Assembly (NCBI GenBank): GCA_001899855.1
Contig: MKWR01000006.1
Location: 62,001-126,000 of the forward strand
From: Lysobacterales bacterium 63-13
GTDB taxonomy: Bacteria > Pseudomonadota > Gammaproteobacteria > Xanthomonadales > Rhodanobacteraceae
Reading direction: 5' to 3'
DNA length: 64,000 nt
Position numbers and translations under genes: made by a program. Shown one piece after another: positions 1-64,000 of the stretch (the stretch's first letter is position 1; the number at the start of each line of letters is the position of its first letter). The notes below the pieces were generated by a model that was given only the letters and a program-made list of their open reading frames with translations, was not told where the DNA came from and did no database searches.

Positions 1-705
1 CTCAGTGCGATCACCGCGGTTACGGCGCAGAACACCCGCGGCGTCACCGATATTGAAATGCTGCCGCAGCGCATCGTGCGCGCGCAGATCGCGGCGCTGC
101 TCGATGATTTCCGCGTCGGTGCAATCAAGATCGGCATGCTGGGAACGCCATCGCTTTGCCGGGCCATTGCCGAAGCGCTGGCAGGCCATCGCGGCATCCC
201 GCTGATAGTCGACCCGGTGCTGATTGCGACCAGCGGCGCATCGCTGTCCCGCGGCAGGCTGGTTGCCGCGATCCGCCAGCATCTGATCCCGCGCGCGGAT
301 TTGCTGACGCCGAACGTTCCCGAGGCCGAGCAGTTGCTCGGCCGCAGCTTGCACAACCGCGACGACCTGCTCGATGCAGCCCACGACCTGCGCAAGCAAG
401 GTGCGCGTGCAGTTCTGCTCAAGGGCGGCCATGTGCCGGGGGCGCAGGTCTTCGATGTCCTGCTCAGCGATTCCGGCACGCGCTGGTTTTCACATCCGCG
501 CATCGCCGTGGAAGGCCATGGCACCGGTTGCACGCTGGCGGCTGCCATTGCCGCCGGCGTCGCCAAGGGCGGTTCGATGGAGACCGCGGTGGCCGCGGCG
601 ATCGACTTCGTCAATCGTGGACTGGCCCTCTCCTATCGACCCGGCAAGGGCTCAATCGCCGTGCTCGATCACCTTGCCGCGGCGCCGGCGTCCATCAAGC
701 CTTGA
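1..705 (+). CDS. thiD: Hydroxymethylpyrimidine/phosphomethylpyrimidine kinase, 5' end missing
   Basis: This is the C-terminal 234 residues of ThiD, which phosphorylates HMP and then HMP-P to give HMP-PP for thiamine synthesis. The reading frame is open from the first base, and the first visible residues, LSAITAVTAQNT, match the substrate-binding stretch near the N-terminus of the family, so only about 30 residues are missing. The internal ATG at 58 is therefore not the start. The ribokinase-fold signature GHGTGCTLAAAIAAG, carrying the anion hole and catalytic region, lies near residue 175 of the visible part. The 3' end overlaps the convergent isocitrate dehydrogenase gene by 11 bases. Identification is firm; regulation cannot be judged because the promoter is outside the window. 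Confidence 0.93.
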   Translation, partial: LSAITAVTAQNTRGVTDIEMLPQRIVRAQIAALLDDFRVGAIKIGMLGTPSLCRAIAEALAGHRGIPLIVDPVLIATSGASLSRGRLVAAIRQHLIPRADLLTPNVPEAEQLLGRSLHNRDDLLDAAHDLRKQGARAVLLKGGHVPGAQVFDVLLSDSGTRWFSHPRIAVEGHGTGCTLAAAIAAGVAKGGSMETAVAAAIDFVNRGLALSYRPGKGSIAVLDHLAAAPASIKP

Positions 706-1705
706 TGCGTTCGATCAAGGCATCGGTGAATGTGCTCGTGGTGCCGCTGCCACCGAGATCGGGGGTCAGGCGATCCTGCGCGGCAAGCGTTGCCCGGATC
801 GCCTCGCGCACCTTGATGGCCTCATCCTCATGGCCGAGATGGCTGAGCATCTGCGCTGCACCCAGCAACAGGGCGCAGGGATTGGCCACACCCTTGCCGG
901 CAATATCCGGTGCCGATCCATGCACGGCCTCGAAGATCGCCACGTCCGTTCCGATATTCGCGCCCGGAGCAAGGCCAAGCCCGCCGACCAGGCCTGCGCA
1001 GAGGTCGGAAATGATGTCGCCAAACAGGTTGGTGGTGACGATGACGTCGAATTGATGCGGGTTCATCACCAGTTGCATGCAGGTGTTGTCTACGATCATC
1101 TCGTTGAAGGCGATGTCGGCATATTCGCGGGACACATCGCGGGCCGCCCTGAGAAAGATCCCCGAAGTGGTCTTCATGATGTTGGCCTTGTGCACGGCCG
1201 TGACCTTGTGCCGGCGCTGCTTGCGCGCCAGTTCGAACGCATAGCGCACGATGCGCTCGCAACCACGCCGCGAATTGCGGATCAGCGATTGCGCGTGCTC
1301 GCCATCCTCGGACAAGGTCTGGCCTTCCGAGCCATAGGCACCCTCGGTGTTCTCGCGCACGGTGATGATGTCGATGTTCTCGTAGCGCGCCTTGGTGCCG
1401 GGGAAGGTGATCGCCGGGCGCACATTCGCGTACAGGTCGAAATGCTTGCGCAATTCGACATTGAGTGAACTGAAGCCGCCGCCAATGGGCGTGGTCAACG
1501 GTCCCTTGAGGGCAACCTTGTGCCGGCTGATCGCATCAAGGGTCGCTTGCGGCAGCAACTCGCCGACACTCTGCTGTGCCGCCATCCCGGCTTCGACAAA
1601 CTCGTACTTCAGGCCAAGCTTCAACGCATCCAGCACGCGCAATACCGAATCGACGATTTCCGGCCCGATTCCATCACCACGAATGACCGCAATTGTCTGA
1701 CTCAT
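695..1705 (-). CDS. NAD-dependent isocitrate dehydrogenase (short, IDH3-like type)
   Basis: This 336-residue enzyme of the isocitrate/isopropylmalate dehydrogenase family probably oxidises isocitrate to 2-oxoglutarate with NAD+. The chosen start (MSQTIAVIRGDGIGPE) begins directly with the family's N-terminal strand and nucleotide loop; the open frame extends 78 codons further but looks non-coding. Visible motifs are the substrate loop KGPLTTPIGGGFSSLN, the arginine-rich RENTEGAY segment, the metal-binding TTNLFGDIISDL, and HGSAPDIAGKGVANP, which resembles the NAD-using eukaryotic IDH3 type more than NADP-IDH. Length and motifs match the short IDH of Xanthomonadales. Isopropylmalate or homoisocitrate dehydrogenase activity is the alternative; the phenylalanine-rich loop and the absence of leu neighbours argue against it. 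Confidence 0.85.
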   Translation of the reverse strand: MSQTIAVIRGDGIGPEIVDSVLRVLDALKLGLKYEFVEAGMAAQQSVGELLPQATLDAISRHKVALKGPLTTPIGGGFSSLNVELRKHFDLYANVRPAITFPGTKARYENIDIITVRENTEGAYGSEGQTLSEDGEHAQSLIRNSRRGCERIVRYAFELARKQRRHKVTAVHKANIMKTTSGIFLRAARDVSREYADIAFNEMIVDNTCMQLVMNPHQFDVIVTTNLFGDIISDLCAGLVGGLGLAPGANIGTDVAIFEAVHGSAPDIAGKGVANPCALLLGAAQMLSHLGHEDEAIKVREAIRATLAAQDRLTPDLGGSGTTSTFTDALIERIKA

Positions 1706-1767
1706 CGCTCTCTGAACTCCATGAAACCGGCTTGCCGAAGGCAGCAAGGGGCGCGCATTATCCGAAA

Positions 1768-2919
1768 ATGATGCCGCATCGCACAACCGACATACGACCG
1801 CACCGGCCTGCCCTGCGCTGTTTCGCCCTGCTGGCGGCATTCCTGCTGGCGCTGTCGGAATGCGTCCTGGCGGCACCTTCGCTTGCCGAGGATGCCTACC
1901 TCGACATGCGCCTGGTTGCCGCCTCGGATGTGGCGCCACAGTGGCCGCCGGACCTGGTCATTTCAGGCATCTGGTCCGACGCCTGCCTGCCCTCGGTGCA
2001 GCGCTCACGACTTGCCGGCCAGGATCTCGACATCTACCTGCGCAGTGAAAAACAAGTCTGCGCGCAAGTGCAGACCCCGTTCGAGCTCAAGCTCAATCCG
2101 GCGCGCCTGGCCGGGCGCAGCCAGTTGGGGCTGGGTGTCTACCGCGTGCGCCTGTTCCTTGCGCATGACAACGGCAGCAACCAGTTGATCGCCTTCCGCT
2201 TGCTGCGTTCCGGCGGCGAAGATCGCCGTTCGCGCCCTGAGAGCGGCTTCTGGTGGTCGGTTGCAACCGCCAACAACATTCCCGCCCTGCCCGGCAATGG
2301 CCTGTCGATCGAGCAGCAGGGCGACACGCTGGCGGTGACCTGGCTCAGCTATGAATCCGGAGCGCCGACCTGGTATTTCGGCAGCCAATCCATGCCCGGA
2401 AGGATTGCCCGCATTGAACTGTCGCGCATGGTGGGCGGTGCCGAAGCCTTCTCCGGGCCGAATTCAGCGCCCGGCATCGAACCGGGCCTGGCCCTCAACA
2501 TCGAGTTCCTGGGTCCGGCGCACGCCAATGCATGGCTGGTTCGCGGACAACCGGGATCGACCCGCAGCATTGAAATCCAGGATCTCAACCTGGTTCGCCT
2601 GCCGTTTGCGGCCGGCAATCCCGGCAAGGACTGGCAAGGACAATGGGCATTGGTTGTCGGCGATGAGTCCACGGCACGGATCATCGACTTGACCACGGCG
2701 GAAACCGCGGACGCGGAAACCTTCCGCATCCGCGACCGACTGGGCAGCATCAACCTGCAATGCCGCCTTGAAGACATGGATGGCCATGCCATTGCCTCGT
2801 CCTGCAGCCTGGTTGACGGCGCCAGCCTGCTGGCCGATTTTGACCAAGTCGGCCGCGATCGGCTGTCCGGTCAGAATGCCGACGGCATGCCGGTGCGACT
2901 GGTCCGCCTGCCACGCTGA
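1768..2919 (+). CDS. Exported protein of unknown function (383 aa)
   Basis: I do not recognise this gene. An Arg/His-containing start is followed by a hydrophobic stretch, CFALLAAFLLALSECVLA, and a likely signal peptidase site near APSLAED, so the product is probably periplasmic or secreted. The mature part (about 350 residues) is rich in beta-strand-like alternation and contains Gly, Ser, Trp and paired Cys but no motif I can name. ATG at 1768 is preferred because it sits just before the signal peptide; the frame is open further upstream, but that part overlaps the divergent dehydrogenase start. The next ATG at 1771 is an equal alternative. It is followed by the convergent glutaredoxin gene after 9 bases. 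Confidence 0.6.
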   Translation: MMPHRTTDIRPHRPALRCFALLAAFLLALSECVLAAPSLAEDAYLDMRLVAASDVAPQWPPDLVISGIWSDACLPSVQRSRLAGQDLDIYLRSEKQVCAQVQTPFELKLNPARLAGRSQLGLGVYRVRLFLAHDNGSNQLIAFRLLRSGGEDRRSRPESGFWWSVATANNIPALPGNGLSIEQQGDTLAVTWLSYESGAPTWYFGSQSMPGRIARIELSRMVGGAEAFSGPNSAPGIEPGLALNIEFLGPAHANAWLVRGQPGSTRSIEIQDLNLVRLPFAAGNPGKDWQGQWALVVGDESTARIIDLTTAETADAETFRIRDRLGSINLQCRLEDMDGHAIASSCSLVDGASLLADFDQVGRDRLSGQNADGMPVRLVRLPR

Positions 2920-2928
2920 ACGTGCGCT

Positions 2929-3195
2929 TCAGGCATTGCTGCTTGCGCTGATTTCGGCCAACCGGCCGCTACGATCGGCGGCAACCAGATCATCGAAACC
3001 ACCGATGTGCGTGCCGTTGACGAAGATCTGCGGCACCGTGCGCCGACCACCGCTCCGTTCGAGCATTTCCTCGCGCCGCGCGGAATCCGTATCCACGCGG
3101 ATTTCGCTGTAGTCGAAACCTTTCTGCTTGAGCAGGTTCTTTGCCGCCACGCAGTAGGGGCAGGCTGCCGTGGTGTACATCTCGACCGAAACCAT
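2929..3195 (-). CDS. grxC: Glutaredoxin 3-type (GrxC)
   Basis: This is an 88-residue dithiol glutaredoxin that reduces protein and glutathione mixed disulfides in the cytoplasm. The active site CPYC is at residues 11-14 (TTAACPYCVAAK), and the glutathione-binding TVP turn (RRTVPQIFVNG) and the GGFDDL motif follow in the expected order. The family is usually 80-90 residues, so this is full length. The start MVSVEMYTT is used because it begins the first beta strand; the open frame runs 38 codons further without resembling the family. No partner gene lies next to it. Confidence 0.92.
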   Translation of the reverse strand: MVSVEMYTTAACPYCVAAKNLLKQKGFDYSEIRVDTDSARREEMLERSGGRRTVPQIFVNGTHIGGFDDLVAADRSGRLAEISASSNA

Positions 3196-3367
3196 GGGAT
3201 CACTCCGAATACAATCAATAGCGTCATGAATGCGGGTCATTCTGCCCGATTCAATGTCCCGTCTGTGACCCGGCAGGCCGCCTGTTGATTTTGCGGGCAT
3301 CACGTCCACTTAAGGAACGAAGCACTACACTTGCCGGCACTTCGAGCGTTTTGTGGAGCGCAATGCC

Positions 3368-5074
3368 ATGTCCCGACTGAAATGGCTGCCGATGCTGATG
3401 GCCGCGGCATGCGCAGGCCTCGCCGGCGCGCAGGAAAGCGGCGTGCGCCTGCCGGATATCGGCAGCTCGGCGGCGTCCGCCGTCTCGCCGGGCGAAATGA
3501 AGGAATACGGCGCCTCGATGCTGCACGAGATGCGTGCCTACAACATGGTGCTCGACGATCCGCTGGTCGGCGATTACCTGCATGCGCTCGGCTATCGACT
3601 CGTCTCGGTCAGCGATCGACCCGATCTCGAATTCACCTTTTTCGTTGTGCGCAGCAACGAGATCAATGCCTTTGCCGCGCCGGGTGGCTACATTGGCGTG
3701 AACGTCGGCCTGATGAACGCCATGCACACCGAGGACGAGCTGGCCGCCGTCATCGCCCACGAAATCGCCCACGTCACCCAGCAGCACCTGTTGCGCGCGT
3801 TCGAGGATTCGCGCAAGAGCAGCTTGCCGATTGCGTTGGCCATGCTCGGGGCCCTGGTGGCGACCTCGGGCCGCAGTGATGATGCCAGCCAGGCCGTGCT
3901 GATGAGCGGGGTATCGCTGATCCAGCAACGGGCCATCAATTTCACCCGCTACGACGAGATCGAGGCCGATCGCGTCGGCATCCAGAGCCTGGCGCGCGCC
4001 GGTTACGAGCCACTGGCCATGGCCGAGACGTTCGCGACCATGCAGCGGGTCATGCGCGTGAACGGCGTCGACATCCCCGAGTTCCTGCGTTCGCATCCGG
4101 TTGATGTCAACCGCATTGCCGACGCCAAGGCCCGTGCCGTCAAGCTTGGTGAAACCGCCGGCCTTGCCCGCACGCCGCTTGCGTCTGGCGGCCCTGGCAC
4201 CATGGATGCCGGCCTGCCGCGAACGGGCTCGACGCTGGATCTGTCCTTGCCAAGCGGGGCACCCGTCGCCGCTGCCGCGATCACCTCGACGCGTGGCAAC
4301 ACCTTCGAGCTGATGCGGGAACGCGCGCGCACGCTGAACGCCGATTCGGCAAACGCCATCGTTCGCTATTACGCCGATGAATTGCAGCGCAACCCGGACT
4401 CGAACACGCTCGCCAACCGCTACGGCCATGCCCTGGCCCTCGTGCGCGCGCGCCAGCCGGACAAGGCCATCGCGGAATTCGGCAAGCTGCTTGCCAGTGA
4501 CCCGGACAACTCGGTGTTCCAGTTGGGCATGGCCGATGCCGAGGACCAGGCCGGCAAGCGCACATCGGCGTTTGCGCGCTATGAAAAGCTGAGTGCCAAC
4601 TTTCCGGGCAACCGCGCCATCGCGCTGGCCTTCACGGATTCCCTGCTGGCCCGCAACGACGCCAAATCAGCACTGCGCGCCCAGGATCTGTTGCGACCCC
4701 TGCTCAGCCGCTACAAGGAAGATCCCGATCTGCAACGCAGCTTCGCCCGTGCCAGCGAGATTGGTGGCGACAAGGTCCGTGCAGCCGAAGCCTATGCCGA
4801 ATGGGCGTTCCTCAATGGCCGCGCCGAGGATGCCCTGAACCAGCTCAAGGCCCTGTCCAGCAAACAGGAACTGACTTATTACCAGCGCGCCCGCGTCGAT
4901 TCGCGGATCACCGCGATGACCCCGATCGTGCTCGACCTGCGCAAGCGTGAGCGGCGCAGTGCGGATGACGAGAAGAATGGAGGCTTTTCGGCATCGGCGG
5001 TGAACCCCATGCACTGTCGAAGACATCGCTGCCCGGGCGTGTCATTGAGTCGTAACATATCTCCGCTGCAATAG
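3368..5074 (+). CDS. bepA: Periplasmic M48 metalloprotease with TPR repeats (BepA family)
   Basis: BepA-type enzymes are periplasmic zinc proteases and chaperones that help assemble or degrade LptD and other outer-membrane proteins. The product has a signal peptide (residues 1-21, ending AGLAGAQ), the HEIAH zinc motif (HEXXH, residues 131-135) and the third zinc ligand region YDEIEADRVG. A C-terminal half of TPR-like helices begins near residue 300. At 568 residues it is longer than Escherichia coli BepA (487). The last 30 or so residues, including MHCRRHRC, look unlike the rest and could reflect a poorly conserved tail or a 3' sequence change. The start ATG at 3368 follows GGAGCG; the in-frame ATG five codons upstream is less likely. 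phoB follows after 45 bases. Confidence 0.85.
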   Translation: MSRLKWLPMLMAAACAGLAGAQESGVRLPDIGSSAASAVSPGEMKEYGASMLHEMRAYNMVLDDPLVGDYLHALGYRLVSVSDRPDLEFTFFVVRSNEINAFAAPGGYIGVNVGLMNAMHTEDELAAVIAHEIAHVTQQHLLRAFEDSRKSSLPIALAMLGALVATSGRSDDASQAVLMSGVSLIQQRAINFTRYDEIEADRVGIQSLARAGYEPLAMAETFATMQRVMRVNGVDIPEFLRSHPVDVNRIADAKARAVKLGETAGLARTPLASGGPGTMDAGLPRTGSTLDLSLPSGAPVAAAAITSTRGNTFELMRERARTLNADSANAIVRYYADELQRNPDSNTLANRYGHALALVRARQPDKAIAEFGKLLASDPDNSVFQLGMADAEDQAGKRTSAFARYEKLSANFPGNRAIALAFTDSLLARNDAKSALRAQDLLRPLLSRYKEDPDLQRSFARASEIGGDKVRAAEAYAEWAFLNGRAEDALNQLKALSSKQELTYYQRARVDSRITAMTPIVLDLRKRERRSADDEKNGGFSASAVNPMHCRRHRCPGVSLSRNISPLQ

Positions 5075-5119
5075 ACGCGTCACAACGAGGCCATTCTGGC
5101 CTCCAGGGCCAGTGATCCC

Positions 5120-5809
5120 GTGCAAAAACGCGTATTGATCGTTGAAGATGAGCCTTCCATCCGCGACATGGTCGCCTTTGCCCTGGGCAAGGCGGGCATG
5201 CAGGCGATCCACGCCGCCGATGCGCGCGCTGCGCAGTCGGCGATTGCCGACCAGGTTCCCGACCTGATCCTGCTTGACTGGATGCTGCCGGGCATGCCCG
5301 GAATTGATTTTGCACGGCGCCTGCGCCGCGAGGACCTGACCCGCGACATTCCCATCATCATGCTGACCGCCCGCGGCGACGAAGTCGATCGCGTCAACGG
5401 CCTGGATGCCGGCGTCGACGACTACGTGGTCAAGCCATTCTCGGCCCGCGAACTGATCGCGCGCATCCGTGCCTTGATGCGCCGTGCCCACGGTGAAGAC
5501 AGCGCCGGAGTCATCGAGATTGCCGGCCTGCGCATCGACAGTGCCGCGCATCGCGTCTTTGCCGGCGAGCACATCGTGCCCATCGGCCCCACCGAATACC
5601 GCCTGCTGCACTTCTTCATGACCCACCCCGAGCGCGTCTATTCGCGCAGCCAGTTGCTCGACCATGTCTGGGGCGGTGGCGTCTATGTCGAGGAACGCAC
5701 CGTCGATGTGCATATCCGTCGCCTGCGCATGACCCTGATGCCGTTTGCCCTGGATGGCTGCGTGCAGACCGTTCGCGGCAGCGGCTACAGATTTTCGGCC
5801 AGCGTGTGA
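5120..5809 (+). CDS. phoB: Phosphate regulon response regulator PhoB
   Basis: PhoB is the DNA-binding regulator of phosphate-starvation genes. The 229-residue product has an N-terminal receiver domain with the acidic pocket EDE (residues 9-11), phosphoacceptor Asp53 in LLDWMLPG and the conserved KPF lysine. The C-terminal OmpR-type winged helix carries TEYRLL and [11 protein letters not shown]. The start is GTG. The gene overlaps phoR by four bases (GTGA), so the two are co-translated. Upstream, GTGTCAT at 5039-5045 resembles one half of a Pho box, but the second half is poor, so autoregulation is only suggested. The coupling to phoR, ppk and ppx identifies it as PhoB rather than another OmpR-type regulator. 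Confidence 0.92.
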
Positions 5810-6879
5810 AAAAGCGCGTCGCACTCCGCCGTGCCGGTTTGTTCGGCATGCTGCGCGCGTTCCGCGATGCGGCGATGGCCTTGCCGGACGGACTCGTCGC
5901 ACTCGATGGCGAGCGGCGCATCCGCTGGTTCAATACCGCCGCCGGCAGCATGCTGGATATCAAGTATCCGCAGGATGTCGATGCCGCCCTGCTCGATGCA
6001 GTGAAGATTCCAGGTCTCGATGCATGGATAGCCTCGGGGGCTGCCGAGCCGATGGCGGATGTCACCGCGCCGGCGAATGCCGCCATCCACCTGCACCTGC
6101 GCCTGATCCCGTATGCGGAGGATCACGCCCTGCTTCTCGTTCGCGACATCAGCCAGGCCCGGCGCGTGGAGAAGATGCGCCGCGATTTCGTCGCCAACGT
6201 GTCGCACGAGTTGCGCACCCCGCTGACAGTGGTGCACGGCTATCTGGAAATGATCGAGCCGGAACAGATTCCCGAGTTCGAGACCATCATCCGCGAACTG
6301 CGCAGCCAGTCACGGCGCATGACGCAGATTGTCGAGGATCTGCTGACCTTGTCGCGCCTCGATGCCGAGGAAAAGCTGCCGAAAACGCGCGTGGCCATGG
6401 CGCCGATGGTGATTGCCCTGCAGCGCGATGCCGAAGGCCTCAGCCAGGGCCGCCACACCATCAGCACCAGCATCGAAGGCAACGCCGACCTGCAGGGGTC
6501 GGCCAAGGATCTGTACAGCGCGTTCTCCAACCTGGTCAGCAATGCGGTGCGCTACACGCCCGTCGGTGGACTCATACGAATTGTGTGGCACAGTGACGCC
6601 AATGGCGGTCAACTACGCGTCACGGATACGGGTCATGGCATTCCGGCAGCACACCTGCCACGCCTGACCGAGCGGTTCTATCGCGTCTCGACCAGCCGAT
6701 CACGCGAGAGTGGTGGTACCGGCCTCGGCCTGTCGATCGTGAAACACGTGTTGCAGTTGCATGACGCACACCTGCAGATCGAGAGTGAAGTCGGAGTGGG
6801 CAGCACGTTCACCTGTGTGTTCATTGCAAACCGCCTGCTTTCGCCAGACTCGCCGGATCTGCCGACCGAGGAGGATTGA
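5806..6879 (+). CDS. phoR: Phosphate regulon sensor kinase PhoR, without membrane segments
   Basis: This is the histidine kinase partner of PhoB. A PAS domain (about residues 20-115, [17 protein letters not shown]) precedes the HisKA helix with His134 in [13 protein letters not shown]. The ATPase domain follows, with its N box ([12 protein letters not shown]), G1 box (DTGHGIP) and G2 box ([10 protein letters not shown]). At 357 residues it is clearly shorter than Escherichia coli PhoR (431). The usual two N-terminal transmembrane helices are absent: the first 20 residues are basic and only mildly hydrophobic, and no longer open frame exists upstream. It may act as a soluble kinase. It starts with GTG, overlaps phoB by four bases, and abuts ppk with no gap. 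No pst or phoU gene is in the window. Confidence 0.88.
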
Positions 6880-9036
6880 GTGACTCAATGCAGCACCGAA
6901 AGCCCTGCCGATCCGGCCACGATCCCGGCAACTGCCGTGGGCGAAGCGCAAGGCGATGCGCTGCCTGGCCCGTCACCCGATTTCAGTGATCCGCTGCTGT
7001 ACCTGAACCGCGAGCTGGCGCAGATCGAGTTCAATTCGCGGGTCATGGCGCAAGCCGAGGATCCACGCAATCCGCTGCTCGAACGCCTGCGCTTCATGTG
7101 CATTTCATGCACCAACCTCGATGAGTTCTTCGAGGTTCGCGTGGCGGTGCTCAAACACCATCATGCCTTTGGCGAAGGCCAGCCGCGCGCCGACGCATTG
7201 TCGATCACCGAGATCCTTGGCCTGATCCGCGAGCGCACGCTGGTGCTGGTGGAAAAGCAGTACTCGTTCTGGAACAAGACCTTGCTGCCCGAGCTTGCCC
7301 GCGAAGGCATCCGCTTCCTGACCCGCAAGGTTTGGACGAACAAGCAGAGACGCTGGCTGCAAGGCTATTTCCGCAACGAAACCCTGCCCGTGCTGTCGCC
7401 GCTTGGCCTCGACCCCGCGCATCCATTCCCGCGCATCCTCAACAAGAGCCTCACCCTCGCCGTCGTCCTCGCCGGCAAGGATGCGTTTGGCCGCGAGGGG
7501 CACATGGCCTTGCTGCGCGCTCCGCGCTCGCTGCCGCGCATCATCCGTCTGCCCGATGAGGTTTCCGACGGATGTATCGCCTTCGTCTTCCTCTCGGACC
7601 TGCTGCACGAGTTCATGGATGAACTGTTCCCCGGCATGCAGGTCAAGGGTTCGTACCAGTTTCGCGTGACCCGCAACAGCGAGCTGTTCGTCGACGAGGA
7701 AGAGGTCGAGAACCTGGCCCTGGCCTTGCGCGACGAATTGCGCGGGCGCGGCTATGCCAAGGCCGTGCGCCTGGAAGTCGGTGCAAACTGCCCGCGGGCC
7801 ATCACCAGCCTGCTGGAACAGAACTTCGAGCTGACCGACCAGGATGTCTACCTGTGCGAAGGTCCGGTCAATGTCAGCCGCAGCATCGCGATCTACGACC
7901 AGATCGACCGCCCCGACCTCAAGTACCCGGCCTTCGTGCAGCGCGTGCATCCGGCCATGGCCGATGGCGACAGCCTGTTCGCCGCGATCCGCGAGCACGA
8001 CATCCTCCTGCATCATCCGTTCGAGTCGTTTGCCACGGTCAGCGAACTGGTCAGGCAGGCGAGCGTCGATCCGGGCGTGCTGGCGATCAAGCAGACCCTG
8101 TATCGCGCCGGCACCGATTCGCAACTGGTCGACCATTTGATCGAGGCAGCGCGACTGGGCAAGGATGTGACGGTCGTCGTCGAACTGCGCGCGCGCTTCG
8201 ACGAGGAGGCCAACCTGCGCCTGGCCAATCGCCTGCAGGAGGCTGGGGTGCAGGTCGTCTATGGCGTTGTCGGCTACAAGACCCACGCGAAAATGCTGCT
8301 GATCGTGCGCCGCGAGGTGAATGGATTGCGCCGCTATGTGCATCTTTCAACCGGCAACTATCACCAGATCACCTCGCGCATCTATACCGATTTCGGCCTG
8401 ATGACGGCGAATGCGGAAATCGGCGAAGACGCGCACCTGTTGTTCCTGCAACTCTCCGGCCTCGGCCCGATCATCCAGCTCAAGCGCCTGCTGCATTCGC
8501 CGTTCACGCTGCACAAGGGCCTGATGGCCAAGATCGAGCGCGAAACCGCGCATGCCATGGCCGGCAAGAAGGCGCGGATCATCGCCAAGATCAATGCGTT
8601 GAACGAACCGGAAGTCATCCGCATGCTGTATCGGGCATCCTGCGCGGGCGTGCAGATTGACCTCATCGTCCGCGGTGCCTGCACCCTGCGCCCGGGCATT
8701 CCCGGCGTTTCCGAGAACATCCGCGTGCGCTCGATCGTCGGTCGCTTTCTCGAACACAGCCGGGTCTACTGGTTCCAGAACGACCAGACTGCGGAGATCT
8801 ACTGTTCAAGCGCGGACTGGCTCGATCGCAACCTGTTGCGCCGGGTCGAGACGTGCTTCCCGATCCTCGATCCGGGACTCGCCGCGCGCGTGTACGAGGA
8901 ATCCCTGCAGAACTACCTCGCCGACAATACCCAGGCATGGCAACTTGAATCCGACGGCAGTTACCGGCGGGTCCAGGGCGATGCCGAGCACCCGCATTCC
9001 GCGCAACTTGCCCTGCTCGAAAAGCTTTGCCAATGA
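6880..9036 (+). CDS. ppk1: Polyphosphate kinase 1
   Basis: Ppk1 reversibly transfers the ATP gamma-phosphate onto inorganic polyphosphate. The 718-residue product has the family layout: N-terminal helical domain (LNRELAQIEFNSRVM), a head domain, and two phospholipase-D-like C-terminal domains. The histidine of YVHLSTGNYH is the expected phospho-His. KTHAKMLLIVRR and the second active-site half (LIVRGACTLRPGIPG and SSADWLDRNL) are also present. The start is GTG immediately after the phoR stop, with GAGGA in the end of phoR serving as ribosome binding site. Its stop overlaps the ppx start (ATGA), so synthesis and breakdown enzymes are made together under probable phosphate control. Confidence 0.95.
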   Translation: MTQCSTESPADPATIPATAVGEAQGDALPGPSPDFSDPLLYLNRELAQIEFNSRVMAQAEDPRNPLLERLRFMCISCTNLDEFFEVRVAVLKHHHAFGEGQPRADALSITEILGLIRERTLVLVEKQYSFWNKTLLPELAREGIRFLTRKVWTNKQRRWLQGYFRNETLPVLSPLGLDPAHPFPRILNKSLTLAVVLAGKDAFGREGHMALLRAPRSLPRIIRLPDEVSDGCIAFVFLSDLLHEFMDELFPGMQVKGSYQFRVTRNSELFVDEEEVENLALALRDELRGRGYAKAVRLEVGANCPRAITSLLEQNFELTDQDVYLCEGPVNVSRSIAIYDQIDRPDLKYPAFVQRVHPAMADGDSLFAAIREHDILLHHPFESFATVSELVRQASVDPGVLAIKQTLYRAGTDSQLVDHLIEAARLGKDVTVVVELRARFDEEANLRLANRLQEAGVQVVYGVVGYKTHAKMLLIVRREVNGLRRYVHLSTGNYHQITSRIYTDFGLMTANAEIGEDAHLLFLQLSGLGPIIQLKRLLHSPFTLHKGLMAKIERETAHAMAGKKARIIAKINALNEPEVIRMLYRASCAGVQIDLIVRGACTLRPGIPGVSENIRVRSIVGRFLEHSRVYWFQNDQTAEIYCSSADWLDRNLLRRVETCFPILDPGLAARVYEESLQNYLADNTQAWQLESDGSYRRVQGDAEHPHSAQLALLEKLCQ

Positions 9037-10574
9037 AATCGCCCGCCCACCCCGACCAGCTTCGTGATGGCGACTTGATCGCCGCGGCGGATATCGGATC
9101 CAACAGCTTCCACCTGGTCGTCGCCCGCTACACGCATGGCGACCTGCGCGTGATCGATCGCTTGCGCGAAAGCGTGCAGTTGGCCGCCGGCTTGCGCAAG
9201 GATGGGTCGCTGACACCGGAACGCCGCGAAATCGCGTTCAAGTGCCTTTCGCAGTTTGGCCAACGCCTGGCAAGCCTGGATCCCAGCCATGTGCGCGCCG
9301 TCGCCACCAACGCGATCCGCCAGCTGAGCCACCCGCAGGCCTTCCTCTTGCCGGCGGAAACCGCGCTCGGCCACCCCATCGAAGTGGTTTCCGGTCGCGA
9401 GGAAGCACGCTTGATCTATCAGGGTGTCGTGCACGGGCTGCCTTCCAGCAACAGGAAGCGTCTGGTCGTCGACATTGGCGGCGGCAGTACCGAGTTCATC
9501 ATCGGTCGCGGCCATGAAGCGCTTGAACGCGAAAGCCTGCAGGTCGGCTGCATTGCCAGCACCCTGCGCTTCTTCGAGGATGGCAAGATCACGCAGCGCC
9601 GCTGGAACCAGGCGAAAAGCGAGATTGCCGTTGAATTGCAGCAGTTTGGCGCGAACTTTCGCGGCCGCGGCTGGAGCGAAGCGGTCGGATCATCGGGCAC
9701 GATGAAGGCGATCGGCGCCATCGTCCAGGCCAATGGCTGGTCGGAACAGGGCATCACCGCCCCATCTCTGGTGCGCCTGCGCGAGGCCTTGCTTGCAGCC
9801 GGCAACAGCAACCAGTTGAACCTGCCGGGCCTGTCCAGTGATCGGGTCGGCGTGATTGCCGGCGGCGTCGCCATCCTCGATGCGGTCTTCTCGACGTTTG
9901 GCCTGCAGCAGATGAATGTCTGCGAGACGGCAATGCGCGAAGGCCTGCTCTACGAAATGCTCGGCCGCGCGCAGCACATCGATTCGCGCAACGCCAGCAT
10001 CAGCGCCCTTGCCGAGCGCAACGGCGTCGACGAGGCGCAGGCGATGCGGGTCGCCGACACGGCAAAGCGCCTTTTTGCCGGCGCCAGCAAGGGCTGGAAC
10101 CTGGATGCGCAAGCGCTGGAGATGCTCGGCTGGTGCGCACACACCCATGAAATCGGCCTGGCCATCGCCCACAGCCAGCACCAGGCGCACGGCGCCTACA
10201 TCATGGCGCAATCGGATCTGGCAGGTTTCAGCCGCCAGGAACAGCAGCAACTTGCGGCTATCCTGCGCTCGCATCGGCGCAAGCCGGATGCTGGTGGCTT
10301 GAGCAGCCTGCCACCGCGCATGCAGCCGACAACCCAGCGCTTGACCTCGCTGCTGCGCCTCGCCGTCTTGCTGCACCGTGCACGCAGCGAAGAAGCCATT
10401 CCGGAATTCCGCGTGCACGCCGAAGAAAACGTGCTGACCCTCGAACTTCCCGCGCGCTGGCTGGAAAGCCACCCGCTGACCCGGGTCGACCTTGAACTGG
10501 AACGCGACTACCACAAGCAGATCGGCATCAAGCTCGTGGTCAGCAAATCCGCACCGCAGGCCAGCGCCGCCTGA
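9033..10574 (+). CDS. ppx: Exopolyphosphatase
   Basis: Ppx releases orthophosphate from the ends of polyphosphate chains and may also hydrolyse pppGpp. The 513-residue protein has the ASKHA phosphate-binding loops AADIGSNSFHLVV (near residue 15) and VVDIGGGSTEF (near residue 145), the GSSGTMKAIGA segment, and a C-terminal HD-like helical domain with HTHEIGLAIAHSQHQAHGAYIM. Length matches the long Ppx type. The ATG at 9033 is used because it overlaps the ppk stop; a TTG six bases upstream is less likely. It closes the four-gene chain; the next gene starts 250 bases downstream. Confidence 0.94.
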   Translation: MKSPAHPDQLRDGDLIAAADIGSNSFHLVVARYTHGDLRVIDRLRESVQLAAGLRKDGSLTPERREIAFKCLSQFGQRLASLDPSHVRAVATNAIRQLSHPQAFLLPAETALGHPIEVVSGREEARLIYQGVVHGLPSSNRKRLVVDIGGGSTEFIIGRGHEALERESLQVGCIASTLRFFEDGKITQRRWNQAKSEIAVELQQFGANFRGRGWSEAVGSSGTMKAIGAIVQANGWSEQGITAPSLVRLREALLAAGNSNQLNLPGLSSDRVGVIAGGVAILDAVFSTFGLQQMNVCETAMREGLLYEMLGRAQHIDSRNASISALAERNGVDEAQAMRVADTAKRLFAGASKGWNLDAQALEMLGWCAHTHEIGLAIAHSQHQAHGAYIMAQSDLAGFSRQEQQQLAAILRSHRRKPDAGGLSSLPPRMQPTTQRLTSLLRLAVLLHRARSEEAIPEFRVHAEENVLTLELPARWLESHPLTRVDLELERDYHKQIGIKLVVSKSAPQASAA

Positions 10575-10585
10575 GCAGAACGCGA

Positions 10586-10714
10586 GGCGGACAAGCGCAG
10601 CGCATCCGCCACCGGGATGCCTGAAAACACTTCACCCTCGAATACGTTGCGGCAGCCATTCGAACCGCCGACAACACGCGCTTGAAGACGGTGAACGCGC
10701 TGCGCTTGTCCGCC
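10586..10714. repeat. Pair of inverted REP-like palindromes between ppx and ppiA
   Basis: An 18-base sequence (GGCGGACAAGCGCAGCGC at 10586-10603) recurs as its exact reverse complement at 10697-10714, with 93 bases between. The left copy is itself a palindrome, as GGCGGA is closed by TCCGCC at 10605-10610. This layout resembles paired REP elements. The space between shows no coding potential. A hairpin between the two copies could act as a transcription end or mRNA stabiliser after ppx. Confidence 0.6.
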
Positions 10715-10825
10715 CCTGCTTATCCTCGCTGACGGCTTATCCACCCTGCCCAGGAACTGAAAGTTCTCCGGGGCGTCGGCAACGCTTATCATGGTCGCCC
10801 CTTGATCCCCCAGGAAGATCCGACG

Positions 10826-11485
10826 ATGTCCAGACCTCTTCGAGTCAAAGCGCTCCAATCCTTGCTGCCGTTCGCACTGATCCTGCTGCTTCCGCTTGGC
10901 GCATTCGCGCAGGGCAAGGCGGAACCGGCGGCAAAGCCGGCCGCAGCCGAAACCGCCGTGGCGACTGAAGCGGCGACCAATCCGAAAGCCCTGATCAAGA
11001 CCACGCTTGGCGACATCACCATCGAACTCGACGCGGCCAAGGCTCCGAAGAGCACCGAGAACTTCCTCAAGTACGCGAAAAGCGGCTTTTACAATGGCAC
11101 GATCTTCCACCGCGTGATTGGCAACTTCATGATCCAGGGCGGCGGTTTCACCCCCGATCTGAACCAGAAGCCGACCAACCCGTCGATCCCGAACGAGGCG
11201 AAGAACGGTCTTTCCAACAAGCGCGGCACGCTTGCCATGGCACGCACACCGGACCCGAACTCGGCGACGGCACAGTTCTTCATCAACCTGGTCGACAACC
11301 GCAATCTGGATTACGTCAGCGATGAGCGGCCGGAAACATGGGGCTATGCGGTATTCGGCCAGGTGGTCGCGGGCATGGATGTCGTCGACAAGATTGCCGC
11401 CACGCCAACCGGTCCCAAGGGCCCGTTCCGCAGCGACGTGCCGACCACGGATGTGGTCATCGAGAAGGTCGAGATCCTTCCCTGA
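10826..11485 (+). CDS. ppiA: Periplasmic peptidyl-prolyl cis-trans isomerase, cyclophilin type
   Basis: Cyclophilins speed cis-trans isomerisation of proline bonds during folding. The 219-residue product has a signal peptide ([16 protein letters not shown], residues 13-28), an Ala/Glu/Pro/Thr-rich spacer to about residue 50, and one cyclophilin domain. Core residues are visible in [41 protein letters not shown] and [18 protein letters not shown]. The start follows AGGAAG with good spacing; an in-frame TTG eight codons upstream is rejected. It stands alone between two repeat-containing gaps. PpiB-like sequence with a signal peptide points to a periplasmic PpiA role. Confidence 0.88.
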
Positions 11486-11612
11486 TTCGAATACAAGGAT
11501 CGAGGCGAACCCGGGAGTCAACCGCCCGCCCGCAAGCCACAATGATGGATGCGGGCCAGGGCATACGCCGCAGCAGGCAACCCGATCGCCTTGATCCCAC
11601 GACCTTCCCGCT

Positions 11613-11632
11613 ATCCCGGCGCAAGCCGGGAT
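11613..11632. repeat. REP-like palindrome between ppiA and lpxH
   Basis: ATCCCGGC and GCCGGGAT form a perfect 8-base stem around a GCAA loop. About 40 bases on, CCCCGGCATTCGTCGGGACG (11664-11683) is a second, related imperfect palindrome. Such CCCGG/CCGGG elements are typical of dispersed intergenic repeats in Xanthomonadales. No gene is seen in the rest of the 209-base gap. Confidence 0.5.
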
Positions 11633-11694
11633 TGACCTGAAAACGAGGAGAATCAAGCCGCACCCCGGCATTCGTCGGGACGACGGCTGGCCTG

Positions 11695-12387
11695 ATGACC
11701 ACGCTCTTCATCTCCGATCTCCACCTCGATCAGTCGCGACCGGAAATCATCGCGATCTTCCGGCGTTTCATTGCCGATGAGGCAGTCAACGCCGATGCCC
11801 TCTATATCCTCGGTGATCTGTTCGAAACCTGGATCGGCGATGACGCCGACGATGCAACGGGCAAACAGTTCATCGACGCCATGCGTCCGCTGCGCGATGC
11901 AGGCAAGCCCTGCTTCTACATGCACGGAAACCGGGATTTCCTGCTCGGCGAACGCTTCGCCCGTGAAGCCGGAATGACCCTGCTGCCCGACCCGTCAATC
12001 ATCAACCTCTACGGCACGCCAACCCTGCTCATGCACGGCGACACGCTGTGCACCGACGACCACGCCTACCAGGCATTCCGCACGCAGGTTCGCTCACCCC
12101 AGTGGCAACGCCAATTCCTGTCGCAAGGCATCGAAAAGCGCCAAGCCTTCGCCGCGCAAGCGCGCAACGAAAGCCAGCGCCACACCAGGGACAGCAGCAA
12201 CGCGGCAATCATGGACGTCAACCAGCAAGCCGTCGAAGCCGCGATGAAATCAGCCAAGGTCCACCGTTTGATCCACGGGCACACGCACCGACCGGCAAGC
12301 CATACGTTTGACTTGAACAACGCTCCTGCCACTCGAATCGTGCTGGGGGATTGGTATGAGCAAGAAAGCGTAATGCGAATCCCCTAG
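11695..12387 (+). CDS. lpxH: UDP-2,3-diacylglucosamine diphosphatase LpxH
   Basis: LpxH hydrolyses UDP-2,3-diacylglucosamine to lipid X and UMP in lipid A synthesis, at the inner face of the cytoplasmic membrane. The 230-residue protein has every calcineurin-like metal motif in order: ISDLHLD (residues 6-12), GDLFETWIGDD, the signature GNRDF, HGDTLCTDD and HGHTHRP. Length is close to the usual 240 residues. The start ATG coincides with the first beta strand. It is the last gene before the low-GC patch. Confidence 0.93.
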   Translation: MTTLFISDLHLDQSRPEIIAIFRRFIADEAVNADALYILGDLFETWIGDDADDATGKQFIDAMRPLRDAGKPCFYMHGNRDFLLGERFAREAGMTLLPDPSIINLYGTPTLLMHGDTLCTDDHAYQAFRTQVRSPQWQRQFLSQGIEKRQAFAAQARNESQRHTRDSSNAAIMDVNQQAVEAAMKSAKVHRLIHGHTHRPASHTFDLNNAPATRIVLGDWYEQESVMRIP

Positions 12388-12450
12388 CGAGCCGGAATTC
12401 ACCAACTCGCCAAAGTGGCATGCACGCGTTGTGTGCTGGACCCGCGAAGG

Positions 12451-13860
12451 CTACTTGGCAACTATTTTTTGCGGGCTAGTGAACTGCTGCTTGCGACCCT
12501 TGTTGTAAACGATGTTGATGTAATACCAATACGTATTACCCGATTTCGCAGACGAATCTCTCCACTGATAGATCGACCCCGCTTCGGGATCTCCTTCCAG
12601 CCGCTCCAAGATCTTCTCGTTTACCCTCGAATATGGCCCGGCTTCTGCCACGGAACGATAGATTTCGTAACCGTAAATATCGTACTCATTGGTCACCTGC
12701 CATTTGAGCAGCGGACCGGTTCCATCCGGCGTCGACATTGTCGCTGGGGCCTTGGCTTTCTCGGTAGTCTTCGTAACGGATGACTGCAAAACAGAAGAAA
12801 TTGACTTTGATTCCTCCTGTGCAGCCTTGAAGTCTTCTTCGAGACTCCGGATCTGGGTATTCTTGCCAATTCCGATCGCACCAAAACGAACAACCAGATC
12901 CCGCTTGTAAGACGGCAACTCAATTTCAAGCGTTCCGCCCGTAGTACCGAGCAAATTCATCGGGGGGTAGGCGACCTTGACATTCTTGCACGACTCGTTT
13001 TTCGGAACGCAATCATTAACCGAGGTGAACACCTTCATTCTGCTTTTTGCGACAACTTTGCCAATATTCAGTGGTTTGCCAGTTACATCGTTCAGAACAA
13101 GTATCATCTCGGCCGCCTGCCCCTCTCTCAAGAGACCGAAGTCGAGTGGATCGGAACTCGGTACGACTGAACCGCGCGCCTGCCCCTTCAAGCGAAACGC
13201 AACAATAGGCTGCAGTGGGTTATCCGTTCGGATCAGCAGCTTCTCGTCGAAGCTCGACCAAGGCGCATCAGCCCTACTGTGCAACTCAAGTGCCCCGCCA
13301 TTTCGGACAATTTTCGCGTCGAAAAAGGCGCTCGGCTTTTCGACGCCAACCAGGTGCAGCGTAGCCCCGGGCCTGACATCGATCGGAATCACTTTCGCAA
13401 TTGGCTGGGAAAGCTTGATGGTGTTGAAATCGATGCCCAAGCCGTCGGGGGAAACCAGCCAGTCCGCAAAACCGCGAACGACGAATCCATCAATTGGGTC
13501 AGGCTGGCCTTTTACGAACACGTCGAAATAGTGGGCAACGCGGCCAACTTCCTCTGTCAACGAAAAATCAAGTTCGGCCACAAATGACTCGCCTGCATTT
13601 ACCTGCGATGGCGTAAATCCGATCGTTACCTTTTCTGTCCCGCGTGGCACGATCTTCTCAATCAACATCGAAGTACCGGTAAGGTTTCGTGCCACTACCT
13701 GTGCGTGCACCTTGGCAAACGGATGAGTTTGGCCAATTTCAGTGCCGGTAAATTCGAACTTGCCAGTTGAATGTGCCGGAGTTGGAACAAGCGTGGCTGC
13801 TTGGCAGGCAGGAAACGCCAAAAGGAGTACCACTACGAGGAGAAAATTGGTGGGTTGCAT
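12451..13860 (-). CDS. Exported protein with Ig-like repeats and C-terminal fibronectin-III-like domain
   Basis: The 469-residue product is not assignable to a named function. It begins with a signal peptide (FLLVVVLLLAFPACQA); the Cys in FPAC gives only a weak lipobox. Residues 35-330 look like consecutive Ig-like or DUF1573-like domains: beta-rich, with VRGFADW and RLKGQARGS ends. A charged helical linker near 345-390 is followed by a fibronectin-III-like domain (DIYGYEIYRSVAEAGPYSRV, then TYWYYINIVYNKG). The start ATG has no ribosome binding site and lies directly after the U-run of the preceding terminator, which is odd. Base composition is far lower in GC than the flanking genes, suggesting a different origin. 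A surface-adhesion or envelope role is only a guess. Confidence 0.65.
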   Translation of the reverse strand: MQPTNFLLVVVLLLAFPACQAATLVPTPAHSTGKFEFTGTEIGQTHPFAKVHAQVVARNLTGTSMLIEKIVPRGTEKVTIGFTPSQVNAGESFVAELDFSLTEEVGRVAHYFDVFVKGQPDPIDGFVVRGFADWLVSPDGLGIDFNTIKLSQPIAKVIPIDVRPGATLHLVGVEKPSAFFDAKIVRNGGALELHSRADAPWSSFDEKLLIRTDNPLQPIVAFRLKGQARGSVVPSSDPLDFGLLREGQAAEMILVLNDVTGKPLNIGKVVAKSRMKVFTSVNDCVPKNESCKNVKVAYPPMNLLGTTGGTLEIELPSYKRDLVVRFGAIGIGKNTQIRSLEEDFKAAQEESKSISSVLQSSVTKTTEKAKAPATMSTPDGTGPLLKWQVTNEYDIYGYEIYRSVAEAGPYSRVNEKILERLEGDPEAGSIYQWRDSSAKSGNTYWYYINIVYNKGRKQQFTSPQKIVAK

Positions 13861-13863
13861 ATG

Positions 13864-13892
13864 AAAAAGCCCACGTGACAAGCACGTGGGCT
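13864..13892 (-). terminator. Rho-independent terminator of the 175-aa exported protein gene
   Basis: On the minus strand AGCCCACGTG and CACGTGGGCT form a perfect 10-base stem with a 5-base loop, followed by a run of five U. It lies 25 bases after the stop codon of the upstream gene and ends only 3 bases before the ATG of the next gene on the same strand. It could thus also act as an attenuator for that gene. Confidence 0.85.
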
Positions 13893-13916
13893 CTAGTTCC
13901 TCAATCAGACGAACAA

Positions 13917-14444
13917 TTATTCGACAGAGAAATTCTGCAGAGCGACTGGCAGACGGGGTACAGCGATCGTGACCGGGCCGCATTGTCCAACAGTGAAGGA
14001 TGTCACCGCCAAGTAGTATTGGCCAGCAGCAAGTCCTTGCACCGAAATTGTTTCGCTACCGCCAGCCGGATTGCTATCTGCCTCGACTGGACACGGTGCT
14101 GCTCCCGAGCACGCACCCTGCATCAGAGCAGCATACATGTCATAAGTAGCCGAAGTAGTAGAAATCACGAAATTCTGTTCCGCTGCGGTAGCGCCGCCAA
14201 TTGCTCCCGGACCCAAGGTCACAGACCAAATGGCGTCTGTTGCCGAGCTTGTTCCCGCAGCACTGCACATGACAGCCAATTGATTGGTGACACCGCAAGT
14301 GTCGAAATTGGTAACCGCAGTTGTCAAACTCTGCGGTCCGGCCAACGAGATTGCACCTGCACTAGCTGTGCACACCTGCGCAAATGCGGATCCAGTTGCA
14401 AGGCATCCAACCATCGCAAGCGAACATACCAAATAGTTCTTCAT
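13917..14444 (-). CDS. Small exported protein of unknown function (175 aa)
   Basis: A signal peptide (MKNYLVCSLAMVGCLATGSAFA) precedes a mature part of about 153 residues, rich in Ala, Ser, Thr and Gly, with six to eight cysteines likely to form disulfides. The C-terminal end (SETISVQGLAAGQYYLAVTSF) resembles the last strands of a pre-peptidase C-terminal (PPC) fold, so a beta-sandwich binding domain is possible. The start is fixed by GGAGTG eight bases upstream; the frame's earlier ATG lacks one. It has its own terminator. It shares low GC and export signals with both neighbours. Confidence 0.65.
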   Translation of the reverse strand: MKNYLVCSLAMVGCLATGSAFAQVCTASAGAISLAGPQSLTTAVTNFDTCGVTNQLAVMCSAAGTSSATDAIWSVTLGPGAIGGATAAEQNFVISTTSATYDMYAALMQGACSGAAPCPVEADSNPAGGSETISVQGLAAGQYYLAVTSFTVGQCGPVTIAVPRLPVALQNFSVE

Positions 14445-14492
14445 AAAGTCACTCCAATGAAATTTAAAAGCAAACAAGTTATCAGTTAGTTA

Positions 14493-15245
14493 TTAGTGAC
14501 CAATGAAAGTCTGGCGGCGCGAATCGAACTGGTCGAAATAGACATAGCTGGTATTGGTGAAATTCTGGCGGTAGAAGGTATTCGCGGTCGAAAAACCGAG
14601 TGCAACCTGGTCAACACCGGTCCAACCAGTATTTGCCAAGTTGGTGAACGTGCCAGTCGGGGCACCTTCAGTTGTTGACGCAGACGCGTTGGTAACCCAG
14701 TACTTCATCGTTGCCGCCGCGCCCGTAACCAAATCGATTTCAACGCGATTTGCGCCTGCCTGATTCGGAAGTGGAATATCAAGTGTTTGGTACTGACTTC
14801 CCTGATTGGTATCACCAACGAACATACGCAAGATTGCCGCTGATCCATTACCAGTCAACAGCGCAAAGACCATTCGGTTGTTGCCACCGGCGGGAGCCGT
14901 CGCACCAAGAACAGAAAACGCGATTACGTTTCGATTCGCTTGAGTCAAACCAATGCCCGATGCGTCAATAATGAATTGAGCACGATAACGGGTCTCATTC
15001 GCCGGAGTCTGATCGAGTACGAAAGCCTTTGAGCCAGTCGAACCATTCTGGTTCAGCGCAACTCGCAGCCTGCAAGCAGTGGAGTCATAACCACCTGTCA
15101 CACTAGTTGCCGTGCCTTGCAGCGTCGAAACCAGGCTCCAAGGCGGAGAAAGGCTGGCCGGGCACTGTGCCATTGCGGCACCGGCGGCACCGAAGCCCAC
15201 AAAACCGAGAACTGCCAGTGACAGTGTTTTCATTTTGCTGTTCAT
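14493..15245 (-). CDS. Exported protein of unknown function, lectin-like beta fold (250 aa)
   Basis: The product has a clear signal peptide (MKTLSLAVLGFVGFGAAGAAMA after a short MNSK lead) and a 225-residue mature part with one Cys pair near the N-terminus. The alternating pattern and the segments YRAQFIIDASG, RVEIDLVTGAAATMKYWV and VYFDQFDSRR suggest a concanavalin-like jelly roll. I cannot name the family. The start is chosen on GGAGAG nine bases before ATG. It is the first gene of three on the minus strand in the low-GC patch, so its promoter should lie in the 500-base gap upstream. Gaps of about 48 bases separate it from the next gene. Confidence 0.65.
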   Translation of the reverse strand: MNSKMKTLSLAVLGFVGFGAAGAAMAQCPASLSPPWSLVSTLQGTATSVTGGYDSTACRLRVALNQNGSTGSKAFVLDQTPANETRYRAQFIIDASGIGLTQANRNVIAFSVLGATAPAGGNNRMVFALLTGNGSAAILRMFVGDTNQGSQYQTLDIPLPNQAGANRVEIDLVTGAAATMKYWVTNASASTTEGAPTGTFTNLANTGWTGVDQVALGFSTANTFYRQNFTNTSYVYFDQFDSRRQTFIGH

Positions 15246-15773
15246 TAAAACTCTCCAGGATTGTCCGGGCGGGGCGGGTCCCCTGTCCCCTTTGCGCATT
15301 GCAGAATGGTCTTGCCGATGCCTGAACCCGTCGAAGCATAAAGAGTAAGGTCTTTTGCCGTCAACAAGTTCCGCGCAGAAGTTTGACCGACTTGTCAGAA
15401 CCGAGGGTGGCCATGACGTTGCTGATCGGACCGGTATTTCTGAATCGTCACCGGTTTCCGAACCCCAGGGCTTTCCACGTCCACGCCGGATGAGACGCAG
15501 CGCAGGACTGGATCCGGACACCTGCCAGGCTTGTGCTTGATCCGCCGCGCACGGGCGCATGTCCAATTGAGGCTGTGATCATGACAATCCGGGCGTCAGC
15601 GGCCGCAGGGCGGCGCTGAAGGCAGCAAATGCCTGGATCATCGTCCTTGGCGGGGGTTCTTGCAGTGAATGGGGCTGGTTGGGCTTCCCGGCAGAGCTGG
15701 AAGCTTGCTGCGTGATTGACATCGATGCGCGTCGCTGCCGAGAATCGCGGCCCCTTTGAGGCCATTGCCGCCC
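15246..15773. other. Gene-free gap of about 530 bases
   Basis: No open frame here looks like a gene. The part nearest 15246 must hold the promoter of the exported-protein gene on the minus strand, and the other end that of the GT2 gene on the plus strand. GC rises from the low-GC patch towards the normal level across the gap, so it marks one boundary of that patch. I see no repeat, tRNA or integrase trace. Confidence 0.5.
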
Positions 15774-16502
15774 ATGCCCAGCCTCACCCCTGCTGAATGT
15801 CTGGCCGTGATTCCCGCCAGGGACGAGGTTGCCACCGTGGCCGAGGTGGTGCGGGGCGTGCGCAAGTCCCTGGGTTGCCGTGTGCTGGTGGTCGACGATG
15901 CCAGCACGGATGGCACGGCCGCTGCGGCGCGCGCTGCCGGTGCGGATACGTTGATGTTGCCGATCGGCCTCGGTGCCTGGGGGGCGTGCCAGGCAGGAAT
16001 CCGCTATGCAGCCAGGAATGGATTTGCCGGAGTCATCAGCCTGGATGCGGATGGCCAGCATCAGCCGGAATTGCTGCCCTTGTTGTTCGAGGAGCATGCG
16101 CGAGGCGGGGCAAATGTCGTCATCGGCACGTGCATCGAGCGCCTGAGCCTGCCAAAGCGCATTGCGTGGCAATATCTGCGTCTGCTGACTGGCTTGCCCT
16201 TGCGGGATTTCACCTCCGGCCTGCGCCTCTATGATTGCAGGGCAGTGGAGGTGCTTGCCGCGCCCGAGGCCAGTCTGCTCGATTTCCAGGATGTCGGTGT
16301 GCTCATGTTGCTTGCAGGGAAAGGAATGAGGATTGTCGAGACGCCAACCTTGATGCAGCCGCGCCAGGAGGGTCATTCGCGCGTTTTCGCTTCGTGGGCG
16401 GTGGTCGCACGCTACATGTTCCATACAACCATCTTGTGCATCTCGCGCCTCGACCCCGGCCTGCGCTCGACGAAGGTCCCGGCAAGGGGAGCGCAATCCT
16501 GA
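15774..16502 (+). CDS. Glycosyltransferase family 2 (polyprenol-phosphate sugar synthase-like)
   Basis: The 242-residue protein is a GT-A fold transferase that moves a sugar from a nucleotide donor, probably to a lipid phosphate. N-terminal VIPARDEVATVAEVV is the GT2 opening, VVDDASTDGTA follows, and ISLDADGQHQPE carries the DxD metal motif. It lacks the C-terminal transmembrane pair of some polyprenol-phosphate transferases. The start ATG at 15774 is preferred to a TTG six codons upstream. The stop shares one base with the start of the DUF2304 gene, a pairing often seen with this kind of GT2, so the two probably work together at the membrane. Confidence 0.82.
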   Translation: MPSLTPAECLAVIPARDEVATVAEVVRGVRKSLGCRVLVVDDASTDGTAAAARAAGADTLMLPIGLGAWGACQAGIRYAARNGFAGVISLDADGQHQPELLPLLFEEHARGGANVVIGTCIERLSLPKRIAWQYLRLLTGLPLRDFTSGLRLYDCRAVEVLAAPEASLLDFQDVGVLMLLAGKGMRIVETPTLMQPRQEGHSRVFASWAVVARYMFHTTILCISRLDPGLRSTKVPARGAQS

Positions 16503-16894
16503 TGCTTGATGCACAGATCACGGCGGCCATCATTGGCGTCGCCCTTGCCGGTGCCATCCTTTATCTGGTGCGACGCGACCACCTGCACGGCCCGTTTGCG
16601 GCCTGGTGGCTGCTGGTAGCGGCGGCAACCCTGATTCTCGGCACGTTTCCGTCGCTGGTGATCTGGCTCGGCAAGCTGACCGGCATCAACTACGCGCCGG
16701 TATTGCCGATCATCATCGGCCTCGGCCTGGTGCTGCTGCGCTTGCTCAAGCTCGATATCGACCGCTCCCGGCAGGAGCGCCGTATGCGCCGGCTCACCCA
16801 GAAGCTGGCCATCCTCGAACAGGAAATCGAGCAGTTGCGCCATGGCCGGGCTGTGGCCGATCCGCTTGCCGAATCCCGCGACAAGCCGAATTGA
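16502..16894 (+). CDS. DUF2304 family small membrane protein
   Basis: This 130-residue product has three predicted membrane helices: ITAAIIGVALAGAILYLV, AAWWLLVAAATLILGTF, and VLPIIIGLGLVLLRLL. They are followed by a basic, coiled-coil-like tail (residues 88-115) ending in a charged stretch. This is the layout of DUF2304 proteins, which lie beside GT2 transferases. Their exact role is unknown; membrane anchoring or lipid presentation for the transferase is plausible. It is coupled on both sides by one-base stop/start overlaps. The upstream in-frame extension is a shadow of the GT2 gene. Confidence 0.78.
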   Translation: MLDAQITAAIIGVALAGAILYLVRRDHLHGPFAAWWLLVAAATLILGTFPSLVIWLGKLTGINYAPVLPIIIGLGLVLLRLLKLDIDRSRQERRMRRLTQKLAILEQEIEQLRHGRAVADPLAESRDKPN

Positions 16895-18057
16895 TGCGCA
16901 TCCTGCATCTCGGCAAGTACTACGCGCCACAACGCGGCGGCATCGAACGACACCTGCAGGATCTGTGCGAGTGGTTTGCCGGACACGGGCATCAAGTGGC
17001 CGCGCTCGTGCACCAGGCGGCCGGTTGCTGGCGCAGCTCGATGGAGACGATCCACGAAGTTGAAATCTGCCGTGTCGCCTGTGTCGCCGCGCCGCTTTAT
17101 GCACCCATCAGCCCGACTTTCCCGTTGCAGCTTGCGCGCCTGATCAAGCGCGTCAAGCCGCAGGTCCTGCACCTGCACCTGCCCAACCCTTCGTGCTTCT
17201 GGGCCTTGCTGAGCCGGCGCGCGCGCGCCTTGCCGTGGGTCGTGCACTGGCACGCCGACGTTTCGGCGGAGATGCCGGACTGGCGGGTGCGCGCGGCGTA
17301 TCGCCTCTATCGCCCCTTCGAGCAGGCCGTGCTGGCCAGGGCGTCGGCCATTGTCGTCACCTCGCAGGCGTACCTCGACGCCAGCGGAGCACTGGCACGC
17401 TGGCGGGACAAGTGCACGGTGGTGCCACTGGGCATTGCCGAGGCCAACGGCGACAAGGGAACTGCGCCGATCTGGCCGCGTCCCGACCTTCTGCGCCTGC
17501 TCGCGGTGGGCCGCTTGAGCCACTACAAGGGCTTCGCCGTCCTCCTCAACGCGCTCGCACGGACGCCGGATGCGAGTCTGGTCCTGATCGGCCAGGGCGA
17601 GGAATCCGATCGGCTGCGCGCGCAGGTGGCACGCCTGGGCCTTGGCGATCGCGTTGTCCTGGCTGGTGAATTGAGTGAAGCCGACCTGCTCGCGACCTAT
17701 GCAGCCGCCGATGCACTCGTGTTGCCGTCGCTGGATCGCAGCGAGGCGTTTGGCCTGGTCCTGCTGGAAGCAATGCGGGCGCGACTGGCGCTGGTCGCCA
17801 GCAACATTGCCGGCTCGGGCATTGGCCAGGTCATCGTCAATGAAATCAGTGGGTTGCTGGTGAAACCTGGCGATGTAGGTGAGCTCGCCACCGCCCTGTC
17901 GCGGATTTCCGATCCGCTCCTGCGCACTGCGCTGGCCGATGCCGGGCAGCAGCGCTGGCGCGAACACTTCACCCTGGAGCAGTCGGCGCAGTCGGTGCTG
18001 GCGATTTATCGGCAATTGGCAGCCGCAGGTCGCCAAGCAGCACGGCAATCAGGCTGA
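16894..18057 (+). CDS. Glycosyltransferase family 4
   Basis: A GT-B fold transferase of 387 residues, probably acting at the inner membrane on a lipid-linked glycan. The N-terminal acceptor domain begins MRILHLGKYYAPQRGGIERHL, the standard GT4 glycine-rich loop. The C-terminal donor domain shows LLAVGRLSHYKGF and the nucleotide-sugar signature SEAFGLVLLEAMR (the E-x7-E type). The start is fixed by the TGATG overlap with the DUF2304 gene. Its last 89 bases overlap the 3' end of the convergent membrane protein gene, an unusually long antisense overlap. Donor and acceptor cannot be told from sequence. Confidence 0.88.
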   Translation: MRILHLGKYYAPQRGGIERHLQDLCEWFAGHGHQVAALVHQAAGCWRSSMETIHEVEICRVACVAAPLYAPISPTFPLQLARLIKRVKPQVLHLHLPNPSCFWALLSRRARALPWVVHWHADVSAEMPDWRVRAAYRLYRPFEQAVLARASAIVVTSQAYLDASGALARWRDKCTVVPLGIAEANGDKGTAPIWPRPDLLRLLAVGRLSHYKGFAVLLNALARTPDASLVLIGQGEESDRLRAQVARLGLGDRVVLAGELSEADLLATYAAADALVLPSLDRSEAFGLVLLEAMRARLALVASNIAGSGIGQVIVNEISGLLVKPGDVGELATALSRISDPLLRTALADAGQQRWREHFTLEQSAQSVLAIYRQLAAAGRQAARQSG

Positions 18058-19411
18058 ACAGCGCCGGCACGATGTGCAGCACCAGCCGGTTCGCGCTCGT
18101 GTAGTTTTCGGCCCAGGCCGCGGCATCGGTGAAGAAGAACAGGACAAACAGGAACAACGCGCAGCCGGCAAGCAAGGCACCCAGTGACCGCGCGCAGCGG
18201 TCGCGCGCAAAGGCCGCCCAGCGCAAGGCGATCACCAGCGGCGCGACGTACCAGAGCAGATGCCAGTTCGGCAGGGTCAGCAAGCCGGACAACATCGCCC
18301 CACCGACCGGCCGCCAGTGCAGGTCCAGCTCACCGAGCGCCGGAATCACCACCTGCCCCCACGCCAGATGGACCCAGCCAAGGCCGAAGATCGGCAGCGG
18401 GAATCCACCCACGGCGATGCCGATCGCGGCAAGGGCAACCAGCGTCACAGCCACCATGCGGCGCGCGCGGCGCGAAAGCATGCCCAGTCCGACGACGAGG
18501 GCGAATATCAACAACCAGACCGCGCCTTCCAGCTTGATCAAGGGCAGGCTCAGCGCGAACACGGCGGCGAGCAGCAATTGGCCGGGATTGCGCTGGCGCA
18601 TCCAGCGCATCCAGCACAGCACCGCCATGCCGAAGGCGGCGGCAAGCCAGAGATCGGCATAGCCGGCCAGGGCCGCATGTGCATCGAGCAAGGGCAAGGA
18701 CATGAGCGCATAGACCAGCACCATGGTCAGGCCGGGTCGAAGGCCCAACGCACGCCACTGGCCATAGCTCGCCAGGCCGATGGCGGCGAGCGCACCGACC
18801 CATACCGTGTTGACCAGGGGCTCGTTCCAGTCGCCGAGCGCACTGGCAAACCAGATCTGCACCCATGCCAGCAACACCGGGTAATCCCAGATGCTCGATG
18901 TGCGCGTTTGCAGGTCCGACTGCGTCAGCCATTCCTGCATCGGCACATAGGGCACGTGATGGCCCAGCAGGAACCATGCCTTGGGTTTGACCGCCCAGGC
19001 AGCCCAGGCATCCCAGGGGAACGTGGGCCGTAACAGGGTTTCGCTGGCGATGACGCCAAGGCGCAGCAGGACGGCAATCAGCAGCAGGCACCAGAGCACG
19101 CGCCAGCCCATGCCTTCGGCCCTGGCAAAAAGAGCCGGTGCCCGTGCGGGTTCACGGAAAACGAAAACCGCCGTCCAGGCCAGCAGGCCGATGCCTGCCA
19201 GCCACGGCGCGCCGCGCGAAAATGCATGTGCGGTATCGGCGGAGGCGAGCACGCTGGACAGGACGGCAGCGAGAAAGACACCGACAACAAAGCCAAGGCC
19301 GACTCCCGCGGCAAGATCGCCCGGCTCGCGCCGGCCCCGATTCACCGCAAGACAGATTCCGCATCCCGTGACCCAGGGCAACAACCAGGCGAGGAAGTAC
19401 TGGACACTCAT
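17969..19411 (-). CDS. Polytopic membrane protein, probable GT-C type glycosyltransferase
   Basis: The 480-residue product has roughly eleven to twelve hydrophobic segments. After the third there is a loop (FPWDAWAAWAVKPKAWFL, near residue 145) with acidic and aromatic residues where GT-C enzymes carry their catalytic Asp; this is the main reason for the call. No exact family is recognised; an undecaprenyl-phosphate-sugar-using mannosyl- or arabinosyl-transferase-like role is possible. The start overlaps the upstream gene's stop by four bases (ATGA), so the pair is co-translated. The 3' end runs 89 bases into the convergent GT4 gene. Confidence 0.65.
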   Translation of the reverse strand: MSVQYFLAWLLPWVTGCGICLAVNRGRREPGDLAAGVGLGFVVGVFLAAVLSSVLASADTAHAFSRGAPWLAGIGLLAWTAVFVFREPARAPALFARAEGMGWRVLWCLLLIAVLLRLGVIASETLLRPTFPWDAWAAWAVKPKAWFLLGHHVPYVPMQEWLTQSDLQTRTSSIWDYPVLLAWVQIWFASALGDWNEPLVNTVWVGALAAIGLASYGQWRALGLRPGLTMVLVYALMSLPLLDAHAALAGYADLWLAAAFGMAVLCWMRWMRQRNPGQLLLAAVFALSLPLIKLEGAVWLLIFALVVGLGMLSRRARRMVAVTLVALAAIGIAVGGFPLPIFGLGWVHLAWGQVVIPALGELDLHWRPVGGAMLSGLLTLPNWHLLWYVAPLVIALRWAAFARDRCARSLGALLAGCALFLFVLFFFTDAAAWAENYTSANRLVLHIVPALFSLIAVLLGDLRLPIADKSPAPTAPTAPG

Positions 19412-20589
19412 GACGCCTCGCCCACGCGCAAGACCAGCAGTCGATCCCGGCGCAACAGGACCTCGCCGGTAAAGGTCAACCCACCGCCGCGCAGTTGCCG
19501 GGTTTTCGGATCGTAGCTCCAGTCCGGCACGTCGTAGACAACGATGATGCTGCGATCTGGCAGATGCACGGCGGGCGACAATTCCGCGGCCAGCACCAGC
19601 ACGCCGACATTCATCGGCAGCAGGTGATAGATCATTCGCAAGGTGGCAAAACTCGATGCGGCGTGCACGAGGATGCGCGAATTGGCCGGCAGGTCACGCA
19701 GATCCTGCTTCAGCGCCCGCGCCGTTTCGATGATGTCCTGATCGGCCGAGTGCAATTCGCGATCCGGCCAGTCGAACCCGGCGTAAAGGCTTTGCGTGGC
19801 CGCATGTCGCCAGCTCAGGCCCGCCCCCCATTGCAGGTCCAGCAGGATCCAGCCAAGGAAGACGGAAACGACGCCCACGCGCAGCAAAGCGGCACCGCGC
19901 CAGCGCAGGATCAGCAACGCGCCCATCACGACCAGGGCGATGAACATGGCCAGGCAAAGCACCAGTGACTGCGCGCGCGGCGTATCGGTATCGCGACCGA
20001 GGGCATGCACCGAGCGCTGGCTCCACGGCCATTGGCCCAGCCAATCGGTTGCCAGCGCGGAAAGGTCGCCTTTCCAGGAACGTGAAGCGAGGCTGGCATC
20101 GACCAGGGTGAAGGGACGGAATCCCTGCATGGGCGGCACGATTTGCGGGGTCGGATATTCGGCAAAAGCCAACTCGGTGATCTGTCCGCGCCACTCGGGA
20201 ACCGTGCCGAGATCAAACCAGGCGCTGCCATTGCCGGGCCAGGGCAAGGAAACGACAGTGACATCGTCGTCGCCGGCACGGCGGAAGACCAGCGACAACT
20301 CCAGCGTGTGCGGGAATTGCTCGAAGCGATAGCGCAGGATCGGATTCTCGTCGGCATCGATTCCGTTGAGGACAACCGACTGCAGCGCCGTGCGGTTTTC
20401 GCCCACGGCACCTATGCGCAGGCGGGTTTCATCCTGGGCCGCGCCACCCATGACGACGCGGAAATCGGAACCATCCCAATTCCGCATCTGGCTGGCGACG
20501 AACGGCGATGACACCTGGATGCCCGCGGCCCAGCCGAGGATGCCGCCGAGGCCGAGCAGGACAAACAGTGCAAACAGCAATCTCCTCAT
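19408..20589 (-). CDS. Membrane-anchored protein of unknown function in glycosyltransferase cluster
   Basis: The 393-residue product has one N-terminal membrane helix (LLFALFVLLGLGGILGWAAG), a soluble region of about 190 residues rich in Trp and beta strands, two further helices near residues 220-268, and a C-terminal soluble domain with a nucleotide-binding-like RILVHAASSF stretch. I cannot name the family. It is translationally coupled at both ends: its start overlaps the DUF455 gene stop and its stop overlaps the GT-C-like gene start. It likely assists that transferase, for example as a partner for its extracytoplasmic side. Confidence 0.6.
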   Translation of the reverse strand: MRRLLFALFVLLGLGGILGWAAGIQVSSPFVASQMRNWDGSDFRVVMGGAAQDETRLRIGAVGENRTALQSVVLNGIDADENPILRYRFEQFPHTLELSLVFRRAGDDDVTVVSLPWPGNGSAWFDLGTVPEWRGQITELAFAEYPTPQIVPPMQGFRPFTLVDASLASRSWKGDLSALATDWLGQWPWSQRSVHALGRDTDTPRAQSLVLCLAMFIALVVMGALLILRWRGAALLRVGVVSVFLGWILLDLQWGAGLSWRHAATQSLYAGFDWPDRELHSADQDIIETARALKQDLRDLPANSRILVHAASSFATLRMIYHLLPMNVGVLVLAAELSPAVHLPDRSIIVVYDVPDWSYDPKTRQLRGGGLTFTGEVLLRRDRLLVLRVGEAS

Positions 20590-21404
20590 GCGCCAAGGGT
20601 ACCGAGATGGGCGAGTTCGGCGCTGCTGAATCCGGCATCGCGGCGAGCTTCGATGTTGAACGGCCCGCGCAGGCTGCCGTGCATGTGGCGATCCAGCAGC
20701 TCGGCAAAGGTCAATTCGGGTTCGACACCCGCCTGCGCACAGCACCAGCTGAACCAGCGTGACCCGGCGGCGACGTGCGCGACCTCCTCGCTCAGGATGA
20801 TTTCAAGGATGTCGGCGCTGGCCGAGTCGCCGACGGCGCGCAGGCGCCGGATCATTCCCGGCGTCACATCGAGGCCACGCGCTTCAAGCACGCGCGGCAC
20901 CAGGGCCATGCGCTTGAGACAGGAATCCGCCGTGACCACGGCCATTTCCCAAAGCCCGTTGTGCGCATCGAAATCACCGTAGCGATAGCCCAGCTCGGCG
21001 AGTCGCCCGCTGAGCATCTGGAAATGACGCGCCTCATCATCGGCGACTGCAACCCAGTCGGCATAGAAATCCTCCGGCATGCCGGGAAAGCGCTGCACCG
21101 CATCCCAGGCCAGATTGATGGCGTTGAACTCGATATGGGCAATCGCATGAACCAGTGCCGCCCTGCCCTCCGCCGAGCCGAGTCCGCGCTGGGCAAGCTG
21201 GCGCGGTTCGACCATAACTGGGCGTGGCGGGCGTCCCGGCGTTTCAATGGGATCAACGCGGACATCATTGGCGGGCATCGAAAGGCTGCCGGCACGGAAT
21301 GCCGCCGCGCTGGCACGGGTCAATGCTAGCTTCTGTTCGGGATCGCTCGCCGAAAGGCAACACTGCGCCGCTGCAAACAGGCAACTTGTCGGCACTGGAG
21401 TCAT
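20586..21404 (-). CDS. DUF455 family ferritin-like protein
   Basis: The 272-residue protein belongs to the ferritin-like DUF455 group. Paired acidic/His motifs of a four-helix di-iron bundle are visible: HAIAHIEFNAINLAWD, DDEARHFQML and ILSEEVAHV. Biological function is not established. The start ATG follows GGAAAGGG at a suitable distance, and the segment DPEQKLALT near the N-terminus is typical of the family, supporting the full-length start. The gene begins only 12 bases after the purF terminator U-run, so it needs its own promoter or terminator read-through. It overlaps the next gene by four bases. Confidence 0.8.
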   Translation of the reverse strand: MTPVPTSCLFAAAQCCLSASDPEQKLALTRASAAAFRAGSLSMPANDVRVDPIETPGRPPRPVMVEPRQLAQRGLGSAEGRAALVHAIAHIEFNAINLAWDAVQRFPGMPEDFYADWVAVADDEARHFQMLSGRLAELGYRYGDFDAHNGLWEMAVVTADSCLKRMALVPRVLEARGLDVTPGMIRRLRAVGDSASADILEIILSEEVAHVAAGSRWFSWCCAQAGVEPELTFAELLDRHMHGSLRGPFNIEARRDAGFSSAELAHLGTLGA

Positions 21405-21416
21405 TCTGCCCTTTCC

Positions 21417-21444
21417 AAAAAAAACGGCTGATCGTCATCAGCCG
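21417..21444 (-). terminator. Rho-independent terminator after purF
   Basis: On the minus strand CGGCTGAT and ATCAGCCG pair in an 8-base perfect stem with a four-base loop, followed by eight U. It lies about 60 bases past the purF stop and ends the folC-dedD-cvpA-purF block. Confidence 0.88.
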
Positions 21445-21502
21445 CTTGTGATTCTGACCGTTTAGACGGAAACCCGACAGCTATCCGGTCACGTATCGGC
21501 AA

Positions 21503-22981
21503 TCAGCCGGATTGCCGGCGCTTGTCCTTGGCCTCGTCGGACCGTGAAAACTGCAGCTCGTCGAGGTAGGTGGGCTCGACGCCGGTGACGTACTCGCCGG
21601 AGAAACACGAGGCATCGAATTCATGCAGGTTGTCATTGCCTTCGGTGATCGCGGCGACAAGGTCGGGCAGATCCTGGTAGACCAGCCAGTCGGCACCCAG
21701 CAACTTCTCGATCTCCTGCTCGGTTCGCCCATGCGCGACCAGCTCGGCGGAAGTCGGCATGTCGATGCCGTAGATGTTCGGGTAACGCACCGGCGGCGCG
21801 GCCGAGGCAAAGTAGACATTGCGGGCACCCGCTTCGCGCGCCATCTGGATGATCTGCTTCGAGGTGGTGCCGCGCACGATCGAATCATCGACCAGCAGCA
21901 CGTTCTTGTTGCGGAACTCGAGGCCGATGGCATTGAGTTTGCGGCGCACCGATTTCACGCGCTCGCTCTGCCCGGGCATGATGAACGTGCGGCCGACGTA
22001 GCGGTTCTTGACGAAGCCCTCGCGCATCGGAACACCCAGCGCCTGGGCCAGCGACGATGCCGCCGTGCGCGCGGTATCCGGGATAGGGATCACCGCATCG
22101 ATGCCATGCTCGGGTTTCAGCCGCGCGATCTTCGCCGCCAGGCGCTCGCCCATGCGCAGGCGCGCCTTGTACACAGAGACATCCTCGATCATCGAATCCG
22201 GTCGCGCCAGGTAGACGTATTCGAAAATGCATGGCGTGTGCGTGGTTGCTTCGGCGCATTGGCGCGTGTGCAGCGTGCCATCCGGCGTGATCAGGATGCC
22301 CTCGCCAGGCGCGACATCGCGCAGCAGGCGGAAACCCAGGATGTCAAAGGCGACCGATTCGGAAGCAACCGCATATTCCTTGCCATCCGGCGTGTCGCGT
22401 TCGCCCAGCACGAGCGGGCGGATGCCATGCGGATCGCGGAAGGCGAGCAGGCCGTAACCGAGGACCACGGTTACCACCGCGTAGCCGCCGATGCAGCGGC
22501 CATGCACGCCGGCGACCGCCTTGAAGATGTTGTCGTGGGAGAGCGCCATGCGCTCCTGGATCTGCAGCTCGTGGGCGAGCACGTTGAGCAGGAACTCGGA
22601 ATCCGAATCGGTGTTGATGTGGCGGCGATCGTCCTCGAACATCTCGCGACGCAGGGTTTCGGTATTGACCAGGTTGCCGTTGTGCGCCAACGCGATGCCA
22701 TACGGGGAGTTCACGTACAGCGGCTGCGCCTCGTTGCTGCCTTCCGATCCGGCAGTCGGATAACGGCAATGGCCGATGCCCAGGTTGCCGCGCAAGCCGA
22801 GCATGTTCTCGCGCTGGAAAACATCCTGGACCAGGCCATTGCCTTTGTGCAGGCGCAGCCGCGCGCCATCGACCGTGGCGATGCCAGCGGCATCCTGACC
22901 GCGATGCTGGAGCACGGTCAGTGCGTCATACAGGGCCGATGCGACTTCCGACCTGCCGACAATTCCGATGATTCCACACAT
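21503..22981 (-). CDS. purF: Amidophosphoribosyltransferase PurF
   Basis: PurF makes phosphoribosylamine from PRPP and glutamine, the first committed purine step. The 492-residue protein starts MCGIIGIVG, with the glutaminase nucleophile Cys2 exposed after Met removal and no propeptide, as in the Escherichia coli type. The PRPP-binding loop [16 protein letters not shown] and the Ntn-domain [10 protein letters not shown] are present. The frame is open 36 codons further upstream, but Cys2 fixes the start. It follows cvpA by 7 bases in the order folC-dedD-cvpA-purF conserved across gammaproteobacteria. Confidence 0.96.
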
Positions 22982-22988
22982 GATCAGT

Positions 22989-23567
22989 TCACTGCGAAGG
23001 TGAGGGTTGTGGCGGATCCTGCGCCACCGGCGCAGTCTGTTGGATGACGCTGGCAGCCGCCGCAGGAATGCCTGCCGTGGCCGGTTCAAGATATTTCGCT
23101 ACCGCCTCGGGCAACAAGGTGGTCATCCAGCTCGCACTGCGCTCGAAGGTCGGCAGCATGCGCGATTGCTGCCACCAGTCATCACGGATGACCGGCGTGA
23201 ATTTCATCAGCACGATCACCAGCACGACCAGGGCGAAGCCACGGACCAGGCCAAACACCATGCCGAGCAGGCGATCCGTGCCGGACAAGCCACTGCCGCT
23301 GACCAGCTTGCGCAACAAATAACTGACGATCGCACCGGCAATCAGCACCGCAACGAAGCACACCGCATAACCAAGCATGACGCGCACCGACGGCACTGAA
23401 ATGCTGGCGGAGAACTGCTCGGCCAGCACCGGGCCAAACATCCAGGCCACCCAGAACGCGAGCACCCAGCACACCAGGGCCATGACTTCGCCGATGAAAC
23501 CGCGCCACAGGCCAACCAGCACCGACAATGCCAGCGCCACGATGATTGCGTAGTCAAACCAGTTCAT
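22989..23567 (-). CDS. cvpA: CvpA family inner-membrane protein
   Basis: The 192-residue product has four hydrophobic segments in the first 125 residues, opening [24 protein letters not shown], the CvpA signature. Two further elements fit the family: [16 protein letters not shown] and [17 protein letters not shown]. The last 40 residues are a Pro/Ala-rich tail. In Escherichia coli CvpA is needed for colicin V production and affects envelope integrity; the molecular role is uncertain. It is placed next to purF as in other gammaproteobacteria. Confidence 0.9.
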
Positions 23568-23576
23568 TGCCGCGAC

Positions 23577-24497
23577 TCAGGGCTGGCTGACGATCATGCC
23601 GTCCAGTTTCAGCTTGTCCTTGACACGCTCGCGCAATTTCTCGGCGTTGGCACGATCGACCTCGGGCCCGACCCGCACGCGCCAGAGCGTTTTTTCCTCG
23701 GCGTTGAAACGATCGACGAATCCGGCAAAGCCGGCCACCCGCAGGCGACCGACAAGCTTGTTCGCATCCTCGGCGGTCGCGAATGCGCCCAATTGCACTG
23801 CCCAGCCGCCTGGCGTGGCGGCAGTCGCTGCGCCGGGCTGGGCATCGGCCTTCGCATCAGCGGCAACGCCGATCACACTGCTCGGCACATCGCTGCGCAC
23901 CTGCTTTATGCGGATGCGCGCGGCCTCGGCTTCGGCGCGATCGGCAAACGGCCCGACGCGCACGCGTTGCGCCGGTTTGCCCTTGAAATCGACCTGTTCG
24001 GCAAATGCGGAAAAGCCGCTTTTCTTCAGTGCGGCCAGCAGATCCTTGGCATTGCCCTCGGCCGTATACACGCCGAGATGCACCAGATAACGACCTTCGG
24101 CAGCCTTGCCCGCCTGCAATTGCGCGTCGCTTGCCGGTTTGGGCGGCTCCACGAGCGGCGCTGGCGCAGCGGTATTTTCCGGCGCGGGCTTGGCGCTGAC
24201 CGGGCCTGCCGCATCAGGCAGTGCATCGACGCGCGGCGGAACCTTGGTGTCGACGGTTGCCAGCGGCTCGGGGGCCGGTACGGTCTGCGCCGGAAGGCTC
24301 GCGGTGGGTTCAGTGGCGCCATCCACCGTCAGCACGCGCGTCTCGAACTCGCGCGTCGGCACCGGTGGAATCTCCAGGTTGGCCGTGACCGAATCGGAAT
24401 TCGGCGCGTTGCCGCTGAACAGCATCGGCAGGAAGATGATCGCCAGCGCAATCAGGACGACGGCACCAAGCAGGCGTTGTTTCAATGCGGGATCCAT
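23577..24497 (-). CDS. DedD-like SPOR protein with two SPOR domains
   Basis: SPOR domains bind denuded peptidoglycan at the division site. The 306-residue protein has a short cytoplasmic start (MDPALKQRLLGA), one membrane helix (VVLIALAIIFLPMLF) and a Pro/Ala/Glu-rich periplasmic linker. Two SPOR domains follow: YLVHLGVYTAEGNAKDLL at about residues 133-200 and WAVQLGAFATAEDANKLV at about 228-300. Escherichia coli DedD has one SPOR domain, so the duplication is notable. Position between folC and cvpA matches dedD. Confidence 0.85.
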   Translation of the reverse strand: MDPALKQRLLGAVVLIALAIIFLPMLFSGNAPNSDSVTANLEIPPVPTREFETRVLTVDGATEPTASLPAQTVPAPEPLATVDTKVPPRVDALPDAAGPVSAKPAPENTAAPAPLVEPPKPASDAQLQAGKAAEGRYLVHLGVYTAEGNAKDLLAALKKSGFSAFAEQVDFKGKPAQRVRVGPFADRAEAEAARIRIKQVRSDVPSSVIGVAADAKADAQPGAATAATPGGWAVQLGAFATAEDANKLVGRLRVAGFAGFVDRFNAEEKTLWRVRVGPEVDRANAEKLRERVKDKLKLDGMIVSQP

Positions 24498-24555
24498 GGG
24501 CGTGGGTGCGCGGACGAGTCGCGGTGATTATACCCGTCCACCGCAATCGATACGT

Positions 24556-25848
24556 TCAAGCGGTGTTGACCATGCGCTTGCGCACGGCATCCATGACGGC
24601 CGCGGCGACCAGGAACGATCCAAAGGCGATGATGCGATCGCCATCCCGCGCCAGCTCGAAGGCACCTGCAAGCGCCCCGGCGACATTGGCGTGACAACGA
24701 TCGGCAGCGGTTTCGACAAGCACGCCGATGCGCGCCAGCAAGGCGCTGGCTGCGAGACCGCGCGCGCTTGCGGCATCAAGGCCGGCCAGCACCCAGCAAT
24801 CGATGTGGGGGCGCAAGGGATCGACAATGCCTTCGACATCCTTGTCAGCAAGGGCACCGAATACCGCAATCGTGCGCCCGCGCGACGGATTCGCCTGCAG
24901 CCAGTCGGCGAGCACACGCGCAGCCTGCGCATTGTGCGCGACATCGACGATCAACTCGGGCGATCCGGCCAATCGTTGCAGGCGTGCCGCTGCCGTCGCC
25001 TCGGCAATGCCCTGGCTGATGGCCTGCGCCTGCCAGTCGATGCGCCCGCGCAGGGCATGCAAGGCGGCAATGGCCGCCGCCGCATTGGCGTGCTGGCAGG
25101 GTGCCGCGAGGCGAGGTTCAGGCAAGTCGAGGGTGATGTCCCCGGCCGACCAGCGCCACCCGCTTGGCAATGCCTCGAAGCGGTAGTCCAGCCCTGCCCT
25201 GAGCAGGTTCGCGCCAATGTCTTGCGCCTGCGCGAGCAAGCTTTGCGGAGGCTCGGTCTCGCCCACGATCGCCGGCTTTCCGCGGCGGAATATGCCGGCC
25301 TTTTCGCGGCCGATGAGTTCGCGGTCACAGCCGAGCCAATCCTGATGGTCGAGATCCACCGTGGTCACGATCGCGGCATCGGCATCGATGATGTTGACGG
25401 CATCGAGGCGACCACCCAGGCCGACTTCCAGGATCGCGACATCGAGATCCGAGTCGGCGAAAATCAGCAAGGCCGCCAGCGCGCCGAACTCGAAATAGGT
25501 CAGCACGGTGTCTCCGCGGACAGCTTCGATGCGCTCGAACGCGGCGATCAGCGTCGCGTCAGTTGCATCCACGCCCTGCACGCGGACGCGCTCGTTGTAG
25601 CGCAACAGGTGCGGCGAGGTGAAGGCACCTGCACGCTGGCCGCCGGCGCGCAGCATCGCTTCCAGAAAGGCCACCGTGGAGCCCTTGCCATTGGTGCCGC
25701 CAACGGTGATCACGGTCCTCGCCGGTGCCGGCGCAGCAAGGCGCTGCCAGACCGCACGCACGCGATCGAGGCCAAGTTCGATTTCGCGCGGGTGCAGGCG
25801 CAATTGCCAATCCAGCCATTGCTCCAGGGATTGCGGATGCTTCGCCAC
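24556..25848 (-). CDS. folC: Bifunctional folylpolyglutamate/dihydrofolate synthase FolC
   Basis: FolC adds glutamate to dihydropteroate and to tetrahydrofolate. The 430-residue protein has the Mur-ligase P-loop VGGTNGKGSTVAF near residue 45, TSPHLLRYNERVRV, the conserved EVGLGGRLDAVN, and the C-terminal ligase domain with DVAHNAQAARVL. Length matches the family. It opens the folC-dedD-cvpA-purF block and is preceded by the rhomboid gene after 19 bases. Confidence 0.95.
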   Translation of the reverse strand: MAKHPQSLEQWLDWQLRLHPREIELGLDRVRAVWQRLAAPAPARTVITVGGTNGKGSTVAFLEAMLRAGGQRAGAFTSPHLLRYNERVRVQGVDATDATLIAAFERIEAVRGDTVLTYFEFGALAALLIFADSDLDVAILEVGLGGRLDAVNIIDADAAIVTTVDLDHQDWLGCDRELIGREKAGIFRRGKPAIVGETEPPQSLLAQAQDIGANLLRAGLDYRFEALPSGWRWSAGDITLDLPEPRLAAPCQHANAAAAIAALHALRGRIDWQAQAISQGIAEATAAARLQRLAGSPELIVDVAHNAQAARVLADWLQANPSRGRTIAVFGALADKDVEGIVDPLRPHIDCWVLAGLDAASARGLAASALLARIGVLVETAADRCHANVAGALAGAFELARDGDRIIAFGSFLVAAAVMDAVRKRMVNTA

Positions 25849-25867
25849 GAATGTTCCGGACTGACCG

Positions 25868-26515
25868 TCAGCGCATGAGGATGCGACGTGGCTTCAGCGG
25901 CAGGCGCCCACGCCAGTACTGGATGATGATGAAACCCGCCGCCATGCCGCCGAGGTGGGCGAAATGGGCCACGCCAGCCTGCGTTCCGGTGACGCCGAGA
26001 TAAAGCTCGATTGCGCCGTAGGCGGTGACGAAAAGCCATGCCGGCATGGGAATCGGCGGGAACAGCAGCATCAGCCGCTGATGCGGAAACATCATGCCGA
26101 ACGCCAGCAGCAGGCCAAACACGCCACCCGAGGCACCGAGGGTCGGATAGATGCCGCCGGTGAAGTAGCGCACGACAATCAACTGTGCCACGGCGGCGCC
26201 CACGACGCAGGCGAGATAGTAGGTTGCAAAGGGGCGCGATCCAAACAGGCGCTCGATGGCACCGCCGAACATCCACAGCGCAAACATGTTGAAAAACAGA
26301 TGGGTGAAGCCGCCATGCAGGAATCCATAGCTGACCAGCTGCCAGATGCCGAAGGCAACGCGGGTTCCGTCCGGCCCGGCAAAGTCGGTGCCAAGCGGCC
26401 ACAAGGCGAAATGGATGATCATCGGATCGGGAATCAACTGCTGCAAGCCGAAGATTGCAAGATTGGCAATCAACAGGGCGCGGGTGACTGGCGGCAGATC
26501 AATGGGCATTGGCAT
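25868..26515 (-). CDS. Rhomboid family intramembrane serine protease
   Basis: The 215-residue membrane protein has six hydrophobic segments and all rhomboid landmarks. HGGFTHLFFNMFALW sits in helix 2, with the HxxxN oxyanion residues; GASGGVFGLLLAFG in helix 4 carries the catalytic Ser in GxSG; and VAHFAHLGGMAAG in helix 6 carries the catalytic His. Substrates are unknown. It lacks an extra cytoplasmic domain. It lies upstream of folC on the same strand. Confidence 0.9.
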   Translation of the reverse strand: MPMPIDLPPVTRALLIANLAIFGLQQLIPDPMIIHFALWPLGTDFAGPDGTRVAFGIWQLVSYGFLHGGFTHLFFNMFALWMFGGAIERLFGSRPFATYYLACVVGAAVAQLIVVRYFTGGIYPTLGASGGVFGLLLAFGMMFPHQRLMLLFPPIPMPAWLFVTAYGAIELYLGVTGTQAGVAHFAHLGGMAAGFIIIQYWRGRLPLKPRRILMR

Positions 26516-26574
26516 TCCTGAAGGCAGACGGATTCAAGGCGAATCCAACGAAGTCGTGGCGGCGTCGCCGGGAT

Positions 26575-26937
26575 TCAAGCATCTGTCGGAGCCCACAGTT
26601 CGGCATCGAGGTCGTGTTGCCAGCCGAAACGGCGCAGATCGACGCGACGACCAGTCATCTCGATACCTTCGCGCGACAAGCGACGGCGCTGTTCGATGAA
26701 CGCGACACTGCCTGGCGCGAACGCGAGGCAGCCATCCGCGCGCACGACGCGATGCCACGGCAAGGCGAGGCTTGCGTCGGCCTCGCGCAATACGCGACCG
26801 ACCAGGCGCGCGCGACGCGGCAATCCGGCCCGCGCCGCGATCTCGCCATAGCTGGCAACACGGCCGCGCGGAATCGACTGGATCACCCGACAGATTCCAG
26901 GATGAGCAAAATCAAGCGGGCTTTTCATGTCCTTCAT
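26575..26937 (-). CDS. Alkyltransferase-like (ATL) DNA-damage protein
   Basis: ATL proteins resemble O6-alkylguanine methyltransferases but lack the acceptor cysteine; they bind O6-alkylguanine and hand it to nucleotide excision repair. The 120-residue product has the helix-turn-helix and arginine finger region IPRGRVASYGEIAARAG and LVGRVLREA. PWHRVV stands where the enzyme has PCHRV, the hallmark Cys-to-Trp change. Start is either of two in-frame ATGs, at 26937 or 26928; neither has a good ribosome binding site. The upstream extension of the frame is not family-like. Confidence 0.88.
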   Translation of the reverse strand: MKDMKSPLDFAHPGICRVIQSIPRGRVASYGEIAARAGLPRRARLVGRVLREADASLALPWHRVVRADGCLAFAPGSVAFIEQRRRLSREGIEMTGRRVDLRRFGWQHDLDAELWAPTDA

Positions 26938-27141
26938 CGCCAGGCCAGGCCCGGACCACCCATGGATATGCCAAGCAACGCGCAGGATATGGGATTGCCG
27001 CGCTTTTTCGCGAACAAGGCACTGGCGCGCCACATGCTGAACGAGCAATTGGCCCGGACATCCACGAGACTGTCGAAGACGTGTGTCATTCAAGGGACGA
27101 CCGGGCTAGCATGCTGCAGACGCGACCTCCAGGAGAATACC

Positions 27142-27546
27142 GTGCAGAGCTTCGAGCAGATCCGTTCCCATGTAAGCAACCTGCACGCGTTGCGCACCAA
27201 TGATCCATACCTGATCAGCTTCGACCTGACACTTGCCGACAACCGTCAACAAGGCATCTACCTGGCCGAAATGGAAGGCGAGGATGAGCGGAAGTTCCTG
27301 CGCATATCGACACCGGTCGGACCTGCCACCGGAGTCGATGCCACGCGCTGCATGCGCTTCAACTGGGAGCAACGCACCGGCTTCCTCGCCATCAGCGACC
27401 TGGACGGATCGCCCTACCTGCACTTGATCGAGAACCGCCCTTATTCACTGTTGCAGCGGGATGAACTCGATCGCCTGATCAATGAACTCGGCCAGCTTGG
27501 CGATCGCCTGGAGCAGGCCATGTCAAGCGGCGGCGATTCCTTCTGA
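27142..27546 (+). CDS. Small protein of unknown function (134 aa)
   Basis: A GTG start preceded by AGGAG at six bases gives a soluble 134-residue acidic protein (MQSFEQIRSHVSNLHALRTND onward) with no signal peptide or membrane helix. The sequence alternates beta-like strands (YLISFDLTLADN, GIYLAEMEGEDERKFLRIS) and ends in an amphipathic helix (RDELDRLINELGQLGDRLEQAM). Its size and layout recall YbjN or type III chaperone-like alpha/beta proteins, but this is a loose impression. The upstream open frame overlaps the ATL gene and is a shadow. It converges on the Pit gene with an 8-base gap. Confidence 0.7.
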   Translation: MQSFEQIRSHVSNLHALRTNDPYLISFDLTLADNRQQGIYLAEMEGEDERKFLRISTPVGPATGVDATRCMRFNWEQRTGFLAISDLDGSPYLHLIENRPYSLLQRDELDRLINELGQLGDRLEQAMSSGGDSF

Positions 27547-27554
27547 CGGGATCA

Positions 27555-28691
27555 TCAGGCCAGGCCGAAAACCTGCAACAGACGCACCATCAACCAGGCC
27601 AGCAAGCCGGTGATCGGGATGGTCAGGATCCACGCCCAGACCATGCGTTCGACCACCGTCCAGCGGATTGCCGAAAGACGCTTGGCCGCGCCGACACCCA
27701 TGATCGCCGCCGAGATATTGTGCGTCGTCGACACCGGGATGCCGAAATGCGAGGCAGCGATGATCACGCTTGCCGATGCTGTTTCGGCGGCCACGCCATT
27801 GACCGGATGCAGCTTGACCAGTTTGTGGCCGAGCGTGCGGATGATGCGCCAGCCGCCCATGGCCGTGCCTGCAGCCATGGTCACCGCGCACAACACCTTG
27901 ATCCACAGCGCGATGGGGAACTGCTGGTTTGCATCTTCCTCGATGCGCAGGAACGAGAGCCAGTCCGGCAAGCCGTCCATGGTGCCAGCCGATGTCGCAC
28001 CGACCAGGGCCAGGGCGATGATGCCCATGGTCTTCTGCGCATCGTTCATGCCGTGGGAAAGGCCCATCGCGCTGGCCGAGATCATCTGCATCTTGCCGAA
28101 GAACCCGTTGAGAAAGCGCGGCCGGCCGAATTTCTGCAAAACGCCGCTTCTTGATCCGAGCCAACTGGTGATGGCGAACAGTGCGCCCATCATGACGAAG
28201 CCGAGGACGAAGCCGAGCAGCGGCGAACTGAACATCGGCAGGACAACCTTCGGCAGCAAGCCCTTGCCTTGCCACCAGTGCTCGCCACCCTGCCACCAGA
28301 TGATCGAGGACCAGTTGTTCTGCGCCGCCGCCAGCGCCGCGCCGCAGAGGCCACCGACAAGGGCATGCGAGGAGCTGGACGGCAAACCCCACCACCAGGT
28401 GATCAGATCCCAGATCACCGCGCCGAGCAGCGCGCAGATGAGCACCTGCGGCGTCACCGCGACGATGCCGAGATCAATCAGTCCGGAGGCGATGGTCTTG
28501 GCCACCGCCGTGCCCCACAACGCACCGATCAGGTTGGTGAATGCCGCCAGCGCGACGGCCTGGCCCGGGCTGAGGACCTTGGTGGCGACCACGGTCGCGA
28601 TGGAATTGGCGGTATCGTGAAAACCGTTGATGTACTCGAAGACGAGCGCCACCAGAATGACGAGCAGGACCAGGCTGAGGCTCACGGTCAC
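27555..28691 (-). CDS. pit: Low-affinity inorganic phosphate transporter (Pit family)
   Basis: Pit transporters import metal-phosphate with protons across the inner membrane. The 378-residue product has about ten helices and both halves of the duplicated signature: FEYINGFHDTANSIAT near the N-terminus and GLSHGMNDAQKTMGII in the middle. It is shorter than Escherichia coli PitA (499) because the central loop is small, as in many DUF47-linked Pit proteins. The start is GTG after GAGGAA. It lies 21 bases downstream of the DUF47 gene, so the two form an operon. It is separate from the phoB cluster. Confidence 0.92.
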   Translation of the reverse strand: MTVSLSLVLLVILVALVFEYINGFHDTANSIATVVATKVLSPGQAVALAAFTNLIGALWGTAVAKTIASGLIDLGIVAVTPQVLICALLGAVIWDLITWWWGLPSSSSHALVGGLCGAALAAAQNNWSSIIWWQGGEHWWQGKGLLPKVVLPMFSSPLLGFVLGFVMMGALFAITSWLGSRSGVLQKFGRPRFLNGFFGKMQMISASAMGLSHGMNDAQKTMGIIALALVGATSAGTMDGLPDWLSFLRIEEDANQQFPIALWIKVLCAVTMAAGTAMGGWRIIRTLGHKLVKLHPVNGVAAETASASVIIAASHFGIPVSTTHNISAAIMGVGAAKRLSAIRWTVVERMVWAWILTIPITGLLAWLMVRLLQVFGLA

Positions 28692-28712
28692 GGAGATTCC
28701 TCGCCAGGCAGG

Positions 28713-29342
28713 TCAGGAGTTTTTCAGGGCAATGTGATAGATCACATTGCCGGCGTCTCGGCAGCGATCGATCGCTTTTTCCAGCAACTCGAACAGATCC
28801 CTGCGCACCATCAGTCTTGCCGCATCGGCGGCATCCGAGAACAGGCGCTTGTAGAGATCGAGGAGGAGACGATCCGCCTCCGATTCAATCGATTGCATGC
28901 TTTCGTTGAGTCCGTGCATGACATCCAGCTTGATGCCGCCACGCAACTCGCCAACCATCTTGACGATCACCTCGCAGGCACGCTCGAGCATGGCCGATTG
29001 CGAGCTGTAGTCGACATCGGTCAGGCGATCGGCAAACAGGGCATAACGCTCGGCAAACTTTTCCACGGTCTTCGGAATCTTGTACAAGGCCCCGGCCAGG
29101 GCTTCGATGTCCTCGCGCTCCAGCGCGGTCACGAAGGTATTGACGAGCTCCAGGTTGATCTGCGCAAACAGGTCCTTCTCGCGCCGGCGCGCCATCCTGA
29201 AACCATCCAGGGCCGGCGTCTCGGCACCCTCGGCAAGCATCTTGCCGAGCGCCCGCGCACTGAGCAGGGCGGCTTCGGCGCTGGCTTCGAGCAAGCCATA
29301 GAACTTGTCGCCCTTGCCAAAGATTGTCTGCAACGAAAACAT
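28713..29342 (-). CDS. DUF47 PhoU-like accessory protein of Pit transporter
   Basis: The 209-residue all-helical protein (MFSLQTIFGKGDKFYGLLEA) is of the DUF47/PhoU-like group, which usually accompanies Pit transporters and is thought to restrain or regulate them. Acidic clusters typical of PhoU metal sites can be seen in REKDLFAQINLELVNTFVTALEREDIEAL and ESEADRLLLDL. It is cytoplasmic with no signal. It is immediately upstream of pit, so the pair likely controls phosphate entry together. No PstSCAB-linked PhoU is in the window. Confidence 0.88.
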   Translation of the reverse strand: MFSLQTIFGKGDKFYGLLEASAEAALLSARALGKMLAEGAETPALDGFRMARRREKDLFAQINLELVNTFVTALEREDIEALAGALYKIPKTVEKFAERYALFADRLTDVDYSSQSAMLERACEVIVKMVGELRGGIKLDVMHGLNESMQSIESEADRLLLDLYKRLFSDAADAARLMVRRDLFELLEKAIDRCRDAGNVIYHIALKNS

Positions 29343-29469
29343 GCGGTCGCTCCGATACGGGCTGAAAGGGTGATTCCCCGGGCTGCGACCATGATTCCCG
29401 GGGCAGCGGAGGGCGCATGTTACAACATTGTTTCAGCTGCAATCGCGCGGCGGGACGCGCAGCGGGCAC

Positions 29470-30231
29470 TCACTTGCGCCGGGCAAGGCCGGCGCTGCGC
29501 TGGACATCGGCAAGGATCCCGCGCAGGACGCGCAGCTCGCGCTGGTCGGGAGCCGCACGCAGGAAAAAACGCCGCAGCCTTTGCATGATCGTGCGCTCGG
29601 AGCGGCCCTTGTGAAAATCGATGTCATGCAGGGTGATCGCAAGGTGCTCGAAGAATCCTTCCAGTTCCGCGGCCGTCGAGGGAGGATCGGCATTGCCCTG
29701 TCGCTGCGGACTGCCCTCAAGCTGGACCATGCGCAACTCGTAGGCGACCACCTGCACGGCCTGCGCAAGATTCAACGACGAGTAGCCCGGATCACTCGGA
29801 ATATGCACGGCAGCGTGGCATAGCTTGATCTCGTCATTGCTGAGTCCGGATTGTTCGTTGCCGAAAACAAGGGCAACCTCGCGCCCTTGCCCGGCCGCAT
29901 CCAGAGCACGACGCGCAGCCATGCGCGGGTTCAACTCCTGCAGGGCGACGCCGCGCAAGCGCGCGGTCGCGCCGAGAACCAGGCTGCACTCGGCAACGGC
30001 TTCGCGCAGGGAATCGAAGCGCTCGGCGGCTTCCAGCACATCGTCGGCACCTGCCGCCATCTTGTGCGCATCCATGTGCGGGTATTCCGCAGGCGCGACC
30101 AGCGACAGCCTACGAAAGCCCATCGTCCGGATTGCCCTGGCGGCACTGCCGATATTGCCCGGATGCGAGGTTCGGGCGAGGACGAATCGCACGCGCGAAA
30201 ACGCCAACGGCTGCTCGGGAACATCAGTCAT
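29470..30231 (-). CDS. trmJ: tRNA (cytidine/uridine-2'-O-)-methyltransferase TrmJ
   Basis: TrmJ methylates the ribose at position 32 of several tRNAs using SAM. The 253-residue SPOUT enzyme has the three knot motifs in order: LARTSHPGNIGSAARAIRTMG, ALVFGNEQSGLSNDEI, and IPSDPGYSSLNLAQAVQVVAYE. A C-terminal helical extension follows (residues 180-253). Size matches the family. It is divergent from suhB, as in Escherichia coli, which supports the assignment. Confidence 0.93.
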   Translation of the reverse strand: MTDVPEQPLAFSRVRFVLARTSHPGNIGSAARAIRTMGFRRLSLVAPAEYPHMDAHKMAAGADDVLEAAERFDSLREAVAECSLVLGATARLRGVALQELNPRMAARRALDAAGQGREVALVFGNEQSGLSNDEIKLCHAAVHIPSDPGYSSLNLAQAVQVVAYELRMVQLEGSPQRQGNADPPSTAAELEGFFEHLAITLHDIDFHKGRSERTIMQRLRRFFLRAAPDQRELRVLRGILADVQRSAGLARRK

Positions 30232-30363
30232 GGTCGTTCATTCCTCATGGTTTCCCGGCTCCTGTTTGTCGAGGTGACGCCGGATTTGCTACCCTTCCGC
30301 GCCGCACGCGCCCCGATGCGCGCTGCACTTGCTCTTTTTCAGTCCACTTCCGATGGAACCAAC

Positions 30364-31164
30364 ATGCCCAGACCTGCCGTGAATGTGGCGGTGCGCGCCG
30401 CGCGTGCCGCAGGCCAGATCATTTTGCGCTACATGAATCGCATCGAGAGCCTTGCCATTGTCGAGAAACAACGCATGGATTTCGCTTCGGAAGTGGATCG
30501 GGCCGCGGAGGCCGAGATCATACGCGAGCTGAAGCGCGCATTTCCCGGCCACGCCATCCTCGCCGAGGAATCCGGTGCCCAAGGCAAGGGCAAGCACGTA
30601 TGGGTCATCGACCCGCTCGATGGCACGCACAACTATCTGCGCGGCTTTCCGCATTTCTGCGTATCCATCGGCATGCTCGAAAACGGCGAGCCGATGCATG
30701 GCGTCGTCTACGACCCGCTGCGTGACGAGCTGTTCACCGCAAGTCGAGGCGATGGCGCCTATTTGAATGATCGGCGCATCCGCACCAGTGCGCGGAATGA
30801 CCTCGAAGGAGCATTGCTGACCACCGGTTTTCCGTACCGGCAACGCGCCCATCTCGACGCGCAAATCGAGATGACCCGCGCCCTGCTCGGCCAGGCCGAG
30901 GACATCCGCCGCACGGGTTCGGCAGCGCTTGATCTCGCTTATGTGGCGAATGGTCGCATTGACGGCTATTACGAGATTGGATTGAAGCCGTGGGACATGG
31001 TCGCAGGCTGCCTGCTGGTGCGCGAGGCCGGTGGCCGCTATTGCGACTTCGTCGGTCGTGAGGGCATCCCGGAAAGCGGCAACCTCCTTGCCGGCGGCCA
31101 CAAGGTCGTCGACGCCATGATCAAGACCATCGCACCACAGGTGACACCCGCGCTGGCGCGCTGA
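30364..31164 (+). CDS. suhB: Inositol-1-monophosphatase / SuhB
   Basis: SuhB dephosphorylates inositol phosphates and, in Escherichia coli, also joins the rRNA antitermination complex. The 266-residue product shows metal-binding AEESGAQ, WVIDPLDGTHNYLRGFPHFCVSI with the DPLDGT signature (the usual TTN is THN here), and LKPWDMVAGCLLVREAGG. The start ATG at 30364 begins the family's first helix; the open frame upstream runs antisense to trmJ and is not real. It is followed by a heptamer repeat and a terminator. Confidence 0.93.
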   Translation: MPRPAVNVAVRAARAAGQIILRYMNRIESLAIVEKQRMDFASEVDRAAEAEIIRELKRAFPGHAILAEESGAQGKGKHVWVIDPLDGTHNYLRGFPHFCVSIGMLENGEPMHGVVYDPLRDELFTASRGDGAYLNDRRIRTSARNDLEGALLTTGFPYRQRAHLDAQIEMTRALLGQAEDIRRTGSAALDLAYVANGRIDGYYEIGLKPWDMVAGCLLVREAGGRYCDFVGREGIPESGNLLAGGHKVVDAMIKTIAPQVTPALAR

Positions 31165-31203
31165 CACCAAGCGCTGGTCGCGCCGTGTGGACAAGCGCCA
31201 CGC

Positions 31204-31231
31204 ATTCCCGATTCCCGATTCCCGATTCCCG
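31204..31231. repeat. Four tandem copies of ATTCCCG
   Basis: The heptamer ATTCCCG is repeated four times without mismatch, just after suhB and immediately before the shared terminator. Such arrays change copy number by slippage. No promoter or reading frame runs through it that would make it a clear switch. Confidence 0.9.
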
Positions 31232-31234
31232 CCC

Positions 31235-31266
31235 AAAGAAAAAGCCCGGCTTGCGCCGGGCTTTTC
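31235..31266. terminator. Bidirectional terminator between suhB and the OmpA-family gene
   Basis: AAAGCCCGGC and GCCGGGCTTT form a 10-base stem around a TTGC loop. On the minus strand a U-rich run (UUUUUCUUU) follows, making it strong for the OmpA-family gene; on the plus strand the U-run is shorter, giving a weaker end for suhB. Confidence 0.88.
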
Positions 31267-31294
31267 GTGTCACTCGAACGATGCTGCCAGTCGA

Positions 31295-32356
31295 TTACTG
31301 ACCGTCAACGGCAAGCTCGGTGCGGCGGTTGCGCGCACGGCCTTCCTTGGTGTCGTTCGTGTCGATCGGGTTGCTCTCGCCAAAACCCTTGACGCCGGAG
31401 ATCTGGCTGGCGTTGACGCCATGCGAGGTCAGGTAGTCATAGACGATCTGCGCGCGGCGCTCCGAAAGCTTCTGGTTGTACTCGTCACTGCCGATGGAAT
31501 CGGTGTGACCATCGAGTTCAACGCGCACGTTCGGGTTGCGGCTGAGCACGTCCACGGCCTGATCGAGAATCGCGATCGAATCCGCAGTCGGTTCCTGCAG
31601 CGACGGGGTGATGTCCTTTTCGTTCGAACGCGGGCGATCGAACTTGAAGTTGACGCCACGCAGGTCGATGACGACCGGAGTTGCGGCAGGTTCTTCCGTT
31701 GCGGCTTCCGGCGGCGGCGGGGGCGGCGGCGGCGCGGCTGCCGGCTCCGGCTCGGCTGCGGCTGCGCCACCGAAACCGATGGTCAAGCCAACCGAGACGA
31801 TTCCGTCGACATAGTGGTTGTAGTCGCCGGCACCCGGGAACTGGCCACGCAGGCTGTTGTTGTCGTGGTCATAACGGGCAGCCAGCTCACCACGCAGGGC
31901 AACGCGCTCGTTGAAGTTGTACTGGATACCGCCGCCAACGGTGGCCATCGGATCCCAACCGTCATGCTGCACGGTGCCCGAATACGCCGCGTGACGAACG
32001 GCACCCAGGCCGCCGAGCACGTACGGACGCCATGCCGAACCCTGGTCGCCGAAGAACCAGCGACCGGTCACGCCGAGGCTGACGCTTTCCCATTCGCGAC
32101 CCGCGCGGAACGAATCGTTCTGGAAGTCGGCATCGTTGTGGGCGATCTCTGCATCAACGGCGAAATTCGGTGAAACCCACCAGCCAATGCCGAGGCCGGT
32201 GTACAGGGAGGAATCAGTGTCACGATTGCTGTCGGAGAAATTGACGCCGACGCGCGGAGCGAGATACCAGCTTCCGTCCTGCGCATAGGCAGTCGACACG
32301 CCGCCACCAAGCATGGCAACTGCGATCAATGCACTCAGTGCCTTGTGTTTCATCAT
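31295..32356 (-). CDS. OmpA family outer-membrane protein
   Basis: The 353-residue product links outer membrane and cell wall. A signal peptide ([20 protein letters not shown]) precedes an eight-stranded beta-barrel (about residues 25-200), with aromatic strands such as [12 protein letters not shown] and [15 protein letters not shown] Pro-rich hinge (residues 208-232) and an OmpA_C domain follow, with the peptidoglycan-binding pattern [24 protein letters not shown] and NRRTEL. The start is fixed by GAGGA before tandem ATGs. The 220-base upstream region is AT-rich, consistent with a strong promoter, though I cannot place its boxes with confidence. Confidence 0.93.
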
Positions 32357-32579
32357 TGCGGAATCCTCATTTTTGTTTGATCCAATTTCTACCGCCACAG
32401 CGCGACGCCAAAAGCGGACACCCTGTTGCCAGCCATCATACGACGATTCATGGCCGGAAGAACATGATTTTAACAACAGATTCGAGTTCGAACATGAACG
32501 GGCGAAAATCCATAATTGGCTTGCTTTTCAAGCAGTTGCGCAGATGCTCAAATGAACGCCAAGTTAAGCGCAGGTCAAA

Positions 32580-34031
32580 TCAAATCGCAAACAAGTCTAA
32601 CAGTTGATTGACCGGCATCGCTTCGAAGCGTGCCGCATCGGCACTGGCGGCGAGAATCCGGGAGACATTCTGCGCCGGAAGCTGCGCCGTGATCGCCGCC
32701 TCGAACTTCTTCAGCAAGACCGGAATGCCCTCGTCGCGGCGCTTGCGGTGCCCGATCGGATAATCGATGGAAACCTTGGCCGTGCTTGTTCCGTCATTGA
32801 AGAACACCTGCAGCGAATTGCCGATGTAGCGCTTTTCGGGATCGAAATAGTCCTTGGTGAACTGCGGATTTTCCTTGACCGTCATCTTCGCGCGCAGGGC
32901 GTCGATGCGCGGATCCGCGGCGACGTCATCATTGTAGTCATCAGCGACCAGGCGTCCGAAAATCAGCGGCACGGCAACCATGTACTGGATGCAATGATCG
33001 CGATCAGCGTAGTTGGCCAGCGGGCCGGTCTTGTCGATGATGCGCACGCCCGCTTCCTGGGTCTCGATCTCGATGCGCGCGATCTCGTCGATGCGCGAGC
33101 CGACTTCGCCATGCAGTTGCATGGCGCATTCAACCGCGGTCTGCGCATGGAACTCGGCGGGAAAGCTGATCTTGAACAACACGTTCTCCATGACATAGCT
33201 GCCAAACGGGCGCTCGAACTCGAACTGCTTGCCCTTGAACGCAATGTCATAGAAACCCCAGGTTTTCGCCGACAACGCCGATGGATAGCCGACGACATTC
33301 TTGTCGACTGCGTTGAAGGCATGGGTCACGGCGCGACGGCAGGCATCACCAGCTGCCCAGCTCTTGCGCGGCCCGGTGTTTGGTGCGTGCCGGTAGGTAC
33401 GCAGGACGCCGTTGTCGATCCAGCTGTGCGAAATGGCATTGATGATCTGCTCGCGGGTGCCGCCGAGCATGGCCGTGGCCACGGCGGTCGAGGCCAGGCG
33501 AACGAGGATCACATGGTCCAGGCCGACGCGGTTGAAGCTGTTCTTCAGGGCATAGCAGCCCTGGATCTCGTGCGCCTTGATCGCCCAGCCGAGGACATCG
33601 CGAACGCTCAGCGGCTTGCCGCCTTCGCGCTCGGCCTTGCGCGACAGGTAGTCGGCAACGGAGAGGATGGCCCCGAGGTTGTCGGACGGATGGCCCCATT
33701 CGGCAGCCAGCCAGGTGTCGTTGAAATCCAGCCAGCGGATCTGCGTGCCGATGGCGAATGCAGCCTGCACCGGATCGAGTTCATGGCTGGTTCCCGGCAC
33801 GCGCACGCCGCCCGGCAGCACGGCACCAGGGACGACCGGGCCGAGATGCTTGACGCAATCGGGGAACTTCATCGCCAGCATCGAAGTGGCCAGCGAATCG
33901 AGCAGCATGTAGCGCGCCGTGGCATAGGCTTCGGGCGAATCTATGACGTAATCGGCAATGTAGTTGGCGATATCGACCATGGGCTGATCGGGATCCGGCC
34001 GAACGGCCGAGCGGATGTCATGTCCGGACAT
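32580..34031 (-). CDS. prpD: 2-methylcitrate dehydratase PrpD (MmgE/PrpD family)
   Basis: PrpD dehydrates 2-methylcitrate to 2-methyl-cis-aconitate in propionate breakdown. The product, 483 residues, has the same length as the Escherichia coli enzyme. It contains the MmgE/PrpD core: RYMLLDSLATSMLAM, FNDTWLAAEWGHPSDNLGAIL, and NTGPRKSWAAGDACRRAV. The start at MSGHDIRSAVRP is the one that resembles the family; the open frame upstream does not. It is about 6 kb from prpC and prpB on the same strand, and divergent from fadH. No acnD, prpF or prpR is visible here. Confidence 0.92.
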   Translation of the reverse strand: MSGHDIRSAVRPDPDQPMVDIANYIADYVIDSPEAYATARYMLLDSLATSMLAMKFPDCVKHLGPVVPGAVLPGGVRVPGTSHELDPVQAAFAIGTQIRWLDFNDTWLAAEWGHPSDNLGAILSVADYLSRKAEREGGKPLSVRDVLGWAIKAHEIQGCYALKNSFNRVGLDHVILVRLASTAVATAMLGGTREQIINAISHSWIDNGVLRTYRHAPNTGPRKSWAAGDACRRAVTHAFNAVDKNVVGYPSALSAKTWGFYDIAFKGKQFEFERPFGSYVMENVLFKISFPAEFHAQTAVECAMQLHGEVGSRIDEIARIEIETQEAGVRIIDKTGPLANYADRDHCIQYMVAVPLIFGRLVADDYNDDVAADPRIDALRAKMTVKENPQFTKDYFDPEKRYIGNSLQVFFNDGTSTAKVSIDYPIGHRKRRDEGIPVLLKKFEAAITAQLPAQNVSRILAASADAARFEAMPVNQLLDLFAI

Positions 34032-34229
34032 GGGGGAGTTCCGTTGGGTTGGGAAGCATGTGCACGCGCCGGGGCGCTGTTGCAGCCCGCTATTGTGCCA
34101 GATGGCCATCGGGAAGCCGACCGGAAAACCACTCGGCATGGTCGGGCGCTTGCCGATCCGCCCTGCCTGGCAATTCCTGGCTTCGATCCCCGCCCGTTGC
34201 GCTTGCCCCGCAGGCGTCCGGCTGGCATC

Positions 34230-36279
<2,050 letters not shown>

Positions 36280-36444
36280 GGCAGGTCCGTCGCGGATCGC
36301 ACTCCGCCGCCATCCACCGCGCCGGTTTGGGAAATTCGTTCGGCGCAAAATGCCAAGCGGTTCACGTTCCACCGCTCGTCCATGTCACGAATCGCCACGG
36401 TTTTGCGATTTAACATCCGCGGAATCTTCAGTGGAGTCGTGGCC

Positions 36445-39330
36445 ATGCCCTGCACAGCGTTTCATCGTGTTTCGATCATTGGCGGCTTGATAGCCGCATT
36501 TTCCACCTCGGCGGCGATCGCGGCAGTCGGCAGTTGGAGCACCACCGGCCCGTACGGCGGCTCGAATTACCTGCTCAAGGTCTACGAGGCCGGCCCCAGC
36601 ACCTTGTTCGCGGCAGGCCGCGGGGGTGTGTTCCGCAGCCTGAGCAGTGGAAACACATGGCAGCGCATCGAGGTTGGCTTGCCGGATGCGATCTATGTGA
36701 ACGCGATGGCGACGAGCACGATTGCACCGGTTGTCTATCTCACCAATTATGTTGGCTTGTATCGAACCGGCAACGGCGGCGACCTGTGGGTACCGATTTC
36801 AACTCCGATGCCAGCAGGAGACGCCATTCTCGATGTCAACGTGCGGCGCGCCACCAGCAACAGCATTGCCATCGCGACCACGGCCGGTGCCTATGTTTCA
36901 ACCAATGCAGGCAGCACCTGGATCGGCCCGGGCGCGACTGGTGCCGGACTCAGCAAGATCGTGTTTGCCGCCGACGGATCGCTGTATCTCGGCATCCAAT
37001 ATGCCGATCCCGGGATTTTCAGCGGCGCGACCCTGCTCAAGAGCACCGATGGCGGCAGCAGTTGGGCGCCACTTGCCACCCAGCCTCCTGCCCTGAATGG
37101 CATTGAACAGCTTTCCGTATCGCCTGCCGATCCACAGCGAATCCTTGCCAGTGACGGGGGCACGGTCGTCACCAGCGGCAATGGTGGCAACACCTGGTCG
37201 ACGGTCAACCTGCCTGAAAGTGGTGCCGGTTGTCGTGGAGTGTTGGCCGTTACGCCGAGCCCTGCCACCGCTGCCGGTGCGTTTGTCGGGTGCTATTCGA
37301 ACGGCGTCCACTTTGCCCCCGATGTGACACTTGCCGCTCCAGCCTGGACGGACTGGACCGCGGCAAATGCACTGACCGCCAACGGAACCGACCCGGTCCA
37401 GGCCAGTGAAATCGCCGTGCATCCCGGCTACCCGACGACACCGACGCTTTGGACTGGAACCGTCGATGCCGGCGTGTTCCGCTCGACAAATGGCGGTGCC
37501 GCCTGGGTACCGGTCAACAATGGCTACCAATCCGCCAACATCCGTGCGCTCGCGCCGCATCCGCTGGATCAGAGCGCATCGGGCGCGGTCCTGCTGGCAG
37601 GCCTCGGCGATGCATTCACGACCTCGACGCCGGTCTACAAGTCCCCGGACGGCGGAGCGAGCTGGGCGGGATCGCTGGGCGGACTCAACGCCGAACAAAT
37701 CCGCTGGATGGTGATCGATCCGACAACCGTCGACAACAACCTGTTCACTACCGAGAACTTCACCGTCTATGCCTCGGGCCGCTCGGAAGGCATTCCCACG
37801 TTGGCAAGCCGCGACGGCGGCATCTACAAGAGCACCGACGCCGGCGCGACCTGGACAACCATCGACAATGGCATTGCCACGGTATCCGGAACGCGCTACC
37901 TGGGTACGGCACGCGCCATCGTGCTGGATCCGCAATCCTGCGCGGCACCGCCCTGCGTTGCTGGCTCGAGCCCGCTGCAAACGCTGTATGTGGCCGGCAG
38001 CGGCGTTCCGGATGGCCCCGGGCTGCCGTATCGCTCCGCACGTGTCTACAAGAGCACCAACGCAGGCGCTTCCTGGGTCGCCTCGGAAAATGGCTTGCCG
38101 ACAACCGAAGACCTTGGGCCGCCCGGAGCGCCCAACTACCTCTACCGGATTGTCGTGCCCCTGGTCATCGACCCCGCCAACCCGTCCACGCTGTACCTGG
38201 GCACGACCACCTCGTGGAACTCCGAGTCATACGGCGGCGTATTCCCGACCGCCGCCAATGGCGTCTTCAAGTCCACCAATGGCGGCGCGACCTGGGTCAA
38301 TTCCAGCAATGGCCTGCCACGATTTGGTGGTGCCGGAACCTCGCACTACGATGTCCTGGCCCTAGCCATCAACCCGGCGAATACGCAGATCCTCTACGCA
38401 GGCGTGACGAGTTTCCAGTACACCGGAGCCGTCGGCAGCATCTACAAGAGCATTGATGGCGGGGCCAACTGGTTCGAAGCCAGCACCGGCATTGCCGGCC
38501 AGGATGTCCGCGCGTTGTTCATCGATACCGCCGACAGCTCCGGCAACACGGTCTATGCCGGCACCGGCGGCAATGGCGCAAACCCCGGCGGCGTCTATCG
38601 CAGTACCGATGGCGGGGTGACCTGGAACTCGCTGAGCCTGGGACTTCCGGCGGACGCCGCCCTCGCCCTGGCCATGCCACCGCGCGCACTGGGCGCGCCG
38701 GCACGCATCATCGCCGGCACCACCGCCGGAGTCTGGGAATACACGGCCACGCCCGACGAGGATTCCGATGGTTCGCCATCGGCCGTCGAAAACAGCGTCC
38801 TGGCAGGTGACGGCAATGGCGATGGCACGCCCGATGCGATGCAATCCAACGTCGCCTCGACCTCCGCAAGCAGTTCCAGTGCAACGGGGACCTCGGCACC
38901 CGCGGGAACGATTGTTCGCACGACGATGGAGATCATCTCGACAGGGTGCAGCCAGCTCAATGACAGCACGACCCAACCCGCCGATCTGTATCCACCCGAT
39001 CCGCTCGACTCGGCATCAGGCCACACCCAGTGGGGACTGGTCCGCTTCTCGCTGCCTGATTGCAGCCAGGCCACCGTTCGCGTCACCTTCCATGGGGCCA
39101 ATTTCGGACCGAGCTGGAAGTGGCGCAATTACGGTCCGCGCATCCCCGGCGATGTAACAACATTCGGCTGGTATTCGTTCGCCGGTGCACGACGCATCGA
39201 TGGGCAAACCTGGGAGCTGAAGATTGATGCCAATCGGCAAGGCAACTATCGGAATGATGCCAACAACATCCTCTTCATCGGTGGCCCTGGCGACCTGCCC
39301 GACTCGATTTTCGACAACGGCTTCGAATGA
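36445..39330 (+). CDS. Large secreted beta-propeller protein with Asp-box repeats and a choice-of-anchor U-like domain
   Basis: The 961-residue product has a signal peptide (residues 8-27, IIGGLIAAFSTSAAIAA). About twelve Asp-box motifs follow, of the form S-T-D-G-G-x-x-W (STDGGSSWAPL, STNGGAAWVPV, SPDGGASWAGS and others), spread over residues 60-750. They indicate one or more BNR/sortilin-like propellers. A calcium-binding-like acidic stretch (DEDSDGSPSAVENS) precedes a C-terminal domain resembling choice-of-anchor U (WGLVRFSLPDCSQATVRVTF to about residue 940). The protein ends DSIFDNGFE, the same type of end as the secreted protease near the end of the window. ATG at 36445 follows GGAG; an ATG 21 codons upstream is the alternative. 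Substrate is unknown. Confidence 0.8.
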   Translation: MPCTAFHRVSIIGGLIAAFSTSAAIAAVGSWSTTGPYGGSNYLLKVYEAGPSTLFAAGRGGVFRSLSSGNTWQRIEVGLPDAIYVNAMATSTIAPVVYLTNYVGLYRTGNGGDLWVPISTPMPAGDAILDVNVRRATSNSIAIATTAGAYVSTNAGSTWIGPGATGAGLSKIVFAADGSLYLGIQYADPGIFSGATLLKSTDGGSSWAPLATQPPALNGIEQLSVSPADPQRILASDGGTVVTSGNGGNTWSTVNLPESGAGCRGVLAVTPSPATAAGAFVGCYSNGVHFAPDVTLAAPAWTDWTAANALTANGTDPVQASEIAVHPGYPTTPTLWTGTVDAGVFRSTNGGAAWVPVNNGYQSANIRALAPHPLDQSASGAVLLAGLGDAFTTSTPVYKSPDGGASWAGSLGGLNAEQIRWMVIDPTTVDNNLFTTENFTVYASGRSEGIPTLASRDGGIYKSTDAGATWTTIDNGIATVSGTRYLGTARAIVLDPQSCAAPPCVAGSSPLQTLYVAGSGVPDGPGLPYRSARVYKSTNAGASWVASENGLPTTEDLGPPGAPNYLYRIVVPLVIDPANPSTLYLGTTTSWNSESYGGVFPTAANGVFKSTNGGATWVNSSNGLPRFGGAGTSHYDVLALAINPANTQILYAGVTSFQYTGAVGSIYKSIDGGANWFEASTGIAGQDVRALFIDTADSSGNTVYAGTGGNGANPGGVYRSTDGGVTWNSLSLGLPADAALALAMPPRALGAPARIIAGTTAGVWEYTATPDEDSDGSPSAVENSVLAGDGNGDGTPDAMQSNVASTSASSSSATGTSAPAGTIVRTTMEIISTGCSQLNDSTTQPADLYPPDPLDSASGHTQWGLVRFSLPDCSQATVRVTFHGANFGPSWKWRNYGPRIPGDVTTFGWYSFAGARRIDGQTWELKIDANRQGNYRNDANNILFIGGPGDLPDSIFDNGFE

Positions 39331-39350
39331 GCAACCCTTGAAAGCGAAGC

Positions 39351-39373
39351 GCCTCGGGACAACATCCCGAGGC
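39351..39373. terminator. Hairpin after the beta-propeller gene
   Basis: GCCTCGGGA and TCCCGAGGC form a perfect 9-base stem with a 5-base loop, 20 bases after the stop codon. Only a weak U-run (TCTTC) follows, so it may be a poor terminator or a 3' stabiliser. It is immediately before the ribosome binding site of the glutathione S-transferase gene. Confidence 0.55.
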
Positions 39374-39393
39374 TCTTCAACAAGGAGTTGTGC

Positions 39394-40002
39394 ATGAAAC
39401 TCTACTGTCTGCCAGGTGCCTGCTCGCTTGCCGACCACATCGTTCTCGAGTGGATCGGCAAGCCCTACGAAATCAGCGTGGTTCCGCGCGATCAACTGAA
39501 AACCAGTTATCTCAAGATCAATCCGAACGGGGCCGTGCCCGCGCTCGAAGTCGATGGCTGGATACTCACGCAGAACGCGGCGATCCTGAATTATCTCGCC
39601 GATGAAAACCCCGCAAGCGGACTGGGCGGCGATGGCTCGGCAAAAAGCCGTGCCGAAATCAATCGCTGGATGGCCTTTGTCAATGCCGACGTGCACCCGG
39701 CATTCAAGCCCCTCTTCGGTACCACCGCCTATCTCGAGGATCCCGCGATGATCGAGAAGAGCAAGGATGCGGCGCGCAAGAGCCTGCGCGGATTGTTCGA
39801 GAAGGCCAATGCCCAGCTTGAAGGACGCGACTGGCTGGCGGGAACGCGGTCAATCGCCGATCCGTACCTGTATGTGGTCTTGCGCTGGGCGCAGGCCTTG
39901 AACATCGACCTTTCCGGATTCGACAACCTGGCTGCCTTCAGCAAGCGCATGGAGAGCGATGCGGCGGTGCAGAAGGTGCTCAAGGAAGAAGGCCTGACCT
40001 GA
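39394..40002 (+). CDS. Glutathione S-transferase, beta class-like
   Basis: The 202-residue protein begins MKLYCLPGACSLADHIVLEW, the bacterial beta-class pattern with the Cys10 glutathione-contact residue, and continues with NPNGAVPALEVDG (the cis-Pro) and LTQNAAILNYLAD. The C-terminal helical domain has the conserved WLAGTRSIADPYLYVVLRW. Such enzymes conjugate glutathione to electrophiles in the cytoplasm. The start is fixed by AAGGAG six bases before the ATG. It stands alone between hairpins. Confidence 0.92.
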   Translation: MKLYCLPGACSLADHIVLEWIGKPYEISVVPRDQLKTSYLKINPNGAVPALEVDGWILTQNAAILNYLADENPASGLGGDGSAKSRAEINRWMAFVNADVHPAFKPLFGTTAYLEDPAMIEKSKDAARKSLRGLFEKANAQLEGRDWLAGTRSIADPYLYVVLRWAQALNIDLSGFDNLAAFSKRMESDAAVQKVLKEEGLT

Positions 40003-40029
40003 GCCGATTACGTTTGGTGCAACAAGCAG

Positions 40030-40052
40030 AAGGCCGCGCACTGCGCGGCCTT
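40030..40052. terminator. Hairpin between convergent gst and prpC
   Basis: AAGGCCGCGC and GCGCGGCCTT form a perfect 10-base stem with a 3-base loop, centred in the 69-base gap between two convergent genes. U-runs are short on both sides; it probably ends transcripts from both directions. Confidence 0.65.
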
Positions 40053-40071
40053 GTGCATTTCCGGATGTGCC

Positions 40072-41220
40072 TCAGCGCTTTTCGATGGGCACGAACTCGA
40101 GATCCTCCGGCCCGGTGTAGTTCGCGCTCGGGCGGATGATCTTGCCGTCGATGCGCTGCTCGATCACGTGCGCGCTCCAGCCAGCGGTGCGCGAGATGAC
40201 GAACAGCGGCGTGAACATCGCCGTCGGCACGCCCATCATGTGGTAGCTGACCGCACTGAACCAGTCGAGGTTCGGGAACATCTTCTTGATTTCCCACATG
40301 GTCGATTCGAGGCGTTCGGCGATGTCGAACATCTTCATGTTCTTCTGCTCGGCCGAGAGATCTCGCGCGACTTCCTTGATCACCTTGTTGCGTGGATCGC
40401 TGACCGTGTAGACCGGATGGCCAAAGCCGATGACGACTTCCTTGCGCGCCACGCGTTCGCGGATGTCGGCTTCGGCCTCGTCGGGCGTGTCGTAGCGCTT
40501 CTGGATCTCGAAAGCGACTTCATTGGCACCACCGTGCTTGGGCCCGCGCAGGGCACCGATGCCGCCGGCAATGCTCGAATACATGTCGCTGCCGGTGCCG
40601 GCAATCACGCGCGATGCAAACGTCGAGGCATTGAACTCATGCTCGGCGTAGAGGATCAGCGAGGTGTGCATGGCGCGCACCCAGGACGCGCTCGGTGATT
40701 TGCCGTGCAGCAGGTGCAGGAAATGCCCGCCGATGCAATCGTCGTCGGTTTCGACATCGATGCGCTTGCCATTGACCGCGAAGTGATACCAGTAGAGCAG
40801 CACCGAGCCGAGCGAAGCCATCAGTCGATCGGCGATGTCGCGCGCACCAGGATGATTGTGATCGTCCTTCTCGGGGAGCACGCAACCGAGGATGGAGACG
40901 CCCGTGCGCAGGACATCCATCGGATGCGCCGACGCCGGGATCTGCTCAAGCGCTGCCTTCAGGGAAGCCGGGATGCCGCGCAGCGACTTCAGCCGGGCCT
41001 TGTACGCCGAGAGCTCAGCCGTGGTCGGCAATTTGCCGTGCACCAGCAGGTGGGCGATTTCCTCGAACTCGCAGGTCGTTGCGACATCGAGGATGTCGTA
41101 ACCGCGATAGTGCAGGTCGTTGCCGGTCTTGCCGACCGTGCACAGGGCGGTGTTGCCGGCAGCGACTCCGGACAGGGCAACGGATTTCTTGGGTTTGAAC
41201 GGGGTCGCTGGTTCGGTCAT
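40072..41220 (-). CDS. prpC: 2-methylcitrate synthase PrpC
   Basis: PrpC condenses propionyl-CoA with oxaloacetate. The 382-residue short citrate-synthase-family protein contains [13 protein letters not shown], the catalytic-His segments [20 protein letters not shown] and [17 protein letters not shown], and the C-terminal [11 protein letters not shown]. Length and the LHGK/HGKSPS region suit 2-methylcitrate rather than citrate synthase; the neighbour prpB confirms it. The ATG follows GGAG. It is 56 bases downstream of prpB in one operon. Confidence 0.93.
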
Positions 41221-41276
41221 TTCATTCTCCACATCGATGATTCGTTGCACGGGCAACGCGGGTTGCCCGCTTGCTC

Positions 41277-42167
41277 TCACTCGTCCTTGCCAGCCGCAAA
41301 CAGCGTATCGAGCTTGCCTTCGTAGGCGTGGTAATCGAGGTAATCGTAAAGCTCGGCGCGCGTCTGCATCTTCGGCACGGCTGCCTTCTGCGTGCCGTCG
41401 CGGCGCACGGTTTCGTAGAAATCGAGCGCGGCCTTGTTCATCGCGCGATAGGCGCCGCAGCAATACAGGACGATGTCGACGCCCGCCGATTTCAGTTCGT
41501 CGGTGGTGAACAGCGGGGTTTGCCCGAACTCGGTGATGTTGGCGAGGATCGGCACCTTCACCGCATCCTTGAACTGGCGATACTGCTCCAGCGTGTAGAT
41601 CGCCTCGGGGAAGATCATGTCGGCACCCGCTTCGACGCAGGCGACCGCACGCTCGATTGCCGCATCGATCCCTTCAACGGCAATCGCATCGGTGCGCGCC
41701 ATGATGACGAATCCGGGATCGTGCCGCGCGTCGACGGCGGCCTTGATGCGATCGACCATTTCCTCTTTTGCCACGATGGCCTTGCCGGGGCGGTGACCGC
41801 AACGCTTGGCCGCAACCTGGTCCTCGATGTGCATTGCCCCTGCCCCGGCCTTGATCATCGAACGCACTGTGCGCGCGATGTTGAACGCGCCACCCCAGCC
41901 GGTATCGACATCGACCAGCAGCGGCAGGTCGCAGACATCGGTGATGCGGCGGATGTCGGTCAGTACGTCTTCCATCGAACTGATGCCGAGATCGGGCATG
42001 CCGAGCGAATTGGCGGCAACGCCGCCACCGGACAGATAGATCGCCTTGAAGCCCGTGCGTTTGGCCATGCGTGCGGCATAGGCGGTGATCGTGCCGACCA
42101 CCTGCAAGGGCTGTTCCTCGGCGACGGCCGCGCGGAAACGCGCGCCTGCGGATGCGGGCTGGCTCAT
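41277..42167 (-). CDS. prpB: 2-methylisocitrate lyase PrpB
   Basis: PrpB cleaves 2-methylisocitrate to pyruvate and succinate. The 296-residue product of the PEP mutase/isocitrate lyase family shows [18 protein letters not shown], the Mg-site DVDTGWGG, and the catalytic loop KRCGHRPGK, where the Cys is the active-site acid. The length matches Escherichia coli PrpB (296). It begins the prpB-prpC pair. No regulator such as PrpR is adjacent; the next gene upstream is nhaA on the same strand, 132 bases away. Confidence 0.95.
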
Positions 42168-42299
42168 GGGATCTCCCGGAAAAACACCGATTTTAGCGCA
42201 GACCCGGGGCGGACCGGGGGTTGATCGGCAAGCTCGCTGCGCGCCTCTGGCGAAAACGAATTCCCGCGTTCGGCAGGTGCCCCGCCAATTGCCGGGAAC

Positions 42300-43469
42300 T
42301 CAGGAAAGCGGCTGAAGATCCGCCTCATCCTCGACCCGCCGCTTGGCAAACCGCAACACCAGGTAGCCGAGCACGCCGGCAAGCAGCGAGCCGCCAAGGA
42401 TGCCGACCTTGACCTCGCTCTGCAGCAGCGGATCGTTGGCGAACGCGAGCATGCCGATGAACAGGCTCATGGTGAAGCCAATGCCGCAGAGTATGGCGAC
42501 GCCGAACATCTGCGTCCACGAGGCGTTTTGTGGAAGTCGCGCGATGCCGATGCCGATGGCAATGCTCGAAAATCCGAAGACACCGATGAGCTTGCCGCAG
42601 AGCAAGCCAAGTGCAATGCCCAGGGTCAGCGGATCGACCAGGTTGGCCCAGGTCAGTCCGGCCAAGGAAAGCCCGGCATTGGCGAAGCCGAACAGCGGCA
42701 CAATCAGGAACGGCACCACGCGATTCAATGCATGTTCGAGCGTGATCAACGGTGGATCGGCGAACTCGTTGTCCATGCGCAAGGGAATCGTCAAGGCCAG
42801 CACAACCCCCGCGACGGTCGCGTGAACGCCGGATTTCAGAACGAGAAACCAGAGGATGGCACCGAGCACCAGGTAGGGCGTCAACCGGCGCACACCGGTC
42901 TTGTTCAGCACGACGAGAATGACCAGCACGGCAGCGGCCAACAGCAGATGCAGCAGCGACAACTCGCTGGTGTAGAACACGGCAATGATCAGCACCGCGC
43001 CGAGATCATCGATGATCGCCAGCGCGGCAAGGAACACCTTGATCGAAGTCGGCACGCGCTTGCCGAGCAAGGCGAGCACGCCGAGCGCGAAGGCGATATC
43101 GGTGGCGGTCGGAATCGCCCAGCCACGCAAGGCTTCGGGATGATTCCGGTTGAAGGCGACGTAGATCAGCGCGGGCACGATCATGCCGCCGAGCGCGCCG
43201 ATGCCGGGCAACATGCGGCGCGGCCAGGAGGACAACTGTCCGACCAGCATCTCGCGTTTGATTTCGAGGCCGACGAACAGGAAGAAGATCGCCATCAGGC
43301 CATCGTTGATCCAGTGCAGCACGCTGAGGCCGCCGAGCCGGGCATGCAGCGATTCAAAGTACAACGTCGCCGCTGCTGAATTGGCGACGATCAGGGCCAA
43401 TGCGGCGGCGGCCATCAGGACGAAACCACCGGCGGCTTCGCCACGCATGAACTCGGTGACGAGGATCAC
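42300..43469 (-). CDS. nhaA: Na+/H+ antiporter NhaA
   Basis: NhaA exports sodium in exchange for protons. The 389-residue membrane protein has about twelve helices and the key pair of aspartates in [17 protein letters not shown] (Asp163/Asp164 of the Escherichia coli protein). The [19 protein letters not shown] segment and the opening [22 protein letters not shown] are also present. The start is GTG at the beginning of the open frame with no good ribosome binding site, so the first residues are uncertain; an internal ATG at FMRGEAAGG is an alternative. Confidence 0.93.
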
Positions 43470-43576
43470 TGGCTTGCGGATCAGTGGCGTCCGCAGCGCG
43501 GAAGGATGCTTGGTGGCGATGAGGCGACTCCCGGCTTCACGCGGGAAGCTTGGACAAGGGCCGTGGGGATGACGCC

Positions 43577-43617
43577 GTTGCGCCTTGACGCCGTTTCAGC
43601 GGCGGCAAGGCGGCAAC
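43577..43617. repeat. Imperfect inverted repeat between mdh and nhaA
   Basis: GTTGCGCCTTG is answered by CAAGGCGGCAAC with one extra base, enclosing a smaller GCCG/CGGC stem. It lies 18 bases past the mdh stop on the minus strand but lacks a U-run. A REP-like CCCGGCTTCACGCGGGAAG sequence lies just before, at 43531-43549. The rest of the 165-base gap shows nothing. Confidence 0.45.
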
Positions 43618-43634
43618 AGGACCATCAATCCCGC

Positions 43635-44618
43635 TTATTTTGCAAACAACTGCTCGACGGCGGCACGCTCTTCGCGCAATTCCTTTTCCGTGGCATCGAT
43701 GCGGGCCTTCGAGAAATCATTGATGTCGAGGCCCTTGACGATCTCGTACTTGCCGTTCTTGACCGTCACCGGATAGCCGAAGATCACGCCGGGCTTGACG
43801 CCATAGGAGCCATCCGAGGGAATGCCCATCGAGACCCAGTCGCCCTCGGCCGTGCCATGCGTCCAGTCGCGCATGTGGTCGATTGCCGCCGAGGCGGCGG
43901 AGGCCGCCGAGGAAGCGCCGCGCGCCTTGATGATCGCCGCGCCCCGCTGCTGCACCAGCGGAATGAAGGTATCGGAGTACCAGGCCTGGTCGACCAGCGA
44001 CAGCGCCGGCTTGCCTTTCACCGTGGTCTGGTGGATGTCCGGATACTGGGTCGAGCTGTGGTTGCCCCAGATCGTCACCTTGGCAATATCGGTGTTGAGC
44101 GCGCCGGTCTTTTCGGCAAGCTGGCTGATCGCACGGTTGTGGTCGAGGCGCACCATCGCGGTGAAGCGGCCGGGGTCGAGATCCGGCGCATTCTGCTGCG
44201 CGATCAAGGCATTCGTGTTGGCCGGATTGCCGACCACCAGCACGCGCACATCACGCTTGGCATGGGCGTTGATGGCCTTGCCCTGCGGCGCGAAGATCGC
44301 GCCGTTGGCTTCGAGCAGATCCTTGCGCTCCATGCCCGGACCGCGCGGGCGCGCGCCGACCAGCAAGGCGTAATCGACATCCTTGAAGGCGACATTGGGA
44401 TCATCCGTGGCGACCACGCCGTGCAGGGTCGGGAACGCGCAATCATTGAGCTCCATGACCACGCCTTCCAGCGCCGGCAGCGCCGGGGTGATCTCCAGCA
44501 GATGCAGGATCACCGGCTGATCGGCGCCAAGCATGTCGCCGGCGGCGATGCGGAACAACAATGCGTAGCCGATCTGGCCAGCAGCGCCGGTAACGGCAAC
44601 ACGAACGGGAGCTTTCAT
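43635..44618 (-). CDS. mdh: Malate dehydrogenase
   Basis: Mdh interconverts malate and oxaloacetate in the TCA cycle. The 327-residue protein is the cytosolic-type LDH/MDH enzyme: NAD-loop [32 protein letters not shown] with the substrate arginines, [26 protein letters not shown], and the catalytic His in [13 protein letters not shown]. Length is typical. It stands alone, with 29 bases to the preceding lipoprotein gene on the same strand. Confidence 0.96.
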
Positions 44619-44647
44619 TGCGTCAACCTCACAAAGTCCGGGGAAAA

Positions 44648-45019
44648 TCAGGGAGTGGAAGAATCGGGAATCAGCTTCGCCGCCAGCAACAAGCCGCGCG
44701 AGCGATCCGGCGCATAGCCGTGCACGACCTTGTCACCGATCACCAGGATGGGCACGCCACGTCCGTTGACCAGGTCGTAGGCACGCCAGCCGTCGTCATT
44801 CGACTCGACATCGAGATCGACATAGTCGACGCCCCAGGCGGCAAGATCGGCACGCAATTTCTTGCAGTAACCACAGGTCGAGGTCGACAACAGCACGACC
44901 GGCGCATCGCCAATGGCGGCGCGCACCTCGGCGATATCCGCCTGGCTGCTGCAAGCCGCCAGCATGGCCAGCAGCAAGGCCAGTCCGGCACCGCGCAACA
45001 GGGCGACATTCGGCATCAT
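44648..45019 (-). CDS. Glutaredoxin-like lipoprotein
   Basis: The 123-residue product has a lipoprotein signal ([11 protein letters not shown], lipobox LAAC) and then a glutaredoxin-type fold with CGYCKK (residues 49-54), the cis-Pro in [10 protein letters not shown] and a GY turn. It should sit on the periplasmic side, attached to a membrane, where it could act as a thiol reductant or sensor. Partner unknown. The gene overlaps the upstream aminotransferase gene stop by four bases, so both are co-translated. Confidence 0.8.
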
Positions 45020-46212
45020 TTCAGCTCGGCAATGAATTCCTGGAAGCGCTGCAGGCCGGGCGCCAACTGCTCGGCCGGGCAGGTATAGGAAATCCGCAGC
45101 GCCAGCGGATCGCCAAACGCACTGCCGGGCACGCAGGCGACACCCTTGGCTTCCAGCAATGCACTGCAGAAATCCACGTCGTTGCTGATCATGCGGCCGT
45201 TGTGCGATTTGCCAAACGCGCAGGAAATGTTCGGGAATGCGTAGAACGCCCCTTGCGGTCGTGGGCAGACCACACCGGGAATCGCGCTCAACGCGGCATA
45301 GACCTGGTCGCGACGCGCGGCAAATTCGGCGTTCTTCGACGCCGGCACATCCTGCGGCCCGCTCAGTGCGGCAAGCGCGGCGGCATTGACGACTTCCGGA
45401 ATGCTGGTGATGTGGTTCGAGTTGAGCGTGACCACGGCATTCGCCACCGCCTCCGGGCCGGCAATGAAACCGACGCGCCAGCCCGGCATGCCGTAGGTCT
45501 TGGAAAGCGAGTCGACCTGGATCACGCGATCACGCAATTCGGGCCGCGCATTTACGAAATTGTGATAACCGACGCCGTCGAAAACCATGCGGTTGTAGAT
45601 GTCGTCGCAGATGATCCAGACATGCGGATGCCTGACCAGCACATCGGCCAGCGCGGCAATCTCCTGCTCGGTGTAGACCATGCCGGTCGGATTGGACGGA
45701 TTGTTGAACAGGAATACCTTGGCGCCGGGCAAGGCGGCGTCGAGCTGGGCCGGCGTCAACTTGTAGTTCTGCTCGGCCGGGCACGGCAACAGGCGCGCCT
45801 CGGCACCGAGGATTTCGGCGAGATCGAGGTAAGTGGTCCAGTACGGCACTGGAAAGACGATGACGTCGCCCTCGTCGAGCAAGGCCTCGGCAAGGTTGTA
45901 AAGCATGTGCTTGGCACCGATGCCGGTGGCGATGTTGCTGCGCTGGTAGCCGCGCAGGCCGCCTTCTTCCAGATGCGCGATGAAGGCATCCAGCAGCGCC
46001 TCGGGGCCGCGGTTCGAGCCGTACTGGCCGCTGTCCTTGTCCAGTGCCTTGCGCGCCGCCTCATACACATGCGGACCCGGCAGGAAGTTCGGCACGCCGA
46101 TCGAAAAACTGATGATGTCGCGACCGGCAGCCTTGAGTTGCTTGGCCTTTTCGGCAATCAGCATGATCGCACTGGGCTTGGCGCGACTCATGCGCGCAGC
46201 AAGATGCGGCAT
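45016..46212 (-). CDS. Pyridoxal-phosphate aminotransferase, aspartate type
   Basis: The 398-residue class I/II aminotransferase has NNPSNPTGMVYT, the aspartate loop IICDDIYNRMVF, PLP-binding SLSKTYGMPGWRVGFI (Lys in SLSK), and the C-terminal substrate Arg in ALRISYTC. This layout matches the gamma-subgroup aspartate aminotransferases that also accept prephenate. The start follows GAGG; the frame is open 74 codons further upstream but not family-like. It is followed, with overlap, by the lipoprotein gene. Confidence 0.88.
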   Translation of the reverse strand: MPHLAARMSRAKPSAIMLIAEKAKQLKAAGRDIISFSIGVPNFLPGPHVYEAARKALDKDSGQYGSNRGPEALLDAFIAHLEEGGLRGYQRSNIATGIGAKHMLYNLAEALLDEGDVIVFPVPYWTTYLDLAEILGAEARLLPCPAEQNYKLTPAQLDAALPGAKVFLFNNPSNPTGMVYTEQEIAALADVLVRHPHVWIICDDIYNRMVFDGVGYHNFVNARPELRDRVIQVDSLSKTYGMPGWRVGFIAGPEAVANAVVTLNSNHITSIPEVVNAAALAALSGPQDVPASKNAEFAARRDQVYAALSAIPGVVCPRPQGAFYAFPNISCAFGKSHNGRMISNDVDFCSALLEAKGVACVPGSAFGDPLALRISYTCPAEQLAPGLQRFQEFIAELK

Positions 46213-46412
46213 GGAAACCTCTTCGGAAGTGGGTGGGGCGGAAGCAAAAAAGCATGCGATTTTAGCACAGCGCGGCGGCCGGGCCGATGCACGCCTGCCC
46301 GTCATCCCGCGTGACCTGGCGCGTGCGCGGGTAAAAAATCGTCCGCAGCGACCCACATTCCGGCGTTGGACGTTAAAGTAGGGCTCCTCATCCCCAACCA
46401 AGGTCGCCCCGA

Positions 46413-46688
46413 ATGGAAGTCTTCGGCAGCACATACGGCATTTTCATGACCATCATCATCGGCTTCGTGGTCGGTCTGCTGGCGCGCTTTCTCAAGCCTG
46501 GCGACGACAAGGCCGGTTTCATCATCACCATCCTCATCGGCATCGCCGGTTCGTTCCTCGCCACCTTCCTCGGCCGCAGCATGGGCTGGTATGCGGGCAA
46601 CCAGACCGCCGGCATCATCGGTTCGGTGCTCGGCGCCATCATCCTGCTGATCGTCTACGGAATGGCAACGCGCAAACGCAAACCCTGA
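46413..46688 (+). CDS. GlsB/YeaQ/YmgE family membrane protein
   Basis: The 91-residue product has three helices (FMTIIIGFVVGLLARFL, GFIITILIGIAGSFLATFLG, and TAGIIGSVLGAIILLIVYG) with Gly-rich packing. It ends in a basic tail (ATRKRKP). This is the transglycosylase-associated/GlsB family, small stress-related inner-membrane proteins of unclear function. It carries no signal peptide and is divergent from the aminotransferase gene. Confidence 0.88.
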   Translation: MEVFGSTYGIFMTIIIGFVVGLLARFLKPGDDKAGFIITILIGIAGSFLATFLGRSMGWYAGNQTAGIIGSVLGAIILLIVYGMATRKRKP

Positions 46689-46774
46689 GCGCATGACCGG
46701 CAAGGCCACGAAGCGGCGCGTTTCGTGGCCCTTGCGTCGATGCGGCGCAAGGCACTCATCGAACGCACTCGCCC

Positions 46775-49144
46775 ATGCCCTTGAACACGCCCGCCTTCCG
46801 CCAAGACCCGTGGTGGCGTCGGCTGCGACGCCTTGCCCTCGTCATCCTCGGCCTGGCGGCCATCGCCATCATTCTCGATCGCCTGTTCCCGCTGCCGCTG
46901 CCTGATCCGCATCGAGGCAGCGCCGTGGTGCTTGCCCGCGATGGATCCCCGCTGCGCGCGTTTGCCGATGCGCAAGGAATCTGGAGCTACCCGGTTGCGC
47001 TTGAGGATGTCTCGCCCCTGTATGTCGAGGCGCTGGTCGCCTACGAGGATCGCTGGTTCTGGCATCACCCCGGCATCAATCCGGTTGCCGCGCTGCGCGC
47101 GCTCGGGCAGTTGATCGGCAATGGTCGCATCGTCTCCGGCGGCTCGACGCTGACCATGCAGGTCGCACGCATCCTCGAACCGCATTCGCGCAGCTTCGCC
47201 GGCAAGCTGCGCCAGAGCCTGCGTGCCGTGCAACTGGAAGCGCATCTGTCCAAGCGCGAGATCCTTGAGCTCTATCTCGACAACGCGCCGTTCGGCGGCA
47301 CCTTGCAAGGCGTCGAGGCAGCCTCCTGGGCCTATCTCGGCCATTCCGCGAAACAGTTGTCACGCGCCGAAGCCGCATTGCTCGCCGTGCTGCCGCAGGC
47401 ACCGAGCCGCTTGCGACCGGATCGCGAAGCGCAAGCCGCACGCGCGGCACGCGACAAGGTACTTGAGCGCATGGCCAGCCTGGCCGTGTGGACGCCCGCC
47501 GAGGTGCAGGATGCGCGCATAGAAGCGGTCGTCGCACGCACCCTGCAACCGCCGCTCAGTGCCGCCCTGCTGGCGCGTCGCCTGCACAACGATCATCCCG
47601 AGCAGCGCCGCATCGCGACGACCATCGACATTGAACTGCAGCGCAGCGTGCAGGATCGCGTCAGCAGCTATCTGGCGCGGCTGCCCGAGCGCACGTCGGC
47701 GGCCTTGCTCGTCGTCGACAACAACGACCTGACCGCCCTGGCCTATGTCGGCTCGGCATTGTTTGGCGACGAGGCGCGCCTCGGCCATGTCGACATGGTG
47801 CGGGCCTGGCGCTCGCCCGGCTCGACGCTGAAACCGTTCCTCTACGGGCTTGCCCTCGATGATGGCCTGATCCATTCCGAAAGCCTGCTGATCGATGCGC
47901 CGCAATCCTTTGGCGACTATCGTCCGGGCAATTTCGACAGCGCCTTCAACGGCCCGGTTGGTGTCGCGGAAGCGCTGCGCCTGTCGCTCAACGTGCCGGC
48001 GGTTGACCTGCTCGATCGCGTCGGCGCGGCACGATTCACCGCACGGCTGGCCAATACCGGCCTGCAACTGCGCCTGCCGCGCGGCGTCGAGCCGAATCTC
48101 TCGATCATCCTTGGCGGTGTCGGCGCGCGCATGCAGGATCTGGCCGGTGCCTATGCCGCGCTCAATCGCAACGGCATTGGCGGCAGCGTCCGCTACACGT
48201 CGGAAGACCCGCTGATCGAGCGTCGCGTCATGTCCGCAGGCGCGGCATGGATCGTGCGCGAAATCCTCGAAGCCAACCCGCGACCGGGCTACCGGCCAGG
48301 CACCTTCGATACCGGTTCGCGACCGCGCGTGGCCTGGAAAACCGGTACCAGTTACGGTTACCGCGATGCCTGGGCCATTGGCGGCACCCGCCAGTACACG
48401 GTCGCGGTGTGGATCGGCCGACCCGATGGCACGCCCCTGCCCGGCCAGTACGGTGCGGTGACTGCATTGCCCTTGCTGTTCCAGGTGGTCGACAGCCTGC
48501 CGCGGACGGTGCTGGCCTCGGTTCCGCAAGCGCCGCCGGAAAGCGTTGGCGAAACCGAGATCTGCTGGCCGCTTGGCCTCGCCTTCGACCCGCAGCATGC
48601 CGAACATTGCCAACAAAAACACACGGCCTGGACCCTCGATGGCGTGGTGCCGCCGACCTTTGCCGAACGTGACGCGCGCACCTGGAGCGCGGGGCTCGTG
48701 CATGCACGCATCGATGCACGCAGCGGACAGCGCATGAGTCCCGGATGCGCGGCAACGGCGGTCAAGGAGATCGACATCCCGCGCTGGCCAGCGCTCGCCT
48801 ACCCCTGGCTGACGCGCGCACAACGCAAGCAATCCAGTCTTCCACCCCTGGCCGCGCAGTGTGCCGCAGACGGGCTTGAATCGAGCGAGGAGCTGCGCAT
48901 CGATGGAATCGCCGATCATTCCAGCATCGCCCGCGCGCCAAACAGCGACAAACCCGCCAGCGTCCGCTTGCGCGCACTGGGGACGACCGGCGCGGTTGCA
49001 TGGCTGGTCAATGGTCGCCTCGAAGCGACCACGGAGAGCACGCAAACCTGGGAACACGCCTTTGCCGAAACCGGCGAGCAGACCATCACCGCAATGACCG
49101 ACGCCGGTCGCTGGGCGCAGGTGCGCATTCGCGTATTGCGCTGA
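46775..49144 (+). CDS. pbpC: Penicillin-binding protein 1C
   Basis: PbpC is a bifunctional peptidoglycan enzyme of the inner membrane. The 789-residue product has one N-terminal membrane helix (LALVILGLAAIAIIL). The GT51 glycosyltransferase domain follows, with EDRWFWHHPGINPVAALRAL and GGSTLTMQVARIL. The transpeptidase domain has SPGSTLKPFLYG (SxxK Ser), LSLN (SxN) and WKTGTSYGY (KTG). A BiPBP-type C-terminal domain occupies about residues 700-789. Size matches the 770-residue Escherichia coli protein. No alpha-2-macroglobulin gene (yfhM) is next to it, unlike the usual neighbour. Confidence 0.93.
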   Translation: MPLNTPAFRQDPWWRRLRRLALVILGLAAIAIILDRLFPLPLPDPHRGSAVVLARDGSPLRAFADAQGIWSYPVALEDVSPLYVEALVAYEDRWFWHHPGINPVAALRALGQLIGNGRIVSGGSTLTMQVARILEPHSRSFAGKLRQSLRAVQLEAHLSKREILELYLDNAPFGGTLQGVEAASWAYLGHSAKQLSRAEAALLAVLPQAPSRLRPDREAQAARAARDKVLERMASLAVWTPAEVQDARIEAVVARTLQPPLSAALLARRLHNDHPEQRRIATTIDIELQRSVQDRVSSYLARLPERTSAALLVVDNNDLTALAYVGSALFGDEARLGHVDMVRAWRSPGSTLKPFLYGLALDDGLIHSESLLIDAPQSFGDYRPGNFDSAFNGPVGVAEALRLSLNVPAVDLLDRVGAARFTARLANTGLQLRLPRGVEPNLSIILGGVGARMQDLAGAYAALNRNGIGGSVRYTSEDPLIERRVMSAGAAWIVREILEANPRPGYRPGTFDTGSRPRVAWKTGTSYGYRDAWAIGGTRQYTVAVWIGRPDGTPLPGQYGAVTALPLLFQVVDSLPRTVLASVPQAPPESVGETEICWPLGLAFDPQHAEHCQQKHTAWTLDGVVPPTFAERDARTWSAGLVHARIDARSGQRMSPGCAATAVKEIDIPRWPALAYPWLTRAQRKQSSLPPLAAQCAADGLESSEELRIDGIADHSSIARAPNSDKPASVRLRALGTTGAVAWLVNGRLEATTESTQTWEHAFAETGEQTITAMTDAGRWAQVRIRVLR

Positions 49145-49202
49145 GCAGCCGCCACATGTTCCCTGCCCGCGTAGAATCCACGATTCGTCCCCGGAGCCTG
49201 CC

Positions 49203-49685
49203 ATGCCTTCATTCGACATTGTTTCCAAACTCGATTCGCACGAATTGACCAACGCGGTCGACCAGGCCAGCCGCGAACTTGACAAGCGATTCGACTTCAA
49301 GGGCAGCGGCGCGAGTTTCGAGCTCAATGATGGCGTCGTCGTGCTCAAGGCCGACGCCGAATTCCGCCTCAAGCAGATGCAGGACATCCTGCTGCAGCGC
49401 CTCAGCGCACGCGGCATCGATGTGCGCTGCGTCGATATCGCCGACCCGGACGTCAATCTCGCCAGCGCACGCCAGAACGTCACCCTCAGACAAGGCATCG
49501 AACAGGCACTGGCGAAGAAGATCATCAAGCTGATCAAGGATTCCGGCAGCAAGGTGCAGGCGCAGATCCAGGGCGACCAGCTCCGCGTCACCGGCAAGAA
49601 GCGCGACGAGCTGCAGGACACGATCGCCCTGCTGCGCAAGAGCGAACTGGAAATGCCGCTGCAGTTCGAGAACTTCCGCGATTAG
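49203..49685 (+). CDS. yajQ: YajQ family nucleotide-binding protein
   Basis: The 160-residue protein (MPSFDIVSKLDSHELTNAVDQ) is a typical YajQ/UPF0234 member with two ferredoxin-like folds. In Xanthomonas a YajQ protein binds cyclic di-GMP and affects virulence genes, so a similar role is possible. The DFKGSGASFELND, DIADPDVNLAS and KIIKLIKDSGSKVQAQIQGDQLRV segments are conserved. It converges on the kinase gene with a four-base overlap. Confidence 0.94.
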   Translation: MPSFDIVSKLDSHELTNAVDQASRELDKRFDFKGSGASFELNDGVVVLKADAEFRLKQMQDILLQRLSARGIDVRCVDIADPDVNLASARQNVTLRQGIEQALAKKIIKLIKDSGSKVQAQIQGDQLRVTGKKRDELQDTIALLRKSELEMPLQFENFRD

Positions 49686-52600
49686 TGCGTGTTCCGCGCG
49701 ACCAGTTGCGCGACCAGTGAACGCAGGGCCAGTGGCTTCAGCGGTTTGTGCAGGAGCTGGCAACCGGCCGCGGCAACGGCGTCGGCGACCGCCTTGCCAT
49801 GATCGGCAGTGATGATGACGCACGGAATCGAGGCGGCAACCGGACCCAGCGCGGCGCGAAGTTCGAGTCCGCTGACGTTGTCGTCGAGGTGGTAGTCGAG
49901 CAGCAGCAGGTCGGCACCATGCGTCGCATGCAGGCGGCAGGCATCGGCCGGGGTCTGCGCGGCATGGACATCGGCGTTCCAGCCGGCAATCAGGTCCTGC
50001 ATGGCCCTGAGCACGGCGGGATCATTGTCGACGACGAGCACGCGCAAGCGCGGCAGTGGCGGTTCCGCTGCTTTGGCCTCCGGCGGCGGCAGATCCATCG
50101 GCGTGGCCATCGGCACCTCGATTGCAAAGACCGAGCCGCGGCCAATCCGTGAATCAAGGCGCAGGCGATGATCGAGCAGGCGCGCGATGCGCTCGGCAAT
50201 CGCCAGACCCAGCCCCAACCCTTCGCCGGAATGCCCGAGGCGGCGGAACTCCTCGAAGATCAATTCCTTGTCGGCTTCGGCAATGCCCGGACCGGTATCC
50301 CAGACCTCGATCGAGAGATGCCGGCCGCGACGGCGGCAGCCAAGCAGGATTCGTCCCGAGCGCGTGTGGCGCACGGCATTGGCGAGGAAATTCTGCACGA
50401 CCCGGCGCAACAATTGCGGATCGCTGCGCAGCCACGCCCGTGAAGCCACCCAATCCAGTTGCAGGCCGCGTTCTCCTGCCAGCATCCTGAATTCCGCAGC
50501 CAGGCTGCGCAGCCATTCATCGATCGCGAAGACCTCGAACCTGGCCCGCGTGCGCCCGCCATCCAGCCGTGAAATATCGAGGAGGCCGCCGAGCAGGCTT
50601 TCCGCCGAAGTCAGCGCGCCATCGATATTCGTGATCGACTCGCGGTACTCGGCATGGGCGAGGCGCTGCGCAAGCGCATGCGTGAACAGGTGCGCCGCGT
50701 TCAGCGGCTGGGCAAGATCGTGGCTGATCGCCGCGAGGAAGCGGGATTTCGCCTGGTTGGCCTTTTCCGCCTCCTGGCGGGCGAGATCCAGTTCCGAAGT
50801 ACGTTCGCTGACGCGCTGCTCCAGGGTCTCGGCGACGATCTTCAGCTCGCTTTCGTTGCGGCGGAATTCCGTGACATCGGTGAAGGTCGCGACGAAGCCG
50901 CCGCCCGGCATCGGATTGCCGCGGATCTCCACCACGCGCTCCCCGTTGCTGCCAGGAAAGCGCCTCTCGGCGACGTACGGCGTGCCGGCACGCATGTGCT
51001 CGATGCGCTTGCGCACCTCATCGTCGACGCGCTGACCGTCCGCGCCAAGTCCATGGGCGAGATTCCAGCGCACCAGATCGGCCACCGGCACGCCGACCCT
51101 CAGCAGCTCTGGCGGATACCCGAACAATCCGGCATAGGTTCGATTCCATGCCACCAGGCCGAGGTCGCGGTCGACCACGCTGATGCCCTGGCTCATGTTC
51201 TCTAGTGCCGCTTCGAGGACACGTTGATTGAAGCGCAGATCCTGCGAGGTCTCGCCGACAATGTCGGCAACCGCCTCCAGTTCGTCCGTTTGCTCGCGGC
51301 GGGCGACGGTCAGCAGCAGGCGTGCCGACGACGCGCCGATCACCGCTGCCAGCTCATGTTCGATGGCGGCGACCAGCGCTTCCGAGGCCGAGGCAGCGGA
51401 ATCGGCGCCGACGAACAACATCTGCACGTGCTCGGCGGGCAGGAAGCGCGAAGACAGGGCGCGCAGGTCGGCAACACCGACACGGCCACGCATGCCCGCC
51501 GAGGCCCGCTTGGCGAAACGCGACCCGGCGACCAGCATGAGCACGCCGATGTTCGCGGCCAGACTCACCACCACTGCCCGCGCCAGGCGGCTCCAGTCGC
51601 CAAGCCCGAACAAGTGATCCGGTGCCAGCCATTGCTTGCCGAAGGGTCCGCTCTCGATCCACGGCATGGATTGGCCGGCAAGCAGGGGCAGCATCAACAC
51701 ATAGACCCAGATCAGGCTGCCGACGACGAGTCCGGCACTCACCGCGCGCGCACCGGTCTGCGGCCGGTACACCGCGACCAGCACGCCCGGCGCAATGGCC
51801 GACAAGGCCGAAAACGACACCGCGCCAATATCGGCCAGGGCCGCGTTGGCGACCAGCACGCGACTGTAGACCCACGCCAGCAACACCACGACGAGGATGA
51901 TCAGGCGCCGCTGCATCAGCACCTCCGAACGCAGGTCGCCGCCATCGCTGGCACGACCCCAACCCGCGCGCACGCGCAGCGGCGCGATCCAGTGGTTGCC
52001 GATCATCAGGCTCAGGGCCAGGGTCGCCACGACAACCATGCTGGTGGCCGCACTCAGTCCACCGAGAAAGGCCATCAGGGCGAGTGCGCCATGACCCTGC
52101 GCCAGCGGCAAGGCCAGCACGTACAGGTCTGAGGGCACGCCCATCGGCCCGAGCAGCGCTTGACCGGCATGCGCCAGCGGCAGCAGCGGCAGCGCGATCA
52201 ACAACATGTACAAGGGGAAAACCCAACGCGCCGTGCGCACATGCTGCGCATCGCGGCACTCGACGACGCCGGCGTGGAATTGATGCGGCAAGGTGAAGAC
52301 CGCCAGCGCACCCAGCAGGATCAGCGGCGGGAAACCCGAGGTGCCGCCCGGCTCGGCGGCCACTTCGGCAGTCGCTGCCGGAACCTCGAGGCCAAACCAG
52401 ACCAGCGCACCCAGTGCCAGCATGGCCACCAGCTTGAACAACGATTCGAACGCCATGGCCAGCACGAGGCCACGATTGTGTGCGTTGGCGCTGGCCCGGC
52501 GGGCACCGAACAACATGGCGAACAAGGCCATCGCCAAGGCCACCCACAGCGCGCTGTCCTGCCAGGCGGGTGCGGCAAGATCATGGCGACGCGCAAGCAT

Positions 52601-53026
52601 GCCGTAACTCATCGCCACCGATTTCAACTGCAGGGCAACGTAGGGAATGATGCCGATGATGGCGACCGCCGTGACCAGCGCTGCTAGCAGCGGACTGCGA
52701 TCAAGGCGAATCGCGATCAGGTCGGCCAGCGAACTGCTGTTGTGCGCGCGCGCGATCGTCACCAGGCGCATGAGCAGGCCAATGCCGAAGACATACAGCA
52801 GGATCGTGCCGACAAAGGTCGGCGGCAGCCACCAGCCCGAGCGCAAGGCCTGGGTGACCGTGCCGTAGAAGGTCCACGACGTGCAATAGACGGCAAGCGA
52901 CAAGGCGTAGATATATGCCCAGTGCCTGGCGAAAATCTGCGGGCGGCGGTCGCCCAGCACGGCCACGCCAAACAACACGCCGAGCCAGAGTACGCCGGCG
53001 GCGAGAATGCTCAGGTCAGGCAGCAT
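49682..53026 (-). CDS. Hybrid histidine kinase with sodium:solute symporter domain
   Basis: The 1114-residue protein joins a transporter-like sensor to a kinase, as in CbrA and MxtR of Pseudomonas. Residues 1-500 hold about 13 membrane helices of the SSS (PutP-like) fold, for example YCTSWTFYGTVTQA and GGLSAATSMVVVATLALSLM. A PAS domain (about 603-722) precedes HisKA with His769 (AAISHDLAQPLNAAH), an ATPase domain (870-975; WDTGPGIAE, GEGLGLGLAIAERIA), and a C-terminal receiver (993-1114) with Asp1044 (LLLDYHLDDN). Its separate response regulator is not in the window. It lies 284 bases downstream of the depolymerase gene, same strand, but likely has its own promoter. Confidence 0.9.
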   Translation of the reverse strand: MLPDLSILAAGVLWLGVLFGVAVLGDRRPQIFARHWAYIYALSLAVYCTSWTFYGTVTQALRSGWWLPPTFVGTILLYVFGIGLLMRLVTIARAHNSSSLADLIAIRLDRSPLLAALVTAVAIIGIIPYVALQLKSVAMSYGMLARRHDLAAPAWQDSALWVALAMALFAMLFGARRASANAHNRGLVLAMAFESLFKLVAMLALGALVWFGLEVPAATAEVAAEPGGTSGFPPLILLGALAVFTLPHQFHAGVVECRDAQHVRTARWVFPLYMLLIALPLLPLAHAGQALLGPMGVPSDLYVLALPLAQGHGALALMAFLGGLSAATSMVVVATLALSLMIGNHWIAPLRVRAGWGRASDGGDLRSEVLMQRRLIILVVVLLAWVYSRVLVANAALADIGAVSFSALSAIAPGVLVAVYRPQTGARAVSAGLVVGSLIWVYVLMLPLLAGQSMPWIESGPFGKQWLAPDHLFGLGDWSRLARAVVVSLAANIGVLMLVAGSRFAKRASAGMRGRVGVADLRALSSRFLPAEHVQMLFVGADSAASASEALVAAIEHELAAVIGASSARLLLTVARREQTDELEAVADIVGETSQDLRFNQRVLEAALENMSQGISVVDRDLGLVAWNRTYAGLFGYPPELLRVGVPVADLVRWNLAHGLGADGQRVDDEVRKRIEHMRAGTPYVAERRFPGSNGERVVEIRGNPMPGGGFVATFTDVTEFRRNESELKIVAETLEQRVSERTSELDLARQEAEKANQAKSRFLAAISHDLAQPLNAAHLFTHALAQRLAHAEYRESITNIDGALTSAESLLGGLLDISRLDGGRTRARFEVFAIDEWLRSLAAEFRMLAGERGLQLDWVASRAWLRSDPQLLRRVVQNFLANAVRHTRSGRILLGCRRRGRHLSIEVWDTGPGIAEADKELIFEEFRRLGHSGEGLGLGLAIAERIARLLDHRLRLDSRIGRGSVFAIEVPMATPMDLPPPEAKAAEPPLPRLRVLVVDNDPAVLRAMQDLIAGWNADVHAAQTPADACRLHATHGADLLLLDYHLDDNVSGLELRAALGPVAASIPCVIITADHGKAVADAVAAAGCQLLHKPLKPLALRSLVAQLVARNTH

Positions 53027-53310
53027 GTGCGGAGTTCCTCACCAGGCAGCGTGCCCGAATGGCGCGCCGCCAGCTGCGGGTTCGCGTCGGAAGCCGCCTT
53101 CAGCACCCGCCGTGCATCCCGGCCGGAATACACGCGCGGCATGGAGCGGAGCGACCGCATCCACATGTTCCGGTGACTCCGCCAGGATCGTCTTGGGCCG
53201 ATCATGCCGGGCTTCCGAATGGTGCCGGGGCACCCTGCGCTGAAAGCGACTTCTGCCGCGAATTTCAATGGACGAGGCCGCACACCGGTTCGTCGCAAAC
53301 TCCAGTTGTC

Positions 53311-54402
53311 CTATTCCAGTGGTGCGCCAAGGGCCGCTGCGGCGTTGGCCAGCCAACGCAACTGCACGCCCTGGCGCGTATCGTAATCCGGCCCGGAATA
53401 ACCCCACCAGTCCCAACATGCCTTTGGATTCAATGGCGCATAGCTTGCGCGGGTCTGAGGATATAGCACGACCAGGTGCCGGGCATCTGCCCAACGGTTG
53501 TAGCCGGTATCGCGGGCGAATGCCTCGCCAATGGCATCGGCATTCTGCTGGCAGCCATGCAGGGCGATATGCAGGCCGCAGGTTTCGCCGGCGGCGCAGG
53601 ATTTAGGCACATAGACGAAACCGATGTCGGCCAGCATCGCGTCCTTTCCATCCGGCAGATAGGCCTCTTGATCGAAGCGGCGCAGCTCGCCCCCGGCCGT
53701 GGCCGGTGCCGCCGGCTTTTCCGCATACAGCGCGGCGAGCAGTTCGCCTGCACCATCGAAGCCGCACTTGCCGATGAACGGCATGGCGCTGTCCGTGCAT
53801 TCCGTGCCGGTGGCATCGGTCGGGAAGGTATGTGCCATCGCGCGGTCATTGTCTTCCCCGACCTGCGCGACACCAAGCTTGCGATAGAACTCCGCCGCCG
53901 CCGCGCTGATTGCCGTGCCCACCGCCGCATCCAGCGTGCCGTGCATGACAAACACCTTGTCGCCGGCCATGCCCTCAAGCGGCGCAATCGCGCCACTTCC
54001 GGCCCGCGATCTTGCATTCCCGACCAGGGCATCGACATCAGGCAGGTTGTCCGCTGCCGGATTGAGGCAGCGCGACAATGCGGTTTCAAGGTTGCCTTGC
54101 GCACAGCCATACGGCCCCCCGGCGATCATGGCGACCCCGGCGACATGGCTGGAGAAGGCCATATGAACCTGGGTCGCCATGTACGCACCGGACGACAGCC
54201 CCGAAACTGTCGTCCGCGTTGCATCCAGGTTGAGTTTGGGCAGCGGCATTCCCGCACCTGCGGGCTTGCTGACGCACGCGCCCAGCCCCATCCCGGCCAG
54301 GCAAACCAGGGACGTGGCGAGTGCCAGCCTGGCCGGCGAGGACACGCGCCGCCGGCCCGATGCTTTCTTCGTCACGCCGCGCAAGCGAGTCGAGTCCACC
54401 AT
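53311..54402 (-). CDS. Polyhydroxybutyrate depolymerase-like lipoprotein esterase
   Basis: The 363-residue product probably cleaves PHB or its oligomers outside the inner membrane. A lipobox LGAC (Cys43) marks it as a lipoprotein, with no Asp at +2, which favours the outer membrane. The alpha/beta hydrolase appears circularly permuted, as in the Penicillium funiculosum PHB depolymerase. The nucleophile box comes first (GLSSGAYMA, Ser70), then Asp158 in VMHGTLDAAV and His191 in AHTFPTD. The oxyanion motif comes late (IALHGCQQ, Cys284). Its start shares one base with the stop of the TonB receptor gene, so the two are co-translated. Substrate is inferred from family and context. Confidence 0.82.
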   Translation of the reverse strand: MVDSTRLRGVTKKASGRRRVSSPARLALATSLVCLAGMGLGACVSKPAGAGMPLPKLNLDATRTTVSGLSSGAYMATQVHMAFSSHVAGVAMIAGGPYGCAQGNLETALSRCLNPAADNLPDVDALVGNARSRAGSGAIAPLEGMAGDKVFVMHGTLDAAVGTAISAAAAEFYRKLGVAQVGEDNDRAMAHTFPTDATGTECTDSAMPFIGKCGFDGAGELLAALYAEKPAAPATAGGELRRFDQEAYLPDGKDAMLADIGFVYVPKSCAAGETCGLHIALHGCQQNADAIGEAFARDTGYNRWADARHLVVLYPQTRASYAPLNPKACWDWWGYSGPDYDTRQGVQLRWLANAAAALGAPLE

Positions 54403-56639
54403 CAGAAGTTGTACCGCGCGGTCAAATAGTAATTGCGCGGCATGGCGTAGTAGGCGGTCTGGATGTTGCCGACACTGCTGAATTCCTGGGCATCGGTCTT
54501 GTACAGCTTGTCGGTCAGGTTGCGTACGCCGGCACGCACTTGCCACTTGTAATCGGCCGAATCCCAGATTCCGAACAGGCCGACGGTGGTGAAGGCATCC
54601 TGGGTCAGCACATCGCGGTTGTCGACGCTGAGCCAGCTCTTGGCGCGATAGGAAACATCGCCGCCGAAGGTCAGGCTGCCGGCATCGCCAAGGCCGAAGA
54701 TATGGCTGGCGGCGATGCGCGAGGTCCACTTTGGCGAAAATGGCACATGGTCATGCAGGCCGGCCAGCGCCGGGACCGTGACCACGCGCGGATCGTTGAA
54801 CTCGCCATAGCGCGCATCCAGCCAGCCGACCTGCGCCGACAGGCGGGTGCCTTCGCCAACCATGGCGACGCCTTCGAACTCGATGCCATCGACCTTGACC
54901 TTGGCCGCGTTGAGCACCGGGAAGCTGCCAACCACCTCGCCACTCACACGCGCCTGGAAATCATCGTAATTGCTGTGGAACGCGGTGATGTTGCCGAGCA
55001 GGCGACCATCGTCCGAGCTCATCTTCAGGCCCATCTCATAGGTCCACACGGTTTCCGGATCGAATTCCGGGCGGGTCGCTTCGGCCACCGCATTGGCGCG
55101 ACCATTGAAGCCGCCGGACTTGAAGCCCTTGTTCGCCGAGACATAACCCATCACCCGATTCGAGAACTCCTTCTGCAGGCTCAGCGATGGCGTGACCGCG
55201 GTCCACGACTTGCTCGCGTCGAAAGCCACGGTTCCATTCAGGGAGGCAAACGCCGGGCCCCAGAACGTGCTGGTGGTGCGGTCGTAATCCTTGGTCTCAC
55301 GCGTGTAGCGCACGCCGGCACCGAGCGTCCACGACGGTGCGAATTCCCAGTTGACCTGGCCATAGGCCGCCGTGCTGCGCGTGGTCAGATCATCCCCGAT
55401 TGTGCGCAGGAAGGTGATGGGCGAACCGGCCAGCGCATACAGGTCATCGGCATACGCCTCCTGATGTGAAGGCACATGCTCGCGCAGGAAATACAGGCCG
55501 TAGGTCGCGTGCAGGTTGCCGCCGTTGTCGAACTGCGCCTGCAGCTCCTGACTGAACTGGTCCTGGTGGAAGCCGACGAACACGTCGCCCAGTTCGAATT
55601 CCGAGGCATCGATGTCGATGTAGGACTTGCTCGCCAACTCGCGATACGCGGTGATGCTCTTCAGCGACCAGGCGTCCGAAAGCGACCAGGTCAGCGCTGC
55701 CGAGCCACCCTTGTGGATCAGCATCTGGCCCTTGTCGCTGCCAAACGAGGTGCGCGTGCGATAGTCGTAGTCTTCGGTCGGCGACGGATGCAGCACGATC
55801 GCACCCAGCGCGACATCGGTCTGGATCAAGGGCGCTTCGGGATTGCCGAGGGTGAGGGCGTTGTCCTGGTGGGTGTAGTCAAGCGAGAACGCGGCCTTGA
55901 AACTGTCACTCGGGTTGCCGACCAACTTCAGGCGTATGGCCTGGGTGTTGTCATCGTTGTAATGCCGGCGCGTGGCCGGATCCTTCACATAACCATCATT
56001 GCCGCTGCTGACAATTGCCGCGCTGAGTCCCCAGGTGTCGCTGAGTGGCGTTGCCGCATAGGCCTTGGCCTCAAGCAGGCCGAAGCTGCCGGCGCTGATT
56101 TCGACACTGCCGGCGGTTTCCTGGCCGGGATCCCTGGTCACCACCTTGATCGCGCCACCGGTCGAGTTCTTGCCGTACAGGGTGCCCTGCGGACCGCGCA
56201 ACACTTCGATGTGGTCGACGTCATAGAGCTTGAACAAGGCTCCCTGGATGCGCGAGTAGTAGACGTCGTCGACGTACATGCCGACACCGGGATCAAAGGT
56301 CTGCAACGCATCGGGTTGGCCGATGCCGCGAATGAACACGTTGACCGACGACGCCGAGCCACGTCCCTGGACGATGTTCATGTTCGGCACGCTGCCTTGC
56401 AGGCTGTCGATGTTGTTGGCCTGCATTTCGACGAGGTCGGCATCGCTGAATGCGCTGACGGCGACGGGCACTTCCTGCAGGGTTTCCTCGCGCCGGCGTG
56501 CGGTGACCACGATTTCGTCGAGACGCGCGGTCTCCTTGCCGGAAGGATTGGCGGGCTCCGGCGTGTCTTGCTGGGCCTGCGCCATCGCCGACATGCCGAC
56601 GAGCAAGCCGATTGCAAGACTCAAGTGCGTACGTTTCAT
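54402..56639 (-). CDS. TonB-dependent outer-membrane receptor
   Basis: The 745-residue receptor imports a bulky ligand across the outer membrane with TonB energy. It has a signal peptide (LAIGLLVGMSAMAQA), the TonB box EIVVTARRREE, a plug domain (VNVFIRGIGQPDALQTFDPGVG, then EVLRGPQGTLYGKNSTGG), and a 22-strand barrel ending in a typical terminal strand (YYLTARYNF, last residue Phe). Coupling to the PHB-depolymerase-like gene suggests hydroxybutyrate oligomers as ligand rather than iron or vitamin B12. It is divergent from the GntP permease gene. Confidence 0.9.
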   Translation of the reverse strand: MKRTHLSLAIGLLVGMSAMAQAQQDTPEPANPSGKETARLDEIVVTARRREETLQEVPVAVSAFSDADLVEMQANNIDSLQGSVPNMNIVQGRGSASSVNVFIRGIGQPDALQTFDPGVGMYVDDVYYSRIQGALFKLYDVDHIEVLRGPQGTLYGKNSTGGAIKVVTRDPGQETAGSVEISAGSFGLLEAKAYAATPLSDTWGLSAAIVSSGNDGYVKDPATRRHYNDDNTQAIRLKLVGNPSDSFKAAFSLDYTHQDNALTLGNPEAPLIQTDVALGAIVLHPSPTEDYDYRTRTSFGSDKGQMLIHKGGSAALTWSLSDAWSLKSITAYRELASKSYIDIDASEFELGDVFVGFHQDQFSQELQAQFDNGGNLHATYGLYFLREHVPSHQEAYADDLYALAGSPITFLRTIGDDLTTRSTAAYGQVNWEFAPSWTLGAGVRYTRETKDYDRTTSTFWGPAFASLNGTVAFDASKSWTAVTPSLSLQKEFSNRVMGYVSANKGFKSGGFNGRANAVAEATRPEFDPETVWTYEMGLKMSSDDGRLLGNITAFHSNYDDFQARVSGEVVGSFPVLNAAKVKVDGIEFEGVAMVGEGTRLSAQVGWLDARYGEFNDPRVVTVPALAGLHDHVPFSPKWTSRIAASHIFGLGDAGSLTFGGDVSYRAKSWLSVDNRDVLTQDAFTTVGLFGIWDSADYKWQVRAGVRNLTDKLYKTDAQEFSSVGNIQTAYYAMPRNYYLTARYNF

Positions 56640-56727
56640 CGTGTTTCCCTTTCTCGTGATGGGGCAGTCGGGGCCGACCGCGGGCAGAATGGCCGCAGAC
56701 TAGCGGCATCGACAAACGGCCGACACT

Positions 56728-56741
56728 TGTACCTTGGTACA
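56728..56741. promoter_or_regulatory. Palindrome in the receptor/permease divergent promoter
   Basis: TGTACCTTGGTACA is an inverted repeat of TGTACC around a two-base centre, with further partial symmetry outside (CAC on the left, GTG on the right). It lies 88 bases upstream of the receptor gene and 73 upstream of the permease gene, where an operator for both would be expected. The cognate regulator is not visible in the window. Confidence 0.45.
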
Positions 56742-56814
56742 GTGGGCTGGCCGGGAATGGCTGCCGATACTGCGCAGCCGCAGCGAGTTGCGCGTTGCCG
56801 TATGGAGTCCATGG

Positions 56815-58212
56815 ATGTCCCTGCTGATCGTGTTGGCCGCGCTGGCGTTCCTGATGTTTGTCGCCTATCGCGGCTACAGCGTGATCCTTTTCGCGCCCAT
56901 CGCCGCGCTCGGTGCGGTGCTGCTGACCGATCCGGCCCTGGTCGCGCCGATGTTCACCGGCCTGTTCATGGACAAGATGGTCGGCTTCCTCAAGCTGTAC
57001 TTCCCGGTGTTCCTGCTCGGCGCGGTCTTCGGCAAGCTGATCGAGATCTCCGGATTCTCGAAATCGATTGTCGCCGCGACCATCCGCGTGGTTGGCGCAC
57101 AACGGGCAATGCTGTCGATCGTGCTGGTCTGCGCCCTGCTCACCTATGGCGGCGTGTCCTTGTTCGTCGTCGTCTTTGCCGTGTATCCGTTTGCCGCCGA
57201 GCTGTTTCGCCAGAGCGACATTCCCAAGCGCCTGATCCCCGGCACGATTGCGCTCGGCGCATTCACCTTCACCATGGATGCCCTGCCCGGCACGCCGCAG
57301 ATCCAGAACATCATCCCGGCTCCGTTCTTTGGCACCACCAGTTGGGCGGCGCCGGTACTCGGCACGCTTGGCGGCATCTTCATCCTGATCGTCGGCATGC
57401 TCTACCTTGAATCGCGTCGCCGTCGCGCCGTGCGAAACGGCGAAGGTTATGGCGACAACCTGCTCAACGAGCCGATTGCGTTTGCCGGCGAAAAGCTTGC
57501 CCACCCGCTGATCGCGATCCTGCCCCTGCTGCTGGTCGGCGTCGCCAACTTCCTGCTCACCCGCTGGATTCCCGGGTTCTACGGCGAGACCCAGTCGTTT
57601 GTTCCATCGGTGATCGGCTCACCGGCTCCGGTGGTGCAGGAGGTCTCGAAGATCGCCGCAATCTGGGCCGTGCAAGGTGCCTTGCTGATCGGCATCGTCT
57701 GCGTGTTCGTCTTTGCCTGGCGCAATGTCGTGGCCAGCTTTGCCGAAGGCAGCAAGAGCGCAATCAACGGCTCCCTGCTGGCCTCGATGAACACCGCTTC
57801 CGAATACGGTTTCGGCGCGGTGATCGCGGCCTTGCCAGGTTTCCTCGCAGTCGCCACGGCGCTGAAGGCAATTCCGGATCCACTGGTCAACGAAGCGGTT
57901 TCAGTCACCGCGCTGGCCGGCATCACCGGCTCGGCATCCGGCGGCATGAGCATCGCCCTGGCAGCAATGGCCGACAGCTTCATCGCCAATGCCAACGCCG
58001 CCGGCATTCCGATGGAAGTCCTCCATCGCGTCGCCGCGATGGCATCCGGCGGCATGGACACCCTGCCGCACAATGGCGCGGTCATCACCCTGCTGGCGGT
58101 GACCGGCCTCAGCCATCGGCAGAGTTACAAGGACATTTTCGCCATCACCCTGATCAAGACGACATCGGTCTTCGTCATCATCGGCCTGTTCTACCTGACC
58201 GGCTGGGTTTGA
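56815..58212 (+). CDS. GntP family permease, possible hydroxybutyrate transporter
   Basis: The 465-residue membrane protein has about twelve helices and GntP family motifs, including GALTYGGVSLFVVVF-like (ALLTYGGVSLFVVVF) and the conserved MASGGMDTLPHNGAVITLLA. In Pseudomonas, GntP-type proteins next to hydroxybutyrate dehydrogenase are 3-hydroxybutyrate permeases. Here the neighbour is a PHB-depolymerase-like gene, which points the same way, although gluconate or another small acid cannot be excluded. The ATG at 56815 is chosen because it follows GGAG at seven bases; the open frame runs 27 codons further. Confidence 0.8.
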   Translation: MSLLIVLAALAFLMFVAYRGYSVILFAPIAALGAVLLTDPALVAPMFTGLFMDKMVGFLKLYFPVFLLGAVFGKLIEISGFSKSIVAATIRVVGAQRAMLSIVLVCALLTYGGVSLFVVVFAVYPFAAELFRQSDIPKRLIPGTIALGAFTFTMDALPGTPQIQNIIPAPFFGTTSWAAPVLGTLGGIFILIVGMLYLESRRRRAVRNGEGYGDNLLNEPIAFAGEKLAHPLIAILPLLLVGVANFLLTRWIPGFYGETQSFVPSVIGSPAPVVQEVSKIAAIWAVQGALLIGIVCVFVFAWRNVVASFAEGSKSAINGSLLASMNTASEYGFGAVIAALPGFLAVATALKAIPDPLVNEAVSVTALAGITGSASGGMSIALAAMADSFIANANAAGIPMEVLHRVAAMASGGMDTLPHNGAVITLLAVTGLSHRQSYKDIFAITLIKTTSVFVIIGLFYLTGWV

Positions 58213-58401
58213 GCCGAGGCCATCGCGCCGGCGCGCCCATTGCGCGCGCGATCATCGGGTGTTCAAGACGGGACGGCAGTTGCCGGCTCCGGGATGCCGC
58301 GGACAGGCAAGCCGTGCGATTGATTTCCACGAGAGCCGCCCCAGCCGCCATCGACGATGACGTGTGGTGCATGGCGCAATCCAGCATGTGGCCATCGCCG
58401 A

Positions 58402-58663
58402 CAACTGCTTTGAAGCAGAGCGTTCGATCACAGATCGAACCCACAGCGCTCCCGGGTCGATTGCTGATGTGGGTCGGCTGCTGTTGTGGGTCAGCGCTGT
58501 GCGCTGACGTCATCCATGGCATTGCCTGCAACTGCTTCGAAGCAGAGCGTTCGATCACGGATCGAACCCACATGGCGCCCGGGTCGATTGCTGACGTGTG
58601 TCAGCTGCTGATGTGGGTCAGTGCTGTGCGCTGACGTCATCCATGGCATTGCCTGCAACTGCT
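58402..58663. repeat. Tandem 127-base repeat (two copies and the start of a third)
   Basis: Copies at 58402-58528 and 58529-58655 are nearly identical; a third begins at 58656 and is lost after 8 bases. Each copy holds three inverted repeats: CTGCTTCGAAGCAG, GTTCGATC/GATCGAAC around a 3-base loop, and GTCAGCGC/GCGCTGAC around TGT. The array lies between the convergent permease and protease genes, in a gap of about 530 bases; the rest (58213-58401) shows no gene. The GTTCGATC hairpin resembles REP-type elements. Confidence 0.9.
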
Positions 58664-58700
58664 CCTGCGTTGTCGGCATACAGGCCATCCGTGGCCATAG

Positions 58701-58730
58701 AAAAGGCGAACCGCGCGCTCGCGGTTCGCC
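58701..58730 (-). terminator. Rho-independent terminator of the S8 protease gene
   Basis: On the minus strand GGCGAACCGCG pairs with CGCGGTTCGCC in an 11-base stem with a 4-base loop, followed by UUUU. It lies 18 bases past the stop codon. Confidence 0.88.
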
Positions 58731-58747
58731 TCGTCTTGCAGCCAGGA

Positions 58748-61700
58748 TTACGGTGTTGCTTCGAAGCCGTCGGCGAAGATCACATCGCTTCCGGCCGTGC
58801 AACCCTGGACCGTGACATCGTCGATGACAAAGCCATCCGGGGCGCGTCCGGCCGATGAATCGCTGCTCATGCGGAATCGGAAGTTCACGGTCTGCCCGGC
58901 ATAGGTATCCAGACTGACGACATAGCGCTGCCATGCCTGTGGGTCACCGCACCAGGCGTTGAGGCCGGCCAGCGGATTGCCGAAACTCGTGCTGATCGGG
59001 CCCTGGTACTGGCCGACCAGCAGTTCGGCATTGCTGATCTGCGTCCACGTGCTGCCGGCATTGGTCGAAATCTCGAGGATCGCGCCGTCATAACAGCCGC
59101 CGCTGCGATCCTCGATCGACTGGCGATTCCAGAACAACAGGGTCAGCGGCGTTTGCCCGGTCGGCAATGCCATCGCTGGCGAGACCAGCCTCTGGTCGGA
59201 AACCGAGGTCGCATCCTGGGCCAGGAACGCCTTGCTCCCGCTATGCGGATCTAGGGAGGTCACCGCCCAGGTGTTTTGTGTTCCCGAACTGGTCCAGGCC
59301 GAATTGTCACCCTCGAAATCCGTCGAGTAGGCATTCTGCGCGGTCGAACCCAGTGAGCAATCGCCGGGAAGCGGCAAGGTCGAGAAGGAGAAGATCGAAC
59401 TCGCCAGGGTGTCGCCGCATTCGTTCTGCGCGGCAACCCGCCAGTAGTACTGCGTTGAACTGTTCAGCGCGGTGCCCACCACGAGCGAGTTTGTCGTCGA
59501 GCTGCCGGTATAGACGATATTGCTGAAGCCGGCATCGGTGGCGATCTCGACCTGGTAGCTGGATGCCTGCACGGCGGACGTCCAGTTCAAGGTGGGGCTC
59601 AAGGCAATGTTGGCTGCAGCGTTGGCGGGCGTGGTCAGGTCAAAACTGGCTGGACTGGTGGTGAACAGGTCAAGGGCAATGCTGCGCGTCTTGACCTCGG
59701 CAGCGGCTGTTCCGGTGACATTGACGGTGTAGGATCCCGCCGCCGCGCTGCCCACGTTGCCGATGGTCAGCGTGCTGTTTCCAGGCAGGGAAACCGGATT
59801 GACCGAGAAGCCCGTCGTCATGCCGGCCGGATTGTTCGTCGCCGAGAGCGTGACTGGCGTGCTGAAGCCGAGAATCGAACCAAGGGCAAGATTGAACGGT
59901 GTCGACGAGGTCGTCGCCGTGCACACCTTGGCCGCAACCGGATCGACGGCCAGCGTGAACGTGGGCGTCTGCGCGCAGTTGTTGCAGACCAGGGCGAAAT
60001 CCTGATCGGTGGTATCGCCGACATTCGGCACGCCATCGCCGGCAATGTTCAGCGCCTTGATGCGGATCGTCACCGTGTCATCGGTTCCCGCAGGCAGGAA
60101 CACCGCCTCGTAGTTGTTCTTGTTGTCCGCGGTGCCACCGGACACGCTCCACTGGCCGGTAAAGCGGTTGCCGAGATAGGTGGTTGCCCCGACATCGACT
60201 TCCAGATCAAGGTTGTTGACCTGCGGACTGACGCCGATCGCGCCAGCGGCATCGGTGTAGGCCAGCGTGACACGCAGCGGTTTGGCCGGATCGGCCACGG
60301 CACCGGTCCAGGTCCAGACCTCGCCGGTATTGTCGAGCAACCGGGTCTGGTTGAGGACGAAGGTCGGCGTGTTGCTGAACATGTCACCAAGGTTCGGCAT
60401 GCCATAACCCTGCTTGTTGCTCGGCAGCGTGTCATTGGCGGCAACGCCGGTGAGATAGGTCGGGAATGCCATCAACCAGGCTTTCATCAGCGCCGGCGAA
60501 GGGGCCGATGCACTGCCGCCGTCAAACGACAACGCACCCTGGTTGTTTGCGACCCACCAGTAGACGAGCGAGGCCACACCGGATACAGCCGGGGTTGAAT
60601 GACTGGTTCCCGATGACGCCGCATAGGTGGCATTGCCGACGGGTCGTGCACCATCACAGGTGCTCGTACCCGAAGTCGGATTGGCGCGCGTGCCTGTGAT
60701 ATGCGTACCGGGGGCGATGACTTCCGGCTTGACGCGTCCGCCGGGCGAAGGTCCGCGCGAGGAGAAATCAATGACATCCATGGCATTGTCCGCGCCGCTT
60801 GGACCGATCCCGCAGCCATCCGTCCAATTGCCATTTTCGTCCGTCGGGCGCTGGTTCTCCGAGGCACCGACCGTGATCATGTTCTTGCCATTGCCGGGTG
60901 TGCCGATCGTGCCCGCGCTTGAGCCATTGTTGCCGGCGGCAAATACGGTGATCAGCTCCTGGTTGCCGGCAACATCGAGGTTGGCGTCGCGCGTGCCGAC
61001 GTCATAGGCTTGCGAGCTGTCGTCGTATTGCGATGCGCAACCCGAGCAACCCCAGGAGTTCGACGAGATGCGGGCACCGGCCGTGTAGCTCTGCTTGATC
61101 GTGCCGGTATCGGTATTGCCGCAGGCGCTTTCGTCGAAATTGCCGCTGGAATTGAAGATCCGCGTGCCGCCAATGCGTCCGTACGGGTTCATGCCGAGAC
61201 CGCGCTGGTACTCGCCCGGGAAACGCGCACCCGGCGTGCCGGCATTCGTGCGCAGGTCATAACCAAGCGCGATGTTGGCGTTGATGTGGCCGTGTCCTTC
61301 AACCGTCCCGTTTGCGGCGGCGCTGCCGCAGGTCTGGTTGAAGACCACGCGCGAGGCGTTGCTCGTGTCGCCGAGCACATGCAGGGTCGGGTCACCGCTG
61401 GTGGTCGTGCGATTGCCGATGCCGTCATCGGTGATGTCGACGACCGGATAGGCGGCTGGAGTATCTGGAAAGCCGAGCGAATCAAGCCAGGGCAGGTAAC
61501 CCGGGCCCACCGGCCCCGCCTGTCCGGCTGCAAAATAGCCGCGGATGATCTGTGACTGCACTTCATCGTTCAGCGTACGCGGATGGATTTCACCCACCCA
61601 ATACACATCCGGCATTTCAATGATCTGCCGCACCTGGTCCAGGGTGACATTGAATTTCGCATTCTCGTAGGCAAGGATCGACGACCAGTCGCTGTCCGGC

Positions 61701-62335
61701 TTCAGGCCCATGGCCTCAAGTGCATGTCGCGCCGATTGTCCGGAATGACGGTAAACCTGCACGGTGACCGGCACCGGCGTCGATGCCGCTTCGCCCGCCT
61801 GCAGGCGCTCGAACAACGAGCTGCCCAGCTTGACGAATGACGGCAGCGGCTTGCTGAACTGCAGCATGGCCTTGGCATCGGCCATCTGCGCAAGCTGCGC
61901 GCGCGAGGCATTGTCGGCCCAGACCAGGTAGCCATTGCTCTCCACGTAGTGCACCGGCACCGCACCGGTCGCACGGACCTGATCCAGCCATTCCTGCTTC
62001 AGCGGACCGACAAACTGGATGATCTGCAAAGCCGCACCACGTGGCTCCTTCAGCGCGAAACCGCTTGGCGCAACCCACGTCGATTGCTGGGTATCCAGGC
62101 GCAGACGGTCAAACTGCAGGACATCAGCCTCGTTCAGCACCTGCACTCCGGCAACATTCCGTGGCAGCGCGGCGAGATTGCCGCGATATAGCGAAAACGA
62201 TCCGTAATCGGCGATGCGTTCGTAGCCGGCGGGTGCAGCCACGCCGGCCGGAATGACGATCTTTCCGCCATCGGCGGCATATGCGGTCGAACAAGTCGCC
62301 GCAATGGCAACCGCAAGCAATGAAAATCTATTCAT
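58748..62335 (-). CDS. Large secreted subtilisin-like (S8) protease
   Basis: The 1195-residue product has a signal peptide (LLAVAIAATCSTAYA), a long N-terminal propeptide-like region (to about residue 285), and an S8 catalytic domain (about 290-640). The catalytic residues are Asp303 (DDGIG), His348 (EGHGHINA) and Ser578 (GTSHSTPAVSG), with the Asn of VFAAGNNG. Downstream are a beta domain, a fibronectin-III-like domain (about 905-1000), and a C-terminal jelly-roll module (YSTDFEGDNSAW to about 1185). It ends SDVIFADGFEATP, like the beta-propeller protein. The start follows GGGGA. The secretion route past the periplasm is not shown by neighbours. Confidence 0.9.
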   Translation of the reverse strand: MNRFSLLAVAIAATCSTAYAADGGKIVIPAGVAAPAGYERIADYGSFSLYRGNLAALPRNVAGVQVLNEADVLQFDRLRLDTQQSTWVAPSGFALKEPRGAALQIIQFVGPLKQEWLDQVRATGAVPVHYVESNGYLVWADNASRAQLAQMADAKAMLQFSKPLPSFVKLGSSLFERLQAGEAASTPVPVTVQVYRHSGQSARHALEAMGLKPDSDWSSILAYENAKFNVTLDQVRQIIEMPDVYWVGEIHPRTLNDEVQSQIIRGYFAAGQAGPVGPGYLPWLDSLGFPDTPAAYPVVDITDDGIGNRTTTSGDPTLHVLGDTSNASRVVFNQTCGSAAANGTVEGHGHINANIALGYDLRTNAGTPGARFPGEYQRGLGMNPYGRIGGTRIFNSSGNFDESACGNTDTGTIKQSYTAGARISSNSWGCSGCASQYDDSSQAYDVGTRDANLDVAGNQELITVFAAGNNGSSAGTIGTPGNGKNMITVGASENQRPTDENGNWTDGCGIGPSGADNAMDVIDFSSRGPSPGGRVKPEVIAPGTHITGTRANPTSGTSTCDGARPVGNATYAASSGTSHSTPAVSGVASLVYWWVANNQGALSFDGGSASAPSPALMKAWLMAFPTYLTGVAANDTLPSNKQGYGMPNLGDMFSNTPTFVLNQTRLLDNTGEVWTWTGAVADPAKPLRVTLAYTDAAGAIGVSPQVNNLDLEVDVGATTYLGNRFTGQWSVSGGTADNKNNYEAVFLPAGTDDTVTIRIKALNIAGDGVPNVGDTTDQDFALVCNNCAQTPTFTLAVDPVAAKVCTATTSSTPFNLALGSILGFSTPVTLSATNNPAGMTTGFSVNPVSLPGNSTLTIGNVGSAAAGSYTVNVTGTAAAEVKTRSIALDLFTTSPASFDLTTPANAAANIALSPTLNWTSAVQASSYQVEIATDAGFSNIVYTGSSTTNSLVVGTALNSSTQYYWRVAAQNECGDTLASSIFSFSTLPLPGDCSLGSTAQNAYSTDFEGDNSAWTSSGTQNTWAVTSLDPHSGSKAFLAQDATSVSDQRLVSPAMALPTGQTPLTLLFWNRQSIEDRSGGCYDGAILEISTNAGSTWTQISNAELLVGQYQGPISTSFGNPLAGLNAWCGDPQAWQRYVVSLDTYAGQTVNFRFRMSSDSSAGRAPDGFVIDDVTVQGCTAGSDVIFADGFEATP

Positions 62336-62702
62336 GCAAAATCCCCAATCAAGAAAGAAGTCGGCACCACCTTGCCGATCGAAACATGCTGAAGCTGCGT
62401 CGGTGCCGCGTTCACCCTGCCGGACACCGCCGCGACGGTCGCCAGGCTGGAACCTCAACCGCGGCACGCGGGGCTGCCGTCCCTTGCCCGTGAGGCGTCG
62501 TGGCGGATCCCTCGCAATCATCGGCAAAGCCATGGCAATCCATAATCACCAACGCGTTGATTGTGACAGCGGGAAACAAGATGCCATCAGGCCCACGGTG
62601 GAACCGAAGTCCACCGAAAGTTGGAAGGCAACGCGCGGAATTGTCGATCGGCTCGTTGCAGCGACGACCGTGCAATGCAGCGGGTGCAAGCTGCGGACAA
62701 AG
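62336..62702. other. Gap between the S8 protease and pnp
   Basis: Both flanking genes are on the minus strand. The part nearest the protease must hold its promoter. The open frames crossing the gap show no signature or ribosome binding site, and I see no RNA gene or repeat. Confidence 0.5.
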
Positions 62703-62723
62703 AAAAAGCGGGCCGAAGCCCGC
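62703..62723 (-). terminator. Rho-independent terminator of pnp
   Basis: On the minus strand GCGGGC and GCCCGC pair around a UUCG tetraloop, followed by UUUUUCUUU. It lies about 30 bases past the pnp stop. Confidence 0.9.
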
Positions 62724-62751
62724 TTTTCGTGTCCACTTGTCGTGCAGCGAA

Positions 62752-64000
62752 TCAGCCGTTGACGCCTTCACCTTCCTCGACGGCCTTCATCGACAGGCGG
62801 ATACGGCCCTGCTTGTCGACTTCGAGCACCTTGACCTTGACGGTGTCACCTTCCTTGAGCTTGTCGGAAACCTTCTCGACACGCTCGTTGGAGATCTGCG
62901 AGACATGCACGAGACCGTCCTTGCCCGGCAGGATGGTGACGAAGGCACCGAAATCCATGAGCTTGGCAACCTTGCCTTCGTAGATGCGGCCCGGCTCGAC
63001 GTCGGAGACGATCATCTCGATGCGCTTCTTGGCTTCTTCCGCGGCAGCGCGGTTGACCGAGGCAATAACGATGGTGCCGTCATCGGTGATGTCGATGGTG
63101 GTACCGGTTTCCTCGGTGATCGAACGGATCACGGAACCGCCCTTGCCGATGACTTCGCGAATCTTGTCCGGGTGGATGCGCATGGTCAGCAGGCGCGGCG
63201 CGAACTCGCTCATCTCGGTGCGCGCGGCACCGAGGGCCTTGTTCATCTCTCCGAGGATGTGCAGGCGACCTTGCTTGGCCTGGGCCAGGGCAACCTTCAT
63301 GATCTCTTCGGTGATGCCGTCGATCTTGATGTCCATCTGCAGGGCGCTGATGCCTTCGGCGCTGCCTGCCACCTTGAAATCCATGTCGCCGAGATGGTCC
63401 TCATCACCGAGGATGTCGGAGAGCACGACAAAGTCGTTGCCTTCCTTTACCAGACCCATGGCGATGCCGGCCACCGGTGCCTTCAGCGGCACGCCGGCAT
63501 CCATCATTGCCAGCGACGATCCGCAGACCGAGGCCATCGATGAGGAACCATTCGACTCGGTGATTTCCGAGACGACGCGGATCACGTACGGGAATTCCTC
63601 GATCGACGGCTTGACCGCGAGCACGCCGCGCTTGGCCAGGCGACCGTGACCGATCTCGCGGCGCTTCGGGCCCATCATGCGGCCTGCTTCGCCGACCGAG
63701 TACGGAGGGAAGTTGTAATGGAACAGGAACGGATCCTTCGATTCGCCTTCGACGGCATCGATGATCTGCGCATCGCGGCCGGTACCGAGGGTGACCGTGA
63801 CCAGCGCCTGGGTTTCACCACGCGTGAACAAGGCGGAGCCATGCGTGCGCGGCAGCAAGCCGGTGCGGATGGTGATGCCGCGGACATCATCGAGATTGCG
63901 GCCATCGATGCGCTTCTTGGTGGCCAGCACCGAGGCACGCAGGGTGGTGTATTCGAGTTCCGAGAATTCCTTGGACAAGTCGGCGCTGGCCCAGCCATTG
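62752..64000 (-). CDS. pnp: Polynucleotide phosphorylase, N-terminal part missing
   Basis: Pnp degrades RNA from the 3' end with phosphate and is part of the degradosome in many bacteria. The visible 415 residues cover the second RNase PH core ([36 protein letters not shown], and [19 protein letters not shown] with its catalytic Asp residues). The KH domain ([19 protein letters not shown]) and the S1 domain ([29 protein letters not shown]) follow. The frame stays open to the window edge, so the N-terminal half lies outside. A TTG at 63978 is not the true start. Confidence 0.96.

Follow-up and report, generated by a model that had tools for sequence, protein, structure and literature searches.

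A probable locus for the use of poly(3-hydroxybutyrate) and 3-hydroxybutyrate oligomers, with a TonB-dependent receptor and a CrbS-like sensor kinase, in Lysobacterales bacterium 63-13

In SusC/SusD-type polysaccharide utilisation loci, and in the loci of Xanthomonas that carry TonB-dependent receptors (TBDRs) for carbohydrates, a receptor is combined with a depolymerising enzyme, an inner-membrane transporter and a sensor, and the sphingomonad polyethylene-glycol operons include a TBDR for an unusual carbon source. To our knowledge, the uptake by Gram-negative bacteria of poly(3-hydroxybutyrate) (PHB) fragments that are too large for porins is an open step in polyester breakdown. A TBDR for a lignin-derived aromatic is reportedly another instance of unusual carbon-source uptake (PMC6874591). 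The locus described here, which lies in a stretch of 64,000 nucleotides (the window), has the same set of parts as the polysaccharide loci, and its polymer would be a polyester; no SusD-like family was found by Pfam in the five window proteins scanned. Its receptor would likewise serve carbon rather than iron or vitamin uptake, but the substrates of the unusual-carbon receptors above differ and none is a polyester fragment. We conclude that it is probably a utilisation locus for PHB and its oligomers, and gene linkage supports a function in PHB scavenging.

The locus is arranged as follows: on the minus strand a TBDR gene (54402..56639, 745 aa), the proposed importer of 3-hydroxybutyrate (3HB) oligomers, precedes a gene for a predicted type-2 short-chain-length polyhydroxyalkanoate (PHA) depolymerase, here called the esterase (53311..54402, 363 aa), and one for a CrbS/MxtR-like hybrid histidine kinase (49682..53026, 1114 aa), and a GntP-like permease gene (56815..58212, 465 aa), proposed to serve inner-membrane 3HB uptake, diverges on the plus strand. 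The receptor stop and the predicted esterase start share base 54402 (TGATG on the minus strand), exactly the one-base overlap given in the first-pass annotation, which had overlooked the kinase gene behind the esterase as well as an inverted repeat in the gap between the receptor and permease genes.

By family, sequence and predicted fold the esterase appears to be a PHB depolymerase, and PHB would be its substrate. It scores 347.7 bits (cut-off 280) against NF050059, which in NCBIfam represents the type-2 short-chain-length PHA depolymerases, its sequence matches the PHB depolymerase of Penicillium funiculosum in the PDB (2d80, E = 2.8e-49; 2d81, with R3HB trimer, E = 9e-49), and a Foldseek search with its predicted structure returned only these two entries at E <= 0.001 (2d80, E = 3.5e-26, TMt 0.82). 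The catalytic triad S70/D158/H191 aligns with both entries (the serine was located through the S39A substitution of 2d81, and the Asp and His are those which we take to be catalytic in 2d80), and these residues and W332 are invariant in a 17-row alignment of 16 of the 22 named esterases and the window's own. Thus the fungal enzyme and this one have the fold, the triad, the subsite Trp and the single-domain plan in common; the substrate-binding domain is absent here, which counts against the PHB reading. Unlike the known type-2 depolymerases, this one is encoded by a gene that overlaps a TBDR gene and is followed by a sensor kinase gene. Its N-terminus reads as signal-like, and the perfect lipobox reported earlier is present after a hydrophobic stretch (L40-G41-A42-C43). 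A lipoprotein as a conserved trait of the esterase was ruled out (a strict lipobox rule holds in 18 of 70), so the surface-lipoprotein step proposed at first does not carry over to the relatives.

The receptor contains Pfam plug (PF07715, 64.4 bits) and barrel (PF00593, 142.1 bits) domains, both above their cut-offs, and an N-terminal DEIVVTA that by eye is TonB-box-like, of which V45, T46 and A47 are invariant in 17 rows. Is its position next to the esterase gene more than chance? TBDR barrel matches number 13 in this genome, by estimate roughly 0.4% of its 3,300 or so genes, yet when the best 30 of the 52 esterase loci from the order (the order set) were examined, every one had a receptor immediately upstream of the esterase, so the adjacency exceeds chance; this conservation of gene order had been named beforehand, in the first-pass annotation, as one of two points on which its reading would stand or fall. 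The same arrangement was found in all 22 esterase-bearing loci among the named receptor loci (the best 80 of at least 587 confirmed), and receptor and esterase occur together in named isolates that include Dyella, Rhodanobacter, Luteibacter, Arenimonas and Coralloluteibacterium strains. Of the 52 order-set esterases, 22 lie in another operon with no receptor directly upstream (17 have a receptor elsewhere in the stretch and 5 have none), and in other families of the order related esterase genes adjoin acyl-CoA ligase, hydrolase and FabG/FabH-like genes.

The 80 named loci were split into a group of 41 and a remainder of 39 after the map of loci had been seen. Within 10 kb, at the thresholds chosen, the 39 have none of the esterase, permease, histidine kinase, response regulator, 3HB dehydrogenase (BDH) and 3HB-oligomer hydrolase (3HBOH) genes, and they carry alphaproteobacterial titles except for L231 (Woeseiaceae) and L210 and L212 (untyped Pseudomonadota); 9 of the 41 have neither esterase nor 3HBOH within the same distance. 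Linkage to 3HBOH (21 of 26 order-set and 23 of 41 named loci) is stronger than linkage to BDH (6 of 26 and 10 of 41, respectively). The BDH counts, like those for kinase, regulator and permease, were made with HMMs built from these loci and not with curated models, save for some proteins scanned individually: for example, the 3HBOH of one relative scores 402 bits with PF10605, and the BDH of locus L078 scores 342.6 bits with TIGR01963 (cut-off 307). The dehydrogenase linkage that the first-pass annotation proposed as a check holds in part of the relatives and fails in this genome, where BDH lies on contig 31 and 3HBOH on contig 14, neither linked to the locus. This only 3HBOH gene of the genome is preceded by a second, unrelated TBDR gene and is followed by a PhaE and a PhaC-like gene.

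Receptors also accompany 3HB genes where the esterase is missing. In an esterase-free genus (g37) all 11 genomes have the receptor gene immediately ahead of 3HBOH, with the dehydrogenase and sometimes the permease behind it (the hydrolase of one such locus, L143, scores 500.9 bits with PF10605), and the esterase-free locus L148 has the order TBDR, GntP, 3HBOH, BDH. In a receptor tree made by a quick method, with L209 left out (its receptor is shorter than 600 aa), three different receptor types adjoin 3HB-polyester hydrolases and the 39 loci devoid of locus genes fall between two locus clades. A single-clade origin of the locus receptors was not supported, since the starred branches of this tree, in which long branches were flagged, force two changes. 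Either specificity for PHB does not extend to the whole receptor family, or the linkage was lost in the 39 mostly alphaproteobacterial loci.

The permease is divergent from the receptor, as first described, but its assignment to the GntP family did not hold at the Pfam threshold: hmmscan gave no Pfam or NCBIfam match, and a profile search of the genome gave 13.6 bits with GntP PF02447, below the cut-off of 22.5. A Pfam family name was thus rejected, and because its own score is sub-threshold we call it GntP-like only; the permease of a related locus (L148:8037-9338) passes PF02447 with 34.3 bits. Foldseek matched its model to MleN-, TRAP- and DASS-type proteins with TM values of 0.4-0.66, which are modest, and the fold therefore backs only membership in the ion-transporter superfamily. 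The gene is present in 37 of the 41 named group loci (from the best 80) and divergent in 36, and 15 of these 37 permeases were aligned with the window's own. Proof of 3HB uptake by any GntP-type permease was not found in a limited search of the literature, so the proposed uptake step rests on linkage.

The kinase has an SLC5-like membrane part followed by PAS, HisKA, HATPase and receiver domains (Pfam for the soluble domains). Its residues 5-498 match the histidine kinase chain 10ed_A (E = 2.4e-49); the membrane part gave no match to Pfam SSF and none in a BLAST comparison with one SSS symporter. Its score with NF041832 (the NahK/ErcS family) is 398.3 bits, just short of the cut-off of 400. 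Among the 30 best of the 52 order-set loci, 29 have a kinase match downstream of the esterase. Relative L078 encodes an ErdR/CrbR-like LuxR-type regulator that scores 214.9 bits with NF041830, under the cut-off of 390.

Between receptor and permease lies the inverted repeat TGTACCTTGGTACA (56728..56741), flanked at matching distances by possible -10 elements identified by eye, TAGTCT for the receptor (56697..56702, minus strand; conserved TAnncT columns) and GATACT for the permease (56766..56771, plus strand; conserved agt.tc columns). Of 81 intergenic regions between receptor and permease (only divergent pairs 50-1500 bases apart), 70 contain the repeat with at most 2 mismatches, and at no more than 1 mismatch it is a single site in the whole 3.75 Mb genome, whereas the closest site is 4-6 mismatches away in each of the 12 TetR-type and other-operon loci and in each of the 39 loci outside the group. 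The sequences counted had also supplied the motif, related loci were counted singly, some loci are one genome met twice (e.g. L133/L233) and the shuffles kept base composition only; the column-pattern scan around the repeat used seed prefixes and may miss sites. We propose that the repeat is an operator common to the two divergent promoters and a candidate site for a regulator of the CrbR kind. In the CrbR study, ACTU sites are inverted repeats at -52 to -36, before the -35 region, and the repeat core resembles some of them: TGTACSAAGGTACA has TACnAAGGT in common with one listed site and less with others such as acs (PMC5715377). The CrbS/CrbR (MxtR/ErdR) acetate system has the same kinase plan, a LuxR-type regulator as in the relatives and a repeat before the -35 region; here the locus is one for 3HB polyester and the NCBIfam scores are under their cut-offs.

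The proposed pathway would run as follows: the depolymerase, a predicted lipoprotein here and apparently a plain exported protein in many relatives, would act outside the cell or within the envelope and cut PHB to 3HB oligomers, which the receptor would bring across the outer membrane. A 3HBOH that is exported and often lipoprotein-like (on contig 14 here, adjoining in many relatives) would release 3HB, the GntP-like permease would carry it into the cytoplasm and the dehydrogenase (contig 31 here, adjoining in some relatives) would oxidise it; control would lie with the CrbS-like kinase and a LuxR regulator of the CrbR type, which would switch on both divergent promoters through the central repeat. 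We lean slightly towards the fuller reading that this is a dedicated TonB-driven polyester system, in which TBDRs were recruited more than once for PHB oligomers and a CrbS/CrbR-derived sensor had its role shifted from acetate to PHB breakdown, acting through a single operator that is specific to the locus and lies between receptor and permease.

The locus might instead serve PHB with hydrolysis finished outside the cell, the small products entering through porins and the receptor carrying something else of value during growth on PHB, for instance a metal or a vitamin. Monomers could indeed form outside, as the products of the esterase gene and of many 3HBOH genes are exported, and the score of the receptor with the TonB-siderophore model TIGR01783 (172.5 bits, under the cut-off of 223.5) leaves its substrate undecided; but in loci that lack the esterase the receptor still adjoins 3HBOH, BDH or permease, three different receptor types sit beside 3HB-polyester hydrolases, and the repeat stands between receptor and permease, so we consider this unlikely. 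It is rather less probable again that the true substrate of esterase and receptor is a different ester, for instance some other polyester or a 3-hydroxyacid ester, and that the 3HB genes handle its products: the neighbours of the order's related esterases and the alphaproteobacterial receptor homologues lacking 3HB genes would suit such a substrate, but the strong type-2 depolymerase score and the PHB-depolymerase fold match do not, and 3HBOH and the dehydrogenase are 3HB enzymes by family. A siderophore locus of receptor and trilactone esterase is very improbable, for although receptor-esterase pairs are known in iron uptake and iron and vitamin B12 receptors are among the receptor's PDB matches, TIGR01783 falls below its cut-off, and we rejected a siderophore esterase on the PHA depolymerase model, the fold and the 3HB-gene neighbours.

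If the receptor of this PHB locus does import 3HB oligomers, polyester would be an added substrate class for TonB transport. PHB users would then be recognisable by their gene set and operator, and the capture of oligomers would be open to study as it is in polysaccharide loci.

The TonB-dependent receptor (minus strand, 54402-56639, 745 aa) and the esterase (minus strand, 53311-54402, 363 aa) are adjacent open reading frames with one base common to the receptor stop and the esterase start (TGATG, read on the minus strand), as the first-pass annotation had stated. Plug and barrel domains of the receptor both exceed their Pfam cut-offs. The earlier description of the esterase as depolymerase-like was also borne out: it scores 347.7 bits against the NCBIfam model for type-2 short-chain-length PHA depolymerases (cut-off 280), its top PDB sequence matches are PHB depolymerase 2d80 (E 2.8e-49) and the S39A mutant 2d81 (E 9e-49), and a structure search with its predicted model (mean pLDDT 82) gave only these two entries at E <= 0.001 (best 3.5e-26, TM 0.82 on target). 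In the sequence alignment S70, D158 and H191 align with the depolymerase triad, the serine being marked by 2d81; we take the partners of D158 and H191 in 2d80 to be the triad Asp and His, and the residue aligned with W332 to be the subsite Trp. None of these four residues varies across an alignment of 17 esterases, and the window's esterase has no separate substrate-binding domain.

This gene order is conserved. The esterase is present at E <= 1e-20 in 52 of 200 genomes of the order, and in the best 30 of these 52 loci, a set that includes the source genome itself, the same-strand gene immediately before the esterase is the receptor in 30/30, and a kinase match lies downstream within the 1.5 kb flank in 29/30. 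In larger stretches a receptor is present in 47 of the 52 loci and is directly upstream by ORF ends in 26, a count in which over-long ORFs mask the direct receptors of L036, L037, L038 and L075, four loci scored as direct among the best 30. The 26 direct-receptor loci have the kinase (26), the permease (25), a LuxR regulator (21), a 3-hydroxybutyrate (3HB)-oligomer hydrolase (21), a class-2 lipase (10) and a 3HB dehydrogenase (6); the linkage to hydroxybutyrate dehydrogenase raised in the first-pass annotation holds in 6 of 26 and fails in the source genome, where that gene is on another contig. Neighbour families were verified on one locus, L078, whose oligomer hydrolase matches PF10605 (402 bits), whose dehydrogenase is above the TIGR01963 cut-off (342.6 bits) and whose ErdR-like regulator is below its own (214.9 bits, cut-off 390). 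The class-2 lipase there (L078:14333-15313), whose kin are those counted in the 10 loci, has weak PhaZ7 similarity (48.1 bits versus a cut-off of 450). The other 22 esterases, 36-44% identical to that of the window, lie in a different operon, many with acyl-CoA ligase, alpha/beta hydrolase and TetR-like genes; a receptor is elsewhere in the stretch in 17 and absent in 5, four of these five being stretches no longer than about 10 kb. In loci L041-L061 (families f5, f8 and f9) the depolymerase operon has FabG- or FabH-like genes in many cases, with a receptor and an MFS transporter nearby, and may belong to a second pathway, for polyester or 3-hydroxyacids.

The kinase (minus strand, 49682-53026, 1114 aa), which did not figure in the earlier account of the locus, is downstream of the esterase on the same strand. 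It is a hybrid histidine kinase with PAS, HisKA, HATPase and receiver domains, a plan that fits CrbS/MxtR as described in PMC5715377; over residues 5-498 it aligns with chain 10ed_A, which carries the name histidine kinase (E 2.4e-49), and the protein is 1.7 bits short of the NCBIfam family-model cut-off. The permease (plus strand, 56815-58212) has no Pfam or NCBIfam match by hmmscan. It was previously assigned to GntP; its GntP match in the genome search is weak (13.6 bits, below the cut-off of 22.5), a related-locus permease passes (34.3 bits), and its model (mean pLDDT 77) resembles MleN, TRAP and DASS-type transporters with modest TM, so we call it only GntP-like. A large subtilase (PF00082, 58748-62533) with a weak C-terminal MAM-like match adjoins it.

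Scanning GTDB species genomes with a receptor profile gave 587 confirmed matches, of which the best 80 were kept; 41 of these are Xanthomonad-type gammaproteobacterial loci by name or neighbourhood, a split from the other 39 made after the map was seen. Among the 41, the permease is present in 37 (divergent in 36; on the same strand in L175), the kinase in 30, the regulator in 21, the esterase in 22, the oligomer hydrolase in 23 and the dehydrogenase in 10; 32 have esterase or oligomer hydrolase, and each of the 41 carries the esterase, the hydrolase, the dehydrogenase or the permease, or several of these. Where present, the esterase follows the receptor on its strand in 22/22, its catalytic region beginning no more than 340 nt past the receptor stop in 21 (908 in L227). 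The other 39 loci, nearly all alphaproteobacterial by title, have none of these six partner genes within 10 kb at our thresholds. TetR-like neighbours are frequent in those 39 (the two scanned are both TetR by Pfam), and six have an alpha/beta hydrolase. Receptor homologues in L178-L208 (Sphingomonads, Caulobacteraceae and others) are 41-48% identical, often with an adjoining divergent TetR-like gene and in some cases an alpha/beta hydrolase nearby.

Receptors are also found without the esterase. Thirty such stretches (L118-L147, part of such places only) have the permease (21), kinase (14), oligomer hydrolase (11) and dehydrogenase (9); L141 has none of the four. In genus g37 the receptor is, by coordinates, directly before the oligomer hydrolase on the same strand in 11/11 receptor-bearing genomes (the L143 hydrolase is PF10605, 500.9 bits, and its divergent regulator is TetR by Pfam), and L148, picked for its oligomer hydrolase, has the order TetR<>TBDR>GntP>3HBOH>BDH (receptor, permease, oligomer hydrolase and dehydrogenase, with TetR divergent). 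These esterase-free loci link the receptor to 3HB oligomers, not just to the esterase. In a quick tree of 110 receptors, those of the locus fall into two groups that contain no other receptors and are kept apart by starred branches, with alphaproteobacterial homologues between and around them and the source genome's background receptors on long branches; either the receptor slot has been filled twice, or linkage has been lost in the other receptors.

By genome search, the sole oligomer-hydrolase match of the source genome is on contig 14, its sole above-cut-off 3HB dehydrogenase on contig 31, and its two CrbR-like regulators on contig 30 (56% identical to the L078 regulator) and contig 14 (52%). 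A TonB-dependent receptor, one of 13 receptor matches in the genome and of a different type from the locus receptor in the tree, is directly upstream of the contig 14 hydrolase on the same strand; together with the locus pair, this makes two pairs of receptor and hydrolase in the genome, each with a hydrolase from a 3HB-polyester family. The contig 14 hydrolase is followed by PhaE (PF09712, 169.7 bits) and then by a PhaC-like gene, whose PhaC_N match is just below cut-off, so that L116:5791-13152 on this contig holds PHB breakdown and synthesis genes in one run. About 11 kb from the locus, window 32580-42167 has genes of the MmgE/PrpD, citrate-synthase and PEP-mutase/ICL families that look by eye like a methylcitrate (propionate) set, which could matter for PHBV.

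Between receptor and permease is an inverted repeat, TGTACCTTGGTACA (56728-56741). The window has no other TGTAC-N4-GTACA, and the 3.75 Mb genome has no other site within 1 mismatch. The form TGTACSAAGGTACA is exact in 44 of 81 receptor/permease intergenic regions, within 1 mismatch in 59 and within 2 in 70, and 3 of 1,620 composition shuffles reach 2 or fewer; these statistics are weaker than they appear, since related loci are counted and the motif was derived from the same data. Of 66 sites at up to 1 mismatch in 3.14 Mb of fetched loci, 63 are in front of a receptor, one is between oligomer hydrolase and dehydrogenase, and two are unassigned, one of them beside the cut L209 receptor. The best match in TetR-type or other-operon loci (n = 12) and in loci outside the group (n = 39) has 4-6 mismatches. 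By eye, -10-like hexamers flank the repeat 24-25 bases off each side, one per divergent promoter. According to PMC5715377, CrbR activation requires the ACTU motif, which is at -52 to -36, just upstream of the promoter; one listed ACTU site, TAATACTAAGGTCGTCT, has TACnAAGGT in common with the repeat, and the acs site TACTACCATCGTCGAAT is among those less like it. The repeat is at most a candidate site for a CrbR-like regulator.

Surface attachment of the esterase as a lipoprotein, proposed earlier, is possible for the window esterase but is not a conserved part of the locus: a strict lipobox rule is passed by 18 of 70 esterases (the window's among them) and 31 of 65 oligomer hydrolases. By eye, more of these proteins look lipoprotein-like, others resemble ordinary exported proteins, and a few oligomer hydrolases have no visible signal.

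In the open-access PMC literature we found no paper that mentions TonB along with hydroxybutyrate oligomers, and none that brings TonB, PHA depolymerase, oligomers and uptake together; judged by titles, the four papers naming both a TonB-dependent receptor and a PHB depolymerase are off topic, and none among the matches listed concerns TonB import of PHB. A word find in a 2024 review of TonB substrates gave no hydroxybutyrate, polyester or polyhydroxy (PMC11658791), and a rubber study names TonB-dependent receptors as possible fatty-acid importers (PMC5979037). Among the inferences made here, oligomer import by the receptor is the most valuable and the least directly proven. The most likely overall scheme is one in which the depolymerase would generate oligomers, the receptor would bring them in, an exported hydrolase would convert them to 3HB, the permease would import the 3HB and the dehydrogenase would oxidise it, while the sensor pair would switch both divergent promoters.
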